From positions 51,682 to 115,681 of the forward strand of contig NZ_SOFG01000007.1 in NCBI RefSeq assembly GCF_004402485.1: 64,000 bases of DNA, written 5' to 3'. The notes beneath the pieces are model-generated. The model saw only the letters and a program-made list of their open reading frames with translations, had not been told where the DNA came from and searched no databases. The DNA comes from Cryobacterium algoricola (GTDB lineage: Bacteria > Actinomycetota > Actinomycetes > Actinomycetales > Microbacteriaceae). Shown one piece after another: positions 1 to 64,000 of the stretch; position 1 is the stretch's first letter; every line of letters starts with the position of its first letter. The translations under genes and the position numbers were made by a program.

Positions 1-783
1 TCCAAGGCCGAGGGGCGGGTGCGCGCGGCGAGTGACCGCGAGCAGGCGATCACCGACGAGACCGTGCGCGTCGTCGCGACCCGCGCCTACCCGGGCGGCG
101 TCACCCGCATCGTCGAGAACCGGCAGGGCCTCGTAATGGCCGCGGCCGGCGTCGACGCGAGCAACACCCCCGACGGCCTCGTGCTGCTGCTCCCCTCCCA
201 ACCGGATGCCTCCGCCCGCACCCTCTGCGCCGCGCTCCGTGTGCGCACCGGGCTTCGCCTCGGCGTGATCATCACCGACACCGCAGGACGCCCCTGGCGC
301 GAGGGCCAGACCGACATCGCGATCGGCGCGGCCGGCGTCGCCGTGATCGACGACCTGCGCGGCACGACGGATGCCCACGGCCGGCGCCTCGACGTCACCG
401 CGCCCGCCGTCGGCGACGAGATCGCCGGCGCTGCCGACCTCGTCAAGGGCAAGGCGAATGGCACCCCGGTCGCCGTGATCCGGGGACTCGGCCGGCTGGT
501 CCTGCCGCTCCCGGCCGCGGAGGCCCCCGATGCCGCATCCGCAGGCGCCGATGCTGCACCGACCGGTGCCGACAACGGTGCTGCTGACCGTGGTGCTGTC
601 GATCGCGGTGCTGCGGTCCTGCGGCGCCCGAGCGAGACAGACATGTTCCGGCTCGGCAGTGCGGAGGCGGAGGCCCTCGGATATGCCCGGGGCTATGCGG
701 CCGGAATCGCGGCCGGGCGGGCTGGCGACGCTGAAGCGGTCGCGGACGTTCCAGCCGCGGCCGCGAAAGCCGACCTGCCGTGA
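1..783 (+). CDS. cofE: Coenzyme F420-0:L-glutamate ligase CofE (5' end outside window)
   Basis: Adds gamma-linked glutamates to F420-0 in the cytoplasm, the last steps of coenzyme F420 synthesis. The frame is already open at base 1, where it reads SKAEGR, a conserved CofE motif, so the real start lies upstream and an estimated 50-70 residues are missing. Further family features visible are the TRAYPGG and GVDASN stretches and the [12 protein letters not shown] segment. The last 100 residues are Ala-rich and poorly conserved; no FMN-reductase-like C-terminal domain of the mycobacterial FbiB type is present. The stop overlaps the next start by GTGA, implying translational coupling to cofC. Identity is firm; chain length and glutamate number cannot be read. 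Confidence 0.9.
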
Positions 784-1475
784 GCTGGGTGGTCGTGGTT
801 CCGGTCAAGGGCAACCCGGGCGCGAAGACGCGCCTCGGCGGCCCCGGCCAGGACCGTGCCCGGCTCGCCGACGCGTTCGCGCTCGACACCGTTGCCGCCC
901 TCACCGCCGCCGCCCCGGTCCTCGCCGTCTTCGTCGTGACCGGGGACACCGTCCTCGGCGCGCAACTCGCCCGCCTCGGCGCGCACATCGTCCCCGAGGT
1001 TCGGGACCAGGCCGACGCGCTCAACGCCGCGATAGTCGTGGGGCTGGCCGCGGCGGCCGCGGAGTTCCCGACCGCGCATCGTGCCGTGATGACCGGGGAC
1101 CTGCCTGCCCTCACCGCGGCCGACGTCGAACGGGCGTTCGTGCTCGCCGCGGGGCACGAACGCTCGTTCGTGCCCGACGCCGACGGGACCGGCACGACGA
1201 CCCTGCTCGCGCTCGCCGGGGTGCCGATCAGCCCGCGCTTCGGACCCGGCTCACGTGCCGCGCACGAGTCGGCGGGGCACGTTCCGCTCGCACTGCCCAC
1301 CCGCTCCGGAATTCGCCGCGACGTCGACACCCCGGCCGACCTGGACCTGGTCGAACGGCTGGGCGCGGGACCGCACACGTCCGCGCTGTTCGCCGCGGCA
1401 TCCGCCCCTCACCACGCACGCGTCCCACTTGCCGCACCCCTGGTTACGTCCACCGATCGCCCCCTCGAGAAATGA
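780..1475 (+). CDS. cofC: 2-phospho-L-lactate (or PEP) guanylyltransferase CofC/FbiD
   Basis: Makes the GDP-activated three-carbon intermediate that CofD transfers onto the deazaflavin Fo. The 231-residue product begins with the nucleotidyltransferase signature [13 protein letters not shown] (about residues 8-20) and contains the GDLPAL segment expected around the catalytic Asp. Actinobacterial enzymes of this family can use phosphoenolpyruvate instead of 2-phospholactate; the sequence does not decide. The GTG start overlaps the cofE stop by four bases and the stop overlaps the fgd ATG by four bases, so cofE-cofC-fgd is one translationally coupled operon. Confidence 0.9.
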
Positions 1476-2509
1476 GCATCATGCTTCCTCTGAAACTCGG
1501 ATACAAGGCATCCGCCGAACAGTTCGCCCCGCGCGAGCTGGTCGAGATCGCCGTCGCCGCCGAGCGGCACGGTTTCGAATCGGTCGCGGTGAGCGACCAC
1601 TTCCAGCCCTGGCGGCACACGGGCGGGCATGCGCCGTTCTCGCTCGCCTGGATGGCGGCCGTCGGGGAACGCACGACGCGGGTGCAGATCGGTACCTCGG
1701 TGATGACGCCGACGTTCCGGTACAACCCGGCCGTGATCGCCCAGGCCTTCGCGACGCTCGGCTGCCTCTACCCGGGCAGGATCATGCTCGGTGTCGGGAC
1801 CGGCGAGGCCCTCAACGAGATCGCGACCGGGTTCCGCGGCGCCGGCGCCCAGGACTGGCCCGAGTTCAAGGAACGTTACGCCCGGCTGCGCGAGTCGATC
1901 GCGCTGATGCGCGCGCTCTGGTCGGAGGACAAGGTGAGCTTCGAGGGCGAGTACTACAGCACCCACGACGCGAGCATCTACGATCGGCCCGAGGGAGGCA
2001 TCCCGGTGTACATCGCGGCGGGCGGGCCCCTTGTGGCCGGCTACGCGGGACGGTCGGGGGACGGCTTCATCTGCACCTCGGGCAAGGGCATGGAGCTCTA
2101 CACCGAGAAGCTGCTGCCGGCGGTCGCGGCCGGCGCGGAGAAGGCCGGGAGGGACGGGGCCACGATCGACAGAATGATCGAGATCAAGCTGTCCTACGAC
2201 ACCGACCCGGCGCTCGCGCTCGAGAACACCCGGTTCTGGGCGCCGTTGTCGCTCACGCCCGAGCAGAAGCACGACATCACCGATCCCTCGGAGATGGAGG
2301 CTGCCGCGGATGCCCTGCCGATCGAGCAGGTCGCGAAGCGTTGGATCGTCGGTTCGGACCCTGACGAGACGGTCGCGGCGATCGGCCAGTACATCGACGC
2401 CGGCTTCAACCACCTGGTCTTCCACGCCCCCGGACACGACCAGGAGCGGTTCCTGACGGCCTTCGAGCGCGACCTGGCCCCCCGCATCCGCGCCCGCGCC
2501 GGCGCCTGA
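1472..2509 (+). CDS. fgd: F420-dependent glucose-6-phosphate dehydrogenase
   Basis: Oxidises glucose-6-phosphate to 6-phosphogluconolactone while reducing F420, supplying F420H2 to the cell. The 345-residue product matches remembered mycobacterial Fgd1 along its whole length: GYKASAEQF near the N-terminus, SDHFQPW with Asp42, His43 and Trp47 corresponding to the catalytic Asp39/His40/Trp44, the [15 protein letters not shown] and [15 protein letters not shown] stretches, and CTSGKG for phosphate binding. The frame is open well upstream, but the ATG at 1472 is preferred because it overlaps the cofC stop (ATGA) and aligns with known starts. Linking F420 supply to its reduction in one operon fits the role. 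Confidence 0.96.
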
Positions 2510-2563
2510 CCCGCACCTGGCCTTGTGGAACGCCGCCGCCCGGCGGAGCGCGCCATCGGCCGT

Positions 2564-2656
2564 GGCTAACTCAGGAGATTCTCGGGGCCGGGGCGGATCG
2601 GCCGCACTGGTCCGCGGGGTGTCCGCGGACGGTGGGCCGGATTTCCTGAGTTGGCC
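2564..2656. repeat. Family C palindromic repeat, copy 1
   Basis: A 93-nt element bounded by the inverted ends GGCTAACTCAGGA (2564-2576) and TCCTGAGTTGGCC (2644-2656). Its interior is nearly identical to copy 2 (2757-2849), and two further copies lie at 59357-59449 and 62564-62646. Position at a convergent 3' junction would also allow a terminator role. Confidence 0.85.
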
Positions 2657-2756
2657 CCCGCAAAGGCGGGCGCCCGGTGTGGGGCCATGCCTCTTGTGGG
2701 CTGAGGCGATCCCCAATTCGGTGGCTCGGTGGCGTGGTGTGTATCCGGGTGAGTGT

Positions 2757-2849
2757 GGCTAACTCAGGAGACTCCCCGGGGTGGGGTGGATCGGCCGCAC
2801 TGGTCCGCGGGGTGTCCGCGGCCGGTGGGCCGGATTTCCTGAGTTAGCC
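2757..2849. repeat. Family C palindromic repeat, copy 2
   Basis: A 93-nt element with perfect 13-bp inverted ends, GGCTAACTCAGGA at 2757-2769 and TCCTGAGTTAGCC at 2837-2849. It shares almost its whole interior with copy 1, so the pair looks like a local duplication. Confidence 0.87.
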
Positions 2850-2908
2850 CCCGCCGGTGCCGGAGACAAATGGGTGTCACGCGGTGCCGGGTGGTCGGCC
2901 CCGCGGAG

Positions 2909-4060
2909 TCAGGCCTGGGGGTGCTCGGGCTTCTTGAGGTTGGCGCTGATCGCGAGGGCCTCGAGCACGGCGGCGGGAGTCTGAGCGGACTGGATCGCGG
3001 CGCGGAACGCCGGCTTCGCGAGGCAGCGCGAGAGCTGGGACAGCACCCGGAGGTGTTCGGTTCCCGCCGAGGCCTTGGGCACGGCGATCATGAAGATCAG
3101 CGTCGCCTTCTCACCGTCGGCCGAGTTCCAGTCGATGCCGTGCTTGCTCCGGGCGAAGGCGAGCACCGGCGCGAGCACGGCCTCGGACTTCGCGTGCGCG
3201 ATCGCGATGCCGTTGCCCATGCTCGTGGTGCCGTGGGTCTCACGGCGGAAAGCGGCCTGGGCGACGAGTGCGACGTCGGTGATGCGACCGGTCGTGCTCA
3301 TCATGCCGGCGAGGGTGCGGATCATCCGGTCCCGGTCGGTCTCGTCGACGTCGAGCACGATGGTGCGCGCGTCGATGTAGTCGAGCACGGTCTTCTTGCC
3401 TGTCGACACCGAGCCGGTCGTCGTCGACGGCACGATCGGGATCGCGGTCGTCAGCGGCATCGTCATCGTGGCGAGGTTGCGCTTGGGGTGCGGAGTGCTG
3501 ATGACCACGGGCTCGGCCTTCGGGTGCACCAGGGACGGGGCTGATGCGACGGGGGCGGATGCCGCGGCTGCGGCCGAGGCGACGGCGCGTGTCCCCGGGG
3601 TCGCGGCAGGGGTCGCGGCCGAATCCGGAGCGGGCGCTGCGGCCCGGGAGGTTGATGCGCCGGTGGAGTCGACCGAGGGGGCTGCGGCGCGAGCGGCTGC
3701 GGTGGCGGAGTCGGCTGCGACCGTCTGAGTGCCTCGCTGGGCGCTACCTGCGGGGTTCGCGGCCGTGCCGGCGGCGGTGTGGGGGGCGCCGGCAGCAGCG
3801 TGCCCGCGGATGCCTGAGGGGTACGCGGTCGTGGTGGCGGCGGGGCGCGCGGTGTCCGTGGCGCGCGCGGAGGCGCTGGAGGCGCTGGGGGCGATGCGTC
3901 GTGCCGCGCGGCGCCGGGAGACGACGATCGCGACGACGACGGCCGCCACGACGATGACGGCCACGATGAGCACGGGGACGATGGCCGGCATGCCGGGAAC
4001 TGCTCCGACGACGGCGGTGATCGAGCCGCCGTGCAACACGGAGTCGAGATGTGCGGGCAT
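2909..4060 (-). CDS. Membrane-anchored PTS EIIA (fructose/mannitol type)-like protein
   Basis: The last 150 residues form a type-2 PTS EIIA domain, with GNGIAIAHAKSEAV carrying the presumed phosphorylated His289. In front lie a hydrophobic segment (about residues 28-47, IVPVLIVAVIVVAAVVVAIVV), a basic stop-transfer patch, and about 180 residues of Ala/Pro/Thr-rich linker. Normal EIIA domains are soluble or fused to EIIB/EIIC; no EIIB, EIIC or HPr is seen nearby. A role as a membrane-tethered phospho-sensor is inference. It stands alone on the minus strand, 86 bp downstream of cofD, in an AT-rich gap with a short inverted repeat at 4074-4093. The EIIA call is good; the start is moderately certain. 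Confidence 0.8.
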   Translation of the reverse strand: MPAHLDSVLHGGSITAVVGAVPGMPAIVPVLIVAVIVVAAVVVAIVVSRRRAARRIAPSASSASARATDTARPAATTTAYPSGIRGHAAAGAPHTAAGTAANPAGSAQRGTQTVAADSATAAARAAAPSVDSTGASTSRAAAPAPDSAATPAATPGTRAVASAAAAASAPVASAPSLVHPKAEPVVISTPHPKRNLATMTMPLTTAIPIVPSTTTGSVSTGKKTVLDYIDARTIVLDVDETDRDRMIRTLAGMMSTTGRITDVALVAQAAFRRETHGTTSMGNGIAIAHAKSEAVLAPVLAFARSKHGIDWNSADGEKATLIFMIAVPKASAGTEHLRVLSQLSRCLAKPAFRAAIQSAQTPAAVLEALAISANLKKPEHPQA

Positions 4061-4146
4061 GACAGTAGGGTCCTTCCGGTAGGCCGACCGGAATCGAGCG
4101 CTGAACCGGGGGCAAATTAGTTAGCTTAAGAAATAATTAGCCTGAC

Positions 4147-5148
4147 TTAGTGTATCCCCCGCGCGGGCGACGCCACTCGGAACAATGTTGCCGCAATTTC
4201 CGCCGTCGTGTCCAGGTCGTGCATCCAGAGCGGCACGGCGAGCGAGCGGATGCCGGCGGCCGTGAGAGCGGGCAGGGCCGCGGCATCCGTTTCGTCGACG
4301 AGCCAGCCGTCCAGGAGGCCGCCGGTGGACCGGGCGCCATAGTGCAGGCCGACGGCCGCAGCGGTCGTGGCGACGCCGATGGTCTGGAGGCACGCGTCGG
4401 CCATGCCGCGAACGGCCGCTCCCGCGATGATCGGCGAGACGCCGACGACGCGGGCCGGGGTCGACCGCAGGGCGTCGCGGATGCCCGGGATCGCGAGGAT
4501 CGTGCCGATCGAGACCACGGGGTTCGATGGCGGCAGGATCACGAGGTCCGCCGTCAGGATCGCCTCGAGGACGCCCGGCGCGGCCTCAGCTGCGTCGAGC
4601 CCGCGCTGCACGAACTGCGTGACCGGCACGCTCGCGCGGTACCGGACCCACCATTCTTCGAAGTGGATCAGGTCCCCGGCGCGGTGCTCGTCGGCATCCG
4701 CTGCGAGGCGGGCGTGGGTCTCGACCGGCTGGTCGCTCATCGGCAGCAGGCGGGCGCCGGGCTGCCAGCGCTCGCAGAGGAACGCGGTCGCCTCGCTCAG
4801 GGTGGAGCCGGAGCGCAGCAGGTCGCTGCGCACAATGTGGGTCGCGAGGTCGAGGTCGCCGAGCGTGAACCAGGACCAGCCGCGCCCGTACGCCGCGATC
4901 TCGGACGAGGTGCGGCGGGATTCGTCCGGGCGGCCCCAGCCCTGCTCCTCGTTGATGCCACCGCCGAGGGTGTACATCACGGTGTCAAGGTCGGGGCAGA
5001 TCCGCAGGCCGTCGAGCCACATGTCGTCGCCGGTGTTGACGATGACGGTCACTTGCGCGGACGGATCGTTCGCCTCCAGGTAGTGCAGCAGCCCGCGCGT
5101 GAACCGGGCCCCGCCGATCCCGCCCGCCAAAACCGTGATCTTCGTCAT
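4147..5148 (-). CDS. cofD: 2-phospho-L-lactate transferase CofD/FbiA
   Basis: Transfers the activated phospho-(enol)lactyl group from the CofC product onto Fo to give F420-0 (or dehydro-F420-0). The 333-residue protein opens with VLAGGIGGARF, the nucleotide-binding start of the family, followed by VNTGDDMWLDGLRICPDLDT, the metal-binding region, and later PPSNPVVSIGTILAIPG, all diagnostic. It lies 76 bp downstream of the importer ATPase gene on the same strand, with a family A palindrome in between, and faces cofE-cofC-fgd. No cofG/cofH (Fo synthase) gene is in the window. Confidence 0.95.
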   Translation of the reverse strand: MTKITVLAGGIGGARFTRGLLHYLEANDPSAQVTVIVNTGDDMWLDGLRICPDLDTVMYTLGGGINEEQGWGRPDESRRTSSEIAAYGRGWSWFTLGDLDLATHIVRSDLLRSGSTLSEATAFLCERWQPGARLLPMSDQPVETHARLAADADEHRAGDLIHFEEWWVRYRASVPVTQFVQRGLDAAEAAPGVLEAILTADLVILPPSNPVVSIGTILAIPGIRDALRSTPARVVGVSPIIAGAAVRGMADACLQTIGVATTAAAVGLHYGARSTGGLLDGWLVDETDAAALPALTAAGIRSLAVPLWMHDLDTTAEIAATLFRVASPARGIH

Positions 5149-5178
5149 ACCCCTATCCTCCTGCAGTCGTCCTGCTGC

Positions 5179-5239
5179 CGCGAAAGCGGGTGAATCGTCG
5201 GTTTCGATGAGTCATAACGACGATTCACCCGCTTTCGCG
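5179..5239. repeat. Family A palindromic repeat, copy 1
   Basis: Perfect 22-bp inverted repeat (5179-5200 and 5218-5239, arm beginning CGCGAAAGCGGGTGAATCG) around a 17-nt centre ending in CATAA. The stop codon of the ABC ATPase gene (5225-5227) lies inside the right arm, so the element has been fixed at the very 3' end of that gene. Confidence 0.88.
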
Positions 5240-6019
5240 AACGGGCGGGGCGGGGGGTGCGAAGAGCAGAGACGGATGCCCGCCGCGGGGGTGCGGGACG
5301 ACGAAACTGTCCACGCCATAGACAGCGGCGATGACTGAGGGGACCAGCACCTCGGCGGGGGCGCCGGCAGCTGCCAGGCGGCCGTCGGAGAGCAGCAGGA
5401 TCTGGTCGCAATACGCGGCGGCGAGGTTGAGGTCGTGCAGGGCGAGGACCGCGGTGAGGCCGAGGTCCCGCACCTGGGCGAGCAGGCCGAGCTGTCCGCC
5501 GATGTCGAGGTGATTGGTCGGCTCGTCGAGCAGGAGCAGGCTCGGGCGCTGGGCGAGGGCGCGGGCGATCTGCACCCTTTGCTGCTCACCGCCGCTCAGG
5601 GAGCCCCAGTTCCGGTCGGCCAGCTCTGTGCCGCCGACCTGGGCGAGCGACTCGGCGACGATGCGCAGGTCCCCGGCCCCGTCGAATCCGCCGAAGATCC
5701 CGGTGCGGTACGGGATGCGACCGAGGAGGACGACCTCGCGCACGAGGAGGTCGATCGTGGGGCTCGCGTTCTGCTCGAGGAGGGCGATCCGCCGGGCGGT
5801 CTCGCGCCGGCCGAGGGTCGCGAGGGGCGCGTCGTCGAGGGTGATCCGTCCCGTCGTCGGGGTGTGCAGGCCCGCGATGAGGCGCAGCAGCGTGGATTTC
5901 CCCGCGCCGTTCGGGCCGAGCAGGCCGGTCACCGAGCCGGTCGGGATCGCCGCGGAGACGTCGTCCAGGATCGTGCGCCCGCCGATGCGGAACGACACCC
6001 GCTCGATGACTACACCCAT
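5225..6019 (-). CDS. ABC transporter ATP-binding protein, candidate F420-0 importer
   Basis: Energises import by the adjacent permease. The 264-residue ATPase has intact motifs: Walker A GPNGAGKST at residues 35-43, signature LSGGE at 141-145, and Walker B LLLLDE at 161-166, followed by PTNHLD. It is of the iron/B12 (FecE/BtuD) type. The ATG at 6019 overlaps the permease stop by ten bases, so the genes are coupled. Placement beside cofD, cofE, cofC and fgd matches the actinobacterial three-gene cassette annotated elsewhere as a proposed F420-0 transporter; by sequence alone a siderophore or cobamide substrate is equally possible. Confidence 0.88.
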   Translation of the reverse strand: MGVVIERVSFRIGGRTILDDVSAAIPTGSVTGLLGPNGAGKSTLLRLIAGLHTPTTGRITLDDAPLATLGRRETARRIALLEQNASPTIDLLVREVVLLGRIPYRTGIFGGFDGAGDLRIVAESLAQVGGTELADRNWGSLSGGEQQRVQIARALAQRPSLLLLDEPTNHLDIGGQLGLLAQVRDLGLTAVLALHDLNLAAAYCDQILLLSDGRLAAAGAPAEVLVPSVIAAVYGVDSFVVPHPRGGHPSLLFAPPAPPVRESG

Positions 6020-7083
6020 GTCCCGGACTTCCGGCTCTTGATCAGCGCGATGAACACCGGCACCCCGATCAGGGCGGTGATGATCCCCACCGGCAGCTCG
6101 CGCGGATCGAAGACCGTGCGGGCGAGGGTGTCCGCGATCACGAGGAACACCGCGCCGGATACCGCGACGAGAGGCAGCAGTCGGCGATGCCCCGGCCCGC
6201 TGAGCCCGCGCACGAGGTGCGGCAGGATCAGCCCGACGAACCCGATCGCACCGCTCACGGCGACCATCGCCCCGGTCAGCAGCGCGACCAGGCCGAGGAG
6301 CGCCCAGCGGGTGCGGTTGACGTCGACTCCGAGCGAGGCGGCGGCAGTGTCGCCGAAGGCGAAGGCGTCGAGGCGGCTCGCGGCGAGCACGAGCCCGGTG
6401 CCGGCGAGGAGAAGCGCGCTCCCGGCGATGAGGACCGTGCCCCAGGAACTGCCGGCGAGGGAGCCGAGCAACCAGTTCAGGATCTCCCGGTAGGAGTCGC
6501 CCTTGGCCGCCCAGAAGATCACGAAGGAGGTGCCCGCCGCGCCGAGCTGGGCGATGGCGAGTCCGGCGAGCACGGCCCGTCCGGGCGTGATCGTTCCGCC
6601 GACCCTGGCGATCGAGAGCGTCGCGACGAGCGCGGCGAGTGCCCCGGCGAAGGCGGCGAGCGGGAGCGCGACCCCGACGCCGAGGATCACGACGCAGACC
6701 GCGCCGAGCGACGCCCCCGACGACAGGCCGAGCAGGTACGGGTCGGCGAGCGGGTTGCGGGTCACGCTCTGCATGACCGCGCCGCTCAGGGCGAGGCCGG
6801 CGCCGACGAACGCCGCGGTCAGCACCCGGGGGAGCCGCAGCTGCCAGACGATCGCGTCCGTGAGCACGGGCACCGTGCCGGAGTGCGGGAAGCCGAGGTG
6901 CGCCGCGAGGCTGCCGAGGACATCCGTGAGGCTCACCGGGGCGGGCCCGATCGTCACGGCCAGCGCGGAGACGAGCACGAGAGAGGCCAGGGCGAGCGCG
7001 AGCCACAGCCCGAAGCGAGCGTTCCGGCGAGCGGATGCCGCCGGCCGGGTCCGTCCCGCCGCGGAGCCCGTGACCGCTCTCAC
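6010..7083 (-). CDS. FecCD-family ABC permease, candidate F420-0 importer
   Basis: Membrane subunit of a BtuC/FecCD-type importer, 357 residues with an Arg-rich cytoplasmic N-terminus and about nine to ten hydrophobic segments. Family landmarks are LPRVLTAAFVGAGLALSG, the NPLADPYLLGLSSGAS segment and GAIGFVGLILPHLVR near the coupling helix. It follows the binding-protein gene with a three-base gap and overlaps the ATPase gene, so the cassette reads binding protein, permease, ATPase on the minus strand. Substrate is inferred from gene context only. Confidence 0.88.
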   Translation of the reverse strand: MRAVTGSAAGRTRPAASARRNARFGLWLALALASLVLVSALAVTIGPAPVSLTDVLGSLAAHLGFPHSGTVPVLTDAIVWQLRLPRVLTAAFVGAGLALSGAVMQSVTRNPLADPYLLGLSSGASLGAVCVVILGVGVALPLAAFAGALAALVATLSIARVGGTITPGRAVLAGLAIAQLGAAGTSFVIFWAAKGDSYREILNWLLGSLAGSSWGTVLIAGSALLLAGTGLVLAASRLDAFAFGDTAAASLGVDVNRTRWALLGLVALLTGAMVAVSGAIGFVGLILPHLVRGLSGPGHRRLLPLVAVSGAVFLVIADTLARTVFDPRELPVGIITALIGVPVFIALIKSRKSGTWV

Positions 7084-7086
7084 CGA

Positions 7087-8139
7087 CTACTTGCTCAGCG
7101 AGTTGAGGTCGGCCAGCTGGTCGATCGTCGTGGCCGCGGCCTCGACGTTGCGGATGCCGGCCTCCGTCGAGGCGAACGGGAGGGTGATGTAGCGCTTGTT
7201 CTTCACCGCGGAGAGGTTCTTCGTCGCCGGGTTCGCCTCGAGGGTCTTGATCTTCGACTCTGCCGTGTTCCAGGTCGCGTCGACGAGCACGATGACGCTC
7301 GGGTTGGCCGCGACGACGGATTCCCAGCCGACCGAGGTCCAGGTGTCCTTCACGCTCGCGAAGACGTTCGTGAGGCCGGCGGCATCCATGATCATCTGCG
7401 GCGCGCCGATTCCGGCGCCGACGTACGGGCTGTCGACGCCGCTCGAGTACCAGACTGCGGAGGTCTTCGTGGTCGCGGGGGAGAGCGTCGTGAGCTCCTT
7501 GCGCTGGGTGGCGACGAGCCGCGCGGCGGCCTCCGGGGCGCCGAACACGGCGCCGGCCTGGGTGATCTCGCCGAAGACGGTGTCGAAGGTGAGCGGGTTG
7601 GGCTGGGCGGCGCCCTTGCAGGCGGACGGAGCGACGTAGCTGCCGATGCCGACCGCGGCGAGGGTGTCGCGGGTACCGACACCGTCGGCGGCGAAGTTGG
7701 ACTCCCAGCCGCCGAAGACGAAGTCCGGGTTCAGGGCGAGCACGGCCTCCTGGCTGGGCAGGAAGTCGCTGACGACCTTGAGGTTGGTGCCGATGGAACT
7801 GAGCGCCTGCGGGAGCGGACCGTCCAGGAACGCGGTGCCGACGATGCGGTCGCCGAGACCGAGGGCGAGGAGGAGTTCCGTGGCCGACGACTTGATCGAC
7901 ACGATCCGGCTCGGGGCCTTCGTGATCGTGGTCGTCCTGCCGCAGTTCTCGATCGTGAGCGGGTAGGCCGGCGTCGCCGTCGGGGTGGCGCTGGCCGTTG
8001 CCGCATCCGGGGCGGGGCCTGCGGGAATCGGGCTCGTGGTCGCGCAGCCTCCGAGGAGGGCGGTGAGCGCCGTGGCAGCAATGAGCGCCGGCCAGGCGCG
8101 AGAAGCGCGGGGCCCGCGGGAGAACGGGAGACGTGTCAT
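7087..8139 (-). CDS. Lipoprotein substrate-binding protein, candidate F420-0 importer
   Basis: Captures the substrate outside the membrane. Starting at the ATG at 8139 gives 350 residues with a basic n-region, a hydrophobic stretch and a lipobox LLGGC whose Cys32 would be lipidated; the open frame continues 49 codons further up, but that would bury the signal peptide. The body is a BtuF/FhuD-like helical-backbone fold (PSRIVSIKSSATELLLALG, later GVGTRDTLAAVGI). An AAGG element lies four bases before this ATG and a TACGAT -10 candidate at 8172-8177. Similar cassettes beside F420 genes are the basis for the F420-0 proposal. Confidence 0.85.
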   Translation of the reverse strand: MTRLPFSRGPRASRAWPALIAATALTALLGGCATTSPIPAGPAPDAATASATPTATPAYPLTIENCGRTTTITKAPSRIVSIKSSATELLLALGLGDRIVGTAFLDGPLPQALSSIGTNLKVVSDFLPSQEAVLALNPDFVFGGWESNFAADGVGTRDTLAAVGIGSYVAPSACKGAAQPNPLTFDTVFGEITQAGAVFGAPEAAARLVATQRKELTTLSPATTKTSAVWYSSGVDSPYVGAGIGAPQMIMDAAGLTNVFASVKDTWTSVGWESVVAANPSVIVLVDATWNTAESKIKTLEANPATKNLSAVKNKRYITLPFASTEAGIRNVEAAATTIDQLADLNSLSK

Positions 8140-8315
8140 GAGACCTTCGGTGGCCGGGCGGGACTTTCTGAATCGTACCAGCGCCTGATAACGGTTTCGC
8201 CGATCGCTTGCCACGGGCGCTGTTGGGCGACAGGATGATCCACACGCACTCAGCACGCCCGGAAGTTCCAGTGCAGGTTCAGTCATCTCGCAATACTGAC
8301 TTGGTGGAGGCAGAC

Positions 8316-9227
8316 ATGTCCGACGGATCCAATAACCCGGCCAGCGGGAAGATCGGTCGGGATGCAGCCGGCCAGGGTGCGAACATCGTGCGAGCGGCGA
8401 TCACCCAGGCCACCTGGACCGGCGACGAAGCATCCATGATCGCCAAGCACGAGGGATTCGTCCGCTCGGCGGCCGCGCAGGGCGCGCAGGTGATCTGTTT
8501 CCAGGAGCTCTTCCACGGCCCGTACTTCGGCATCGTCCAGGACCCCCAGTACTACGGCTACGCGACGAGCGTCCCCGGGCCGCTCGTCGAACGGTTCCAG
8601 GCGCTCGCCGCGGAGCACCACATCGTGATCGTGCTGCCGGTCTACGAGGAGGAGCAGGCCGGGGTGCTCTACAACACCGCCGCAGTGATCGACGCCGACG
8701 GCAGCTACCTCGGCAAGTACCGCAAGCACCACATCCCGCACCTCCCGCAGTTCTGGGAGAAGTTCTACTTCCGGCCCGGCAACCTCGACTACCCGGTCTT
8801 CGACACCGCGGTCGGGAAGATCGGCGTCTACATCTGTTACGACCGGCACTTCCCGGAGGGCTGGCGCATCCTCGGCCTGAACGGCGCCGAGATCGTCTTC
8901 AACCCCTCGGCCACCAAGCCCGGCCTGTCCAACCGGCTCTGGGAACTCGAGCAGCCGGCCGCCGCCGTCGCCAACCAGTACTTCATCGGCGCCAACAACC
9001 GGATCGGCACCGAATCCGGCGAGTTCGGCGACGAGGCCGTCACGTTCTACGGCAGCTCCTACTTCGTCGACCCGCGCGGCAACTATGTCGGCGCCATCGC
9101 CTCGACCGACACCGAGGAGATCGTGATCCGGGACCTCGACCTGAGCGTGATCCGGGAGACCCGCAACTCCTGGCAGTTCTACCGCGACCGCAGGCCGGAC
9201 TCCTACGACCCGATCGTCGAAGCATGA
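8316..9227 (+). CDS. Nitrilase-superfamily amidohydrolase, probable beta-ureidopropionase
   Basis: Likely hydrolyses N-carbamoyl-beta-alanine to beta-alanine, CO2 and ammonia, step three of reductive pyrimidine breakdown. The 303-residue protein carries the catalytic triad of the superfamily: Glu64 in CFQELFHGPYF, Lys137 in KYRKHHIPH, and Cys174 in YICYDRHFPEGWR. The start at 8316 is set by a strong GGTGGAGG five bases upstream; the frame extends further but without a site. The stop overlaps the dihydropyrimidinase start by ATGA. An N-carbamoyl-D-amino-acid hydrolase activity is the main alternative. Confidence 0.88.
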   Translation: MSDGSNNPASGKIGRDAAGQGANIVRAAITQATWTGDEASMIAKHEGFVRSAAAQGAQVICFQELFHGPYFGIVQDPQYYGYATSVPGPLVERFQALAAEHHIVIVLPVYEEEQAGVLYNTAAVIDADGSYLGKYRKHHIPHLPQFWEKFYFRPGNLDYPVFDTAVGKIGVYICYDRHFPEGWRILGLNGAEIVFNPSATKPGLSNRLWELEQPAAAVANQYFIGANNRIGTESGEFGDEAVTFYGSSYFVDPRGNYVGAIASTDTEEIVIRDLDLSVIRETRNSWQFYRDRRPDSYDPIVEA

Positions 9228-10657
9228 GCACCCGGGTCGGGCGCACCCTGATCCGGGGCGGCACGGTGGTCAGCTCGACCGGCCGTTCCGAAGCGGATGT
9301 CCTCATCGACGGCGAGACGATCGTCGCGGTGCTCGCCCCTGGCTCCACGATTCTCGGGTTCGACGTCGCGGCATCCGCCGACCGGGTCATCGACGCGACC
9401 GGGAAATACGTCATCCCCGGCGGCATCGACGCGCACACCCACATGGAGCTGCCCTTCGGCGGTACCGCGGCCTCGGACACCTTCGAGACCGGCACCCGCG
9501 CCGCCGCGTGGGGCGGTACGACGACGATCATCGACTTCGCCGTGCAGAGTTACGGGCAACGGGTCTTCGACGGCCTCGCGACCTGGCACGAGAAGGCGGC
9601 GGGCAACTGCGCGATCGACTACGGCTTCCACCAGATCATCGGCGACCTCAACGCGGACTCGCTGCAGGCGATGGACGGGCTGCTCGCCGAGGGGGTGTCG
9701 AGCTTCAAGCTCTTCATGGCCTACCCGGGCGTGTTCTACTCCGACGATGCGCAGATCCTCCGGGCGATGCAGAAGTCCGCGAAGACCGGGCTCATGACGA
9801 TGATGCACGCCGAGAACGGGCCGGCGATCGACGTGCTCGTCGGTCAGCTGCTCGCCGAGGGCAAGACCGACCCGTACTACCACGGCATCGCCAGGGCCTG
9901 GCAGCTCGAGGAGGAGGCCACCCACCGGGCGATCATGCTCGCCGACCTCACCGGGGCGCCGCTCTACGTCGTGCACGTCAGCGCGAAACAGGCCGTCGCC
10001 CAGCTCGCGGCCGCCCGCTCCCGGGGCAAGAACGTGTTCGGGGAGACCTGCCCGCAGTACCTCTACCTCTCGCTCGAGGAGAGCCTCGGCGCCCCGGGCT
10101 TCGAGGGTGCGAAATGGGTCTGCTCGACGCCGCTGCGTTCCCGCGCGGAGGGACATCAGGAGGAGCTCTGGCAGAGCCTCCGCACGAACGAGCTGCAGCT
10201 CGTCTCGACCGACCACTGCCCGTTCTGCATGAAGGGCCAGAAAGACCTCGGACTCGGCGACTTCTCGAAGATCCCGAACGGCATCGGCTCGGTCGAGCAC
10301 CGCCTCGACCTGCTGTACCAGGGCGTCGTCGAAGGCCGGATCACCCTCGAGCGCTGGGTCGAGTTGACCTCGACGACGCCGGCCCGGATGTTCGGCCTCT
10401 ACGGCACCAAGGGCGTGATCCAGCCGGGGGCGGATGCCGACGTGGTCGTCTACGATCCCGCCGGGCACACCTCCATCGGGGTGGGCAAGACCCACCACAT
10501 GAACATGGACCACTCCGCGTGGGAGGGGTACGAGATCGACGGGCACGTCGACACCGTGCTCAGCCGCGGCAAGGTCATCGTCGACGGCAACAGCTACCTC
10601 GGGGCGAAGGGCGACGGGCGGTACCTGCCGCGCGGCCTGAGCCAGTACCTGACCTAG
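9224..10657 (+). CDS. hydA: Dihydropyrimidinase / D-hydantoinase
   Basis: Opens the ring of 5,6-dihydrouracil or dihydrothymine (or hydantoins) to the N-carbamoyl product used by the neighbouring amidohydrolase. The 477-residue protein keeps the full binuclear-zinc set of cyclic amidohydrolases: His71 and His73 in DAHTHME, the carboxylated Lys162 in SSFKLFMAYPG, His195 in MMHAENG, His251 in VVHVSA and Asp330 in STDHCPF. The four-base overlap with the preceding gene supports coupled expression. Length and motif spacing are normal for bacterial dihydropyrimidinases. Confidence 0.93.
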   Translation: MSTRVGRTLIRGGTVVSSTGRSEADVLIDGETIVAVLAPGSTILGFDVAASADRVIDATGKYVIPGGIDAHTHMELPFGGTAASDTFETGTRAAAWGGTTTIIDFAVQSYGQRVFDGLATWHEKAAGNCAIDYGFHQIIGDLNADSLQAMDGLLAEGVSSFKLFMAYPGVFYSDDAQILRAMQKSAKTGLMTMMHAENGPAIDVLVGQLLAEGKTDPYYHGIARAWQLEEEATHRAIMLADLTGAPLYVVHVSAKQAVAQLAAARSRGKNVFGETCPQYLYLSLEESLGAPGFEGAKWVCSTPLRSRAEGHQEELWQSLRTNELQLVSTDHCPFCMKGQKDLGLGDFSKIPNGIGSVEHRLDLLYQGVVEGRITLERWVELTSTTPARMFGLYGTKGVIQPGADADVVVYDPAGHTSIGVGKTHHMNMDHSAWEGYEIDGHVDTVLSRGKVIVDGNSYLGAKGDGRYLPRGLSQYLT

Positions 10658-10717
10658 TCGCGTCACCCCGGCATCCGCCGCCCACCCGCCCCACCACCGA
10701 GAGAGCGCAGGCAACCC

Positions 10718-11734
10718 ATGGACTTCGGAGCAGTGCTGCAGACCAACCCGCCATCGGCCAGGGTCGTGCAGCTCGCGCAGCTCGCCGAGGCCTACGGGTT
10801 CAGCCATGTCTGGACCTTCGACTCGCACCTGCTCTGGCAGGAACCGTACGTGATCCACAGCCGCATCCTCGCCGAGACCCGCAAGATCCTGGTCGGCCCG
10901 ATGGTCACGAACCCGTCCACCCGGGATTGGACGGTGACCGCGTCGACCTTCGCGACCCTCAACGAGATGTACGGAAACCGCACCATCTGCGGCATCGGGC
11001 GCGGCGACTCCGCCGTGCGCGTCACGAACGGCGCCCCGGCCACCCTGAAGACCCTCCGGGAGGCGATCCACGTCATCCGTGAGCTCGCCAACTCCCGCGC
11101 GGTCGAGTACAACGGTGCCACGCTCCGGTTCCCGTGGAGCTTCGGCAGCTCCCTCGAGGTGTGGGTCGCCGCGTACGGGCCGCTCGCCCTCAAACTCACC
11201 GGCGAGGTCGGAGACGGCTTCATCCTGCAGATGGCCGACCTCGACGTGGCCGAATGGATGATCACGACCGTCCGGAAGGCGGCCGCGGCCGCGGGTCGCG
11301 ACCCGGCCGCGGTGAAGTTCTGCGTCGCCGCGCCGATGTACATCGGCGACGACTGGGAGCACATGCGCAACCAGTGCCGCTGGTTCGGCGGCATGGTCGG
11401 CAACCACGTCGCCGACATCGTCGCCAAGTACGGCGCCGACTCCGCCGTGCCGCGGGCCCTCACCGACTACATCGCCGGCCGCGAGGGCTACGACTACAAC
11501 CAGCACGGCCGGGCGGGCAACACCCACGCCGACTTCGTGCCGGACGAGATCGTCGACCGGTTCTGCGTGCTCGGATCCAAGACGGACCACATCACGAAAC
11601 TCGAGGCGCTCCGCGACCTCGGCGTCGACCAGTTCGCCGGATACCTGCAGCACGACAACAAGGAAGAAACCCTGCGGGTCTACGGCGAGAGCGTCATCCC
11701 CGCGCTGCAGACCGCGGTCTCGGCGAAGTCATGA
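10718..11734 (+). CDS. LLM-class F420-dependent oxidoreductase of unknown reaction
   Basis: A 338-residue luciferase-like TIM-barrel protein close to F420-dependent methylene-tetrahydromethanopterin reductases. Visible features are the N-terminal AEAYGFSHVWTFDSH strand, VGPMVTNPSTRDWT, and CGIGRGDSAVR, a typical LLM cofactor loop. It resembles an actinobacterial family (TIGR03842 type, as I recall it) whose chemistry is not established. It lies inside an operon that has every step of reductive pyrimidine catabolism except the first, the reduction of uracil or thymine, so an F420H2-dependent pyrimidine reductase is a reasonable hypothesis. Gap to the upstream gene is 60 bp. An FMN-dependent, RutA-like mono-oxygenase is the alternative. 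Confidence 0.85.
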   Translation: MDFGAVLQTNPPSARVVQLAQLAEAYGFSHVWTFDSHLLWQEPYVIHSRILAETRKILVGPMVTNPSTRDWTVTASTFATLNEMYGNRTICGIGRGDSAVRVTNGAPATLKTLREAIHVIRELANSRAVEYNGATLRFPWSFGSSLEVWVAAYGPLALKLTGEVGDGFILQMADLDVAEWMITTVRKAAAAAGRDPAAVKFCVAAPMYIGDDWEHMRNQCRWFGGMVGNHVADIVAKYGADSAVPRALTDYIAGREGYDYNQHGRAGNTHADFVPDEIVDRFCVLGSKTDHITKLEALRDLGVDQFAGYLQHDNKEETLRVYGESVIPALQTAVSAKS

Positions 11735-11828
11735 GTCGCCGGGCCGACACCCCGGTGCCGGCAATCCGCCCGGCAGATCCCATCCGGCCGGACTGTCCGG
11801 TCCGGCCGAAACACCAAGGAGAACCCCT

Positions 11829-13148
11829 GTGACCGACCATAAGCCGACCGCCGACCTCGACGAACTCACCGCCGATCTCGACCTCGCCCACGTGTTCCAC
11901 TCCTGGTCGGCGCAGGGCGGCGGGCGCACCCCGTTCGTCCTCGCCGGCGGGCGCGGGTCCCGGGTCTGGGACCACTCCGGCACCACGTATCTGGACTTCT
12001 CGAGTCAACTCGTCAACCTCAATATCGGCCACCAGCATCCGGCCGTGGTGCGAGCGATCGTCGAACAGGCCGGCCTGCTGGCCACGGTCGCGCCCGCGAC
12101 GGCGAACCTCACCCGCGGCCAGGCCGCGAGCCGCATCGTCGCCCGCGCCCCCGACGGCTTCCACAAGGTGTTCTTCACCAACGGCGGGGCGGATGCGAAC
12201 GAGAACGCGATCCGGCTGGCCCGGTTGCACACCGGTCGCGACAAGATCCTCTCGACCTATCGCTCGTACCACGGCAACACCGGCGCCGCGATCGTCGCGA
12301 CGGGGGACTGGCGGCGGGTGCCGAACGAGTTCGCGCGCGGCCACGCGCACTTCTTCGGCCCGTACCTCTACCGCAGCGACTTCTGGGCGACGACCCCGGA
12401 GCAGGAGTGCGAACGCGCCCTGCGGCACCTCGAGCGCGTGATCGTGAGCGAGGGGCCGAGCGGGATCGCCGCCGTGCTGCTCGAGACGATCCCCGGCACC
12501 GCGGGCGTGCTGCTGCCACCGCCCGGGTACCTGCCGGGGGTGCGCGCGCTGTGCGACCGCTACGGCATCCTGCTCATCCTCGACGAGGTGATGGCGGGCT
12601 TCGGCCGCACCGGCAGCTGGCTCGCGCTCGATCTCTACGACGTGGTTCCCGACCTGATCACCTTCGCGAAGGGCGTCAACTCGGGGTACGTTCCCGCCGG
12701 CGGGGTGATCATCCCGGATTCGATCGCGAACGACTTCGACACGACCGTGTTCCCCGGCGGACTCACCTACAGCGGGCATCCGCTCGCCATGGCCGCGATC
12801 GTCGCGGCACTCGACGCGATGGAGGCGGAGGGGATCGTCGACAACGCGGCCCGGATCGGCCGGGACGTGCTCGCGCCGGGGCTCGCGGAGCTCGCGGAGC
12901 GGCACCCGATCATCGGCGAGGTGCGCGGGGTTGGCGTCTTCTGGGCGCTCGAACTCGTCGCGGACCGGGCGACCAGGGAACCCGTGGGAGCCGGGGTGAT
13001 GGCGAAGATCAAGGCTGAGCTGCTCGCCCGCGGACTGCTGCCCTTCATCGCCGAGAACCGCATCCACGTGGTGCCCCCCTGCGTGGTGACGGACGCCGAG
13101 GCAGCCGAAGCCCTCTCCATCTACGACGAGGTCCTCACCCTCCTCTAG
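11829..13148 (+). CDS. Class III omega-aminotransferase, probable beta-alanine:pyruvate type
   Basis: Would transaminate beta-alanine (or 3-aminoisobutyrate) to malonate semialdehyde (or its methyl form), the last step of the pathway encoded by this operon. The 439-residue PLP enzyme has the cofactor Asp252 in LILDEVMAGFGRTG and the Schiff-base Lys281 in ITFAKGVNSGYVPAGG, plus the FTNGGADANENAIRLAR helix. The GTG start at 11829 follows AAGGAG by six bases. It is the last gene of the operon; a family B palindrome follows. Confidence 0.88.
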   Translation: MTDHKPTADLDELTADLDLAHVFHSWSAQGGGRTPFVLAGGRGSRVWDHSGTTYLDFSSQLVNLNIGHQHPAVVRAIVEQAGLLATVAPATANLTRGQAASRIVARAPDGFHKVFFTNGGADANENAIRLARLHTGRDKILSTYRSYHGNTGAAIVATGDWRRVPNEFARGHAHFFGPYLYRSDFWATTPEQECERALRHLERVIVSEGPSGIAAVLLETIPGTAGVLLPPPGYLPGVRALCDRYGILLILDEVMAGFGRTGSWLALDLYDVVPDLITFAKGVNSGYVPAGGVIIPDSIANDFDTTVFPGGLTYSGHPLAMAAIVAALDAMEAEGIVDNAARIGRDVLAPGLAELAERHPIIGEVRGVGVFWALELVADRATREPVGAGVMAKIKAELLARGLLPFIAENRIHVVPPCVVTDAEAAEALSIYDEVLTLL

Positions 13149-13210
13149 CCGCCCGCACCGCGCCGCACCTCCCCGCATGCTCGCGTCCGTTCTTCCGCTC
13201 GTCCGCTCTT

Positions 13211-13273
13211 CCGCGAGAGTACGAAATGTGCCCCTAAACCACGCGAATACGGGCACATTTCGTACTCTCGCGG
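13211..13273. repeat. Family B palindromic repeat, copy 1
   Basis: Perfect 23-bp inverted repeat (13211-13233 and 13251-13273, arm starting CCGCGAGAGTACGAAATG) around a 17-nt centre, in the convergent gap between the aminotransferase and LysR genes. Probably also ends transcription from both sides. Confidence 0.88.
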
Positions 13274-13287
13274 GAGGGTGGGGCGGC

Positions 13288-14229
13288 TCAGAGGGTGGCG
13301 GTGGGGGCGGATGCGGGGGTGTGGGCCTGCTGGACGCGGGCGGCCTGGGTGCGGAGCACGTCGACGACCGTGCGCACCGCGAGGCGCTCGGCGCGGTCCG
13401 GGCGCATCAGTGCGACGATCTGCCGCTCGGCGTCCACGCCGCGCAGGGGCTTGAGTGTCACCTTGTCCGGCTCCCCGTCGCCCCAGGTGTACCGCGGCAC
13501 GAGCGCGATCCCGAGCCCGGCCGCGACGAAGGCCTCGATCAGCCGCATATCGGCGAACCGCTGGGCGACCTTCACGTGGCCCGGGGTCCGCTCCTCGATC
13601 TCGTCCAGGATCCGCTCGAAGGGGTATCCGTCCGGTACCCCGATCCAGGTCTCGTCGATCACGTCCGCCGGGGCCAGCCAGGTCCGGCCGGCGAGCCGGT
13701 GATCGGCCGGCAGCCCGACGTCGATCGGCTCGGTCATGAGCGGAACCACGGTGAGGCCGCGCCCGCCCCAGGACCGTTGGCCGCTCAGGCTGTACGCGAG
13801 CACGATGTCGTAGTCGGCCGTGAGCGCGGGGAAGTCCCGCAGCTCGGGATCGAGGTCGGTGCACGTGACCACGAGGCCCGGCCGGTCGGCGAGTTGCAGC
13901 ATCGTCCCCGGCAGCAGCATCTCGCCAGCGGTCGGGAAGGTGACCACGCTGACCCCGCCGGAGGCGTCGTTCCGGAACTCGTGCCAGACGGCGGTGGCGC
14001 GGGCGATCGCGACCGACACATCGGTGGCGCTGCGGGCGAGCGCGCGCCCGGCATCCGTCAGCACGATGCCCCGACCGCGACGCTCGGTGAGGCGCACGCC
14101 GGCCTCGCGTTCGAGCACTTTGAGCTGCTGCGAAACAGCGGATGCCGTGCGATGCGTCGCCCGGGCGACGTCGGTGATCGAGCCGCGTTCGGCCAATTCC
14201 CTGAGCAGTTCGAGCCGCTGAATGTCCAT
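13288..14229 (-). CDS. LysR-family transcriptional regulator
   Basis: A 313-residue DNA-binding regulator. Residues 1-60 form the LysR winged helix (SITDVARATHRTASAVSQQLKVLE), and the rest is a periplasmic-binding-like effector domain (GGVSVVTFPTAGEMLLP, later FVAAGLGIALVPRY). It faces the pyrimidine-catabolism operon from its 3' side rather than sharing a divergent promoter, so control of that operon is plausible but not shown. Its own ATG appears leaderless: TAGCGT on the minus strand (14236-14241) ends six bases before the start. Confidence 0.9.
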   Translation of the reverse strand: MDIQRLELLRELAERGSITDVARATHRTASAVSQQLKVLEREAGVRLTERRGRGIVLTDAGRALARSATDVSVAIARATAVWHEFRNDASGGVSVVTFPTAGEMLLPGTMLQLADRPGLVVTCTDLDPELRDFPALTADYDIVLAYSLSGQRSWGGRGLTVVPLMTEPIDVGLPADHRLAGRTWLAPADVIDETWIGVPDGYPFERILDEIEERTPGHVKVAQRFADMRLIEAFVAAGLGIALVPRYTWGDGEPDKVTLKPLRGVDAERQIVALMRPDRAERLAVRTVVDVLRTQAARVQQAHTPASAPTATL

Positions 14230-14363
14230 GTAGCCACGCTACACAATGAGTACAGGACAATGCGATTGTGCTGAATGGTTAGAGGTGGTCAAATAAATAC
14301 GTCGAACACGTGCAGCAGTGCCTCCGTCTCACCGACATCCACCCCTGGTTGAAAGGCCCCATC

Positions 14364-14489
14364 GTGTTCGTTCTCATTGCCGTGCTCTCCCTGATCGTCG
14401 TCGCGTCCATCGTCGGCGTTGTTGTCGATGTGCAGAATGACGGCTACCGTCACATGCCCGAACAGCGCACCTTCGTCCGCGGCTTCTGA
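14364..14489 (+). CDS. 41-residue single-span membrane peptide
   Basis: A short reading frame from GTG at 14364 to TGA at 14489. A GAAAGG at 14351-14356 lies seven bases upstream. Residues 2-21 are hydrophobic (FVLIAVLSLIVVASIVGVVV), followed by a polar tail DVQNDGYRHMPEQ and ending TFVRGF. The clean layout of ribosome site, membrane span and charged tail argues for a real small protein upstream of pyrE. No function is proposed; similar small spans are common in actinobacterial genomes. Confidence 0.6.
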   Translation: MFVLIAVLSLIVVASIVGVVVDVQNDGYRHMPEQRTFVRGF

Positions 14490-14496
14490 TCCCGGT

Positions 14497-14535
14497 GCGA
14501 CGCCTCCCTGTCCCCCGGGACGGGGCAGGCATCGC
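14497..14535 (+). terminator. Hairpin between small membrane gene and pyrE
   Basis: Imperfect inverted repeat with outer arms GCGACGCC/GGCATCGC and an inner CTGTCCCC/GGGGCAG stem. It begins eight bases after the small gene stops and ends before the pyrE -10 hexamer. No U-tract, so a terminator role is tentative. Confidence 0.45.
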
Positions 14536-14562
14536 CAATCCCGAATGGCATACAGTTGATCC

Positions 14563-15111
14563 GTGACGGACATTCGGCAGCAGCTCATTGACTACATCTC
14601 GGCTGAGGCCGTGTTCCACGGTGACTTCACCCTCACGAGCGGCAAGAAGGCGACGTACTATGTCGACCTCCGCAAGGTGAGCCTCGACCACCGGGTCGCC
14701 CCGCTGATCGGTCAGGTCATGATCGACCTCATCGCCGACGTGCCCGACGTCTCCGCCGTCGGCGGTATGACGATGGGCGCAGACCCCGTCGCCGCTGCGA
14801 TCCTGCATCAGGGCGTCGCCCGCGGCCTCGCCTACGACGCGTTCGTCGTGCGCAAGGAGCCCAAGGACCACGGTCGCGGCCGCCAGGTCGAAGGCCCTGA
14901 CCTCGCCGGCAAGCGCGTGATCGTGCTCGAGGACACCTCCACCACCGGTGGGTCCCCGCTCGCGGCCGTCGAAGCCCTGCTCAAGGTCGGCGCCATCATC
15001 GCGGGCGTCGCGGTCGTCGTCGACCGCAACACCGGCGCACGCGAAGTGATCGAAGCGGCCGGCTACCCCTACTTCGCAGCGATCGGCCTTGAGGACCTGG
15101 GGCTGAACTAG
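14563..15111 (+). CDS. pyrE: Orotate phosphoribosyltransferase
   Basis: Joins orotate to PRPP to form orotidine-5'-phosphate in UMP synthesis. The 182-residue protein has the PRPP loop VIVLEDTSTTGGSP with acidic Glu123 and Asp124, an FTLTSGKKATYYVDLRK N-terminal segment, and the flexible-loop Lys residues in VVRKEPKDHGRG. The GTG start has no ribosome site, but TACAGT at 14551-14556 ends six bases before it, so the mRNA is probably leaderless. The stop TAG shares its last base with the GTG of the next gene. Confidence 0.95.
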   Translation: MTDIRQQLIDYISAEAVFHGDFTLTSGKKATYYVDLRKVSLDHRVAPLIGQVMIDLIADVPDVSAVGGMTMGADPVAAAILHQGVARGLAYDAFVVRKEPKDHGRGRQVEGPDLAGKRVIVLEDTSTTGGSPLAAVEALLKVGAIIAGVAVVVDRNTGAREVIEAAGYPYFAAIGLEDLGLN

Positions 15112-17816
15112 TGCCGGATCAGCCGGGGAGCGGCGAAGAAGGACTCGACTGGCTCGCCTCCCAGCTCGGCGACGGAACCAAGCCGACCCTGCCGGACGAC
15201 TTCGTGATGCGCCGCCCGCGTCGGGCGAAGGGCACCCCCGCGGATGCCGCCGGCCGGGTCTCCCGTGCAGGCCACGGCGACTCCGGTGCTGCTGGTACTG
15301 CCGGCACACCCCCGGCTCCCGCTGCTCCGGCCCCCGCTTTCCTGTGGGGACTCAAGCCGACGACGGCGACCGCCGCGGTCACCGTGGTCAAGCCGGCGGT
15401 CCCTGCCCCGCCGGTCCCTGCCCCGCCGGTCGCGCCCCTCGCCCCGCCCCTCGCCCCGCCCCTCGCACCGACTCCCGCGGTGCACACTCCGGCGCCCTCT
15501 GGCGAGCCGACCGCAAGCGATCCGGCCGTGTTCCGGCCGCGCGCCGCCGGCGCCTCGTCCTTCGCGACGCCCGCTGGACTGACGCCGGCCGGGCTGACGC
15601 CGGCCCGGGTGACCCCATCGACTTCTTCGGCCTCCGCCGGTTCGGCAGTCGCAGCCGCGGGTTCAGCAGGCTCCGCAGCCTCTGCGTCTGCCTCCGCAGG
15701 CTCGGGCTCATCGACCTCGCCTGCTTCGACCGGCACGGTCGGTTCCGCAGGCTACGCCCCCGGCGACATCTTCTACCCGTCCGCGCGCCCACTCGCCACG
15801 ACCGGCGACGCTGCCGCGACTCCGAACGTGGGCGCCACCGGAGGCTCGCCGACCGTGGGTGTCGGCCGGAGCATCCGCCCGGAGACCCCGCCCGAACCCT
15901 GGTGGACCACCCCCGCACGGTCGCCGCTCGTGCTCACTCCCGAGGAGGTCGCCGCGGATCGCGCCGCCACCGCCGACGGGCGCGGCACCCTGTACCCGGC
16001 TCGCAACCTGCCGGAGCCGGTCCCCGAGCCCCTGCCCGTGGCGCCTGCGCCGTCGCACTTCCGGCTCCGCGGGCGTCGTGCCGCCGCTCAGGCGGCCGAC
16101 TCGGCGTTGCCGGCCGCGGCGACCGCCGCCGGTGCTGCCAGTGCCGCTGCAGCGAGTGCCGCTGCAGCCGCGTTCACCGCCGCAACCGCCGCAGCCACGG
16201 CACGTGCGGTCGCGGAGGCTGCCGCCGCGCGTGCGGCGTCCGAAGCCGTCGAACGTGCCGCCGTCGAAGCCACCGACAGGGCGCGTGCGGAAGCCGTCGC
16301 TGCCGCCGCTGCTGAACGTGCCGCGGCCGAAGCCGCTGCTGCCGATCGTGCAGTTGCCGAAGCCGCGGCGTCCGAAGCAGCCGAGCGAGCCGAAGCAGCC
16401 GAGCGTGCCGAAGCAGCCGATCATGCCATTGCCGAAGCCGCCGCGTCCGAAGCAGCCGAGCGTGCCGAAACCGAAGCCGCCGCGGCCGAAGCCGAAGCCG
16501 TCGCAACTACCCCTGCTGAGCACGCCGAAGCCGTTGAAGCAGCGGCAACCGCCGTCGAGCGTGCCGACGCCGACGCCGACGCCGACGCGTCCGCATTCGC
16601 TGGCGCCGAGCATGCCGACGTCACGGCCGCGACCCGCGCTGAGTTCGACATCGAGGGCGCCGCCGCCGCGAGTGCCGCTGCCGCGGTCGCCGCGGCATCC
16701 GTCGCGTCCGCGAGCGCGGCGCCGGCCGCAGCACTGCCGCCGCTCCCGGCTCCGATCGTGCCCTTTCCGGTCGATAACGACCCGTGGGCCGATTCCGGAC
16801 TGGCGCCGACCGAGCTCGTCACCCCTCCGGCCCCGCTCGCCGAGTCCACCGAGCACCCGGCTGCACCCGCGGCCAGCGACGGCGCAGAACCTGCAGGGGC
16901 GCTGAGCGCGTTTGACGCCCTGTTCCAGGTCCCCGCCGACACGGACGCACACGACGCCGCGGTCGCGGAGGCCGGTGCCCCGACGATGGTTCTCGCTGCC
17001 GGGACTGGTGCGGATGCGTCCCCTCGGACGCCCGCAACGGCCGGCTTCTTTTCGCGTCGCTCGAAGGGAACACCCGTCGGCGACTCGGAATCACCCGCCG
17101 CCGCAGCTGGCGTGCCCGGGACAGGCGTTTCGGGGACGACACCCACTTCCGCACCGAGCGGTTCCGGCCACGGCTCGGGAAACGGCGGTTCCGGCAACGG
17201 TGGTTCCGGGCACGGCCGGAGCGGAGCATCCGCCGAGCACAGTGGTCTTCCGAAACCCTTGATCTGGACCGCGGTCGGCCTGCTCGTCGCCGTCGTTCTG
17301 GTCGGGCTCTTCCTGCTCGGTCAGCGCCTCGTCGGCTCCCCGGCGACGACCGCCGCCTCTGCATCGGAGACTCCCACTCCCACCGCGACGCCGACCCCCA
17401 CGCCGACCCCGGCGCCCACCGCAGCGCAGCCGGTCGGCGTGCACGCCTGGCAGACCCTCTTCGGTGGCGAATGCCTGCAGCCGTACGTCTCCCCGTGGGA
17501 GGAGACCTTCACCGTCGCCGACTGCGCAGCCCCGCACCAGGCGCAGCTCGTCTATCGCGGGCTGTTCGCCGGCGACGCGACCACGCCGTTCCCCGGCGAG
17601 GCGGCGCTTGCTGCGCAGATCAACCTGCTCTGCAGCGCGCCCGGCGTGATCGACCTCGCGGCAGCGAACGCGTATCCCGACGTGCAGGTGCAGGGCAGCT
17701 ATCCCATCACCGCCGAGCAGTGGGCGGATGCCCCGCACCAGTACTTCTGCTTCGTCAGCCGGTCATCGGGTGACGGAATCACCGGGAGTCTCGCGGGCCC
17801 CGGGCCGACCGCCTGA
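15111..17816 (+). CDS. Long Ala-rich membrane protein with septum-formation-type C-terminal domain
   Basis: A 901-residue protein: about 715 cytoplasmic residues, one membrane span (about 717-740, IWTAVGLLVAVVLVGLFLLG), a Pro/Thr stretch, and an extracellular domain of about 150 residues. That domain has four Cys (GGECLQPY, VADCAAPHQAQ, LLCSAPG, YFCFVS) in a pattern like the Septum_form family. Residues about 330-500 are extremely Ala/Glu-rich with recurring AAERAEA units and may form a long helix or coiled coil; residues 60-330 are Pro/Ala-rich and low in complexity. It overlaps the pyrE stop by one base. A role in envelope or septum is inferred from the domain only. Confidence 0.75.
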   Translation: MPDQPGSGEEGLDWLASQLGDGTKPTLPDDFVMRRPRRAKGTPADAAGRVSRAGHGDSGAAGTAGTPPAPAAPAPAFLWGLKPTTATAAVTVVKPAVPAPPVPAPPVAPLAPPLAPPLAPTPAVHTPAPSGEPTASDPAVFRPRAAGASSFATPAGLTPAGLTPARVTPSTSSASAGSAVAAAGSAGSAASASASAGSGSSTSPASTGTVGSAGYAPGDIFYPSARPLATTGDAAATPNVGATGGSPTVGVGRSIRPETPPEPWWTTPARSPLVLTPEEVAADRAATADGRGTLYPARNLPEPVPEPLPVAPAPSHFRLRGRRAAAQAADSALPAAATAAGAASAAAASAAAAAFTAATAAATARAVAEAAAARAASEAVERAAVEATDRARAEAVAAAAAERAAAEAAAADRAVAEAAASEAAERAEAAERAEAADHAIAEAAASEAAERAETEAAAAEAEAVATTPAEHAEAVEAAATAVERADADADADASAFAGAEHADVTAATRAEFDIEGAAAASAAAAVAAASVASASAAPAAALPPLPAPIVPFPVDNDPWADSGLAPTELVTPPAPLAESTEHPAAPAASDGAEPAGALSAFDALFQVPADTDAHDAAVAEAGAPTMVLAAGTGADASPRTPATAGFFSRRSKGTPVGDSESPAAAAGVPGTGVSGTTPTSAPSGSGHGSGNGGSGNGGSGHGRSGASAEHSGLPKPLIWTAVGLLVAVVLVGLFLLGQRLVGSPATTAASASETPTPTATPTPTPTPAPTAAQPVGVHAWQTLFGGECLQPYVSPWEETFTVADCAAPHQAQLVYRGLFAGDATTPFPGEAALAAQINLLCSAPGVIDLAAANAYPDVQVQGSYPITAEQWADAPHQYFCFVSRSSGDGITGSLAGPGPTA

Positions 17817-17853
17817 CCCTCTGCACCCCGTAGGGCACGGCCGCGCCGTTCTT

Positions 17854-17958
17854 GTCATAACTCCTGCAAATTTGCCGACGGCGGCGGCCGGGTCCCTGCG
17901 GTGACCCGGAATTCCGCGGCCGGCAATCCGCGCTGGCGGAATTTGCAGGAGTTATGAC
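17854..17958. repeat. Single-copy long palindrome (family D)
   Basis: Perfect 19-bp inverted ends (17854-17872, GTCATAACTCCTGCAAATT, and 17940-17958) enclosing a 67-nt GC-rich centre; total 105 nt. It fills the convergent gap between the Ala-rich membrane protein and the HAD gene. Architecture resembles the C family, but the sequence is unrelated. Confidence 0.8.
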
Positions 17959-17968
17959 CGTTGGCGGG

Positions 17969-18769
17969 CTAGATCTCGTCGGACTCGACGGGTTCGGCTG
18001 ACACGAGCTTGTCCACCCCGGAGATGATCTCGTCCGGACGGAACGGGTAGCGGCTGACCTCGGCCTCGTCGCTGATCCCGGTCATCACGAGCAGGGTGTA
18101 CAGGCCGGCCTCGATCCCGGCGACGATGTCGGTGTCCATCCGGTCGCCGATCATCGCCGTGTTCTCCGAGTGCGCGCCGATCTTGTTCATCGCCGAGCGG
18201 AACATCATCGGGTTCGGCTTGCCGACGACGTACGGCTCCATGCCCGTCGCCTTCGAGATGAGGGCGGCGATGGCGCCCGTCGCGGGCATCGGGCCGTCCG
18301 CGCTCGGCCCCGTCGCATCCGGGTTCGTGGCGATGAATCGCGCGCCGGCGAGCAGCAGGCGGATGGCCTTCGTGATCGCCTCGAAGGAGTAGTTGCGGGT
18401 CTCGCCCACCACGACATAGTCGGGGTTGGTCTCCGTCATGATGAAGCCGGCCTCGTGCAGTGCCGTCGTGAGGCCGACTTCGCCGATCACGAAGGCCGTG
18501 CCGCCGGGCATCTGGCTCTTCAGGAAGTCGGCGGTCGCGAGGGCCGAGGTCCAGATGCGCTCCTCCGGCACGTTGAGCCCCGACGCGCGCAGCCGGGCGC
18601 TCAGGTCCCGGGGCGTGAAGATGGAGTTGTTGGTCAGCACGAGGAACGGCGTCCCCGCGTCGGCCCACTGTTGCAGAAGCGCGGCAGCCCCGGGCAGCGG
18701 GCTGTTCTCGTGGACCAGCACCCCGTCCATGTCGGTGAGCCAACATTCGATCTCGTCACGGCGTGTCAT
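17969..18769 (-). CDS. HAD-superfamily (NagD-like, IIA) hydrolase
   Basis: A 266-residue cytoplasmic phosphatase. Motif I is WLTDMDGVLV (nucleophile Asp13, Asp15), motif II lies in VLTNNS, the Lys of motif III in VVGKPNP, and motif IV is MIGDRMDTD; a long cap domain between motifs II and III marks subclass IIA. The substrate is not evident: NagD relatives act on nucleotides or sugar phosphates. A GAGGAG site lies before the ATG. It is the last gene of a minus-strand run mntH, dtxR-type, HAD. Confidence 0.88.
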   Translation of the reverse strand: MTRRDEIECWLTDMDGVLVHENSPLPGAAALLQQWADAGTPFLVLTNNSIFTPRDLSARLRASGLNVPEERIWTSALATADFLKSQMPGGTAFVIGEVGLTTALHEAGFIMTETNPDYVVVGETRNYSFEAITKAIRLLLAGARFIATNPDATGPSADGPMPATGAIAALISKATGMEPYVVGKPNPMMFRSAMNKIGAHSENTAMIGDRMDTDIVAGIEAGLYTLLVMTGISDEAEVSRYPFRPDEIISGVDKLVSAEPVESDEI

Positions 18770-18811
18770 TCGGCGCTCCTCAGGGTCTCTTCCAGAGTAG
18801 CGGTCGAGGGT

Positions 18812-19480
18812 TCACTCAACTACGGACGGCACCGTGAGCCAGATTGACGCAGCCTCCGCATCGGAGAGAGGACGGATGTCGCCGCCCGGCAGCCGGACCC
18901 GCCCCGGTTCCCGCACCTCGAGTTCGGTTCCCGGCCCGATGCCGTCGCGAGCGAGGCCGCGGAGCACCACGGGGTCCCGGTCGCTCACCCGCAGCACGAC
19001 GCCGACCAGGCCGGGGTCGGCCCGGTCGACCGTGATCCCGGAGCGCGGCAGGACCGTCCCGTCCGCCGCGGGGATCGCGTCGCCGTGCGGGTCGATCACC
19101 GGCCGGCCGAGGCGTTCGTCGATCGCGTCCAGCAGCCGGTCGGAGAGAGCATGCTCGAGGATCTCGGCCTCGTCGTGCACCTCGTCCCAGTCGTAGCCCA
19201 TCTCCTGCACGAGCCAGGTCTCGATCAGCCGGTGCCGCCGCACGACGGCGCTCGCGCGCAGCACCCCGGCGGGAGTGAGGGCGAGCGGTCCGTAGGGCAC
19301 GTGCGTGATGAGCCCGGCGGCGGCGAGCTTCTTCACCATCTCGGTGACCGAGGAGGGCGCGACCCCGAGTCGGGCCGCGAGCGCGGAAGGGGTGATCCGC
19401 TCCGGCTGCCATTCGGTGTGCGCGTAGATGGTCTTGAGGTAGTCCTCGGAGGCCGGGGTACTGGTGCCGTTGTGCTTCAT
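18812..19480 (-). CDS. DtxR/MntR-family metal-dependent regulator
   Basis: A 222-residue repressor with three parts: an N-terminal winged helix (EDYLKTIY, then ITPSALAARLGVAPSSVTEMVKKL), a His/Glu-rich dimerisation and metal domain (RHRLIETWLVQEMGYDWDEV, then EAEILEHALSDRL), and a C-terminal FeoA/SH3-like domain. Position directly downstream of mntH points to Mn(II) sensing, though an Fe(II) sensor cannot be excluded. A near-palindromic site over the mntH start (20798-20813) is a candidate operator. The two genes are probably one operon, with 63 bp and a small hairpin (19501-19517) in between. Confidence 0.9.
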   Translation of the reverse strand: MKHNGTSTPASEDYLKTIYAHTEWQPERITPSALAARLGVAPSSVTEMVKKLAAAGLITHVPYGPLALTPAGVLRASAVVRRHRLIETWLVQEMGYDWDEVHDEAEILEHALSDRLLDAIDERLGRPVIDPHGDAIPAADGTVLPRSGITVDRADPGLVGVVLRVSDRDPVVLRGLARDGIGPGTELEVREPGRVRLPGGDIRPLSDAEAASIWLTVPSVVE

Positions 19481-19543
19481 GCGCTGCCGTCCATCATGAG
19501 CGGATGCCGGGCATCCGTCGCTGGAATGCCGGGCGGATGCCGG

Positions 19544-20806
19544 TCATGCGCCGCTGAAGATCAGGACGAGGAGGACGACATTGAGCGTCACGAGCAGCAG
19601 CGCGGCGATCGCCCCGGCGAGGGTCGTGAACCAGCGGTTGGTGTACTCGCCGAGGAGCTCGCGCCGGGAGGTGAGCCAGACGAGGGGGACCAGCGCGAAC
19701 GGGATCCCGAAGGAGAGCACCACCTGGCTGAGCACGAGGGCCTCCGTCGGGTCGAGGCCGATCGCGAGGATGACCAGCGCCGGGATCAGCGTGACGAGCC
19801 GGCGCACCAGGAGCGGCAGCCGCAGGTGCAGCAGCCCGTGCATGATCTCGGCGCCCGCGTACGCGCCGACGGAGGTCGAGGCGAGCCCGGAGGCGAGCAG
19901 GCCGACCGCGAACACGGTCGCGACGATCGGCCCCAGGTTCGCCCGCAGCGCGTTGTACGCGCCGGGCAGCGAGTCGGTGCCCGGCACACCCTGCAGAGCG
20001 GATGCGGCCAGGACCAGCAGGGCCACGTTGACCGTTCCGGCGAGCACCATCGCGAGGGTCACGTCCCAGCGGGTGCCCCAGAGCAGGCGGCGGGTGGTCG
20101 GCTGGTCGTGGGCGCCGGGGAAACGGTCGCGGGCGAGGGCGGAATGCGCGTAGATCGCGTGCGGCATGATCGTCGCACCGAGGATCGACGCCGCGAGCAG
20201 CACCGAGTTGGCGCCCTCGAACCGCGGCACGAGGCCGGCGAGCACGCTCGCGGGGTCCGGCGGCGCGAAGAACACCCCGGCGGTGAACCCGATCGTGATC
20301 ACGCACAGCATGGCGACGATCACCCGTTCGAAGCTCTGCGCCCCGCGGCGGGCCTGCGCGGTGAGCACGAGCATCGACACCGTGCCCGTGATCACGCCGC
20401 CAAGCAGCAAGGGCAGCCCGAACAGCAGGTAGAGTGCGACCGCGCCGCCGATGATCTCCGCGAGGTCCGTGGCCATCGCGACGAGTTCGGCCTGCAACCA
20501 GTAGAGCCGTCGCAGAAACGGATGCCGGAACCGGGCCCCGAGGAGCTCCGGCAGACTCTGCCCGGTCACGATCCCGAGCTTCGCGGACAGGTACTGGATC
20601 AGCCAGGCCATCAGGTTCCCGGCGAGCACCACCCAGACCAGCAGATACCCGAACCGGGCGCCGGCGGTCATGTTGCTCGCGACGTTGCCCGGGTCCAGGT
20701 AGGCGACCCCGGCCACGAGGGCCGGACCCAGCAGCATCGCCAGCCGGGCGGGCGCAGCCGGCAGGCGCGCAGCATCCGCTACGGTGCCCCCAGCAGTTTT
20801 AGGCAT
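19544..20806 (-). CDS. mntH: Nramp-family Mn2+/H+ symporter MntH
   Basis: Imports manganese (and some Fe2+) with protons. Taking the ATG at 20806 gives 420 residues with about eleven membrane spans, the metal-binding DPGN in YLDPGNVAS of the first span, and MPHAIYAHSAL in the sixth span. The longer open frame upstream (to 21028) is rejected because it runs through a family B palindrome and lacks membrane character. TATGAT on the minus strand (20813-20818) ends six bases before this ATG, indicating a leaderless transcript. The adjacent dtxR-type gene likely regulates it. Confidence 0.92.
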   Translation of the reverse strand: MPKTAGGTVADAARLPAAPARLAMLLGPALVAGVAYLDPGNVASNMTAGARFGYLLVWVVLAGNLMAWLIQYLSAKLGIVTGQSLPELLGARFRHPFLRRLYWLQAELVAMATDLAEIIGGAVALYLLFGLPLLLGGVITGTVSMLVLTAQARRGAQSFERVIVAMLCVITIGFTAGVFFAPPDPASVLAGLVPRFEGANSVLLAASILGATIMPHAIYAHSALARDRFPGAHDQPTTRRLLWGTRWDVTLAMVLAGTVNVALLVLAASALQGVPGTDSLPGAYNALRANLGPIVATVFAVGLLASGLASTSVGAYAGAEIMHGLLHLRLPLLVRRLVTLIPALVILAIGLDPTEALVLSQVVLSFGIPFALVPLVWLTSRRELLGEYTNRWFTTLAGAIAALLLVTLNVVLLVLIFSGA

Positions 20807-20813
20807 ACCGAAA
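20798..20813 (-). promoter_or_regulatory. Candidate DtxR/MntR operator over the mntH start
   Basis: TTTCGGTATGCCTAAA on the minus strand: half-sites TTTCGG and CCTAAA are inverted repeats with one mismatch around TATG. It covers the ATG and abuts the -10 hexamer, so binding would block initiation. Inferred from symmetry and position only. Confidence 0.45.
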
Positions 20814-20862
20814 TCATACGCGCGCCCCGCCCGTTCAGTCTCGCCCGCCCGTCCGTCCCTGT

Positions 20863-20925
20863 CCGCGAGAGCGTACTTTTGGCCCTTAAACCGCCGTCTT
20901 AAGGGCCAAGAGTGTACTCTCGCGG
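20863..20925. repeat. Family B palindromic repeat, copy 2
   Basis: Arms CCGCGAGAGCGTACTTTTGG... (20863-20888) and its near-complement (20900-20925), with the inner GGCCCTTA/TAAGGGCC block paired. Unlike most copies it lies in a divergent gap (mntH versus methyltransferase), so it cannot be only a terminator. Confidence 0.85.
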
Positions 20926-20985
20926 GGACGAGCACGGGCACGGATTCGGGGCGGGGGTTGGCGCGGGTCGGGATACGGTGGAGCG

Positions 20986-21642
20986 GTGACCGAACCGCTG
21001 CTCCCCATTCCCGCTCAGACCGCCGCACCGACCGTCGAGCTGTCGACGAACGGGGTCGGGCCCTGGCAGGGGGAGCTCCCCGAGGAATCCTTCTACGACC
21101 CGGAACTCCTCGAGCGCGGCGACACCCGCAATGTGATCGACCGGTACCGGTACTGGTCGATGGCCGCGATCGTCGCGGACCTCGACGAGAAGCGGCACCC
21201 GTTCCATGTCGCGATCGAGAACTGGCAGCACGACATGAACATCGGCTCGATCGTGCGCAGCGCCAACGCCTTCGGAGCGGACACGGTGCACATCATCGGC
21301 CGCAAGCGCTGGAACAAGCGCGGTGCCATGGTCACCGACCGGTATCAGCACGTGCTGCACCACGCGGATGTCGCCACGTTCGTCCTCTGGGCGGCGAACG
21401 AGGGCCTGCCGATCATCGCGATCGACAACGTGCCCGGCAGCGTGCTGATCGAAACCTTCGCGATCCCGGAGCGTTGCGTGCTCCTGTTCGGCCAGGAGGG
21501 CCCCGGCCTCTCCGACGAGGCGATCGACGCGGCGGACGCGGTGCTCGAGATCAGCCAGTTCGGATCGACGCGCTCGATCAACGCCTCGGCCGCCGCCGCC
21601 GTCGCAATGCACGACTGGGTGCTTCAGCACCGCTTCAAGTAG
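20986..21642 (+). CDS. SpoU-family RNA methyltransferase
   Basis: A 218-residue SPOUT enzyme likely to 2'-O-methylate tRNA or rRNA. Motif 1 is WQHDMNIGSIVRSANAFGAD with the conserved Asn and Arg, motif 2 is LLFGQEGPGLS, and motif 3 is ISQFGSTRSINASAAAAV, which forms the SAM knot. The exact RNA target is not decidable here. The start is a GTG preceded at six bases by TACGGT (20974-20979) with no ribosome site, so it is probably leaderless. Confidence 0.9.
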   Translation: MTEPLLPIPAQTAAPTVELSTNGVGPWQGELPEESFYDPELLERGDTRNVIDRYRYWSMAAIVADLDEKRHPFHVAIENWQHDMNIGSIVRSANAFGADTVHIIGRKRWNKRGAMVTDRYQHVLHHADVATFVLWAANEGLPIIAIDNVPGSVLIETFAIPERCVLLFGQEGPGLSDEAIDAADAVLEISQFGSTRSINASAAAAVAMHDWVLQHRFK

Positions 21643-21860
21643 CCCGCTCACGGAGCCGGAGCAGGAACCGGAGCCGCCCCGTTCTGGGGGAGGGCTCCGC
21701 CCCGCACTGGGGTCATCCGAGGGATGGCCCGGCCCGACGCGCAACCAGTAGCTTCTAGGAAACGTACTGGACAGGGACGCTTCTGCGTACCCGGGCACCC
21801 GAAATGCCCCGCGTACGCCGAAACAGCGCTGCTCGCATTGCTTACCCTGGAGTACTCGTC

Positions 21861-24800
21861 ATGCCGCTTTTCCGCCCTGCCATCGTGCCGCGCCACAAAA
21901 AGCGTCAGATCCTCTTCGACCACGGTTTCCTCGCCCCGGCCCGGGCGCACATGCGGATCACGGCCAGCGTCTTGGCCGGACTGCTCGTCGCCGTCGGCCT
22001 GACCGTCGGCGCCATTGTCGCCCCGGCGACCGCTGCCGGGCTCGTCACCCTCACGGCCAGCAGCACGCCGACCATCCTCGCGGGCGAAAACGCGACCGTG
22101 AGTCTCACCGCGACGGCTCCTGCCGGCGGCACAACGGACTACTACAACCTCGCATTCCGGTACCAGCTGCCCGCCGGCGCGAGCTATGTCCCCGGCAGTA
22201 CGGCAGGGGCAAGCGGTCCGGCCCTCCCAGACCCGACGATCGTGACGATCACCGACGTCGTGGGGCCTCCGGCGGTCACCCACCAGGTGCTGATCTGGCC
22301 GAACGTCGCCGACCTCGTGCACGGAAGCACCACCGGCCTCACCTTCGGGATCACGCCCAACCCCTCCGTCTTCCTGGTCGGATCTCCCATCCCCGGCAAT
22401 GCCTCCGTCTACGGCCAGACCGATCCTCGACTGCTCGCCAAATTCACGCCGACAACCGGCGTCGTCGTCGCAGGCAGCTTCGCATTCACGGATGCCGTCA
22501 CTCCCGTTTCCACGAAGGTCGCCGCCCTCAAGGTCACCAAGACCGAACCGAGCCCCGAGCATGAACTCATGCGCGGCGCACAGGACCAGGCCACCGTCTA
22601 CACAATCACCACCAAGAACACCGGGGTCGCCGCCACGACCGGCGTCGTGCTCGTCGACTACCTCCCGGCCGGCCTCGAATTCCTCGGTTGCGGTAGTGTC
22701 GACAACAGTGCGGCGGGCACAGCGGAATACCCGGGCAGCGGCCCGCTCGGCTCCTCCACCGGCGGTCCCTCCTGCGCGACTCCCGCGCTCGTCGAAACGG
22801 TCAACGACCGCGCAGGCTTCCTCGGCCAGGTCTTCACGAAGGTCACCTGGAACCTCGGCACCCTCACGGCCGGGTCCACCCGCACCGTCACCTATTCGGC
22901 CGCGATCCCGCTGAAGGCCAACACGATGTGGCCCGCCGGCCAGGTGCCCAACGCCGCCGCGCGCCTGCAGGCGGCCAACCTGAACAACAACACCGGGGCA
23001 TCGACTCGCCAGGAAGCGCCAGCCGCCGCCGGCCAGGGCCTCACGAACACCGCAGTCGCCACCGGCACATACACCGGACCCGTCGCCACCCCCGCGGATG
23101 CTGCCGCAACCTCGAGCGACTCCGTGACTGTCAAGGCCATGGACCTATCGATCGTCAAATCCGTGGACTCCTCGGACTTCGTGGCCGACGGCATCGCGCA
23201 CTTCACCCTGCTGCTTCGATCGAGTGAGTACACCACCGATTCCGCAATGACGATCACCGACGTCGTTCCCAACGGGCTCTGCCCGATCATGCCCGCTTCC
23301 GTCGTGGTGACCGGTCCGCGGGCCGGTCAGCTGCCGGCCGGCTGTACCGGAGGCGGCACGGTGACGGGCGCCACCGTCAACAGCGTCGTCGCCAACGCCG
23401 ACGGCAGTTTCACGGTCGTCCTCACGCCGAACCCGACGAGCCTCCCGGTGAACACGAGCCGCACGATCGGCTACGACGCCCTGATGTCTTCGACCTACGC
23501 CGGAGACAGCCAAAGCGGGCCGACCGTCGCGGGAGACAGCTTCCTCAACACCGTCGGGATCACCGGCACCACAACCGACGTCACCGCCGGCCTCGGCAGC
23601 ACGCCGGTCACAGACGACTCGTCGGCCGGCCTCGCGTCATCCAGCCCGACCATCACCAAGAAGGTGCTTCCCCGCCCGGCCGCCGGTGGCACCGCCGTTG
23701 ACTGCGCCGCCGCGGTCAACGCGCCCAACTACACAGACACCCAGGTGCCGACCTACCACCTCGGCGACAAGGTCTGCTTCCAGCTGACCGTGGCGTTCGC
23801 AAGCTCAACCCGCACCCGCAACGCCCGCATCACGGACTTCACCCCAGTCGGAACGAGCTTCGACGGCTTCGCGCCCGCGTCAGGAAGCACCGTCGCCGTG
23901 ACCCCCGCAACCGGCACAGAGTCGGCAACCCCGGCCGGTACCCTGCCCGCCGCCTGGAACCTCGGCACGCCGGACAACGGATCGACCGACCTCTACGTCG
24001 CCAAGGGCGCAACCCTGACCCTTTTCGTGAGCGCCATCGTCACGTCGACGTCGCCGACCGCCGTCATCGACATCACCGCGAACCTGATGAAGTACCGTCA
24101 GGAATCCACGGCAGGCGCCGTGCTCGCACTCCGTGACCAGGTCGACTACGCGATCGCCCCTGCCCCCACCGTCTCCCTCGCCAAGAAGATCTCCGCCGTC
24201 AACGGTGCGGCCCCGGCCGCGCCGGCAACAGACGTCAAGGTCAAGGAGGGCGACGTCGTGACGTACGCCCTCGACGTCGCGAACACCGGAACGGCCGCCG
24301 CGGGCACCGATGTGCCGGTCGCTGCCGTACAGGTCTGGGACGCCCTCCCCGCCGGCTACACCTGCACCACGTGGATCGTCGCGTCGATCACACCCGCCGG
24401 CAGTTGTCTCAATCCCGCTGATTCCGGCTACCCGACCACAAATGCTGTGCCGGCCAACGCTCGCAGCGTCATCGTCTGGACCGTTCCGGGTCCACTCGCC
24501 CCAGGAGCAGCAGCCACCCGGCTCGGCTATGCGGTGACGGTTCCCACCGGCGTGAGCGTGTCGACGGTGTTCCCGAATACGGCATCCGTCGTCGCCTTCA
24601 CCTCACCGAACACCGCGGGCGGCGACACGGTCTACTTCCCGAAGGGCTCGTTGAACCCTGCCCATGACACCGACGGGAATGCGCTCCCGGCCAACAGCAC
24701 CGCGCAGATCCGCCTCGCCGACGCCGCCGTGGCCAAGACCGGCGTGTCCCGGATCGTGGCGACCGGCAACACCGCCAACCAGGCCGTCGCGGGGGAACTC

Positions 24801-27800
24801 GTCGACTACACCTTCTCCGTCACGGTGCCTGCTCATACAACGGTATACAACGGAAAGCTCTCCGACGCGCTCCCGGCCGGACTGACCATTCCGGTCGGAA
24901 CCGCCGCGACAGTGTCGAGCGTGCCGGCCGGCGGCTCATTCGACCCGACGAACGGCGCCCTGACCTTCCCTGCAACCTTCGACAACACCACAGCCGTGGA
25001 CCAGGTCTTCACGGTGACGCTGCCCGGCGTGCTCGTCGGCGTCGGTCTGGCCTCCGGAACGCTCACCAACACCGCGACCTTCGCGAGCAATGCCACCCTC
25101 GGCGGGACCGCGGTGACGCCGCGCACGGCGGCCAAGGCCATCACGGTCGTGACCCCACTGCCGACCCTCGCCAAGATCGTCGACAAGCCCACCGCCCAGG
25201 GTAATGACATCGTGACCTTCACTCTCACGGCCGGCAACACCGCCGGCCGCCCCGCAGCCTACGACTCCGTCGTCGTCGACTGCCTGCCCGCGGGACTGAC
25301 CCTGACGGCCTTCCTCTCCCCTGCCGCTTCGCCGACGACGACGAGCGTGCCCGGGGACGGCACCAACGGTTGCGCCACCGGAACCACCAGGCTCGGCTGG
25401 ATGCTCCCCGGCACCGGTGCACTTCTGGCCCCCGCCACCACCGTGCTCACCTATTCGGCACGGGTCGCACCCAGCTCCGCCGGGCTCGTCACGTACACCA
25501 ACACGGCGAGCGTTACCGGCTCGACCCTGAGCGGCAACACCGCGAACAACGCCCTCGTCGAGCGCGTTGTCTCTGCGGCCGCGTCGGCCGTCGTCACGGT
25601 CGAAGGTGCGACGACGGTCAAGACGGCCACCCCGAATGCCGTTGCGGTCGGCGGCGCGGTCGCATACACGATCACCGTCACCCTGCCCAAGAACGTCAAC
25701 TTCTACAACGCATCCATCATTGACACCCTCCCCGTCGGCGTGACCGCGAACGCCGGCTCCGCCACGGTCGCCTGCCGCACCGCCACCGCCGTCGACTGCA
25801 TCGCCGCGCTGCCCACGGGCCCCGGTTTCACCCTCGCCCCGTCCGGCCAGAAGATCGGGTGGCTCCTCGGGGACGTCGTCGCTGCGACCGAGGACCGCAC
25901 CGTCACCGTCTCGGTCACCGGCACCGTCACCACGGCGCCCGCCAATACCGCGGGAACGTTGCTGACCAACACCGCCGCTCCGCGCTGGAACGACACGGCC
26001 AAGTCCGATCCGGCCAATGCCGCAGCGAGCTTCGACCGCACCGGCCCGTCCGGATCCGCGGGCGTCACCGTGCTCGAACCGGTGCTCAGAATCGCCAAGA
26101 CCGTCTCCAACGCCACTCCGGAACCCGGCCAGGCCTTCACGTACACCGTCACCGCGACCAACGCGAACACAGCAACGACGTCCGACGCGTTTGCCGTGAC
26201 CATCGTCGACACGCTTCCCGCCGGGATCGACCCTGCGAGCGTGGCGAATATCTCCGGCAATGGTGTGCTCTCCGGCACGACCATCACCTGGACGATGCCG
26301 ACCATCGCCAAGAACGCGTCCGTCACCCTGACCTTCGACGCCAGGCTGGCCGCGTCACCGAGCCTCACCGGCAGCGCGATCGTGAACAGCGTGAGCGTGA
26401 CGAGTTACGCCTCCCTGACGGCGGGCGGCCGGGTTTACACGGCCAACCCGCCGACGGCGACGGCGGCGGTCACACCGCGCTTCCCGCACATCGGCCTCGC
26501 CAAGACCGCGACCAACGGTGCGACCGCATACGTGAACACCCCGTTCGGCTGGACGCTGACGCTCACGAACACCGGAGCCGGCACCGCGGCGACCGTCACC
26601 CCGACGGATGCCCTTCCCGCGAACTGGGTGTACCTCGCCGGTTCAGGCACGGTCTCGATCGGGAGCGGCGCGGCCGGGCCCCTCGGCGACCCGACGGTGA
26701 CCACAGCGAGCGGAGTGCAGACCCTGGCCTGGCCCGCGTTCACGGCAGTGGCCCCCGGAACCGTCATCAGCATCCGCTACAGCGCGCAGCCGACCGCTGC
26801 GGCAACCGTCACTCCGGGAGCCGGCGCGGGCATCCGCCACACCAACACCCTCTCGGCCTCCGCGACGGATGCCACCGGTGCGACCGGTGACGCCGGCCCC
26901 GCCCCGTACGCGGCGAGCCCGGTGACCGCTGACGCGCACATCGATGCGGCCGACGTCACCCTGGCCAAGACGGCCGGTTCGGCCCTCGTCGCCGGGCGCA
27001 GCACGCCGGATGCCTTCAGCGTCACCGTCAGCAACACCGGACCGGACACCGCGGTCGGGGCCGTCGCCGGACACAACTTCACGGTCACGGACACCCCCAC
27101 CCAGCCCCTGCCCGCCGGCATCACCGTCACGGGGGCGACCGGCACCGGTTGGAGCTGCACGGTTCCGAACGCCGTGACCGGCGCCTTCAGCTGTGAACGT
27201 GTCAACGCGAACGAAACCCTCGTCGCAAACACCGCATTCCCGGCGATCACGGTCGCCGTTCTCGCCGGATCCGGTGTGCCGAACGGCACGGCCGTCGTCA
27301 ATTCCGCCACCGTCTCCGCCCGCACCTTCGACCCGCTCCTCGGCAACAACACTGCGAGCGCGACGAACACGGTGACCACGAGCGCCGACCTCGGCATCAC
27401 GAAGCTCGCCAGTGGCGTCTTCGCCGCCGGCGACACGGCGACCTGGACCATAGACGTCACCAACGCGGGTCCGTCGACCTCTGTCGGACCGATCACCGTG
27501 ACCGACACCCTGCCCGGGCACCTCTCCGCCGTCTCGGTCACGGGAACCGGCTGGACCTGCACCACCGCCGTGACCCCGGTGAGCTGTGTCTCCGCGGGCG
27601 GCCTCGCGCTCTCCGCGACCTCGCGCCTGACCGTGACCGCCACGATCGCCTCCGACTTCACCGGCAGCCTCACCAACACGGTTGCCGTCACCGGGACGAC
27701 GCCCGACCCGAACCCGGCAAATAACAGCTCCGCACCGACGACCCCGGTCGGGAGCGCAACAACGCTCTCGATCGCGAAGACCCTGCAGGATGCCCAGCTC

Positions 27801-30218
27801 GTGCCCGGAACGGATGCGACATACCGTTTCGTCGTCGCGAACACCGGCCGCGCCGACGCCCGCAACGTGCGGATCACCGACGCGCTGCCCAACGGCCTGA
27901 CCTTCGTGCGGCTCGCGGCCGGCACCCCTGGCGCCTGGACCTGCACCGAGACCAGCACCACTCCCTCGACTATCGGGTGCATCCTCACGGGCACACTGAA
28001 GCCCGGCGCCGGGGCCACCCAGACCGTCGACGTCGTGGTCGCGGTACCGAGCGGCCTCACCGGTTCCGTCGTCAACACCGCGACCGCAGGAGCAGACAAC
28101 GCCCCCGACGCGAGCGACAACACCAACACGGGACTGACCGGCAAGGCCGATCTGGGAATTACGAAGACCCACCCCGCCGGCGCCGTGACCGCAGGCACCG
28201 ACCTGACGTATTCCCTCTCGGTGACCAACTACGGCCCGTCGAACGCCCCGGCAGGCACCGTCGTGACGGACCACATCCCGGCAGGGCTGGTTGCCCAGGG
28301 CGCGGACGGCGGCGCCGACTGGACCTGCGCTGCACCCGTCGGACAGGATGTGACGTGCACGAGCACGAGCATCCTTCCCGTGGGAGCCACGGCAGGCGTC
28401 GTCTCCGTGACCGCCGGAATCCCGGCGAACGCCGGGCCCGCCGGCTTCACCAACGTCGCGGACGTGACCGGGGTTCTCGACGAGCCAACGCCGAACGCGC
28501 ACCCCAACTCCGCAAGCGACCCGACTGACGTGACCACGCACGCCGACGTCACGATCGTCAAGACGATTGTGCCGTCCGCTCGGACCGTCACCGCCGGTGG
28601 CAGCATCGGCTATGCCCTGACGGTCACCAACTCCGGTCCGTCGACCGCGGATGCGCTCACGGTCGCCGACACACTTCCGGCCGGTTTTACCGCCACCGCG
28701 ATCAGCGGGGCCGGCTGGACCTGCGTCCTGGCCAGCCTCAGCTGCACCCGCGCCCAGCTCGGCGTGACGAACTCCGTGATCAGTGTCACGGCATCCGTTG
28801 CCGCAGCGGTGTCTGACGGCACCCGCGCGGTCAACACCGCGACCGTCGGCTGGACCGACAGCCGCTCATCCGCTCACAGCGACACCGACACCGTCCCTGT
28901 GACAGTTGTCGCGATCGCCGACCTTGACCTGAACCAGTCGACCGCGAGGGCGACCCCCCTCGCGGGCGCCGACGTCGTCTTCGACTTCGCGCTGCGTAAC
29001 GTCGGTCCCTCGGACGCCATCGGTCCGATCACGATCACCGACACCCTGCCGGCCGGGCTCCGGTTCCGTTCGAACACGACGGGCTGGACCTGCGTCGCGA
29101 GTGCCGTTGCCGCGAGCGCTCCGCAGGTCGTCATCTGCACCCTCGGCGGCGGGAGCACCGGCCTTGCCGCCGGCGGTACGGCGACCGCGCTCTCGATCAC
29201 GGTGAACACGGACCCGACTCTCGGTGCCGTCACGCTCGACAACCCCGCGATCGCCGCGACACCGACAACGGAGTCCACGCTCGTCAACAACCCGAGCCCC
29301 GTGCGGGTGCTCCTCGCCCGCAGCGCCGACCTGTCCCTTGTGAAGACCCACACCGGCTCGGGCGCGATCGGCGCTCCGACCCCCTTCATCCTCACGGTCT
29401 CCAACGCGGGACCGTCAAGCGCTGTCGGGGTCCGGGTGGTCGACACCCTCCCGGTCGGGCTCACCTGGGTCAACAGCGCGGGCAGTGACCCGGCGTGGTC
29501 ATGCTCGGCCGCGGCATCGGCCTCCCTCGGTGCAACGGATGTCTCGTGCACGCTCGCGATGCCGGTCGCCCCCGGCGCGGACGCGCCGACCCTCGTCGTG
29601 AACGCCCTCGTCGACGCACGATCGTTCCCGACGGTCACGAACGCCGCCGCCGTCACCGCGGTCACCCCCGACCCGGACCCGGCAAACAACTCGGCGACCG
29701 ATCCGCTCGGCGTCGCCCCGCTGGTGAGTCTCGCCGTGACGAAGCACCACACCGGGCAGGCCATCATCGGATCGAACCTGGACTACCTCGTCTCGGTCAC
29801 GAACACCGGAGCCACGGCGGACCCGGGTGGATTCACCGTGGTCGACACACTCCCGGTCGGGCTCAGCTACGTCTCCGGCCACGGCGACGCCGTGACCTGC
29901 GCCGCAGGGTCCGACGCGGCGCTGGTCACGTGCACCTTCGCCGGCGCGCTGGCCGTCGGGGCGACCCGCACGGTCACGATCACGGTGTCCGTGCTGGCCA
30001 CCGCGTTCCCGACCGTGGTCAACACGGCCACCGCGCACAGCCTCTACGCCGACCCGGCCGCCCCGGCGAGCGACTCCGCGACAGTTCTGAAGGCCCTCGC
30101 GCACACCGGAATCGACCTTCCGGTTGAGCTCCTCGCCCTGCTCGCCCTCCTCGCTCTCCTGCTCGGTGCCGTGCTCGTGTCCATGAGCCGCCGGCGCCGC
30201 GCCCAGCGCTCCGAATAG
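21861..30218 (+). CDS. Giant DUF11-repeat surface protein with LAHTG sortase signal
   Basis: A 2785-residue secreted protein. After a long basic n-region, residues about 31-59 form a signal peptide ending ATAA. An N-terminal domain precedes about seventeen DUF11-type immunoglobulin-like repeats of roughly 110-170 residues, each opening with a strand such as ADLGITKT and closing with a D-x-NPANN-like turn. The C-terminus is LAHTG at residues 2746-2750, a hydrophobic span and an Arg-rich tail: a class E sortase cell-wall signal. Lys at repeat starts and Asn/Asp at ends could form isopeptide bonds. No sortase gene is in the window. Start alternatives are 21804 and 21951; 21861 has GGAG eight bases upstream. 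Likely an adhesin or stalk. Confidence 0.88.
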   Translation: MPLFRPAIVPRHKKRQILFDHGFLAPARAHMRITASVLAGLLVAVGLTVGAIVAPATAAGLVTLTASSTPTILAGENATVSLTATAPAGGTTDYYNLAFRYQLPAGASYVPGSTAGASGPALPDPTIVTITDVVGPPAVTHQVLIWPNVADLVHGSTTGLTFGITPNPSVFLVGSPIPGNASVYGQTDPRLLAKFTPTTGVVVAGSFAFTDAVTPVSTKVAALKVTKTEPSPEHELMRGAQDQATVYTITTKNTGVAATTGVVLVDYLPAGLEFLGCGSVDNSAAGTAEYPGSGPLGSSTGGPSCATPALVETVNDRAGFLGQVFTKVTWNLGTLTAGSTRTVTYSAAIPLKANTMWPAGQVPNAAARLQAANLNNNTGASTRQEAPAAAGQGLTNTAVATGTYTGPVATPADAAATSSDSVTVKAMDLSIVKSVDSSDFVADGIAHFTLLLRSSEYTTDSAMTITDVVPNGLCPIMPASVVVTGPRAGQLPAGCTGGGTVTGATVNSVVANADGSFTVVLTPNPTSLPVNTSRTIGYDALMSSTYAGDSQSGPTVAGDSFLNTVGITGTTTDVTAGLGSTPVTDDSSAGLASSSPTITKKVLPRPAAGGTAVDCAAAVNAPNYTDTQVPTYHLGDKVCFQLTVAFASSTRTRNARITDFTPVGTSFDGFAPASGSTVAVTPATGTESATPAGTLPAAWNLGTPDNGSTDLYVAKGATLTLFVSAIVTSTSPTAVIDITANLMKYRQESTAGAVLALRDQVDYAIAPAPTVSLAKKISAVNGAAPAAPATDVKVKEGDVVTYALDVANTGTAAAGTDVPVAAVQVWDALPAGYTCTTWIVASITPAGSCLNPADSGYPTTNAVPANARSVIVWTVPGPLAPGAAATRLGYAVTVPTGVSVSTVFPNTASVVAFTSPNTAGGDTVYFPKGSLNPAHDTDGNALPANSTAQIRLADAAVAKTGVSRIVATGNTANQAVAGELVDYTFSVTVPAHTTVYNGKLSDALPAGLTIPVGTAATVSSVPAGGSFDPTNGALTFPATFDNTTAVDQVFTVTLPGVLVGVGLASGTLTNTATFASNATLGGTAVTPRTAAKAITVVTPLPTLAKIVDKPTAQGNDIVTFTLTAGNTAGRPAAYDSVVVDCLPAGLTLTAFLSPAASPTTTSVPGDGTNGCATGTTRLGWMLPGTGALLAPATTVLTYSARVAPSSAGLVTYTNTASVTGSTLSGNTANNALVERVVSAAASAVVTVEGATTVKTATPNAVAVGGAVAYTITVTLPKNVNFYNASIIDTLPVGVTANAGSATVACRTATAVDCIAALPTGPGFTLAPSGQKIGWLLGDVVAATEDRTVTVSVTGTVTTAPANTAGTLLTNTAAPRWNDTAKSDPANAAASFDRTGPSGSAGVTVLEPVLRIAKTVSNATPEPGQAFTYTVTATNANTATTSDAFAVTIVDTLPAGIDPASVANISGNGVLSGTTITWTMPTIAKNASVTLTFDARLAASPSLTGSAIVNSVSVTSYASLTAGGRVYTANPPTATAAVTPRFPHIGLAKTATNGATAYVNTPFGWTLTLTNTGAGTAATVTPTDALPANWVYLAGSGTVSIGSGAAGPLGDPTVTTASGVQTLAWPAFTAVAPGTVISIRYSAQPTAAATVTPGAGAGIRHTNTLSASATDATGATGDAGPAPYAASPVTADAHIDAADVTLAKTAGSALVAGRSTPDAFSVTVSNTGPDTAVGAVAGHNFTVTDTPTQPLPAGITVTGATGTGWSCTVPNAVTGAFSCERVNANETLVANTAFPAITVAVLAGSGVPNGTAVVNSATVSARTFDPLLGNNTASATNTVTTSADLGITKLASGVFAAGDTATWTIDVTNAGPSTSVGPITVTDTLPGHLSAVSVTGTGWTCTTAVTPVSCVSAGGLALSATSRLTVTATIASDFTGSLTNTVAVTGTTPDPNPANNSSAPTTPVGSATTLSIAKTLQDAQLVPGTDATYRFVVANTGRADARNVRITDALPNGLTFVRLAAGTPGAWTCTETSTTPSTIGCILTGTLKPGAGATQTVDVVVAVPSGLTGSVVNTATAGADNAPDASDNTNTGLTGKADLGITKTHPAGAVTAGTDLTYSLSVTNYGPSNAPAGTVVTDHIPAGLVAQGADGGADWTCAAPVGQDVTCTSTSILPVGATAGVVSVTAGIPANAGPAGFTNVADVTGVLDEPTPNAHPNSASDPTDVTTHADVTIVKTIVPSARTVTAGGSIGYALTVTNSGPSTADALTVADTLPAGFTATAISGAGWTCVLASLSCTRAQLGVTNSVISVTASVAAAVSDGTRAVNTATVGWTDSRSSAHSDTDTVPVTVVAIADLDLNQSTARATPLAGADVVFDFALRNVGPSDAIGPITITDTLPAGLRFRSNTTGWTCVASAVAASAPQVVICTLGGGSTGLAAGGTATALSITVNTDPTLGAVTLDNPAIAATPTTESTLVNNPSPVRVLLARSADLSLVKTHTGSGAIGAPTPFILTVSNAGPSSAVGVRVVDTLPVGLTWVNSAGSDPAWSCSAAASASLGATDVSCTLAMPVAPGADAPTLVVNALVDARSFPTVTNAAAVTAVTPDPDPANNSATDPLGVAPLVSLAVTKHHTGQAIIGSNLDYLVSVTNTGATADPGGFTVVDTLPVGLSYVSGHGDAVTCAAGSDAALVTCTFAGALAVGATRTVTITVSVLATAFPTVVNTATAHSLYADPAAPASDSATVLKALAHTGIDLPVELLALLALLALLLGAVLVSMSRRRRAQRSE

Positions 30219-30234
30219 GGGCTAGCGTTGCACT

Positions 30235-30603
30235 ATGACTGCGATCACTGACGATCTGCCCGCCCGCCTGCTGCACGAAGAGCGCGAGGGCTGGGATGCG
30301 ATCCTTGCCCGCCGCGCCGGCGACTACTACTGGCGCACGATGACGCGCGATGCCCTGTTGGTGCTCCCGGGGAACGTGGTCGCCCGGGACGCGGTCGCCG
30401 CGTTCTTCGAGGCACTCCCGCAGCTCGACAGCTACGAGCTGCACGACCCCGCCGTGATCCGGATCAACGATCGCGCGGGCATCCTCGTCTACCGGCTGGT
30501 GACCCGGCGCGGCGACGAAACGACGGAGTCGAGCGCAGCAACGACGTACGTGTTCCAGAACGGCGGCTGGTGTGTAGCCCTGCACCAGCAAAGCCCCGTC
30601 TAG
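30235..30603 (+). CDS. NTF2/SnoaL-like small protein
   Basis: A 122-residue protein with the pattern of a DUF4440/SnoaL-like cone fold: a helical start (LLHEEREGWDAILARR), VAAFFEALPQLDSYELHDPAVIRIND in the middle and a terminal strand TTYVFQNGGWCVALHQQSP. Such proteins may be enzymes or simple binding modules, and no catalytic residues can be named. TAGCGT (30223-30228) lies six bases before the ATG, suggesting a leaderless mRNA separate from the preceding giant gene. Confidence 0.75.
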   Translation: MTAITDDLPARLLHEEREGWDAILARRAGDYYWRTMTRDALLVLPGNVVARDAVAAFFEALPQLDSYELHDPAVIRINDRAGILVYRLVTRRGDETTESSAATTYVFQNGGWCVALHQQSPV

Positions 30604-30617
30604 CTCCGTAACCCGTC

Positions 30618-30678
30618 CGCGAAAGCGGGTGAATCGTCGGTATGAGCGTGCCATAACGACGATCCACCCGCTTTCGCG
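30618..30678. repeat. Family A palindromic repeat, copy 2
   Basis: 22-bp arms (30618-30639 and 30657-30678) with one mismatch; the right side keeps the CATAACGACGA sequence of copy 1. It lies between two genes on the same strand. Confidence 0.87.
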
Positions 30679-30735
30679 AGCGGATGCTGCGTGGCTTGTG
30701 GGGATAGGGGGGCGGGTCTAGCTTGGCGAGACAGG

Positions 30736-30777
30736 GGTCCCGCAAGGTGGGGAACCTTGGGTAGCGAAGAAGGGACC
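30736..30777 (+). promoter_or_regulatory. Structured 5' leader of the eRF1-like gene
   Basis: Outer stem GGTCCC (30736-30741)/GGGACC (30772-30777) and inner hairpin CAAGGT (30743-30748)/ACCTTG (30754-30759). The right outer arm overlaps the AAGAAGGGA ribosome site, so folding would mask it. A TAGCTT -10 candidate lies at 30719-30724. Confidence 0.45.
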
Positions 30778-30784
30778 TGGGTCA

Positions 30785-31909
30785 ATGGCTGACTTTGGAA
30801 ACGAGGGCCTTGCGGAGCTCTATCGCCGGCCCGGTGACGCATCCACCGTTTATGTCGATGTCACCCAGGATCGTGAGGATCCGAGACGCACCTCGAGCTT
30901 GCGGCATCGCTCGGTGCGCGAGGCGCTGGCCGACGCCGGCGCCCTCGATGCGGATGCCGACGCCGTGATCGACCGGATCGAGGAGCCTCCGGGCAGGCCG
31001 GGCAAGGTCAGCAGGCTGCTCGTCGTCCGGGACGGTGTCGTCGAACTCGACGAGCTCCTGCCCGGCGAACCGCTCGGCGAACTGATCGTCTCGCACGGGC
31101 CGGTGCCGAGCCTGCTGCCGCTGCTCACCCAGCGGCCGCGCGACCTCACGTACATCATCGCTGAGGTCGGGCGCGACGGCGGCGAGATCCGGCAGTTCCG
31201 GCTCAGCCGCACCGGAGCCGTCGCCGAGGAGGAGATCGAGGGCGACACCGAGTACATCACCAAGGTGCAGGGGGGATTCCTCTCCAATTCCCGGTACCAG
31301 CGCGATACCGAGGAGATCTGGAAGCGCAACGAGGGCCAGGTCGCCGACGCGATCGACGAGATGGTCCGCACGAGCGGCGCGGAGCTGCTGATGCTCACGG
31401 GAGACGTGCGCGCGCGGCAATTACTGGTCGCCCAGCTGGCCCCCGCGAGTAGGGACATCCTCGCCGTGGTGCCGACGAATACCCGGCCAGGCGGCGCGAC
31501 GACCGAGGAGCTCGAGGCCGACCTCGACCGGCACCTCGCGGCGATCCTCGCCCAGGACGAATACGACGCCCTCGAACGCCTCGAGTCGGGTCGCGACGAG
31601 GGACTCTCCGAGGCCGACTTCGCCGCCGTCGTGCGCGATCTGCAGCAGGGCCAGGTCGAGGTCCTCCTGCTCTCGTCCGGCGCGCTGCCCGAGGCGACCC
31701 TGCTCGCGCTCGATCGTGAGCCCTGGGTGGCGTCGAATGAAGCGGATGCCCTCGGCGCGGTCGTTCTCGGAGCCGTGCCTGCCGCAGACGCGCTCGTCCG
31801 CGCCGCGGTGCTCACCGACGCGCGTGTCGTCGTGGTGTCGCCTGCGGAGTTGCACGGTGGGAGCGGGGCCGCCGCCCTGCTGCGCTGGTCCACCCTCTCG
31901 ACCCACTGA
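30785..31909 (+). CDS. eRF1-like protein of the Rv2629/Vms1 (baeRF) type
   Basis: A 374-residue protein resembling the mycobacterial Rv2629 group, a bacterial branch of the eRF1/Pelota fold often labelled Vms1/Ankzf1-family peptidyl-tRNA hydrolase; ribosome hibernation factor Balon belongs to the same superfamily. Regions visible are an N-terminal domain (STVYVDVTQDRED), a middle domain with FLSNSRYQRDTEEIWKRNEGQVADAIDEMV and LLMLTGDVRARQLL, and an L7Ae-like C-terminal third (VEVLLLSSGALPEATLLAL). No GGQ is seen, so peptide release in the eRF1 manner is unlikely. Binding to stalled or idle ribosomes is a family-based inference. The structured leader suggests regulated translation. Confidence 0.78.
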   Translation: MADFGNEGLAELYRRPGDASTVYVDVTQDREDPRRTSSLRHRSVREALADAGALDADADAVIDRIEEPPGRPGKVSRLLVVRDGVVELDELLPGEPLGELIVSHGPVPSLLPLLTQRPRDLTYIIAEVGRDGGEIRQFRLSRTGAVAEEEIEGDTEYITKVQGGFLSNSRYQRDTEEIWKRNEGQVADAIDEMVRTSGAELLMLTGDVRARQLLVAQLAPASRDILAVVPTNTRPGGATTEELEADLDRHLAAILAQDEYDALERLESGRDEGLSEADFAAVVRDLQQGQVEVLLLSSGALPEATLLALDREPWVASNEADALGAVVLGAVPAADALVRAAVLTDARVVVVSPAELHGGSGAAALLRWSTLSTH

Positions 31910-31921
31910 GCCGGGCCGCCG

Positions 31922-31983
31922 CCGCGCCGGTTTTGGCAGCCCGCGCCCGCCGTTTCGGGTGCGGCCCGCGGAAACCGGCGCGG
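31922..31983. terminator. Long palindrome in convergent gap (family E)
   Basis: Perfect 12-bp outer arms CCGCGCCGGTTT (31922-31933) and AAACCGGCGCGG (31972-31983), with further CCCGC/GCGGG pairing inside. It sits between converging genes and is a likely bidirectional terminator. A GCCGATCAG tandem follows to 32016 and includes the YhgE stop codon. Confidence 0.65.
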
Positions 31984-32004
31984 GCCGATCGGCCGATCAG
32001 CCGA

Positions 32005-34374
32005 TCAGCCGATCAGGCTGGGGCGCAGGTCGCGCAGGGTGCGGAAGTGCGTCATCCGCGTCACCCCGACCGCGGCGAGCACCAGGCCGCCGACGACCCA
32101 GAGCAGCAGCACCCCGGCATCCGCCCAGGCCGTGGCCGGGTTGCCGCCGTACATCAGCTGGCGGATGCCGTCGACCGCGTAACTCATCGGCACGACGTGG
32201 TGCAGCCACGCGAGCGGGGCCGGCAGGGTCTGCCAGGGGAAGGTCCCGCCGGCGGTGACGAGCTGGATCACCATGAGCACGAGGCCGATGAACTGGCCGA
32301 CGCTGCCGAGCCACACATTGAGCGCGAGGATGATCGCCGCGAAGGCGAGGGCGGCGAGCCCCATCATCGCGTAGGTTCCGACCGGGTTGTGCACCTCGAA
32401 GTGCAGGATCCCGGCGAGGATTCCGAACAGCCCCGCCATCTGCACGAGCCCGAGCAGGCCGGGGGTGAGCCAGCCGGCGAGGGTGATCTTGAGCGGGGAG
32501 TGCAGCGCCGTGATCGCCCGGCGGGAGACCGGCTTCACGATCAGGAACAGCGCGTAAATGCCGATCCAGCCGGCGAGGCTCGCAAAGAACGGGGCCATGC
32601 CCGCGCCGTATGTTCCGGCCGAGGTGACGGCGGCGGTCGCGAGCGAGACCGGGTCGGCGATCGTCGAGCCCTGCAGGGTGCGGGTCGGCGCGTCCGAATT
32701 CGGGATGCTCGTCACCCCGTTCGCGAGGCCGTCGCGCAGCACGCCCGCGCCGGACTGCAGCGTCACGAGCCCGGTGTTGAGGCTCGTCGCGCCGGTCGCC
32801 AGGCTTTCGGCGCCGGTCGCTGCGGTGCTCGCTCCGGTGGCGGCGGATGCTGCGCCGCTGTTGACCGTTCCGGCTCCGGTGGAGAGCGACGCGGCCCCGG
32901 ATGCGGCGGTGCCGGCTCCGGAGGCGAGCTTCGCCGCGCCGGTCGAGGCATCGCTTGCGCCGGACGCGAGCTTCGCGGCCCCTGCTGCCGCGGTGTTTGC
33001 CCCGGTCGAGACGGTGCTCGCACCGGCCGCGGTCTGCGCCGCGCCGGTTGCGAGTTTCGCCGCGCCGTCCCGGGCGGTGACGGCGCCGGCGGCAGAGTTT
33101 GCTGCGCCGGTGGCTGTCAACGTGGCTACAGGAGCAAGCTTTCCGCTCGTCCCGGCGAAGATACCGAGATCTGAAGCGACTGCGGATGCATCGTCGTGCT
33201 GCCCATCAAGCCGGGCAGTGATCGGGTCGATTGAGGCGTGCACTGCCGCGAGCACCGCGTCGAGCTGGGTGGACGACAAACCGGCCGTCTGAAGCGCGGT
33301 CGTGATCGTGGAGGGCGCTGCCGTGAGCTCGGAGGTGGCAGCTGTGATGGTGTCGTCCGTCGCCAGGGCTTTCGTCGCGAGCGTGGGCGCAGCCTTCGAG
33401 AAGGCGGTCAACCAATCGGACATGGCGCTCGCCCCACCCGACACGAGTGCGGTCCCGGCAGCAAGGTCCTTTGTCCCTGCGGCGAGATCCGCAGCGCCCG
33501 AGGAGACCTTCGTCGCCCCTGCGGAGACCTGGCCCGCGCCGGTCGCGAGCGTCGCGGTCCCGGCGGCGAGGCTCGTTGCGCCGCTCGAGAGCTGGCTCGT
33601 GCCGGAGGCGAGGGTGCCTGCACCGGTGGCGAGGTCTCTGGTGCCGGTGGCGAGCTGGCCCGCGCCGGTCGCGAGGGAGCTCGTCCCGGTGGCGAGCTGG
33701 CCGAGACCGGAGGCGAGGACGCCGACTCCGCTCGAGAGCTGGGCGGCACCGCTCGCGAGGCTCGCGCTTCCGTCGGTGGCCGAGGTCGCGCCATCCGTCA
33801 GTTTGGTGGCGCCGTCTGCGGCCGTCACAAGGCTCGACCGCACGTCGGAGAGCCCGATCAGCAGCCGGTCGGCCGCCTCCTCGTTGACCTTCGAGACGAT
33901 CGCCTCGCGGATCTTCGTCGCGGCCTGGCCGCCGATCGTCGAGGCGAGGTAGCTGTTGGTGTCGTTCGTGGTGAGCGTGATCACCGATTTGCGCGGCGCG
34001 GACGTCGCAGAGGACGCGATGCCCTCGGAGAAGTCGGCCGGGATGGTCACGCTGAAGTCGTAGCTCGCGTCGGCGACACCGGCTTCTGCGGTCGCGGCGG
34101 AGACCCGATGCCACTGGAAAGCGCCAGCGTCGGAGAGCTCGGTCGCGATGTCATCGCCGTAGTTGTGGCTCACGTTGTCGATGACCGTTCCGGTGTCTGC
34201 GACGACGAGCGCGACCGGCACCCGGTCGAGGCCGGCGTACGGGTCCTGGTTGGCCCACAGGTACAGGCCGCCGTAGAGCACGGGCACGAGCAGCAGGGCG
34301 GCGAGGGCGACCCGGGACATCACGGTTGCGGTCAGGCGCGCCAGTTCGGCGCGGATCATGGCGAGGACTTTCAC
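32005..34374 (-). CDS. YhgE/Pip-family membrane protein (left module)
   Basis: A 789-residue protein: an N-terminal span (about residues 20-42) after a short basic start, an extracellular YhgE domain (VALVVADTGTVIDN, then YDFSVTIPADFSEGIAS, then NDTNSYLAST), about 300 residues of LxxGAxxLxxG repeats likely to form a long helical rod, and a C-terminal ABC2-permease-like domain with about five spans (GGTFPWQTLPAPL, then VVPMSYAVDGIRQL). It begins with GTG overlapping the stop of the degenerate ABC protein (GTGA), so the two are coupled. YhgE relatives are phage-infection or ABC-type export components; cargo is unknown. Poly-Ala repeat codons make the coding DNA itself repetitive. Confidence 0.85.
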   Translation of the reverse strand: MKVLAMIRAELARLTATVMSRVALAALLLVPVLYGGLYLWANQDPYAGLDRVPVALVVADTGTVIDNVSHNYGDDIATELSDAGAFQWHRVSAATAEAGVADASYDFSVTIPADFSEGIASSATSAPRKSVITLTTNDTNSYLASTIGGQAATKIREAIVSKVNEEAADRLLIGLSDVRSSLVTAADGATKLTDGATSATDGSASLASGAAQLSSGVGVLASGLGQLATGTSSLATGAGQLATGTRDLATGAGTLASGTSQLSSGATSLAAGTATLATGAGQVSAGATKVSSGAADLAAGTKDLAAGTALVSGGASAMSDWLTAFSKAAPTLATKALATDDTITAATSELTAAPSTITTALQTAGLSSTQLDAVLAAVHASIDPITARLDGQHDDASAVASDLGIFAGTSGKLAPVATLTATGAANSAAGAVTARDGAAKLATGAAQTAAGASTVSTGANTAAAGAAKLASGASDASTGAAKLASGAGTAASGAASLSTGAGTVNSGAASAATGASTAATGAESLATGATSLNTGLVTLQSGAGVLRDGLANGVTSIPNSDAPTRTLQGSTIADPVSLATAAVTSAGTYGAGMAPFFASLAGWIGIYALFLIVKPVSRRAITALHSPLKITLAGWLTPGLLGLVQMAGLFGILAGILHFEVHNPVGTYAMMGLAALAFAAIILALNVWLGSVGQFIGLVLMVIQLVTAGGTFPWQTLPAPLAWLHHVVPMSYAVDGIRQLMYGGNPATAWADAGVLLLWVVGGLVLAAVGVTRMTHFRTLRDLRPSLIG

Positions 34375-35039
34375 AGGGAATCGGCTCCAGCGGTGGTTAT
34401 GGGAGAGCGTCCGAGTCCGGAGGGCAGCACGCCGTCGGGCTCAAGGTTGGCGAGTTCAAGGTCGGCGATGGCGTGTGCTGAGGCATCTCCGGCGATGACG
34501 AGCACCGCATAGCCGCGCGCGGCCAGGCCGCCGGCGATATCCCACCAGCCGAGCGGGTCGCCGCCGTGGCGGTCGGGAGAGGTGAGCACGAGGCCAAGCA
34601 CGCCGTCGCGCAGCACGGCCAGCTCGGTCAGCAAGCGGATGCGGTCGTCGGGTGCGAGGTCGCCCATGTCCCACCGTGCCCGGTCGGCGAGGCCGAGGCC
34701 GGCGAGGAGGTGCTGGGTGGTCTTGCGGCGGAGGCCGGCGAACATCAGCTCTTCGGCGACGACGTCTTCGACCATGACGTCTGCGGCGGGCTCCGAGACG
34801 CCCAGGGCGTCGACGAGGGCGATCTGACGGCGCATCGCGGCGTAGTCGGTGTGGCCGTCGATCGTGACGGTCCCGGTGTCCGGGCGCATCCGGCCGGAGG
34901 CGATGAGGCCGAGGACCGTGGGACGGCGTTCGGTCTCGGCCCGGGCGAAGGCGACCGCGCCACTGGTGAATTCCAGGGTCGTCGGGGGAAGGGCCGAGTC
35001 TTTCGGACCCTTGGCGACGGACGAGAGGTTAACGCGCAT
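34371..35039 (-). CDS. Degenerate ABC ATPase-like partner of YhgE (left module)
   Basis: A 222-residue protein that aligns with ABC nucleotide-binding domains around VLGLIASGRMRPDTGTVTIDG but has lost all catalytic motifs: the Walker A place reads AETERRPTV, the signature place LAPDDR, and the Walker B/catalytic Glu place LGLVLTSPD. It should not hydrolyse ATP. Start at 35039 is preferred over the longer frame (to 35084) because it begins at the domain. It is translationally coupled to the YhgE gene and transcribed away from the operator at 35158. Role inferred: structural or regulatory subunit of a YhgE complex. Confidence 0.75.
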   Translation of the reverse strand: MRVNLSSVAKGPKDSALPPTTLEFTSGAVAFARAETERRPTVLGLIASGRMRPDTGTVTIDGHTDYAAMRRQIALVDALGVSEPAADVMVEDVVAEELMFAGLRRKTTQHLLAGLGLADRARWDMGDLAPDDRIRLLTELAVLRDGVLGLVLTSPDRHGGDPLGWWDIAGGLAARGYAVLVIAGDASAHAIADLELANLEPDGVLPSGLGRSPITTAGADSL

Positions 35040-35157
35040 GCGAGCGCCTCCGGAGGTGAGAGGAAACCGGTACGAGGCCGGCACGGAATCCTGGGGACAG
35101 GACGGGGTATCGCGGCGCTGGGACTGAGGTCACTCTAATTCACCGGGCCCCATTTTT

Positions 35158-35171
35158 ACTGACTAGTCAGT
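35158..35171. promoter_or_regulatory. Palindromic operator O1 of the left YhgE module
   Basis: ACTGACTAGTCAGT is a perfect 14-bp palindrome about 120 bp upstream of the left pseudo-ABC start. The same sequence with one change occurs at 36641-36654 in front of the right module, whose last gene is a TetR regulator. Likely TetR site. Confidence 0.65.
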
Positions 35172-35287
35172 CCGCCACCTATCGCGCGCTGGATGGCAGG
35201 AGGATTGCGCACCAGGTCGTAGACCTTATCGGCAGTGCTGCCGCGTTGGAGTACGTGACGCAGGAACTCGGCTACAGCCAAGCCCCG

Positions 35288-35558
35288 ATGAAGCTTTCAC
35301 GCAAGATTCAAGCAATCGGAATCGCTTGCCTGACGTTGGTGGGAATGGGGTTCGTCGGAGCGGCACCCTCCCAGGCAGCGACGGGGCCCGGCGGCTCGGT
35401 CGTCACATGCCATCTGGCGGTTCACGACCCGCGTTCAGAGCGTGGAAGCTACCGGTGCCACTGAACCCATCAATTGCTCGACTCAGAGCAGGATGAGCCA
35501 AGAATCTGACGATGAGTATGTTGTGATCAAGGACTTTTCGGCCACGTGGACTGGCTGA
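35288..35558 (+). pseudogene. Small secreted protein, probably frameshifted
   Basis: The ATG at 35288 opens a 58-residue frame with a clear signal peptide (MKLSRKIQAIGIACLTLVGM, cleavage after SQA) and stops at 35464. In the +1 frame, protein-like sequence continues from about 35440 (RVQSVEATGATEPINCSTQS, later DDEYVVIKDFSATWTG) to a stop at 35558, including a second Cys that could pair with the one in VVTCHLAV. This looks like one secreted protein of about 89 residues broken by a one-base shift, in a region of lower GC than the flanks. It could instead be an intact short peptide. Confidence 0.45.
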
Positions 35559-35612
35559 GACATTAAAGCACTGACCTGGAATCCAATGGCCGAAAGACGA
35601 TGAGAGAAGCAA

Positions 35613-36305
35613 TTGAGTGAACACGTGAAACCTTCATCTACTCCACGGCCCGCGGAGTGGGTGGTGGCGGGAATGAGTACCTTCGGATCCACGGTGAAGA
35701 ACCTCGCACCCGCCGCCTACCCCGCGTACGCGAGGATATTTCACCCTCTCCGGACGACCAATGGCGACGATGAGCCGCCGGTGCTCTGGAGTGATATCGC
35801 CGCGAGATTTGGGCGAATCTCACATCCCGCTATGCAATGGAAGAGCATTTCCCGGTCTACTGCCAGCGAGTCCTGGGATCGCCCTGATGAGCCGATGGTT
35901 GGATCCTTGCCCTCTGAACCCGCCCGACGCCTCACGCAAATCTTGGCGGACCATACAGGCACACCTAGCGACTGTTTCTATGGGTTGTGGGAAGGTTGGG
36001 GTGGGGCTCCGTTGGGATCCAAGATCCCAACGTTTGAGATACCGAATCGTGTGATGGGACTCTTTCAAGGTTCAATCGAAGACGCCAACCAGTCGTTCGA
36101 GCCCTGGCCAGCGGACCGGCGTGCCAACCTTTGGTGGCCTGCGGACCATGCCTGGTTTGTGGTCTCGGAAATTGACTATGACAGCACGATCGTCGCGGCG
36201 TCTCGTGATTGTGTAGATGAGATACTGCGAGCCCGGGGAGTAGAAGCGCTCGAAGTCTCGCCATCTACTGACCTTTCAAATCTGGGTGACACTGTCAATA
36301 TCTAG
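35613..36305 (+). CDS. Uncharacterised actinobacterial protein in low-GC insert
   Basis: A 230-residue protein that I cannot assign to a function. Notable stretches are EWVVAGMSTFGSTVKNLAP, AYARIFHPLR, VLWSDIAARFGRISHPAMQW, TGTPSDCFYGLWEGWG and WWPADHAWFVVSEIDYDST; Trp and acidic residues are frequent and there are no membrane segments. Similar unannotated proteins occur singly in other actinobacteria, as far as I recall. The start may be TTG 35613 (after GAGAGAAG) or GTG 35625. GC is roughly 50-60% by eye against about 70% around it, and a strong terminator follows, so recent acquisition is likely. Confidence 0.65.
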   Translation: MSEHVKPSSTPRPAEWVVAGMSTFGSTVKNLAPAAYPAYARIFHPLRTTNGDDEPPVLWSDIAARFGRISHPAMQWKSISRSTASESWDRPDEPMVGSLPSEPARRLTQILADHTGTPSDCFYGLWEGWGGAPLGSKIPTFEIPNRVMGLFQGSIEDANQSFEPWPADRRANLWWPADHAWFVVSEIDYDSTIVAASRDCVDEILRARGVEALEVSPSTDLSNLGDTVNI

Positions 36306-36348
36306 CGTCTTACGGGTGCGCTGTCATAGGCAGGGATGCCCGACACAA

Positions 36349-36378
36349 AAAAGGCCCCGGGGATCCCGGGGCCTTTTT
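36349..36378. terminator. Strong intrinsic terminator
   Basis: Eleven-bp stem AAGGCCCCGGG/CCCGGGGCCTT (36351-36361 and 36365-36375) with a three-base loop, an A-run on the left and five T at 36374-36378. It ends the low-GC insert and would work in both directions, insulating the right YhgE module. Confidence 0.9.
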
Positions 36379-36380
36379 CT

Positions 36381-36614
36381 AGTCGGTGCGCGTGTTCTTA
36401 CCGAACCCAGCCCGGGCCCGGCACGGTCGGGATGATGACTTGTGCGGTTCCGGTTTTGCGTGCGGCTAGGTGACCTTCCCTTGTGCGCGCACGGAGGGGG
36501 CCGTTCTGGCGGTCAAAGAGCACGGCCGCGTGGCGGTCCCAGTGGCGAAAATGCGCGGGATTCCGGACAGGCGTCGGACAGCCCGGCACTCGCACCGGTC
36601 GAACCCGCCCGTTT
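36381..36614. other. Non-coding stretch before the right YhgE module
   Basis: Part of the 380-bp gap between the orphan gene and the pseudo-ABC gene. I see no gene, repeat family member or RNA here; the open minus-strand frame that crosses it is a shadow of the coding DNA further right. Confidence 0.5.
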
Positions 36615-36654
36615 TTGCGCGGGCGGGCCCGCGGATCTATACTGACTAGTCGGT
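36615..36654 (+). promoter_or_regulatory. Promoter and operator O2 of the right YhgE module
   Basis: TTGCGC (36615-36620), a 17-bp spacer and TATACT (36638-36643) form a good promoter. The -10 overlaps the palindrome ACTGACTAGTCGGT (36641-36654), one base different from O1, so a bound repressor would occlude RNA polymerase. The start codon follows at 36686. Confidence 0.72.
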
Positions 36655-36685
36655 ACAAAACGAGTACCGCCACGAAAGGAACGAC

Positions 36686-37363
36686 GTGCAGGCGACATTG
36701 GTAGCGGACGAACTGACTGTCAGTTACAAACGAGGCCTGGTCTACGGGCCGATCAGCTTCACCGCCGATGACGGCCTCACGGTCATCTGCGGCCCGGCCG
36801 GCAGTGGGCGCACGAGCCTGCTCCTCACCCTCGCCGGGCGGATGCGGCCATCCTCCGGCACCCTGTCGGTGCTCGGCGAAGACCTTCCCCGCCACGCCCG
36901 CCGGGTCCAGCGCCGCACCGGCGTGTCCGGGTTCCACGGCATCGACTCCCTCGAAGAGTCGGTCACCGTCGGGGCGGCCATCCGCGAGCGCCACGCCTGG
37001 CTCGCCCCCTGGTGGTCCTTCATCCGTGCGGTCGACGACGCCGAGGTCTTCCGCGTCTGCGGACCGGTCTTCGGCGACATCCCGGTTCCGGCCGCGAGCA
37101 CGATGATCTGGGACCTCGACGAGGTCGAGATGGTGCTCCTCCGCGCATCCCTCGCCATGATGAGCCGGCCCAGCGTGCTGTTCTTCGACCAGGTCGAGCA
37201 GGTGCACTCCCCGGAGGCACGCCGACTGCTCTGGTCCCGGCTCGGCGCGATCGTCGCGGCCGGCACTCCCGTGATCGCCTCGGCCATCGCACCAGACTTC
37301 GAAATGTGGGCGGATCTCGGGCTCAAACCGACCGTCCAGTACATGAACCAGGAGATTCGCTAG
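36686..37363 (+). CDS. Degenerate ABC ATPase-like partner of YhgE (right module)
   Basis: A 225-residue ABC nucleotide-binding-domain relative. Walker A is GPAGSGRTS (residues 36-44) with Arg42 in place of the catalytic Lys; the signature LSGGQ is replaced by WDLDEVEM near residue 142; Walker B reads VLFFDQ, with Gln169 where the catalytic Glu should be. It may bind nucleotide weakly but is unlikely to turn it over. The YhgE start follows the stop directly (TAGATG). The changes are at the same three motifs as in the left module, though more conservative, so the pair could form a heterodimer. Function inferred, not known. Confidence 0.8.
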   Translation: MQATLVADELTVSYKRGLVYGPISFTADDGLTVICGPAGSGRTSLLLTLAGRMRPSSGTLSVLGEDLPRHARRVQRRTGVSGFHGIDSLEESVTVGAAIRERHAWLAPWWSFIRAVDDAEVFRVCGPVFGDIPVPAASTMIWDLDEVEMVLLRASLAMMSRPSVLFFDQVEQVHSPEARRLLWSRLGAIVAAGTPVIASAIAPDFEMWADLGLKPTVQYMNQEIR

Positions 37364-39496
37364 ATGTTCGCCTTCCTCTCTACGGGCACCGAACTGCGCC
37401 GATTCGGCAAGGGCACCCTGCCCAAGATCGCCCTCGTCGTCTTGATGTTCATTCCGCTGATCTATGGCGCCCTCTACCTCTGGGCGTTCTGGGCGCCGGA
37501 CAAGGAACTCAGCAAGCTCCCGGTCGCCCTCGTCAACTCCGACACGGGCGCCGTCCGCGACGGCACGGACGTGACCGCGGGCAATGACCTCGTCGGCAAG
37601 CTCCTCGACGGTCACGACCTGGGCTGGGTCGAAACCAGCGCGGCCGATGCCGCCACCGGCGTGACCGACGGCGACTACTACTTCTCCGTCACCATCCCCG
37701 CGGACTTCTCCACGGATGCGATCTCCGCGGGCACGGACACCCCGACCGCCGCCCAGGTCATGGTCGACTACAACGACAGCAACAGCTTCCTCGCCTCCAC
37801 CCTCGGCAAGCAGGCCATGATCCAGCTGCGTGACGCCGTGTCCCTGAACATCGGCGACCAGACCGTCAACACGATGCTCGTGGCCGTCAACAAGGCCGGT
37901 GACGGCATCCGCACCGCCGCGGCCGGTGCCGGAACACTCGCCGACGGTCTCAGCACGGCCGAAACCGGCACCGGGACTCTCGTCGCCGGGCTGAACGACC
38001 TCTCCGCCGGCGCGTCCACCCTCGACGACGGCGCGGCCCAGGTGGCCGACGGATCGTCAACGCTGGCCGCGGGGATCGGCACACTCTCCTCGGGCGCGGC
38101 AACGCTCTCTGACTCCTCGGTAAAACTCTCCGACGGCGCGTCGACTGTCGCCGCCGGGACCCAGAAGGTGTCCGACGGACTCGCAAAGGCCGCAACGGGG
38201 GCGGCCGCCCTCTCTGACTCCTCCGACCAGCTCGCCGTGGGGGCGACTACGATCGCGACGGGAACCGGACAGCTCGCAACCGGAACGAAGGACCTCGACG
38301 ACAGCCTCGCGAAGCTGCAGACGGCCATGGCCGCTGCCCCGCCCGGAACGCCGGCATCCGCGTTCCTGCCGACCGTGACGCAGCTCGCAACCGGAGCCGA
38401 CACCCTCAATACGAAGACGCAGGGCGCCGCCACCCAGGTTTCCGGCTACGCGAAGCTCAGCGGGAACTTCGCCACCGGCATGGGGACGCTCTCCGATTCG
38501 CTGACCGCCGGCGCCCCCGGGGCCGCGCAGGTGGCGGCCGGAGCGGCGCAGGTGGCCTCCGGATCGGCCGCCCTCGCCTCCGGAGCCGGCCAGCTGGCCA
38601 CCGGCGCGGCCACCGCCGCCACCGGGTCGGCCACCCTCGCCACCGGCGCGGATAGCCTCGCCGCCGGAACCGGCACCCTCGTCGACGGCAGCAGCCAGCT
38701 CGTTGCGGGCGGCACCGCCCTGGAGTCCGGCACCGTGCAACTCGCCGACGGCAGCCACACGCTCGCCGATGCCCTCGCGACCGGAGCCGCGGACGCACCG
38801 AGCCTCACCGACGCGCAGATCTCCGAGAAGGCCGCGGTGATCGCGAACCCCGTCGACCTCAACCAACGGTGGGAGAACGCCTCGGACAGCTTCGGCGAGG
38901 GCTTCGCGCCCTTCTTCCTCGCCCTGGCCACCTTCGTCGGTGCACTCATCACGTGGCTCATCCTGCGGGCCCTGCCGACGCGGGCGCTCGCCAGCGCAGC
39001 CTCCGGCCTGCGGGCCACGATGACCGGGTTCCTGCCGGCCATGGCAATCGGGTTGAGCCAGGTCATCATCATGGTCCTGGTGCTCGTCTATGGCATCGGG
39101 CTGACCCCGGCGCACTGGCTGGGCATGTCCGCGTTCATCTACCTCACGACGCTTGCGTTCCTGGCACTGCAGCAGATGTTCATCATCCTGTTCGGCACGG
39201 CGGCCGGCCGCGTGATCAGCCTGGTGCTGCTCATGCTGCAGCTCAGTTCCTCCGGCGGAACCTATCCCGTCGAGACCACGCCGGAGTTCTTCCAGATCCT
39301 GCACCCGTGGATGCCCGCTTCCTACGTCGTCACTGGGCTGCGGCAGCTCATCACGGGTGGGATCGACTCTAGACTGTGGCTTTCCGTGCTCGTTCTCGTA
39401 GGCATCCTGGTCGGCTCGATTGCGATCAGCGCCTGGAGCGCGTCTCGGCAGCGGATGTGGACGATCACCCGGCTGCACCCGGAACTGACCATCTAG
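37364..39496 (+). CDS. YhgE/Pip-family membrane protein (right module)
   Basis: A 710-residue paralogue of the left YhgE: first span about residues 22-43, extracellular domain with VALVNSDTGAVRDG, DYYFSVTIPADFSTDA and NDSNSFLASTLGKQA, a rod of LxxGxxxLxxG repeats from about 180 to 460, then five or six spans with SSGGTYPVETTPEFFQ, HPWMPASYVVTGLRQL and a basic tail. The layout is that of an ABC-2-like permease with a long external helical insertion. Two non-identical YhgE proteins under a shared operator suggest a heteromeric membrane complex. Substrate unknown; lipid, peptide or envelope export are possibilities. Confidence 0.86.
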   Translation: MFAFLSTGTELRRFGKGTLPKIALVVLMFIPLIYGALYLWAFWAPDKELSKLPVALVNSDTGAVRDGTDVTAGNDLVGKLLDGHDLGWVETSAADAATGVTDGDYYFSVTIPADFSTDAISAGTDTPTAAQVMVDYNDSNSFLASTLGKQAMIQLRDAVSLNIGDQTVNTMLVAVNKAGDGIRTAAAGAGTLADGLSTAETGTGTLVAGLNDLSAGASTLDDGAAQVADGSSTLAAGIGTLSSGAATLSDSSVKLSDGASTVAAGTQKVSDGLAKAATGAAALSDSSDQLAVGATTIATGTGQLATGTKDLDDSLAKLQTAMAAAPPGTPASAFLPTVTQLATGADTLNTKTQGAATQVSGYAKLSGNFATGMGTLSDSLTAGAPGAAQVAAGAAQVASGSAALASGAGQLATGAATAATGSATLATGADSLAAGTGTLVDGSSQLVAGGTALESGTVQLADGSHTLADALATGAADAPSLTDAQISEKAAVIANPVDLNQRWENASDSFGEGFAPFFLALATFVGALITWLILRALPTRALASAASGLRATMTGFLPAMAIGLSQVIIMVLVLVYGIGLTPAHWLGMSAFIYLTTLAFLALQQMFIILFGTAAGRVISLVLLMLQLSSSGGTYPVETTPEFFQILHPWMPASYVVTGLRQLITGGIDSRLWLSVLVLVGILVGSIAISAWSASRQRMWTITRLHPELTI

Positions 39497-39534
39497 GGTT
39501 GCGACCCGAACCGAGTGCGACGAAGGGACCGACA

Positions 39535-40107
39535 ATGCCACGTGCCACGGGAACAAAACGGGCGATCCTGGACGCCGCGCTGGAGCTGGCCGCCACCCGC
39601 GGGATCACCGGCACCACGATGGATGACGTCGCCGAGCTCGCGCACGTTGCCAAGGGCAGCCTGTACTACAACTTCAGCTCAAAGGACAAGCTCTTCGAGG
39701 CGCTGCTGGAGGAGGGGGTCGGTTCGCTCTCCGACTCCCTCCGGGCGGCGCGGGACGGGCTGCACGGGAGTGAGGCGCTCGTCGCGCTGATTGCGGTGCT
39801 CCTCGACCTGATCGAATCGAACGCGGGACTCGCCAAGCTCATGGCGGCCGAGATCTTCCGCACCGATCGCGCCTGGCAGAAGACGCTGTTCGCCCTGCGG
39901 CACGAGGCCCTCGCGGTCTTCGCCGAGGCGATCGCCGAGGCCCGGCCGGCCACGGCGGCAGCGGGAACGAGCGGTCTGATGGCGTCGAGCGTCTTCGGCG
40001 CCGTGCTGATGGCGGGGCTCGAATGGCTGGTCTTCGATCCCGACCGCGACCGCGACGAGGTCTCCGCGGCCATCCTCGAGTCGCTCTCCGGCGGCCTGCT
40101 CGCCTGA
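39535..40107 (+). CDS. TetR-family regulator of the YhgE modules
   Basis: A 190-residue repressor. The helix-turn-helix is GITGTTMDDVAELAHVAKGSLYYNFSSKDKLFEALL (given as overlapping landmarks GTTMDDVAEL and GSLYYNFSSKDKLF, about residues 25-55); the remainder is an all-helical ligand domain. The ATG at 39535 follows GAAGGGA. It is 38 bp downstream of the right YhgE gene and so belongs to its operon; the two ACTGACTAGTCAGT-type palindromes at 35158 and 36641 are its probable targets, giving autoregulation and coordinated control of both modules. Confidence 0.85.
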   Translation: MPRATGTKRAILDAALELAATRGITGTTMDDVAELAHVAKGSLYYNFSSKDKLFEALLEEGVGSLSDSLRAARDGLHGSEALVALIAVLLDLIESNAGLAKLMAAEIFRTDRAWQKTLFALRHEALAVFAEAIAEARPATAAAGTSGLMASSVFGAVLMAGLEWLVFDPDRDRDEVSAAILESLSGGLLA

Positions 40108-40219
40108 TCCCGCTCTGGGTCGTGCCGACGTGCTCCCGAAACCGGGACATTTCCGGTCATTGGCCCCCGGGGCGGCAGGTTCCGTGGGGCTCAGAGTGCT
40201 CACCGCGTTAGGATCGAGT

Positions 40220-42000
<1,781 letters not shown>

Positions 42001-42048
42001 CGACCAGGCCCGGCGCGGTTGAGGCCGGGCCGCAGGGCCTGAACGGAG

Positions 42049-42077
42049 AGAGCGGATGCGCCCGGCGCATCCGCTCT
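42049..42077 (+). terminator. purA terminator built from inverted CGGATGC copies
   Basis: Perfect 14-bp arms AGAGCGGATGCGCC (42049-42062) and GGCGCATCCGCTCT (42064-42077) with a one-base centre, 48 bp after purA. Each arm contains the overrepresented heptamer CGGATGC. Confidence 0.7.
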
Positions 42078-42197
42078 TGTCGTCTCACGCCGTCCCACTC
42101 CGCGTCAAACGAGCGGATGCTGCCATTCACCGGCGGGATCCGGACGTTGCGCTCCGAGGGGGCCGACGCGGGCGGCCGCACACGTTACAGTCGGCAG

Positions 42198-43196
42198 GTG
42201 ACCGATAGCACCGCCCCGCGCGACGCCCCCACTTCTGCCGCACCCGTCCCCGCGTCCGCTCCCGCCGAGCCGGCTCGCCGCGCCCTCGTTGCGCTGCAGT
42301 TCCTCGGCATGGGCGTCGTCTGGGGCTCGAGCTTCCTGTTCATGAAGGTCGCCCTCGTCGGAGTGAGCTTCGGCCAGGTCGCCTGGTCGCGCCTCGTGCT
42401 CGGCGGCCTCACCCTCGGCCTGATCGTGCTCATCACGCGGCCCCGGGTGAACGGCGGCCCCGTGCTGCCGCGCGAAGCGGTCGTGTGGCTGCACTTCCTC
42501 GTGATCGCGGTGAGCGGATGCGTCGTGCCGCACCTCCTCTTCGCGTGGGCCGAGCAGTACGTGTCCTCGAGTCTCGCGAGCATCTACAACGCCGTGACGC
42601 CGATCATGACGGCCCTGATGGCGACCCTTGCCTTCCGGGTCGAACGGCTCGGGCGCGGGCAGGTGCTCGGGGTCGTCGTCGGGATCGCCGGCGTGCTCGT
42701 GATCATCGGGCCGTGGCGGTACGCGGCGCTCACCGGGGACCTCTGGGGCCAGCTCGCCTGCCTCGGCGCGGCCGTCTGTTACGGCTTCACGTTCGGCTAC
42801 ACCCGCCGGTTCCTGAGCGGGCGGCCGATCGCGGGGGCGACGTTCGCGTTCCTCAACATCGGGCTCGGCGGGGCGATCATGCTGCTGCTCACCCCGGTGC
42901 TGGCCTGGCACCCGGTGTCGCTCAGCCCGGCGATCGTCCTGAGCCTGCTCACCCTCGGCGCCCTCGGCACCGGGCTCGCCTACATCTGGAACATCAACGT
43001 GCTCCGCGCCTGGGGGCCCACGAATGCGTCGACGGTCACCTACGTGACGCCCGTCGTCGGGGTCGCCCTCGGGGTGCTGCTGCTGGGCGAGAGCCTCTCC
43101 TGGAACGAGCCGCTCGGCGCACTGCTCGTGCTGCTCGGCATCCTGCTCGCCCAGAAGCGCATCCGCTTGCGCCTGCCGCACCGCGTCCTCGCCTGA
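42198..43196 (+). CDS. EamA/DMT-family transporter
   Basis: A 332-residue membrane protein with ten hydrophobic segments in two EamA halves; the first opens FLGMGVVWGSSFLFMKVAL and the second contains GQLACLGAAVCYGFTFGYTRRFL, ending LLGESLSWNEPLGALLVLLGI. Such carriers export amino acids, metabolites or drugs; the substrate is not evident. The GTG at 42198 is chosen because TACAGT (42186-42191) ends six bases before it. Confidence 0.9.
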   Translation: MTDSTAPRDAPTSAAPVPASAPAEPARRALVALQFLGMGVVWGSSFLFMKVALVGVSFGQVAWSRLVLGGLTLGLIVLITRPRVNGGPVLPREAVVWLHFLVIAVSGCVVPHLLFAWAEQYVSSSLASIYNAVTPIMTALMATLAFRVERLGRGQVLGVVVGIAGVLVIIGPWRYAALTGDLWGQLACLGAAVCYGFTFGYTRRFLSGRPIAGATFAFLNIGLGGAIMLLLTPVLAWHPVSLSPAIVLSLLTLGALGTGLAYIWNINVLRAWGPTNASTVTYVTPVVGVALGVLLLGESLSWNEPLGALLVLLGILLAQKRIRLRLPHRVLA

Positions 43197-43296
43197 TCCG
43201 AAACGAGGCCCGCGGCCAGGCCGACTCGTCAGGCCTCGCGGCGCAGTCTCGCTCACCGAGGCCCGGCCGGCTGAGTGCCGTATCCGCTCTCTCCGG

Positions 43297-43355
43297 CGCG
43301 ATCGGGCGAATCGTGGGTGCGTTCCGGGAGTCAGAACGATTCACCCGCTTTCGCG
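43297..43355. repeat. Family A palindromic repeat, degenerate copy 4
   Basis: The right arm ACGATTCACCCGCTTTCGCG (43336-43355) is intact; the left arm (from 43297) has drifted to GCGATCGGGCGAATCGT. It lies just upstream of the chorismate mutase promoter. Confidence 0.7.
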
Positions 43356-43382
43356 GAAGGGCGCGCACGGTATCGTCGAACC

Positions 43383-43931
43383 ATGGCCGAACACGAGGAG
43401 TTGCCCGCCGGCGCGGGGCAGGATGCGATCGACGAATTGACGGGCATCCGTCAGAGCATCGACAACATCGATGCCGCCCTCATCCACATGCTCGCTGAGC
43501 GCTTCAAGTTCACCCAGCAGGTCGGACGCCTCAAAGCGAAGCACGGTCTCCCGCCCGCAGACCCCGCGCGGGAGCTGCAGCAGATCCAGCGGCTGCGCGC
43601 GCTCGCCGAAGAGGCCAGGCTCGACCCGGGCTTCGCCGAGAAGTTCCTCAACTTCATCGTCGCCGAGGTCATCCACCACCACGTGCGGCTCGCCGGCGGC
43701 CAGGCCGCCTCGGGCGACGAGCAGGGGCCCGGCGCCGCGATCGGGGTCGAGCCCGATTCGGCGATCGGCGCCCCGGCACCCGCGACCGGCGTCGTCGCCG
43801 ACTCCGCGATCGGCGCCCCAGCTCCGGCAGCGCAGGCGTCTGCAACGACCGCGCCTACGGCCCCGGCTCCCGCAGCCTCGGCGCCTACGACCTCGGCGCC
43901 TACGGCCCCGGCGTCCGACCCCGCATCGTGA
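43383..43931 (+). CDS. Chorismate mutase (AroQ type) with disordered C-terminal tail
   Basis: Rearranges chorismate to prephenate for Phe/Tyr synthesis. Residues about 18-105 are the helical AroQ domain: LTGIRQSIDNIDAALIHMLAERFKF, GRLKAKHGLPPADPARE and FLNFIVAEVIHHHVRL, with the expected Arg, Lys and Glu positions. The remaining 75 residues are Ala/Pro/Thr-rich repeats without predicted fold, absent from typical 90-110-residue enzymes. TATCGT (43371-43376) lies six bases before the ATG, suggesting a leaderless mRNA. The stop overlaps the next GTG by four bases. Confidence 0.88.
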   Translation: MAEHEELPAGAGQDAIDELTGIRQSIDNIDAALIHMLAERFKFTQQVGRLKAKHGLPPADPARELQQIQRLRALAEEARLDPGFAEKFLNFIVAEVIHHHVRLAGGQAASGDEQGPGAAIGVEPDSAIGAPAPATGVVADSAIGAPAPAAQASATTAPTAPAPAASAPTTSAPTAPASDPAS

Positions 43932-44860
43932 GCTGGGACCCGCACCACCTCCCCTCCCAGTCCGGCAAGACCTTCGTCGTCACCGGCGCCAACGCCGGCC
44001 TCGGCTACTTCACAAGCGAACAGCTGGCCGCGACCGGAGCGCACGTCGTGCTCGCCTGCCGCAATCCGGTGAGAGCGGATGCCGCACTCGCGGCCATCCG
44101 CGGACGGGTGCCCGGGGCATCCGTGTCGGCGATCACGCTCGACGTCGCCGACGCCGACAGCGTGCGCGCCGCGGCCGCCCTCCTGCTCGAGCTGCCCCGG
44201 CTCGACGGGCTCGTGCTCAACGCGGGCATCGTGCACCCGCCGCGGAAGCGGGAGGTGAGCGCGGCCGGTAACGAGATCGTCCTCGAGACGAACTATCTCG
44301 GGCACTTTCACCTCACCGCGCTCACGCTGCCGGCCCTGCTGCGCACGCCCGGCAGCCGGGTCGTCGCGCTCGGGTCGCTCGCGACGCGGCTCGTCGTCTC
44401 GCGCCTGGACAACCTGCAGCTCGCGACGGGGTACAGCGGCTGGGTCGCCTACGCGCAGTCGAAGATCGCGATGCAGGTGTTCGGCTTCGAGCTCGACCGG
44501 CGGCTCCGGCTCGCGGGACTCGGCGGACCTGACGGAGTGCAGAGCCTTGTTGCGCACCCCGGTTACTCGGTGTCTGGGCTGACGCCGGGCATCCGTGGGG
44601 TCAATGAGCCCAGCCGGCCGCAGCGGTTCGCCGACAACCTGCAGGGCCTGATCGGCGCCCAGGGCAAGGACCACGGCGCCTGGCCGAGCGTGCGCGCCGC
44701 CCTCGACACGGATGCCCGTGGCGGCGAATACTACGGCCCCCGCTACCTGACCCGCGGCGTGCCCACTCGCCAGCAACCCACCAACACGAGCCTCGACCCC
44801 TTGGTTGCGGCGAACCTCTGGTCCCGCACCGAGCGACTCACTCTCCCCTTCCCCCTGTAA
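43928..44860 (+). CDS. Short-chain dehydrogenase/reductase
   Basis: A 310-residue NAD(P)-dependent oxidoreductase with Rossmann motif TGANAGLG (about residues 19-26), LNAGIV after strand 4, a Ser in ALGSLA, and the catalytic Tyr/Lys in AYAQSKIA. It resembles the retinol-dehydrogenase/protochlorophyllide-reductase-like SDR group; the substrate is unknown. Coupled to chorismate mutase by a GTGA overlap. Confidence 0.88.
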   Translation: MSWDPHHLPSQSGKTFVVTGANAGLGYFTSEQLAATGAHVVLACRNPVRADAALAAIRGRVPGASVSAITLDVADADSVRAAAALLLELPRLDGLVLNAGIVHPPRKREVSAAGNEIVLETNYLGHFHLTALTLPALLRTPGSRVVALGSLATRLVVSRLDNLQLATGYSGWVAYAQSKIAMQVFGFELDRRLRLAGLGGPDGVQSLVAHPGYSVSGLTPGIRGVNEPSRPQRFADNLQGLIGAQGKDHGAWPSVRAALDTDARGGEYYGPRYLTRGVPTRQQPTNTSLDPLVAANLWSRTERLTLPFPL

Positions 44861-44917
44861 CCCGAGCGCCCCGAGCCGCTCGGCCCACCGCTCCCGCCCA
44901 AACCCGCCCAAACCCGC

Positions 44918-44978
44918 CGCGAGAGTACGAATTGTGCCCCTTCGACGCTGGCGAAGGGGCCATTTCTCCGCTCTCGCG
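44918..44978. repeat. Family B palindromic repeat, copy 3
   Basis: Arms from CGCGAGAGTACGAATTGTGC (44918 on) to 44944, and 44952-44978, with the inner CCCCTTCG/CGAAGGGG block paired. First of two neighbouring copies in a convergent gap. Confidence 0.85.
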
Positions 44979-45002
44979 AACCCGACTGGGCGGCACCCCG
45001 TT

Positions 45003-45062
45003 GCGAGAGTACGAATTGTGCCCTCATATCGCGCACCAAGGGGCAATTTCTCCGCTCTCGCG
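45003..45062. repeat. Family B palindromic repeat, copy 4
   Basis: Arms 45003-45023 and 45041-45062. It shares both outer arms with copy 3, including the same TTTCTCCGCTCTCGCG mismatch pattern on the right, but has a different centre. Confidence 0.83.
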
Positions 45063-45131
45063 GGAAGAGTGAGGGGTGAGGGGTGAAGGATGCCGGGGGC
45101 TGGGTCGACGCGAACGCGACGGTTGGATGGG

Positions 45132-46046
45132 TCAGGGGCGCCAGCCGCGGTCCCGAAGGGCGGTGTCGACCTTGCGCACGGCCGAGGCACTCTTGAGTCG
45201 AATATGGGTCTTGTTCAAGCGAACCACCCGCCAATCGGCTTCCATGATCGCATCGAGTCGGTCGATGTCCCAGTGATACTGCTCTTCGTCCGTTCGATGC
45301 TGCTCGCCGTCGTACTCAACGAGCACTCGATACTCCCGGTAGACGAGATCACCCGTCGCAATCTTCCGTCCCGTCCTATCCGTCAGGGGAGCGTTCACTT
45401 CCGGCTCGGGTAGGCCGGCCCGCACCAGGAGTAGCCGGATCTCGGTTTCCCGTGGTGAGAGCACGCCGGGGCGGACCCACTCGAGCGCTTCTCTGAGCCG
45501 CCGTGCACCGCGCTTACCTGCGTGGCGCGCCACGCCGGTGCGCAGCTCGGCCATAGTCGCCAGCGGCCGCTTCCCTCCGACCAGGGCGTCTCCCATCACT
45601 ATGAGTTCATCCAGGCTGAGCACGGCAGCGAGCTGGCGCCAGACATCGACCGGTGCGGCCACGCGATAACCGCCGATATCGACCAGGCGTACAGTGCCAG
45701 GTCGAGCGTGATGTGCGACGGTCCCTCTCACTCTCTGTCGTTCCGCCGGGTCGTCGACGCAGACATGAATCACGCCGGACGACGCGAACCTCCGGGGGAG
45801 GGGAAGACCGTGCAGGTGCGCTGCCGTGACGTGACTGAAGAACTGGGCCGTCGACATCCGCTCGGAGTATGCCGCTATGAGCGTCGCGATCGTTGCTGGG
45901 CCTACTCGTGGTGAGCGGATGCCGTGAAACGGCTGCTCAAGGTCCACGCCCCTCATCCGCTTCCGCGATACGCCCTCGTGGCGTCCACGGCGGGTGGTGA
46001 AGTGTCGGCCACGCAACGTGGGCGGAAGCTCGCGACGTCGTTTCAT
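45132..46046 (-). CDS. DUF559-type endonuclease-fold protein
   Basis: A 304-residue protein. The C-terminal third has the PD-(D/E)XK-like pattern of DUF559 proteins: SPRETEIRLLLVRAGLPEPEVN, GDLVYREYRVLVEYDGEQH with likely catalytic Asp/Glu, and RLDAIMEADWRVVRLNKTH. The N-terminal part (FSHVTAAHLHGLPLP, then VDIGGYRVAAPVDVWRQLA) resembles AbiEi-like antitoxin proteins. Such genes are common and multicopy in Micrococcales; their role is unknown, and no toxin partner is visible next to it. Start is the ATG at 46046, moderately certain. Confidence 0.78.
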   Translation of the reverse strand: MKRRRELPPTLRGRHFTTRRGRHEGVSRKRMRGVDLEQPFHGIRSPRVGPATIATLIAAYSERMSTAQFFSHVTAAHLHGLPLPRRFASSGVIHVCVDDPAERQRVRGTVAHHARPGTVRLVDIGGYRVAAPVDVWRQLAAVLSLDELIVMGDALVGGKRPLATMAELRTGVARHAGKRGARRLREALEWVRPGVLSPRETEIRLLLVRAGLPEPEVNAPLTDRTGRKIATGDLVYREYRVLVEYDGEQHRTDEEQYHWDIDRLDAIMEADWRVVRLNKTHIRLKSASAVRKVDTALRDRGWRP

Positions 46047-46110
46047 CCCCCGATGATGCCGATTCCCACGAACGAACGAGCGTTCTATCCACAGCCCGTC
46101 GGTCAGGGAC

Positions 46111-46171
46111 CGCGAGAGTACGAAAAAGGCCCCTTCGGATGTCGTGAAGGGGCCATTTTCGTACTCTCGCG
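46111..46171. repeat. Family B palindromic repeat, copy 5
   Basis: 26-bp arms (46111-46136 and 46146-46171) with few mismatches: CGCGAGAGTACGAAAAAGGC on the left, its complement on the right, and inner GGCCCCTTC/GAAGGGGCC. It lies upstream of the DUF559 gene and downstream of purL. Confidence 0.86.
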
Positions 46172-46220
46172 AACCACACGCCCGTTCTGGGGGCGAGCGG
46201 CGGGAGCTCGGGGGAGGGCG

Positions 46221-48527
46221 CTAGGCGAAGTGGGCGGGGAGGGTGGCGGTGTGGCGGGAGCGGAGGTCGGCTAGGGAGATCGTGAAGACGTCCTGCACCT
46301 CAAGAGCCGCGAGGGTGTTGTCGGTGACGCCGATGCGGAGAACCGGGTAGTTGCGGCCCTCGCAGAGGCCGAGGAACTTCACGTCGTCCTCGCGCGGCAC
46401 CGAGACGATGACGCGGCCGGCCGACTCCGAGAACAGGGCGACGGATGCGTCGATCCCGTCCCGCTCGCAGATGTCGCCGAGCCACACGCGGGCTCCGACC
46501 CCGAACCGGAGCACGGCCTCGGCCAGGGTCTGCGCGAGCCCGCCGGAGGACAGGTCGTGCGCGCTGTCGACGAGCGCCTCGATCGACGCCGCGTGGAGCA
46601 GCCCGGCGAGGCGGGCCTCCCCGGCGAGGTCGACGACCGGCGGCAGGCCGCCGAGGTGCCCGTGCACGACATCGGCCCACGCCGAGCCGTCGAGTTCCTC
46701 GCGGGTGATGCCGAGCAGGTAAATGTTGTGGCCGTCGTCCTGCCAGCCGCTCGGCACCCGGCGGGCGACGTCGTCGATCACGCCGAGCACGGCGACGACG
46801 GGCGTCGGGTAGATCGGCTGGTCGCCGGTCTGGTTGTAGAACGACACGTTGCCGCCGGTGACGGGGATCTCGAGCTCGAGGCATCCGTCGGCGAGGGCCG
46901 TGACGGCGCGTTCGAACTGCCACATCACCTCGGGGTTTTCCGGTGAGCCGAAGTTGAGGCAGTCGCTGATGCCGACGGGCACCGCGCCGGTCGCGGCGAC
47001 GTTGCGGTACGCCTCGGCGAGGGCGAGCTGGGCGCCGCGATACGGGTCGAGCTGGCAGTAACGGCCGTTGGCGTCGGTCGCGATGACGAAGCCGAGGCCC
47101 GACTCCTCGTCGATGCGGATCATGCCGGCGTCGTCGGGGAAGGAGAGCGCGGTGTTTCCGAGCACGTAACGGTCGTACTGGTCGGTGATCCAGCTCGGGT
47201 CTGCGAGGTTGGGCGAGCCCAGCAGGGAGAGGAACTGCGCGCGCAAGTCGGCGGCATCCGTCGAGCGGGTCAGAGCAGAGGCCGAGTCGGCCTGGAGCGC
47301 GTCGATCCAGGTCGGGTACGCGACCGGGCGGTCGTAGACCGGGCCATCAATCGCGACCGTGCGCGGGTCGACGTTGACGATCTCTTCGCCGTTCCAGTCG
47401 ATCACGAGCCGTCCGGTGTCGGTGACCTCGCCGAGCACGCTCGTCTCGACGTCCCACTTCCGGGTCATCGCGAGGAAGCCCTCGAGCTTCTCCGGGGTGA
47501 CGACCGCCATCATCCGCTCCTGGCTCTCGCTCATCAGGATCTCCTCGGCGGTGAGCGTCGGGTCGCGCAGCAGCACCTTCTCGAGCTGGATGTACATGCC
47601 GCCGTCGCCGTTCGAGGCGAGCTCCGAGGTGGCGCAGCTGATGCCGGCCGCGCCGAGGTCCTGGATGCCCTCGACGAGCTTGTCGCGGAACAGCTCGAGG
47701 CAGCACTCGATGAGCACCTTCTCGGCGAAGGGGTCGCCGACCTGCACCGCGGGGCGCTTGGTCGGGCCGTCGGCGCTGAAGGTGTCCGAGGCGAGAATGG
47801 ATGCCCCGCCGATGCCGTCTCCGCCGGTGCGGGCCCCGAAGAGCACGACCTTGTTGCCCACGCCGCGGGCGTTGGCGAGGTGCAGGTCCTCGTGCCGGAG
47901 CACGCCGACCGAGAGCGCGTTGACGAGCGGGTTGCCCTGGTAGACCGAGTCGAACCAGGTCTCGCCGCCGATGTTCGGCAGGCCGAGGCAGTTGCCGTAG
48001 AAGGAGATGCCGGAGACGACGCCGTGCACGACGCGCGCGGTGTCCGGGTCGTCGATGCGGCCGAAGCGGAGGGCGTCCATCACGGCGACCGGGCGGGCGC
48101 CCATCGAGATGATGTCGCGCACGATGCCGCCGACGCCGGTCGCGGCGCCCTGGAACGGCTCGATGTAGGAGGGGTGGTTGTGGGATTCGATCTTGAAGGT
48201 GACGGCCCAGCCTTCACCGACGTCGAGCACGCCCGCGTTCTCGCCCATGCCGACCATGAGGTTCTTCTTCATGGCGGGGGAGACCTTGTCGCCGAACTGG
48301 CGCAGGTACTTCTTCGAGCTCTTGTACGAGCAGTGCTCGCTCCACATCACCGAGTACATCGCGAGCTCGCCGCTCGTGGGCCGGCGGCCGAGGATGGTGC
48401 GGATCTCCTGGTACTCGCCCGCGGTCAGCCCGAGGGCTCCGAAGGGCTGGTCCTTGTCCGGGGTGGCGATCGCGTTCTCGACGGTGTCGGCGATGCCGCG
48501 GGAGTGGGTGTTTGAGGCAGCGGTCAC
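46221..48527 (-). CDS. purL: Phosphoribosylformylglycinamidine synthase subunit PurL
   Basis: ATP-dependent amidation of FGAR to FGAM, using ammonia from PurQ with PurS as assembly factor. The 768-residue protein is the small PurL type: [13 protein letters not shown] near residue 70, [30 protein letters not shown], a second AIR-synthase-like half with [13 protein letters not shown] and [10 protein letters not shown], and the terminal [10 protein letters not shown]. The GTG at 48527 gives normal length. purQ and purS are on the same strand, 4 kb away, with unrelated plus-strand genes in between. Confidence 0.97.
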
Positions 48528-48613
48528 GAGCGGTGTACTCCCAGAGTCAACGGATGCTTAGCGCGGCCCAGTCTACCGGTTGCCTTCCTAGAGGGCCGTG
48601 GCCCCTCGGAACG

Positions 48614-48671
48614 GTTGCCGCTGCGGACAACTGTGACCGGCGCACCGGCCACAGGTGTCCGCACGGGCAAC
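48614..48671. repeat. Long palindrome in the purL divergent region (family F)
   Basis: 27-bp arms (48614-48640 and 48645-48671, left arm beginning GTTGCCGCTGCGGACAACTG) that pair at 23 positions around CGCA. Single copy here, in the divergent gap between purL and the YCII gene. Confidence 0.75.
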
Positions 48672-48785
48672 AGATGCCGCGAATTCGGCCCGCGGTGTCC
48701 TTTCGGGAGCGCCCCGTTCGTTCCTAGAGTAGATCCCACCATTCCCGATGGGTCATTCGCTGAAATCCCCGATGAAGGAGTCACC

Positions 48786-49136
48786 ATGCCCAGCTATGTT
48801 GCCCTGACCTACACCCGCGACGTCGACTGGACCGCCCCGGAGCAGGCGGCAGAGATGCAGGAGTACCGCGAGTTCGGCCGCGACGCCGAGGCCGTCATCC
48901 GCGGCGGTGCCGCGCTCTACCCGACCCAGACCGCGACGACCGTGCGGGTCACCGGAGGCAAGGGCGGCGACATCGTCGTCGGCGACGGCCCGTACGCCGA
49001 GACCAAGGAAGCCCTCACCGGCTTCTACCTGCTCGAATGCGACAGCCTCGACGAGGCGATCCGGCACGCGGCCGCGATCCCCGCCGCCTGGAACGGCGTC
49101 GTCGAGGTGCGTCCGACGGTGCCGACCCTGATGTGA
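48786..49136 (+). CDS. YCII/DGPF-domain protein
   Basis: A 116-residue protein of the YCII-like fold with the hallmark VGDGPYAETKEALTGFYLLEC; enzymatic roles in this family are mostly unproven. The ATG at 48786 follows AAGGAG. It overlaps the sigma-factor gene by one base (TGATG); DGPF proteins are typical partners of ECF42-type sigma factors, so the pair is probably a functional unit. Confidence 0.88.
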   Translation: MPSYVALTYTRDVDWTAPEQAAEMQEYREFGRDAEAVIRGGAALYPTQTATTVRVTGGKGGDIVVGDGPYAETKEALTGFYLLECDSLDEAIRHAAAIPAAWNGVVEVRPTVPTLM

Positions 49137-50524
49137 TGACCGCGACGGATGCCGGTGGCGGGATCCCTGAGGTGTCGCGAATCGACGTTCCCGCCGGCGA
49201 TGAACCTCGATCTGCGCCATCTCACGGGACTATCCGGAGCGCGGCAGTCGCGGTAGTCGCGGCCGGCACCGACCCCGGCGGCGCGCTCGCCGCGCTGCTG
49301 CGTGGCGAGCGGCGCCGGGTGCTGGCCACTGTCATCCGCCTGACCGGCGACCTGCACCTCGCCGAAGACGCCGTGCAGGACGCCGCCGTCAGCGCCCTCG
49401 AGACCTGGCGTCGGACCGGCGTGCCGCCGAATCCGCGCGCCTGGCTCACCCTCGCGGCCAAGCGGCGGGTGATCGACCTCCTCCGGCGGGAGGGCGCGCG
49501 GCCGGTCAAGGAACGGGAGGCGATCATCCTGGCCGTGCAGCGGGCACCCGACGAGACCCCGCCCGGCGTCGTCCGCGACGACCAGCTCCGGCTGATCTTC
49601 ACCTGCTGCCACCCGGCTCTCGCGCAGGAGGCCCAGGTCGCGCTCAGCCTGCACGTGCTCTGCGGGCTGAGTGTCGCAGAGGTCGCCCGGGCGCTCCTCG
49701 TCTCGGAGGCGACGATGGCCAAGCGCCTCACCCGGGCGCGGCGCAAGATAGCCGATGCCGGCATCCGCTATCGGGTTCCCGATGCCGAGGAGCTGCCCGG
49801 CAGGCTGGGCGCCGTCGCGACGACCGTGTTCCTGCTGTTCACCGAGGGCTACGCGTCCCGGTCGGCGGATGCCCCGCCTCCCGTGACCGTGCCGGCCGAG
49901 CGGGCCGGGCCGCCCGGCGCATCCGTTGCGGAGGAGGCGATCCGGCTGGGGCGGCTGCTCGTCGAGCTGATGCCGGGCGAGCCCGTGCTCGAGGGACTGC
50001 TCGCGACGATGCTGCTCCAGCACTCCCGGCTGCGCGCCCGGTTCGATCACGCCGGCGACATCGTGCTCCTGGCCGACCAGGATCGCAGCCTCTGGGACAC
50101 TGACCTTGCCGCGGAGGGCATCGAGCTCGCCGCGTCCGCGATCCGCGGCAGCAGCATCCGCCCCGAACGGTTCGCGGTCACGGCCGCGATCGCCGCCTGC
50201 CATGCCCTCGCAGCGGATGCCGCGGCGACCGACTGGAACGCGGTCCTCGCCTGGTACGACGTGCTGCTCCACCTCGACCCGAGCCCGGTCGTGCGGCTGA
50301 ACCGGGCGGCTGCCCTCGCCGAGAGCGGCGACCCGGCCGCGGCGCTCGCCGTGGTGGACCGGATCGAGGGCCTCGACGACTACTTCTGGTTCCACGCGAC
50401 CCGGGCGGAGCTGCTCCGCAGGCTGGGGCGAGACCGGGAGGCGGGCGTCGCTGCTGTCGTGGCGGCCGGGCTTACCGAGTCCGCGGCGCAGCGCCGACTG
50501 CTCGCGCGCCGGCATCCGCTCTGA
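49136..50524 (+). CDS. ECF sigma factor with TPR-like C-terminal extension (ECF42 type)
   Basis: A 462-residue sigma-70 family protein. Region 2 lies around ATVIRLTGDLHLAEDAVQDAAVSALETW (landmarks VIRLTGDLHLAEDAVQD), region 4 around LSVAEVARALLVSEATMAKRLTRAR. The long C-terminal part (LPGRLGAVATTVFLLFTEGY, then WYDVLLHLDPSPVVRLNRAAALAESGDPAAAL) is helical and TPR-like, as in ECF42 factors that lack a classical anti-sigma factor. None is encoded next to it. GTG 49133 is an alternative start. Target promoters unknown; the YCII gene is a likely target. Confidence 0.88.
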   Translation: MTATDAGGGIPEVSRIDVPAGDEPRSAPSHGTIRSAAVAVVAAGTDPGGALAALLRGERRRVLATVIRLTGDLHLAEDAVQDAAVSALETWRRTGVPPNPRAWLTLAAKRRVIDLLRREGARPVKEREAIILAVQRAPDETPPGVVRDDQLRLIFTCCHPALAQEAQVALSLHVLCGLSVAEVARALLVSEATMAKRLTRARRKIADAGIRYRVPDAEELPGRLGAVATTVFLLFTEGYASRSADAPPPVTVPAERAGPPGASVAEEAIRLGRLLVELMPGEPVLEGLLATMLLQHSRLRARFDHAGDIVLLADQDRSLWDTDLAAEGIELAASAIRGSSIRPERFAVTAAIAACHALAADAAATDWNAVLAWYDVLLHLDPSPVVRLNRAAALAESGDPAAALAVVDRIEGLDDYFWFHATRAELLRRLGRDREAGVAAVVAAGLTESAAQRRLLARRHPL

Positions 50525-50619
50525 GGCAGGCGCGAGAGCACCCACACGCCCGGCCGCAGGCATCCGCGCCGAGGCAGGCGAGAGCGCCCGAGCGCCGCAT
50601 CCGCGGGTACATTGCTGGC

Positions 50620-51375
50620 ATGGAAAGAGCATCCGTTCGCGCCCGCCACCGGGCGCTCCTCGCGGCCAGGGACTCGACGGAGCGGCTCGAGTTCTTCAGC
50701 GACGCCGTGTTCGCCATCGCGATGACGCTCCTCGTGCTCGATTTGCGCGTTCCGTCACTCGCGACAGTCCCGAGGGACGAACTCGGTCGGGCGCTTCTCG
50801 ACCAGGCGCCCAAGTTATTCGCCTACGTGCTCAGCTTCGCCGTGATCGGCCTGAACTGGTCGAGCCATTTCCGTCGGTTCCAGGTGATCGACCGGGTCGA
50901 CCGGCGGCTCGTGCAACTCGACCTGCTGCTCCTGCTCCTGGTCGCGTTCGTGCCGTTTCCCACGGCGGTGCTCAGCGAGTACGGCCCGGAGATCCTGAGC
51001 GTCGTGCTCTATGCGGCCACGGTTGCGCTGATCAACGGCGTGCAGTGCCTGATCTGGGTCCACGTCAGGAGGGCGGGCCTGCTCAGCCCCCTGGTCGATC
51101 GCGGGCTGTATCGCTACGTGCGGCGCAACATCCTGGTGCCCGGAGTCGTGTTCACGGTCTCGATCGGGATCGCCCTTCTTGGCCAGCCCCTGATCGCGAT
51201 GCTCAGCTGGCTCGCGATCTCGCCCGCATCCATCGCGCTCAGTCGGGCCAGAATCGTTCGCTCTGATGAATACGAGCCGGCCGTGCGCCCCCGGTCGCCC
51301 GCGGGCGTGACCGCCGTGCCTGGAACGCCCGCCGGGCCTGCCCCGCCAGGCACACCCGCCGCGCCGGGCCCCTGA
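50620..51375 (+). CDS. TMEM175-family potassium channel-like protein
   Basis: A 251-residue membrane protein with about six spans. The signature FFSDAVFAIAMTLLVLDLRVP (FSD at residues 26-28) is the first-helix motif of TMEM175/DUF1211 K+ channels. The last 40 residues are Pro/Ala-rich and probably disordered. TACATT (50608-50613) ends six bases before the ATG, so the transcript is probably leaderless. Confidence 0.88.
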   Translation: MERASVRARHRALLAARDSTERLEFFSDAVFAIAMTLLVLDLRVPSLATVPRDELGRALLDQAPKLFAYVLSFAVIGLNWSSHFRRFQVIDRVDRRLVQLDLLLLLLVAFVPFPTAVLSEYGPEILSVVLYAATVALINGVQCLIWVHVRRAGLLSPLVDRGLYRYVRRNILVPGVVFTVSIGIALLGQPLIAMLSWLAISPASIALSRARIVRSDEYEPAVRPRSPAGVTAVPGTPAGPAPPGTPAAPGP

Positions 51376-51402
51376 ACGGATGCACCGTGCCACGATGGAG
51401 GA

Positions 51403-52428
51403 ATGACCTACCTTCCGGCTGACACCAGATATGAGTCCATGCCCTACCGCCGCACCGGGAAGAGCGGCCTCAAACTACCGGCCGTCTCGCTCGGGCTGTG
51501 GCAGAACTTCGGCGGGGTCACCCCGCTCGAGACGCAGCGCGCGATCCTGCGCCGCGCCTTCGACCTCGGCGTGACGCACTTCGACCTCGCCAACAACTAC
51601 GGCCCGCCCTATGGCAGCGCCGAGAGCAACTTCGGGATCCACCTCAAGCAGGATTTCCGGCCGCACCGCGACGAGCTCGTCATCTCGACCAAGGCCGGCT
51701 ACGACATGTGGGCGGGCCCCTACGGCGAGTGGGGCTCCCGCAAGTCGCTGCTCGCGAGCCTCGACCAGTCGCTCGGCCGGATGGGCCTCGACTACGTCGA
51801 CGTGTTCTATTCGCACCGCGCCGACCCGGACACCCCGCTCGAGGAGACCATGGGCGCGCTGCACACCGCCGTCACGAGCGGTCGCGCCCTCTACGCCGGC
51901 ATCTCCTCATACTCGCCAGAACGCACCCGGCAGGCCGCGGCGATCCTCGCCGACCTCGGCACGCCGCTGCTCATCCACCAGCCCTCGTACTCGATGTTCA
52001 ACCGCTGGGTCGAGGACGACCTGCTGAGCACCCTCGAGGACCTCGGCGTCGGCTGCATCGCCTTCTCCCCGCTCGCCCAGGGGCTGCTCACCGACCGGTA
52101 CCTGCACGGGGTGCCCGCGGACTCCCGGGCGGCGCGCGCCGGGTCGATGAAACGCGACATGGTCAGCGACGAGACGCTCGTCCACATCCGTGCCCTGACC
52201 GACATCGCCGAGGCGCGCGGGCAGTCGCTCGCGCAGCTCGCCCTCGCCTGGGTGTTGCGGCGCCCGGAGGTGACGTCGGCGCTGATCGGGGCGTCCTCGG
52301 TCGCGCAGCTCGAGACCAACGTCGCCGCCGTCGAGAACCTGACCTTCACAACCGCGGAGCTCATCGCGATCGACGCTCACGCCGTCGACGCCGGCATCAA
52401 CCTGTGGGAGGCATCCGCCGCCGTCTAA
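51403..52428 (+). CDS. Aldo/keto reductase of the YghZ (glyceraldehyde-3-phosphate reductase) type
   Basis: A 341-residue NADPH-dependent TIM-barrel enzyme. The tetrad is visible as Asp and Tyr in FDLANNYGPPYGSAE, Lys in ISTKAGYDMW and His in FYSHRADPDTPLEE; RRTGKSGLKLPAVSLGLWQNFG and STKAGYDMWAGPYGEWGSRK mark the YghZ/GpaA group, which detoxifies L-glyceraldehyde-3-phosphate and methylglyoxal. GGAGG sits just before the ATG. It converges on purQ across a family A palindrome. Confidence 0.9.
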   Translation: MTYLPADTRYESMPYRRTGKSGLKLPAVSLGLWQNFGGVTPLETQRAILRRAFDLGVTHFDLANNYGPPYGSAESNFGIHLKQDFRPHRDELVISTKAGYDMWAGPYGEWGSRKSLLASLDQSLGRMGLDYVDVFYSHRADPDTPLEETMGALHTAVTSGRALYAGISSYSPERTRQAAAILADLGTPLLIHQPSYSMFNRWVEDDLLSTLEDLGVGCIAFSPLAQGLLTDRYLHGVPADSRAARAGSMKRDMVSDETLVHIRALTDIAEARGQSLAQLALAWVLRRPEVTSALIGASSVAQLETNVAAVENLTFTTAELIAIDAHAVDAGINLWEASAAV

Positions 52429-52442
52429 AAGCTCACTGTTCT

Positions 52443-52499
52443 CGAAAGCGGGTGAATCGTCGGTTCGCGGTACTGATAACGACGACTCACCCGCTTTCG
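52443..52499. repeat. Family A palindromic repeat, copy 3
   Basis: Perfect apart from one position: arms 52443-52462 (CGAAAGCGGGTGAATCGTCG) and 52480-52499, centre again ending in GATAA. Convergent gap. Confidence 0.87.
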
Positions 52500-52548
52500 C
52501 GGCAGAGGGCGGGCGAGCGGATGCCGGCGCGCACCGCAGGTGCCCGGG

Positions 52549-53246
<698 letters not shown>

Positions 53247-53247
<1 letters not shown>

Positions 53248-53522
53248 CAGGCGGATGCCCCGACTGTGCTGTCGGCGCCGACGACGTGGATGCCGACGAC
53301 GTCTTCGATCACGGCGTTGGAGAGCACGGAGTCGGCGAGTTCGCGCACTTCGGCCAGCATGGCCTCGTCGACAGGGCCGTCGACGGTGAGCTCAAAACGC
53401 TTGCCGAGGCGAACGCTCGTGAACCCGGTCTTGCCGAGGCGGCCGAGGACGCCGGCGACGGCTTTTCCCTGCGGGTCGAGCAGCTCGGCCTTGGGCATAA
53501 CTTCAACGACGATGGTTGGCAT
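53247..53522 (-). CDS. purS: Phosphoribosylformylglycinamidine synthase subunit PurS
   Basis: Small bridging subunit of the PurLQS complex, 91 residues with the usual [19 protein letters not shown] start and the VRLGKRFEL strand. GGAG lies before the ATG, and TAGAAT on the minus strand (53559-53564, extended by TG) is a good -10, placing a leader of about 30 nt before the purSQ operon. Confidence 0.95.
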
Positions 53523-53595
53523 GGTTCACTCCGAGACGTCGGGGGCGTGGATGCCTCGATTCTACAGTCCACGGGGGCCGCACCCGGGTCGGCTT

Positions 53596-54972
53596 CTACC
53601 GCCCGCTGCCGGCGCCGCTCTGCCCGAAGCCCGGTGCGATGCCGGTCCCCGGTGCGAGGCCGGCCTGCCCGAGGAGTACCCCGCGCAGCACGTCGCGGAT
53701 CGCCGCGACCCCCTCGAGCGTCTCGACGAAGCTCGTGCTGAGCGGCGACAGCCCGATCCGCAGCCCCTCGGGCCCGCGGAAATCGGGGATGACGTCGTGT
53801 TCCCAGAGCGTCGTCGTGACCTGCCGCATCGCCGGGTGGTTGACCGTGACGTGGCCGCCGCGGTGGGTATGGTCGCGCGGCGACGTGAGCGTCACACCGA
53901 GCGGCGCGAGCCACTCGTCCACGAGGGTGATCGCGAACTCGGTGAGCGCGACCGACTTCGCCCGCACCTCCTCGATGCCCGCCTCGCCGATCATCGCAAT
54001 CGTGTCCTGCATCGCGAGCATCCCGACGATCGGCGGCGTCCCGCTCTGAAACCGGCGGATGCCGTCGGCCGGGTGATACCCCGGCCCCATCGTGAACACG
54101 TCTCTGGTCCCCATCCAGCCCTGGATCGGCTGGGTGAGTACGTCCTGCAGGTCACGGCACACATACCCGAAGGCGGGAGCCCCCGGCCCGCCGTTGAGGT
54201 ATTTGTACGAGCAGCCGACGGCGAGGTCGACGTCGCAGAGGTCCAGCTCGACCGGGACGGAGCCGACGGAGTGGCTGAGGTCCCAGAGCACGAGGGCGCC
54301 GACCGAGTGTGCGGCCGCAGTGATCCGGCGCATGTCGGCGAGGAATCCCGAGCGGTAGGCGACGTGGCTGAGCAGCACGAGCGCGGTCTGCGGGCCGATC
54401 GCCGCGCGCACCTGGTCGACCGAGACCCCGCCGGCAGGGTCGGAGTGGATCCAGTGCAGGGTGAGGCCGCGCTCGGCGGCGATGCCCTCGAGCAGGTACC
54501 GGTCGGTGGGGAAGTTGTCGGTGTCGAGCACGATCTCGGTGCGCGCCGGTTCCGAGCCGACCCTGCGGTAGTCCACCGCCGCGCGGGCGAGCTTATAGAG
54601 CAGTACGGTCGTCGAGTCGCCGATGAAGACCTGGCCGGGTCCCGCCCCGAGCGCGACCCGTCCGAGCTCGTCACCGATCCGGAACGGCAGGTCCATCCAC
54701 TCCTCGTCCCAGCCGCGGATCAACCGGGTGCCCCAGTTGTGCCTCAGGAACTCGGTGATCCGCCCGAGACTCGCGAGGGTGGGCCGGCCGAGCGAATTGC
54801 CGTCCAGGTAGACGAAGGGATCGGCCGCCGCGCCCGCCTCGGTGCCCACGAACTGCCGACGGTAGTGGGCCAGCCCGTCGATCCGGTCCATTCTGCGCGC
54901 GAAGACGAGGTGGGCATCCGTGCCGCCCTCGCCGCCGGCACCGCTGCGGCTCTGGTCGGGAGGAGGCGTCAT
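53596..54972 (-). CDS. kynU: Kynureninase
   Basis: PLP enzyme that cleaves L-kynurenine (or 3-hydroxykynurenine) to anthranilate (or its hydroxy form) and alanine. The 458-residue protein has YLDGNSLGRPTLASL, GDSTTVLLYKLARA, LLSHVAYRSGFLADM, WDLSHSVGSVPVELD with the PLP-pairing Asp, and the Schiff-base Lys in CSYKYLNGGPGAP. The frame is open for 1.9 kb further upstream, but that part lies antisense to two regulator genes; the ATG at 54972 follows AAGGAC. No other kyn gene is in the window, so the route may use external kynurenine. The divergent TetR is a candidate regulator. Confidence 0.94.
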   Translation of the reverse strand: MTPPPDQSRSGAGGEGGTDAHLVFARRMDRIDGLAHYRRQFVGTEAGAAADPFVYLDGNSLGRPTLASLGRITEFLRHNWGTRLIRGWDEEWMDLPFRIGDELGRVALGAGPGQVFIGDSTTVLLYKLARAAVDYRRVGSEPARTEIVLDTDNFPTDRYLLEGIAAERGLTLHWIHSDPAGGVSVDQVRAAIGPQTALVLLSHVAYRSGFLADMRRITAAAHSVGALVLWDLSHSVGSVPVELDLCDVDLAVGCSYKYLNGGPGAPAFGYVCRDLQDVLTQPIQGWMGTRDVFTMGPGYHPADGIRRFQSGTPPIVGMLAMQDTIAMIGEAGIEEVRAKSVALTEFAITLVDEWLAPLGVTLTSPRDHTHRGGHVTVNHPAMRQVTTTLWEHDVIPDFRGPEGLRIGLSPLSTSFVETLEGVAAIRDVLRGVLLGQAGLAPGTGIAPGFGQSGAGSGR

Positions 54973-55022
54973 CGGGAGTCCTTGGTTCTCAGGGAGGCTG
55001 CGGGCCGTTGACCGGCGCGACG

Positions 55023-55080
55023 CGGTTCTCCGGCGAGATTCACGGGTTCGCACGCGAGACCCGGTTCTCCGGCGCGATTC
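55023..55080. repeat. Direct repeat upstream of kynU
   Basis: CGGTTCTCCGGCGAGATTC (55023-55041) and CGGTTCTCCGGCGCGATTC (55062-55080) differ at one base and are 39 bp apart in the kynU/TetR divergent region, where paired regulator sites would be expected. Confidence 0.5.
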
Positions 55081-55170
55081 TATCCCGGACGGCGGAATCC
55101 GGGCGTGGACACAGGCGACATGGAGGATTCCCTCCGACCAGGCATAGCCGGGGGACTTAGAATCGACTCC

Positions 55171-55872
55171 ATGACTTCGTCCGAACCGACCACGCAGGAC
55201 GGCGCACAACCGCGTCGGCGCGACGCCCGGCAGAACCGGGAGCGCCTGATCGTCGAGGCACGGGCGCTCATCGCGCAGAACGGGGTCGACGCCTCCCTCG
55301 AGGAGATCGCCCGCCGTGCGGACGTCGGCGTGGCCACGCTGTACCGCAACTTCCCGACCAGGGACGACCTCGTGCGCGCCCTCTACGACATCGCGCTCGC
55401 CGAACTCGCGACCGTCCGCGACGAGGTCGTCGCGGCGCCGACGGCCTGGGCCGGCATCGAGCTCTACATGGAACGTGTCTCCGAGTGGCTCGTCGCCGAC
55501 CCCGCGCTCCCGCACATCCTCAAGCGCATGGAGGTCATCGACCCGGGCAGCGGTCGCGGCAAGGAATTCCAGACCGTGATCGCGGGGCTCGTCGCCCGCG
55601 CGAAGAAGGACGGTGCACTGCGAGCGGATGTCGACGCGGTCGACCTCGCGGTCCTGGTCACCATGGTCGGTTCCCTCGGCACGCACGGCGGCGGTCACAC
55701 CGGCCAGTGGCGCAGGCAGCTCGCGATCGTGCTCGACGGCCTGCGCCTGCCGGCCACGGACCGGCCCCGGCTGCCCGGCCGGCCGCTCGCCGCCCGCGAA
55801 TTCCAGGCGGCGGTTCACGGGCTCACCCGGCGCGCCAAGCGCGCGGCATCCGGCAGCGGTTCCGGGCGCTGA
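55171..55872 (+). CDS. TetR-family regulator
   Basis: A 233-residue repressor. The helix-turn-helix spans about residues 22-62 (LIAQNGVDASLEEIARRADV, then GVATLYRNFPTRDDLVRAL), and the ligand domain resembles the SdiA-regulated TetR C-terminal type (LKRMEVIDPGSGRGKEFQ). TAGAAT (55158-55163) ends seven bases before the ATG, so probably leaderless; the earlier start at 55105 is less likely. Divergent from kynU and immediately followed by a LacI gene, so it may respond to an aromatic or amino-acid-derived ligand; this is inference. Confidence 0.87.
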   Translation: MTSSEPTTQDGAQPRRRDARQNRERLIVEARALIAQNGVDASLEEIARRADVGVATLYRNFPTRDDLVRALYDIALAELATVRDEVVAAPTAWAGIELYMERVSEWLVADPALPHILKRMEVIDPGSGRGKEFQTVIAGLVARAKKDGALRADVDAVDLAVLVTMVGSLGTHGGGHTGQWRRQLAIVLDGLRLPATDRPRLPGRPLAAREFQAAVHGLTRRAKRAASGSGSGR

Positions 55873-56976
55873 GTGAAGGTCGCGACCGTCTACGACGTCG
55901 CCGCCCACGCGGCGGTGTCGATCGCGACGGTGTCCCGGGTGCTGCGCCGGCCGGATGACGTACGCGAGTCGACCAGGGAGCGGGTCCTCGCCTCCGTGCA
56001 GGCCCTCGGCTACGTGCCGAGCGCGAGCGCACGCTGCCTCGCCGCCCAGCGCACCGGCGTGCTCGGCCTGTTCTTCCCCGGCATCGACGACGAGGATGAC
56101 GGGGGAGAGGCGCCGTTCGTGCAGGACCTCTCGGTCTCGATGGTCGTCGACGCGGCTGGCGGCAGCGAGGTCGCACCGCCGAACCTGTCCTTCGACGGTG
56201 TGCTGCGCGGCAGCGAGCGCGAAGCCTGGCGCCAGGGTTTCGCCCTCATGGTCGGCGTCGGCAGGGATGCCAATCCCGCCGACATGTTGCGGGACATCGC
56301 CGGACGGGTCGACGCTGTCGCGGTGCTCGCCGGCAGCGTCCCGGACGAACTCCTCAAGCACGTCTCGCGGCGGATCCCCGTCGTACTGATCGGCGGTCCC
56401 CGCCGCTGCGCCGAGATGGACTTCGACCACGTCAGCGTGAGCAACCGGGAAGGCATGCGCGCCCTGACCGCGCACCTCCTGGAGAACGCAGACGCCACCG
56501 ACCTCGCCTTCGTCGCCGGGCCCGCCGATTCGCCGGACAGCGCCGAGCGCTATCAGGGCTTCGTCGAAGCCCTCGAGGGGGCGGGCTTCGACCCGGCCAC
56601 CGCGACGATCCTGCAGGGCGACTTCTCCCGCATCCGTGCCCGTCGGCTCGCCGAAACGCTGCTCGCCACCGGGCGGATGCCGCGGGGCCTGGTCTGCGCG
56701 AACGACCGGACCGCGCTCGGCATGCTCGACGTGCTCGTGCCCGCCGGAGTGCGCGTGCCGGAGGACGTCATCGTGACCGGTTTCGACGGCATCGAGGCCG
56801 GACGCCTGTCGACCCCGCGGCTCACGACGGTGTACCAGCCGATGGTCGAGCTCGGGCGGGCGGCGATCCGGGCGATGCTCAGCCGGATCGAGCACCCCGA
56901 CCAGCCGCCGATCACGGCGCGCCTGCCCGTGAAGGTGCTGCTCCGCGAAAGCTCGGAGGGCACCCTCCCCGCCTGA
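55873..56976 (+). CDS. LacI-family regulator
   Basis: A 367-residue repressor with the N-terminal LacI helix-turn-helix TVYDVAAHAAVSIATVSRVL, hinge VPSASARCLA, and a sugar-binding-protein-like effector domain ending PRLTTVYQPMVELGRAAI. An acidic insertion (GIDDEDDGGEAPFVQDLS) in the effector domain is unusual. The GTG start directly follows the TetR stop with no gap. The target is unknown; no sugar transport operon is adjacent. Confidence 0.88.
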   Translation: MKVATVYDVAAHAAVSIATVSRVLRRPDDVRESTRERVLASVQALGYVPSASARCLAAQRTGVLGLFFPGIDDEDDGGEAPFVQDLSVSMVVDAAGGSEVAPPNLSFDGVLRGSEREAWRQGFALMVGVGRDANPADMLRDIAGRVDAVAVLAGSVPDELLKHVSRRIPVVLIGGPRRCAEMDFDHVSVSNREGMRALTAHLLENADATDLAFVAGPADSPDSAERYQGFVEALEGAGFDPATATILQGDFSRIRARRLAETLLATGRMPRGLVCANDRTALGMLDVLVPAGVRVPEDVIVTGFDGIEAGRLSTPRLTTVYQPMVELGRAAIRAMLSRIEHPDQPPITARLPVKVLLRESSEGTLPA

Positions 56977-57160
56977 CCCGCGCCCACTGCACGTGCCGAC
57001 TGTCGCCGCTGTCGCCCAGTGTCGCCGGTGGACCGGGTCGCCTCGGCGGCAGCGGCGATTCTCGGCGGAGGCCGGGGTGCGGCGGCGTTGCCGCGCCTAG
57101 GCTTGAGTCCTCGGCAGCACGGCGGCAGCCCGGGCCGTCGGGCCGGAAATGGAGCGCACC

Positions 57161-58300
57161 ATGAGCACGATCGACCCCACTGCCACCCCGCCAGCGACCG
57201 GGCGCCATTCGGCCGAGGCGGCCACCGTCGCGGACGTCACGAAGGTCACGGACGTCACGGGCGTCGCGGGCGTCACGAAGGTCGCGGGCGTCGCGGGCGT
57301 CGCGAACGTCACGAACGTCGCGGGCGTCACGAAGGTCACGGACGCCGCGGCCGTTACGGACGTCACGGACGTCGTGGACGTCGCGAACGCTGCGGCCGGC
57401 ACGTTCGACGGCTGGCCCGGGGTCCCGCGCTTCGGCACCCTGCCGGTCCCCCTGACGGATGCCGTCGCGAACGTCGGCATCGACCTTCCCGTCGGGCGCG
57501 TGACGGCCCTGCATGCCCGGCCGGAGGCATCCGCTCGCGGAGTCGTGCTTCTCGTGCCCGGGTTCACCGGCTCGAAGGAGGACTTCGGCGGCTTCCTGCC
57601 GTTGCTCGCCGACCGCGGCTGGGACGCCTGGTCGTACAGCCAGCGCGGGCAGGCGGACTCCGCGGCCCCCGCCGGCGCCGAGAACTACACCCTCGAGGCG
57701 TTCGCGCAGGACGTCGTCGCCGTGGCCGAACTCGTCGGCAGCGGCCGGCCCGTGCACCTGCTCGGGCACAGCTTCGGCGGGGTCGTCGCCCGGGCCGCCG
57801 CGATCCTCGCGCCCGAGCGCTTCCTCGACGTCACCCTGCTCTGCTCGGGTCCGCACGGCTGGGCCGGGCGGATGGAGCGCGAGGAGGCGATCCTCCGCGA
57901 GCGCGGATCGGCGGCGTGGTGGAACGAGGACAATCCGCACACCGTTGGGCTGCCCGATGCCGCCCTGACCGCCGACGAGGCCTTCCGCCGGCTGCGGATG
58001 GGGGCCACGAGCGACGACCAGTTGCTCGGCGCGGCCGCGATCCTCAGCGACGAGACCGACAGCACCGGCGAGTTGCTCGCGACCGGCCTCGACACCCTCG
58101 TCGCGCACGGAGTCGACGACCCGGCGTGGCCGCAGGACTGGCAGGCGAGCATGGCCGGCCTGCTCGATGCCCGGTACGCGATCATCCCGGAGGCTGCGCA
58201 TTCGCCGCAGCTCGAGAACCCGGAGGCGACCGCCGACCTGCTCGATGAGTTCTGGGGTCGCGACCGCGCGCATCCGCCGGTCGAGCCGCAGCAGCAGTAG
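57161..58300 (+). CDS. Alpha/beta hydrolase with N-terminal 9-bp tandem-repeat segment
   Basis: A 379-residue hydrolase. From about residue 85 it is a standard fold: oxyanion loop VPGFTGSKEDF, nucleophile elbow LLGHSFGGVV, and a terminal His in PEAAHSPQLENPE. Before it lie 19 three-residue units (V-T/A-D/G/K/N) encoded by a 9-bp tandem repeat. The ATG at 57161 has GGAG six bases upstream; 57149 is an alternative. Substrate unknown; the fold fits esterases or C-C hydrolases. The converging VOC dioxygenase-like gene suggests aromatic metabolism, weakly. Confidence 0.82.
   Translation: MSTIDPTATPPATGRHSAEAATVADVTKVTDVTGVAGVTKVAGVAGVANVTNVAGVTKVTDAAAVTDVTDVVDVANAAAGTFDGWPGVPRFGTLPVPLTDAVANVGIDLPVGRVTALHARPEASARGVVLLVPGFTGSKEDFGGFLPLLADRGWDAWSYSQRGQADSAAPAGAENYTLEAFAQDVVAVAELVGSGRPVHLLGHSFGGVVARAAAILAPERFLDVTLLCSGPHGWAGRMEREEAILRERGSAAWWNEDNPHTVGLPDAALTADEAFRRLRMGATSDDQLLGAAAILSDETDSTGELLATGLDTLVAHGVDDPAWPQDWQASMAGLLDARYAIIPEAAHSPQLENPEATADLLDEFWGRDRAHPPVEPQQQ
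57227..57397 (+). repeat. 9-bp coding tandem repeat, about 19 units
   Basis: Units of the form GTC-RCG-RRS (for example GTCACGGAC, GTCGCGGGC, GTCACGAAG) run for 171 bp in frame. Copy-number change would add or remove three residues without shifting the frame. Confidence 0.85.
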
Positions 58301-58367
58301 CCGTAGCCGCCCGCCCCGCTTGGCGACCGTCCCGCGCCGGGCAGAGGCGCACGAACGCCCGCGGTCG

Positions 58368-59246
58368 TCAGGCGGGGAGCGCCGTGTGCGCCACGATCTG
58401 GTTGCCCCAGGGGTCGTCGAAGCCGAGGGTCTGCCCGTCGTGCCGGGTCTCGATGCCGAAGTGGGACATCCGCTCGCCGAGCGCACCGAGGTCGTCGGCG
58501 CCGGGCAGCACGATGTCGACCTCGCCGAGGCCGAGGGCGAGGCGGCGCCGGCCGGAGCCGGCGCTGTTCCAGGTGTTCATCGCCATGTGGTGGTGGTACC
58601 CGCCGGCCGAGACGAAGAGCGCGGACGGGCCGAAGTTCGCGGTGGCCTCGAAGCCGAGCCGGTCGACGTAGAAGGCGCGGGCGGTGGGCACGTCGCCGAC
58701 GGAGAGGTGCACGTGCCCGACGATGGCGTTGCCGGCGCCCGGGTCGGACAGCCCCGTCTCGGTGAGGTGCTCGCCGATGAAGGTGTTGGGGTCGAGGGCG
58801 AGGGTGGCCATCTCGACCTGGCCGTGGGCCCAGCTCCACTCGGTGCGGTCACGGTCCCAGTAGAGCTCGATGCCGTTGCCCTCTGGATCGGTGAAGTAGA
58901 ACGCCTGGCTGACGAGGTGATCGGCGCTGCCGGTGAAGGTGCCCGGATGCTTCGTCGCGACCGAGTAGACCGCTGCGGCGAGCTGCGCCTGGGTCTCGAA
59001 CAGGATCGCGGTGTGGAACAGGCCGCTCGAGCGCGGCTCGGGGGCCGCGAGCTCCGGGGCGTGCTGCAGGATCACGATCGGGGTCGTGCCGCGCCCCATC
59101 ACGGCGATGGCGCCGTCCTGGCTGAGCAGGCTGAGGGTGACGGCGTCGCGGTAGTACGCGATCATGCGGTCGAGGTTGCCGACGCGCAGGGTGACGGCGC
59201 CCATTCCGGTCGCCGCGGGGAGGAGTTCTGCTGCAGATCTGGTCAC
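58368..59246 (-). CDS. Two-domain VOC protein (CatE-like extradiol dioxygenase/glyoxalase family)
   Basis: A 292-residue protein of two vicinal-oxygen-chelate modules: the first from MGAVTLRVGNLDRMIAYYRD to YFTDPEGNGIELYWDRD, the second from VGHVHLSVGDVPTARAFYVDRLGFE to GFDDPWGNQIV. Metal ligands are plausibly the His residues in GLFHTAI and GHVHLSV with the Glu of GIELYWD. CatE-type enzymes cleave catechols, but many relatives have other roles. It converges on the hydrolase gene. Confidence 0.85.
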   Translation of the reverse strand: MTRSAAELLPAATGMGAVTLRVGNLDRMIAYYRDAVTLSLLSQDGAIAVMGRGTTPIVILQHAPELAAPEPRSSGLFHTAILFETQAQLAAAVYSVATKHPGTFTGSADHLVSQAFYFTDPEGNGIELYWDRDRTEWSWAHGQVEMATLALDPNTFIGEHLTETGLSDPGAGNAIVGHVHLSVGDVPTARAFYVDRLGFEATANFGPSALFVSAGGYHHHMAMNTWNSAGSGRRRLALGLGEVDIVLPGADDLGALGERMSHFGIETRHDGQTLGFDDPWGNQIVAHTALPA

Positions 59247-59356
59247 ACCTGCGTCAACGGATGCTCCCGCCCCGCTATTCCGCGCCGCGCCGCCCCGAAA
59301 GTGCGGCGGTGTACCCCGGTCCTCGCTCTGCGGCCCCGGTCTGAGGCGTGGGGCGT

Positions 59357-59449
59357 GGCCAACTCAGGAGATGTGCGGGGTGGGCGTGGTTGGGCGGCAC
59401 TGGTTCGGGGGTTTCCCACGGTCGGTGGCGTGGATTTCCTGAGTTAGCC
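59357..59449. repeat. Family C palindromic repeat, copy 3
   Basis: Exactly 93 nt as in copies 1 and 2: GGCCAACTCAGGA (59357-59369) to TCCTGAGTTAGCC (59437-59449), with the interior clearly related (GGCACTGGT...GGTCGGTGGCGTGGATT fragments). Lies between two same-strand VOC genes. Confidence 0.85.
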
Positions 59450-59522
59450 CCCACGTGAGGGTGAGAGGCGGCGTAGAACGGCGAACGAGTGCTGCCGGAC
59501 CGGCGTTGCGGGGCGGGAGGGG

Positions 59523-59900
59523 TCAGTCCTGGTGGAGCTGGATCAGGTTGCCGCAGGTGTCGTCGAAGACGACGGAGGTGCCGAAGGCATCCGTGTACGG
59601 TTCGCTCGTGAACTGCACGCCGAGGAAGCCGAGCCGCTCGTATTCGGCGCGGACGTCGGGGCTGCCGAAGACGATCGCGGGCAGGCCGAGGGCACGGATG
59701 CCCTGGGCGTATTTCGCGGCGACCTTGTTGTCGCTCGGCTCGAGGAGCAGGCCGACGCCGTCCGGGTCCTCCGCGGACTTGACGATGTACAGCTGGTGCT
59801 CGGGCATGGCGAGGAGCTTCTCGAATCCGAGGACGGAAGTGTAGAAATCGAACGCGGTGGCGGGGTCTTTCACGTGGACGCTGCACATCTTGATTCGCAT
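59523..59900 (-). CDS. Single-domain VOC/glyoxalase-like protein
   Basis: A 125-residue VOC protein: VHVKDPATAFDFYTSVLGFEKL at the start, DGVGLLLEPSDNKVAAKYAQG in the middle and FDDTCGNLIQLHQD at the end, where the last Gln/His could be metal ligands. The ATG at 59900 has TACGCT (59907-59912, minus strand) six bases before it, so probably leaderless; the longer frame to 60041 is not needed. Reaction unknown. Confidence 0.85.
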   Translation of the reverse strand: MRIKMCSVHVKDPATAFDFYTSVLGFEKLLAMPEHQLYIVKSAEDPDGVGLLLEPSDNKVAAKYAQGIRALGLPAIVFGSPDVRAEYERLGFLGVQFTSEPYTDAFGTSVVFDDTCGNLIQLHQD

Positions 59901-60070
59901 GCCCGGAGCGTAACATTCGGCGGCGTCGGGCGCCGAGTCCTGTGACCGCGCGCGTCGGGCGCGCTGACACGGGTCGCGGCACTCGCGATGATGCCTGTGA
60001 CGGTCCAGCGGGCCGGTGGCTGTGTCGTCCAGGGACGGCATGGCCGCGGGTCGGGTACCCGGGGCGGGCG

Positions 60071-60110
60071 GGTCCGGGCAGGTCCGGGCGGGTCCGGGCG
60101 GGTCCGGGCA
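60071..60110. repeat. 10-bp tandem repeat downstream of purC
   Basis: Four units of GGTCCGGGCR end ten bases beyond the purC stop, in a G-rich non-coding stretch. No function seen. Confidence 0.75.
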
Positions 60111-60120
60111 GGCGCGCGGG

Positions 60121-61113
60121 TCAGGCGCTCGCGTCGGTCCCGGCGAGCCGCGTGAGCAGTTCGCGGTAACGGGCGGCGGTGCGCTCGATGATGTCCTCGG
60201 GGAGGGCCGGGGGCGTGCCGGTCTGGTCCCAGTGCGCGCTCAGCCAGTCGCGGACGATCTGCTTGTCGAAGCTGGACATCCGCTGCTCGGGTGTCGTGCC
60301 GGTCTGCCAGAGGGCGGCGTCCCAGTAGCGGCTCGAGTCGCTCGTGAGCACCTCGTCGGCGAGGGTGATCTCGCCGGTCGCCCGGTCGGCGCCGAACTCG
60401 AACTTGGTGTCGGCGAGGATCACGCCGCTCTTCTCGGCGATGACGGATGCCCGGCGGAAGATCTCGAGGGAGAGGCGGCGCAGCTCTGCGGCGACGTCGG
60501 CGCCGACGAGCTCGACCGTGCGCTCGAAGGAGATGTTCTCGTCGTGCTCGCCCATCGGGGCCTTCCAGGCCGGGGTGTAGATCGGCTCGGGCAGGCGGTC
60601 GCCGTTCTGCAGCCCGGCCGGGAGCGGGAGGCCGCAGACCGTCTGGCTGACCTGGTATTGCTTCCAGCCGGAGCCGGTCAGGTAACCGCGCACGACGCAC
60701 TCGATCGGGAACATGTCGAGGGTCTTGCAGAGCATGGCGCGGCCGGCGACGGCGGCGGGGATGCCGTCGGCACCGTGCGTGACCGCGGTGTCAGCCCTGT
60801 CCGACGTCTCGGTGTTCGCAGCATCCGCCAGCAGGTGGTTGGGAATCCCGGCGAGCTGGCCGAACCACCAGAGGCTGAGCGTCGTGAGCAGCACACCCTT
60901 GCCCGGGATACCGGGCTCGAGCACGTGGTCGAAGGCGCTGACGCGATCGCTCGCGACCACGAGCACGCGGGAGGCGGCGTCGAGGTCGGGCGTCGCGGCA
61001 TCCGCTGCCGGAGCGGCCGGCACGTACAGGTCGCGGACCTTGCCGGAGTAGGCGTGGCGCCAGCCCGGGAGGTCGAGGGGGGCGGATGCGGTCGGCTGGT
61101 CGAGTGCGGTCAC
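60121..61113 (-). CDS. purC: SAICAR synthetase
   Basis: Joins aspartate to CAIR in purine synthesis with ATP. The 330-residue protein has the long (eukaryote/actinobacterial-like) form with HAYSGKVRDLYVP near the start, VVASDRVSAFDHVLEPGIPGKG (landmarks ASDRVSAFD and PGIPGKG), RAMLCKTLDMFPIECVVRGYLTGSG and ADTKFEFG. An Ala/Asp insertion lies after VRDLY. The GTG at 61113 is chosen because GAGAAT on the minus strand lies six bases before it and the chain then matches family length; the frame extends to 61323. Confidence 0.94.
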   Translation of the reverse strand: MTALDQPTASAPLDLPGWRHAYSGKVRDLYVPAAPAADAATPDLDAASRVLVVASDRVSAFDHVLEPGIPGKGVLLTTLSLWWFGQLAGIPNHLLADAANTETSDRADTAVTHGADGIPAAVAGRAMLCKTLDMFPIECVVRGYLTGSGWKQYQVSQTVCGLPLPAGLQNGDRLPEPIYTPAWKAPMGEHDENISFERTVELVGADVAAELRRLSLEIFRRASVIAEKSGVILADTKFEFGADRATGEITLADEVLTSDSSRYWDAALWQTGTTPEQRMSSFDKQIVRDWLSAHWDQTGTPPALPEDIIERTAARYRELLTRLAGTDASA

Positions 61114-61201
61114 GGCCCCATTCTCCCGCACCGGCCCGCCCCCGCGCCAAACCCGCCCCGCGGGACGCGCCAGCAGGGCGGCCGTTTCGCGGGGCGACGG
61201 G

Positions 61202-62470
61202 TCAGGAGGCGACGCGGGCGGCGATGTCCGTGCGGAACTGCGCACCCTCGAGGGTGATCTCGGCGAGGGCGGCGTACGCGCGGCTGCGGGCCTCGGCGAA
61301 GCCGTCGCCGAGCGCGACGACACTCAGCACCCGGCCGCCGGTGGAGACGAGCGTTCCGTCGACGAGGGCCGTCGCGGCGTGCGCGATTGTGACGCCGTCC
61401 ACAGCGGATGCCGCGTCGAGGCCCACGATCGGCCGCCCGGTCACCGGGGTGTCCGGGTAGTTCTCGCTCGCCAGCACGACGGTCACGCAGGACTCCCCGG
61501 AGAACACCGGTCGCGCGAGCCCGCCGAGCCCGCCGGTGGACGCCGCGAGCAGCAGCCCAGAGAGCGGGGTCACCAGCCGGGGCAGCACGACCTGGGTCTC
61601 GGGGTCACCGAAACGCGCGTTGAACTCGATGACCCGGATGCCGGCATCCGTCAGAATGAGGCCGCAGTAGAGCAGCCCGATGAAGGGGGTGTCCTCGGCG
61701 GCGAGGCGGCGGACGGTGGGGAGGGCGATCGTGTCGAGGACCTCGTCGACGAAGGCCTGCTCGCTGCCGAAGCCGGCGTCGAGCCAGGGCAGCGGCGAGT
61801 ATGCGCCCATGCCGCCGGTGTTCGGGCCGAGGTCGCCGTCGGCGAGGCGCTTGTAGTCCTGCGCGGGGGAGAGCGGCAGCACGGTGTGGCCGTCGCTCAG
61901 GAAGAACAGGGAGACCTCCTGGCCGGCGAGGAACTCCTCGATGAGCACGCCGCCGTGCTGCAGCCAGTGCTCGGCGTGGGCGAGGGCGGCGGCGCGGTCC
62001 TCGGTGACGAGCACGCCCTTGCCCGCCGCGAGCCCGTCGGCCTTGACGACGTAGGGTGCCCCGAACGTGTCGAGGGCGTGGGTCGCCTCGGCGAGGGTGC
62101 CGGCGCGTTCGGCACGGCCGGTCGGCACGCCGGCCTCGTCCATGATGCGCTTGGCGAAGGTCTTGCTGCCTTCGAGGGCGGCGGCGGCGCGGCCGGGGCC
62201 GAACACCGGGATGCCCTGTGCCCGCAGCGCGTCGGCGACGCCCGCGACAAGGGGAGCCTCCGGCCCGATCACGACGAGGTCGACCCCGTGTGCGATCGCG
62301 TACTCGGTGACGGCGCCGGGCACGTTCGGGTCGAGGGCGACCACGGGCACCGCGGCGGCGATGCCGGCGTTGCCGGGCGCGGCGACGACCTCGTGGCGCG
62401 GCTCCTCGCGGAGCAGGGCGGTGATGATGGCGTGCTCGCGGGCACCGGAACCGAGGACCAGAATTCTCAC
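61202..62470 (-). CDS. purD: Phosphoribosylamine-glycine ligase
   Basis: ATP-grasp enzyme forming GAR from phosphoribosylamine and glycine. The 422-residue protein starts with ILVLGSGAREHAI, has IGPEAPLVAGVAD, the ATP-grasp segment YVVKADGLAAGKGVLV, SLFFLSDG and the metal-binding VIEFNARFGDPETQVVLPRL. The GTG at 62470 has TAGCCT (62477-62482, minus) six bases before it, suggesting a leaderless mRNA. It lies 88 bp upstream of purC on the same strand; the two are probably co-expressed. Confidence 0.96.
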   Translation of the reverse strand: MRILVLGSGAREHAIITALLREEPRHEVVAAPGNAGIAAAVPVVALDPNVPGAVTEYAIAHGVDLVVIGPEAPLVAGVADALRAQGIPVFGPGRAAAALEGSKTFAKRIMDEAGVPTGRAERAGTLAEATHALDTFGAPYVVKADGLAAGKGVLVTEDRAAALAHAEHWLQHGGVLIEEFLAGQEVSLFFLSDGHTVLPLSPAQDYKRLADGDLGPNTGGMGAYSPLPWLDAGFGSEQAFVDEVLDTIALPTVRRLAAEDTPFIGLLYCGLILTDAGIRVIEFNARFGDPETQVVLPRLVTPLSGLLLAASTGGLGGLARPVFSGESCVTVVLASENYPDTPVTGRPIVGLDAASAVDGVTIAHAATALVDGTLVSTGGRVLSVVALGDGFAEARSRAYAALAEITLEGAQFRTDIAARVAS

Positions 62471-62563
62471 CGGTTCAGGCTACCGGATGCGCCCCCGCCC
62501 CGGTCCCTGCTTGCCAGACCGTTCCCCGGCCACGGGTGGACCGCGACCTCGGGGGCTAACTCA

Positions 62564-62646
62564 GGAAGATCGGTGGCGCGCCAGGGGCATGTGCCCGAAA
62601 GTACGCGGCGGAGCAGCTCACGTGCGCTGGATCTCCTGAGTTAGCC
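62564..62646. repeat. Family C palindromic repeat, copy 4 (short form)
   Basis: Same 13-bp inverted ends as copy 2 (62564-62576 and 62634-62646), but 83 nt long with an unrelated interior. It lies in the divergent region between purD and the sterol-carrier gene. Confidence 0.83.
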
Positions 62647-62734
62647 ACCACCGGGCAGGCGAACGGGGGCCCGGCTGTCCGGTGCGGCGGCGAATCCGGG
62701 ACAGTCGGCGCATGGAACCCGGCAGAATAGGGGG

Positions 62735-63103
62735 ATGGCCAGGGCGAGGATCGACGACGGAGTGGGCCGGGCGGCGGTACGCGGCTACGCGGCCGACGTG
62801 GCGGGCGCGAGTCGGGACATCCGTGCGCTCGCCGTGCGCTACACCCTGCAGCTGCTCTCCGAGGAGGCCAACGGCAACACCCTCGAGGTGCGCGTGCCGC
62901 CGTTCGGGGCCGTGCAGTGCATCGCGGGCCCCCGGCACACCCGCGGTACCCCGCCCAACGTCGTCGAAACGGATGCCGCCACCTGGCTCGCCCTCGCGAC
63001 CGGCGAGCTCGCGTGGTCCGACGGCCTCGCGAGCGGGCGCATCCACGCGAGCGGACAGCGCGCCGACCTCACCGCGCACCTGCCGCTGCGCCTCGCCCCA
63101 TAA
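62735..63103 (+). CDS. Sterol carrier family (SCP-like) protein
   Basis: A 122-residue protein of the actinobacterial SCP_3-like group: ALAVRYTLQLLSEEANGNTLEVRVPPFGAVQCI (landmarks VRYTLQLL and VRVPPFGAVQC), then VVETDAATWLALATGELAW and GRIHASGQRADL, the conserved sterol-carrier end. It probably binds a lipid or other apolar ligand. These genes are regularly placed beside purine genes in actinobacteria; the reason is unknown. CAGAAT (62723-62728) lies six bases before the ATG. Confidence 0.83.
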   Translation: MARARIDDGVGRAAVRGYAADVAGASRDIRALAVRYTLQLLSEEANGNTLEVRVPPFGAVQCIAGPRHTRGTPPNVVETDAATWLALATGELAWSDGLASGRIHASGQRADLTAHLPLRLAP

Positions 63104-63152
63104 ACCGTTCCTCCCGCCCTCGCGCCGCCTCTCGCGTCCCGCGTTTGTCGTC

Positions 63153-63174
63153 CCGCGCGAGTGCACTCTCGCGG
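63153..63174. repeat. Remnant of a family B palindrome
   Basis: CCGCGCGAG and CTCTCGCGG (one mismatch) around a four-base centre, matching only the outer ends of family B. It sits in the convergent gap before the ribokinase gene and may be a short terminator. Confidence 0.45.
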
Positions 63175-63191
63175 TGGGTTCAGTCGAGGGG

Positions 63192-64000
63192 TCAGGCGAG
63201 GATCGCGGCGACCTCGGCGTGCGTCGGCATCGATGCCGTCGCGCCGGCCCTCGTGACCGAAACGGATGCCGCGACCGTCGCCCAGCGAATGGCGTCGATC
63301 ATGGCGTCCTCCGAAACCTCTGCGCGAGCGCGCGCGGTGCCGGGTGCCGCAGCACTCGCAAGCGCGGCGCCCGAAGCATCTGCCGTGCCTGCACCAACCG
63401 CACCAGCGTCAGCGCCTGCGGCACCTGCGGCACTTGCGGCACCTGCGTCAGTGCCTGCGCCACCGGCGGCGAGCCGGGCGACGAGCGCGCCGACGAAGGT
63501 GTCCCCTGCTCCGGTGGTGTCCACGGGGCGCACCGGCCGGGCGGGCGCGAGCCCGAGCGCGACGCCGCCCCTGGCGACGACGCAGCCCTCCTCGCCGAGA
63601 GTGACGATCGCCCAGCCCCGGCGCGCGCTGAGCGACTCGGCCGCGCGCGCGGCATCCGCTTCGCCCGTGAGCTCCTGGGCCTCGAGCCGGTTGGCCACGA
63701 TCAGGTCGACGCCCGCGAAGAACCCGGCGGGCAGCGGCACGACCGGCGCCGGCGTCAGCACCGTGAACGTGCCGGACGCCCGCGCGACCGCGAGCCCCTC
63801 GACGAGCGCGGGCACCGGCAGCTCGCACTGCAGCACGAGGAAGTCCGCCGCCGCGATCGCCGCGCGCTGCCCCGCGTCGAGCACCGTCACGGCGGCGTTC
63901 GCGCCGGAGACGACGACGATCGAGTTCTCGCCGGAGTCGAGCACGGTGATGTGCGCTGTGCCGGTCGGCCCGTCGACGGTGTCGAGACCGTCCACACGGA
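63192..64000 (-). CDS. Ribokinase-type PfkB sugar kinase (5' end outside window)
   Basis: Phosphorylates ribose (or a related sugar) at the 5-hydroxyl. The frame is open to the right edge, reading SVDGLDTVDGPTGTAHITV, so about 100 N-terminal residues are missing. Family motifs include DSGENSIVVVSGANAAV, VANRLEAQELTGE, IVTLGEEGC and PVDTTGAGDTFVGALVA with the catalytic Asp. After that motif lies an unusual insertion of about 50 Ala/Gly/Thr residues, encoded by repetitive DNA, before the terminal helix AIRWATVAASVSVTRAGA. Substrate is inferred from similarity. Confidence 0.87.
   Translation of the reverse strand, partial: RVDGLDTVDGPTGTAHITVLDSGENSIVVVSGANAAVTVLDAGQRAAIAAADFLVLQCELPVPALVEGLAVARASGTFTVLTPAPVVPLPAGFFAGVDLIVANRLEAQELTGEADAARAAESLSARRGWAIVTLGEEGCVVARGGVALGLAPARPVRPVDTTGAGDTFVGALVARLAAGGAGTDAGAASAAGAAGADAGAVGAGTADASGAALASAAAPGTARARAEVSEDAMIDAIRWATVAASVSVTRAGATASMPTHAEVAAILA

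Follow-up and report, generated by a model that had tools for sequence, protein, structure and literature searches.

A 64,000-nucleotide stretch of the Cryobacterium algoricola genome (hereafter the window) carries two divergent modules, A and B, in each of which a YhgE-type membrane protein is paired with a protein resembling an ABC nucleotide-binding domain (NBD), confirming an earlier observation. The best explanation for this pairing, to which we assign a probability of roughly 0.55, is that the partner is an ABC-derived, non-hydrolytic scaffold of YhgE (a pseudo-NBD) under the control of a TetR-family regulator. Table 1 lists the features of the locus. Each YhgE gene had been described as preceded, by overlap or abutment, by the gene of an ABC-like protein, and both arrangements occur: the stop codon of NBD-A and the GTG start of YhgE-A share a 4-base overlap (GTGA), and the TAG of NBD-B immediately abuts the ATG of YhgE-B. 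The coordinates given in the preliminary description covered module B and omitted module A (32005 to 35039). The longest NBD-A frame starts at 35084; because M16 of this frame is invariant in a 16-row alignment (A1) and GGAGG lies 5' of the ATG at 35039, this ATG is the likely start. The insertion between the two palindromes has a G+C content of 0.60, compared to 0.70 for the window, and is missing from one relative (G034, locus L193).

Table 1. Features of modules A and B, with positions numbered within the window.
Feature	Positions	Strand	Basis
YhgE-A, 789 aa, GTG start	32005..34374	-	TIGR03061 165.8 bits, TIGR03062 195.8 bits
NBD-A, degenerate ABC nucleotide-binding-domain protein, 222 aa	34371..35039	-	AF2 fold; start taken as ATG 35039
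Walker A position of NBD-A, AETERRPTV (glycines absent, lysine absent)	34914..34940	-	
Operator-like palindrome ACTGACTAGTCAGT, 5' of module A	35158..35171	.	
Insertion of ~1.4 kb between both palindromes	35172..36596	.	
Operator-like palindrome ACTGACTAGTCGGT, 5' of module B	36641..36654	.	
NBD-B, degenerate ABC nucleotide-binding-domain protein, 225 aa	36686..37363	+	PF00005 31.2 bits
Walker A position of NBD-B, GPAGSGRTS (Lys to Arg)	36791..36817	+	
YhgE-B, 710 aa	37364..39496	+	TIGR03061 175 bits, TIGR03062 212.7 bits
TetR-family regulator, probable repressor for both palindromes	39535..40107	+	PF00440 63.7 bits

The descent of both partners from ABC nucleotide-binding domains, as proposed earlier, is supported. 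NBD-B matches PF00005 above the cut-off of 25 bits, its best matches among PDB sequences are ABCA NBDs, and its top NCBIfam matches are NodI and DrrA, both far below cut-off. Searches of Pfam, NCBIfam and PDB sequences returned no match for NBD-A, whose identity was therefore settled by predicted structure: the AF2 model (pLDDT 81.5, pTM 0.80) aligns with LptB (6b8b) at a Z score of 17.1 (3.2 A over 201 residues), and a Foldseek search with the model returned the ABC fold (E 4.9e-12), so that NBD-A is, as modeled, an ABC nucleotide-binding-domain fold. A canonical NBD profile made from the host genome's own NBDs detected NBD-B (28.2 bits) and 72 of the 114 partners surveyed below; because it missed NBD-A (6.1 bits), sequence alone does not decide the case of NBD-A. 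Profile searches against ABC families thus placed one partner and left the other to be placed by its predicted fold.

Both membrane proteins belong to the YhgE/Pip family, with TIGR03061 and TIGR03062 scores well above the curated cut-off. Members of this family are known chiefly for serving as phage receptors. Like Pip of L. lactis, PIPEF of E. faecalis, YueB of B. subtilis and EsaA, the proteins found here have N- and C-terminal YhgE domains. Another shared feature, described in the available text of PMC4999554, is a long external segment that separates the first membrane helix from the second; in that text the Firmicutes proteins appear without an ABC-like partner, whereas each YhgE of the window is coupled to a pseudo-NBD. 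Assignment to EsaA of type VII secretion was rejected, as TIGR03929 scored only 53.8 and 43.8 bits against a cut-off of 122. The long external helical rods proposed earlier are consistent with heptad repeats (11 TIGR03057 stretches in YhgE-A and 12 in YhgE-B) and with long helices that a poor model of YhgE-A (pTM 0.44) places between its first and second membrane helices. No PDB entry matched this model at an E value as low as 0.001; weaker matches included ABCH-9C, an ABC transporter (E 0.025), and an external domain of ABC-2 type (3cni, E 0.012), together with coiled-coil proteins. In addition, both proteins contain the ABC-2 membrane domain PF12698 (75.3 and 84 bits) and, as in ABC-2-type exporters (DrrAB, NodIJ), the NBD gene lies ahead of the membrane gene. 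Unlike those exporters, the modules have no active NBD partner, the NBDs lacking the signature, catalytic Glu, Q-loop and H-loop, and their membrane proteins carry long heptad-repeat helices. The pairing gives a hint of an export machine that arose from an ABC transporter and works without ATP drive; each module may descend from an ABC-2-type exporter whose ATPase would now be a permanent non-hydrolytic subunit of YhgE.

The motifs on which catalytic loss had been proposed are present: AETERRPTV and, at the Walker B position, LTSPD in NBD-A; GPAGSGRTS, WDLDEVEM at the signature and FFDQ at Walker B (Glu to Gln) in NBD-B. Neither Walker A sequence fits GxxGxGK[ST], and the letters aligned with LSGGQ are LAPDD (A) and LDEVE (B). 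The claim of loss at the same three motifs holds and proved too narrow, since the Q-loop Gln and H-loop His are absent from both proteins along with the catalytic Glu. None of the 114 aligned partners retains the signature GG, Q-loop Gln, catalytic Glu or H-loop His (one or two rows are gapped at Glu, Gln and His). The controls were 26 NBDs from 25 of 30 loci, five loci having been dropped when the selecting Walker A and LSGG expressions found no match; because of this selection, only the Q-loop (26/26), Glu (26/26) and H-loop (25/26) columns offer a free comparison. Loss is thus family-wide, and its selection rather than sporadic occurrence is supported by dN/dS values of 0.15 to 0.40 in five pairs of A and 0.13 to 0.36 in four pairs of B. 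It was not simultaneous at all motifs, as 14 of the 114 partners keep the Walker A Lys, each also without Gln, signature, Glu and His (one, L179, aligned only in part).

This residual variation bears on a second potential explanation, in which the partner is a nucleotide-sensing switch that binds ATP or ADP without hydrolysis and gates YhgE according to the energy state of the cell. NBD-B retains a P-loop of ordinary length in which Arg replaces Lys, and such variants, which account for 58 of the 114 partners, might still bind nucleotide; the Lys-retaining relatives and a Walker B Asp kept in 64 of 114 point the same way. However, NBD-A has neither the P-loop glycines nor the Lys, and the Lys position is occupied by Pro in 28 partners (and by His in 10). 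Among the named NBD-A relatives, which are the best 80 of 203 loci, none contains GxGK[ST], T51, R54 and P55 are invariant, and all 80 share a new invariant motif, PDRHGG. Counts of EELMFA and LGLIASGRM in these 80 loci are biased because both served as search patterns. A nucleotide switch is therefore rather unlikely, and a non-hydrolytic scaffold is preferred.

Surveying YhgE gene neighborhoods across Actinomycetota revealed a catalytically dead partner directly upstream of 114 of 149 YhgE ORFs; in 110 of the 114 pairs the distance from stop to start lies between -30 and +60. The 140 fetched loci comprised 120 YhgE-centered places, hand-picked among the matches listed (two of these lists being capped) to spread over families and hence not random, and 20 genus loci chosen for A or B matches; five loci without an ORF carrying both YhgE domains lie outside the 149. 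Because the choice of the genus loci preset their partner rate, the rate without them and the window is given as well (86 of 121). Partner frames span 20 family codes and 42 genus codes, and the pairing is an old arrangement common to many actinomycetes, not a local oddity. No partner was recognized for 35 of the 149 YhgE copies, including two counted as partnerless despite weak NBD matches in MMPL frames (E 0.002 and 0.0014), indicating that not every YhgE needs one. Distances among partners correlate with those among YhgE proteins (r 0.906; 0 of 999 permutations as high), and the nearest partner belongs to the nearest YhgE in only 62 of 114 cases. The distance correlation also carries organism phylogeny.

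The survey weighs on two further readings. Partners could be decaying relics, dead genes carried along beside YhgE, as the eroded catalytic motifs, the YhgE lineages without a recognized partner and the stop codons in two A matches among 100 genomes (G002, G057) and in one of the 80 named A loci (L265; best 80 of 203) might suggest; the taxonomic breadth of partner frames, dN/dS well below 1, the PDRHGG motif and the strict gene order make this highly improbable. Alternatively, an ordinary NBD encoded elsewhere could power YhgE in trans and leave the pseudo-NBD a regulatory role. ATPases are shared among some importers, which provides a precedent, the host genome contains 118 PF00005 matches, and at L187, where tandem YhgE genes lack a recognized partner, an intact ABC ORF lies ~1.9 kb upstream. 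This reading is improbable, however, as the canonical profile matched no same-strand ORF that ends within 900 bases ahead of any of the 35 YhgE genes without a partner, and at E 1e-10 it matched only seven non-partner ORFs (three with intact motifs) in the fetched loci and at 25-45 kb of the window; moreover, the docking site would presumably be taken by the pseudo-NBD.

The preliminary description had further proposed that the two partners form a heterodimer gating a two-YhgE complex. An obligate heteromer of NBD-A, NBD-B, YhgE-A and YhgE-B could account for the presence of both modules in 11 of 57 Cryobacterium genomes and for their position as divergent neighbors with like palindromes in the fetched loci of 10 relatives. 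Yet 14 of these genomes contain only A and seven only B (25 contain neither); the association of A and B has p 0.09, and the complex was assessed through co-occurrence only, in partly fragmented assemblies. NBD-A and NBD-B fall into separate clades of an NBD tree built without L147 and L179, and an NBD-B relative above 80 bits was found in only 6 of the 80 named A loci (best 80 of 203, some with short flanks). In the loci inspected, the TetR gene and palindrome remain beside the surviving module (six A-only, four B-only), and all six A-only loci have TetR across the palindrome from A and no second NBD match. These results do not support the proposed heterodimer, and an obligate complex of all four proteins is very unlikely.

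The regulatory part of the scaffold reading rests on the adjacent TetR gene and the palindromes upstream of both modules, an arrangement typical of a TetR-regulated operon; the ACTGACTAGTCGGT palindrome overlaps a -10-like hexamer, TATACT (36638-36643). In the 4.15 Mb genome the exact palindrome occurs only at the two module sites; its two-mismatch form (10 strand matches versus 33 for the reversed control) is no rarer than chance, so only exact sites count there. With at most one mismatch, the palindrome accompanies all 28 partner genes from the window plus the 20 genus loci and 24 of 86 elsewhere (reversed control 0), and it was found in seven families. Outside the genus loci and the window, presence of the palindrome goes with presence of TetR (22/2/4/58, Fisher p 2e-14); 58 of the 86 pairs have neither the palindrome nor a TetR above 60 bits in the fetched flank. 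Judging from these sequence patterns, the TetR protein probably represses through both palindromes: it would bind ACTGACTAGTCAGT-type sites, and a hydrophobic ligand would release both modules.

The host genome contains a third YhgE module, in which an MMPL protein with a C-terminal pseudo-NBD is followed by YhgE. MmpL transporters are a proton-driven family. The third module, like those of many Microbacteriaceae, thus resembles MmpL (RND-type) systems in its MMPL domain pair, fused to the pseudo-NBD, whereas an MMPL domain is missing from both A and B, and no MMPL-like ORF was found among those of the window. The NBD part of the fusion protein has matches in 53 of 150 Microbacteriaceae genomes; of the 54 matches, 50 lie in frames of at least 966 aa, and the best-scoring 12 loci all contain MMPL and YhgE. 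No dependence of module A on the fusion was found: 13 of the 25 Cryobacterium genomes that have A carry the fusion, as do 15 of the 32 that lack A (Fisher p 0.79); for module B an association was observed in the same 57 genomes (p 0.024, uncorrected for phylogeny). According to PMC9782250, growth of Saccharopolyspora hirsuta on cholesterol raises a YhgE gene 3.82-fold and an MMPL gene, whose tag is consecutive with it, 3.33-fold. A tentative, less probable extension is that the pseudo-NBD, in a class of machines conserved among actinomycetes, is a cytoplasmic adaptor coupling a YhgE dimer with a rod that spans the wall to proton-driven MmpL, fused or in trans, for trans-envelope export of lipids or hydrophobic compounds within one old TetR regulon. 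Searches of open-access literature found neither an ABC-like partner coupled to YhgE nor the module palindrome described in any paper, and no report in print of a pseudo-NBD fused to MmpL. The earlier statement that only phage receptor or export hints exist for YhgE can now be extended by this fusion.

For the non-hydrolytic scaffold, the pseudo-NBD would most likely sit at the normal NBD position, facing the cytoplasm, on a dimer of YhgE that it would hold or gate, while the long helical rod of YhgE would extend into the cell wall. The job of the modules is probably moving or presenting envelope lipids or hydrophobic compounds, and the fusion to MmpL in one branch suggests that the scaffold can link YhgE to an energized pump. 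These modules would exemplify an ABC lineage that kept its motor as a structural part after catalysis was lost, with intermediate states (Lys, Arg, His, no P-loop) persisting among living species. The conserved partner, the palindrome with its TetR gene and the natural MmpL fusion together provide a testable route to the cellular job of YhgE/Pip proteins.

Both YhgE genes of the window are directly preceded by the gene of an ABC-like protein, as the preliminary description had it, and form module A (NBD-A and YhgE-A) and module B (NBD-B and YhgE-B; NBD, nucleotide-binding domain). YhgE-A and YhgE-B each passed two YhgE/Pip models in profile searches, and both upstream proteins fall within the ABC fold. 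NBD-B was detected by Pfam and by PDB sequences; NBD-A, which gave no match in sequence libraries, was placed by an AlphaFold2 model built on 80 sequences (pLDDT 81.5, pTM 0.80). With Foldseek, this predicted model yielded 972 matches to structures at E <= 0.001, namely ABC nucleotide-binding domains (best 4hlu, E 4.9e-12), and its comparison with LptB gave Z 17.1 and 3.2 A over 201 residues.

Features of the two modules and their surroundings (window coordinates)
Feature	Position	Strand	Remark
Large frame	21804-30218		upstream of the region; 2804 aa; by eye a secreted surface protein with repeated domains
Rv2629-like protein	30785-31909		beside module A; resembles Rv2629 family ribosome hibernation factors; its 175 bits fall short of the curated cut-off of 320
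YhgE-A	32005-34374	minus	overlaps NBD-A by four bases
NBD-A	34371-35039	minus	upstream of YhgE-A
Palindrome A			ACTGACTAGTCAGT; ahead of module A
Lower-G+C stretch	35172-36596		between the two palindromes; 1.4 kb; G+C 0.60 vs 0.70; missing from relative G034 (locus L193)
Short frame	near 35290		by eye signal-peptide-like, apparently frameshifted
230-aa frame	35613-36305		inside the lower-G+C stretch; no Pfam match
Palindrome B			ACTGACTAGTCGGT; ahead of module B
NBD-B	36686-37363	plus	abuts YhgE-B
YhgE-B	37364-39496	plus	starts directly at the end of NBD-B
TetR gene	39535-40107	plus	after YhgE-B

The pairing extends well beyond this genome. Family searches were run on samples at phylum, order and class level; of the YhgE-centred places they gave, 120 were hand-picked to spread over families and fetched, together with 20 Cryobacterium loci chosen for matches to A or B. 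Of the YhgE ORFs so obtained, 149 contained both end domains, and in 114 of these an NBD-like ORF of the same orientation came immediately before; setting aside the selected Cryobacterium loci and the window leaves 86 of 121. These partners were spread over 20 family codes and 42 genus codes, and the gap from partner stop to YhgE start lay between -30 and +60 bases in 110 of the 114 pairs, being exactly -1 in 46. Many of the 35 YhgE copies lacking a recognised partner were tandem pairs, as at L139, L143 and L184-L187, where other actinomycete lineages show a second gene arrangement. At L075 and L079 the partnerless gene is nested among relatives that share its family code and do have a partner; these are possible losses of the pseudo-NBD, as we call the partner without catalytic motifs.

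An alignment of the 114 partners that included 26 ordinary NBDs from the window's own genome showed no partner with the Q-loop Gln, signature GG, catalytic Glu or H-loop His (one or two rows were gapped at some columns), so the motif losses described earlier for A and B are not sporadic. Intact motifs in relatives were limited to individual ones, and to a portion of the family: the Walker B Asp was kept in 64 partners, and the Walker A Lys column held Arg in 58, Pro in 28, Lys in 14, His in 10, Gln in 2, Leu in 1 and Ala in 1. The 14 Lys-keeping partners, among which L179 aligned only partly, also lacked the other four motifs. Given these counts, the hydrolytic motifs are lost throughout the family, and the P-loop gradually. 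A partner tree, made by a quick method and with some long branches, placed A among P-loop-less partners, B among Arg partners and the Lys types elsewhere, with 10 parsimony changes of the Lys-column state when the canonical rows were taken as one more state. NBD-A has invariant residues that are its own, namely T51, R54, P55, a following GRM, and PDRHGG, which occupies the place of the Walker B Glu and D-loop and is present in 80 of 80 sequences.

Partner and YhgE distances were correlated (r 0.906 over 114 pairs; 0 of 999 permutations as high), part of which is due to shared organism history, and in 62 of the 114 the same pair was nearest by both distances. Pairwise dN/dS (NG86) of the window genes was 0.15, 0.20, 0.18, 0.40 and 0.28 for NBD-A against five relatives, and 0.21, 0.17, 0.13 and 0.36 for NBD-B against four. 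We consider a non-hydrolytic and conserved partner probable, at roughly 80%.

The heterodimer gating a two-YhgE complex that had been suggested would, in its obligate four-part form, tie A to B. Among 57 Cryobacterium genomes, some of them fragmented assemblies, 11 contained both modules, 14 A alone, 7 B alone and 25 neither (presence at E < 1e-30 for A and E < 1e-80 for B), and an NBD-B relative above 80 bits occurred in 6 of the 80 best named A loci. Where inspected, TetR lay across the palindrome from A in 6 of 6 A-only loci and after YhgE-B in 4 of 4 B-only loci. These distributions make an obligate complex of four parts unlikely, and each NBD-YhgE pair is probably its own unit.

The exact pattern ACTGACTAGTCRGT occurs in the 4.15-Mb genome at the two operator-like palindromes only; with up to two mismatches there were 10 matches versus 33 for a reversed control, so that only exact sites are informative there. 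When one mismatch to ACTGACNNGTCAGT was allowed, all 28 partner genes of the genus loci and window had the palindrome upstream (the stretch being common to both genes of a divergent pair), as did 24 of the 86 in other loci, across seven family codes; the reversed pattern was found upstream of none, and among YhgE copies with no partner the palindrome preceded 1 of 35. Outside the genus loci, palindrome and TetR (>60 bits) occurred together in 22 cases, the palindrome alone in 2, TetR alone in 4 and neither in 58 (Fisher p 2e-14, uncorrected for phylogeny). TetR-like ORFs of any strength were present in the fetched stretch for 74 of 114 partner-bearing versus 9 of 35 partnerless copies. We infer that the TetR protein binds the palindrome.

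The third YhgE of the genome (contig C21; L136, 670727-678950) is preceded, at a gap of -1, by a frame of 1042 aa that carries MMPL domains (283.7 bits) and, at its C-terminus, a pseudo-NBD. This fusion is common in Microbacteriaceae: relatives of its NBD part occurred in 53 of 150 genomes of the family, with 50 of 54 matches inside frames of at least 966 aa, and the 12 best-scoring loci all had MMPL and the YhgE N-terminal domain. MMPL frames adjoined YhgE in 9 of 140 fetched loci, including other families (L179, and L171, whose ABC domain is better preserved at 57.2 bits). Among the 80 named A loci, six, all titled Leifsonia, had an MMPL frame and a YhgE next upstream of NBD-A-YhgE-A. The fusion-type domain, present in 28 of the 57 Cryobacterium genomes, showed no association with A (p 0.79) and a weak one with B (p 0.024, no phylogeny correction). 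On this distribution and these counts, the pseudo-NBD has MmpL as a natural partner in at least one branch; MmpL is not proven as part of modules A and B, for which its action in trans is doubtful.

Extracts of published work offer hints of function. In Saccharopolyspora hirsuta grown on cholesterol, a YhgE gene rose 3.82-fold and an MMPL gene with the adjacent locus tag 3.33-fold, and the authors grouped the YhgE gene under lipid-component export (PMC9782250). A YhgE gene was among those mutated in two E. faecalis isolates that were not sensitive to ginkgolic acid (PMC8754111). PIPEF is a phage receptor, whose authors described the YhgE/PIP domain as without known function and speculated on small-molecule or type VII transport (PMC4999554). 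A table for B. subtilis and E. coli includes a YhgE/Pip gene among those lower on 2-butanol than on 1-butanol (PMC11728337), and in M. avium a YhgE/Pip gene that lies upstream of Mce genes is a hotspot of recombination (PMC12584985). We regard the odds of an export-type role as even.

In ordinary ABC-2 exporters, two membrane subunits have a pair of NBDs docked at their cytoplasmic face. Coupled gene order, correlated divergence and the retained fold suggest that the pseudo-NBD has kept this contact with the membrane subunit, and the motif loss suggests that it has not kept the power stroke. Because the contact is apparently kept and the power stroke apparently not, the pseudo-NBD may serve as a clamp or adaptor for a YhgE dimer. 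The YhgE-pseudo-NBD assembly would then be driven by an external energy source, of which the MmpL fusion may be the clearest case, or be gated passively.
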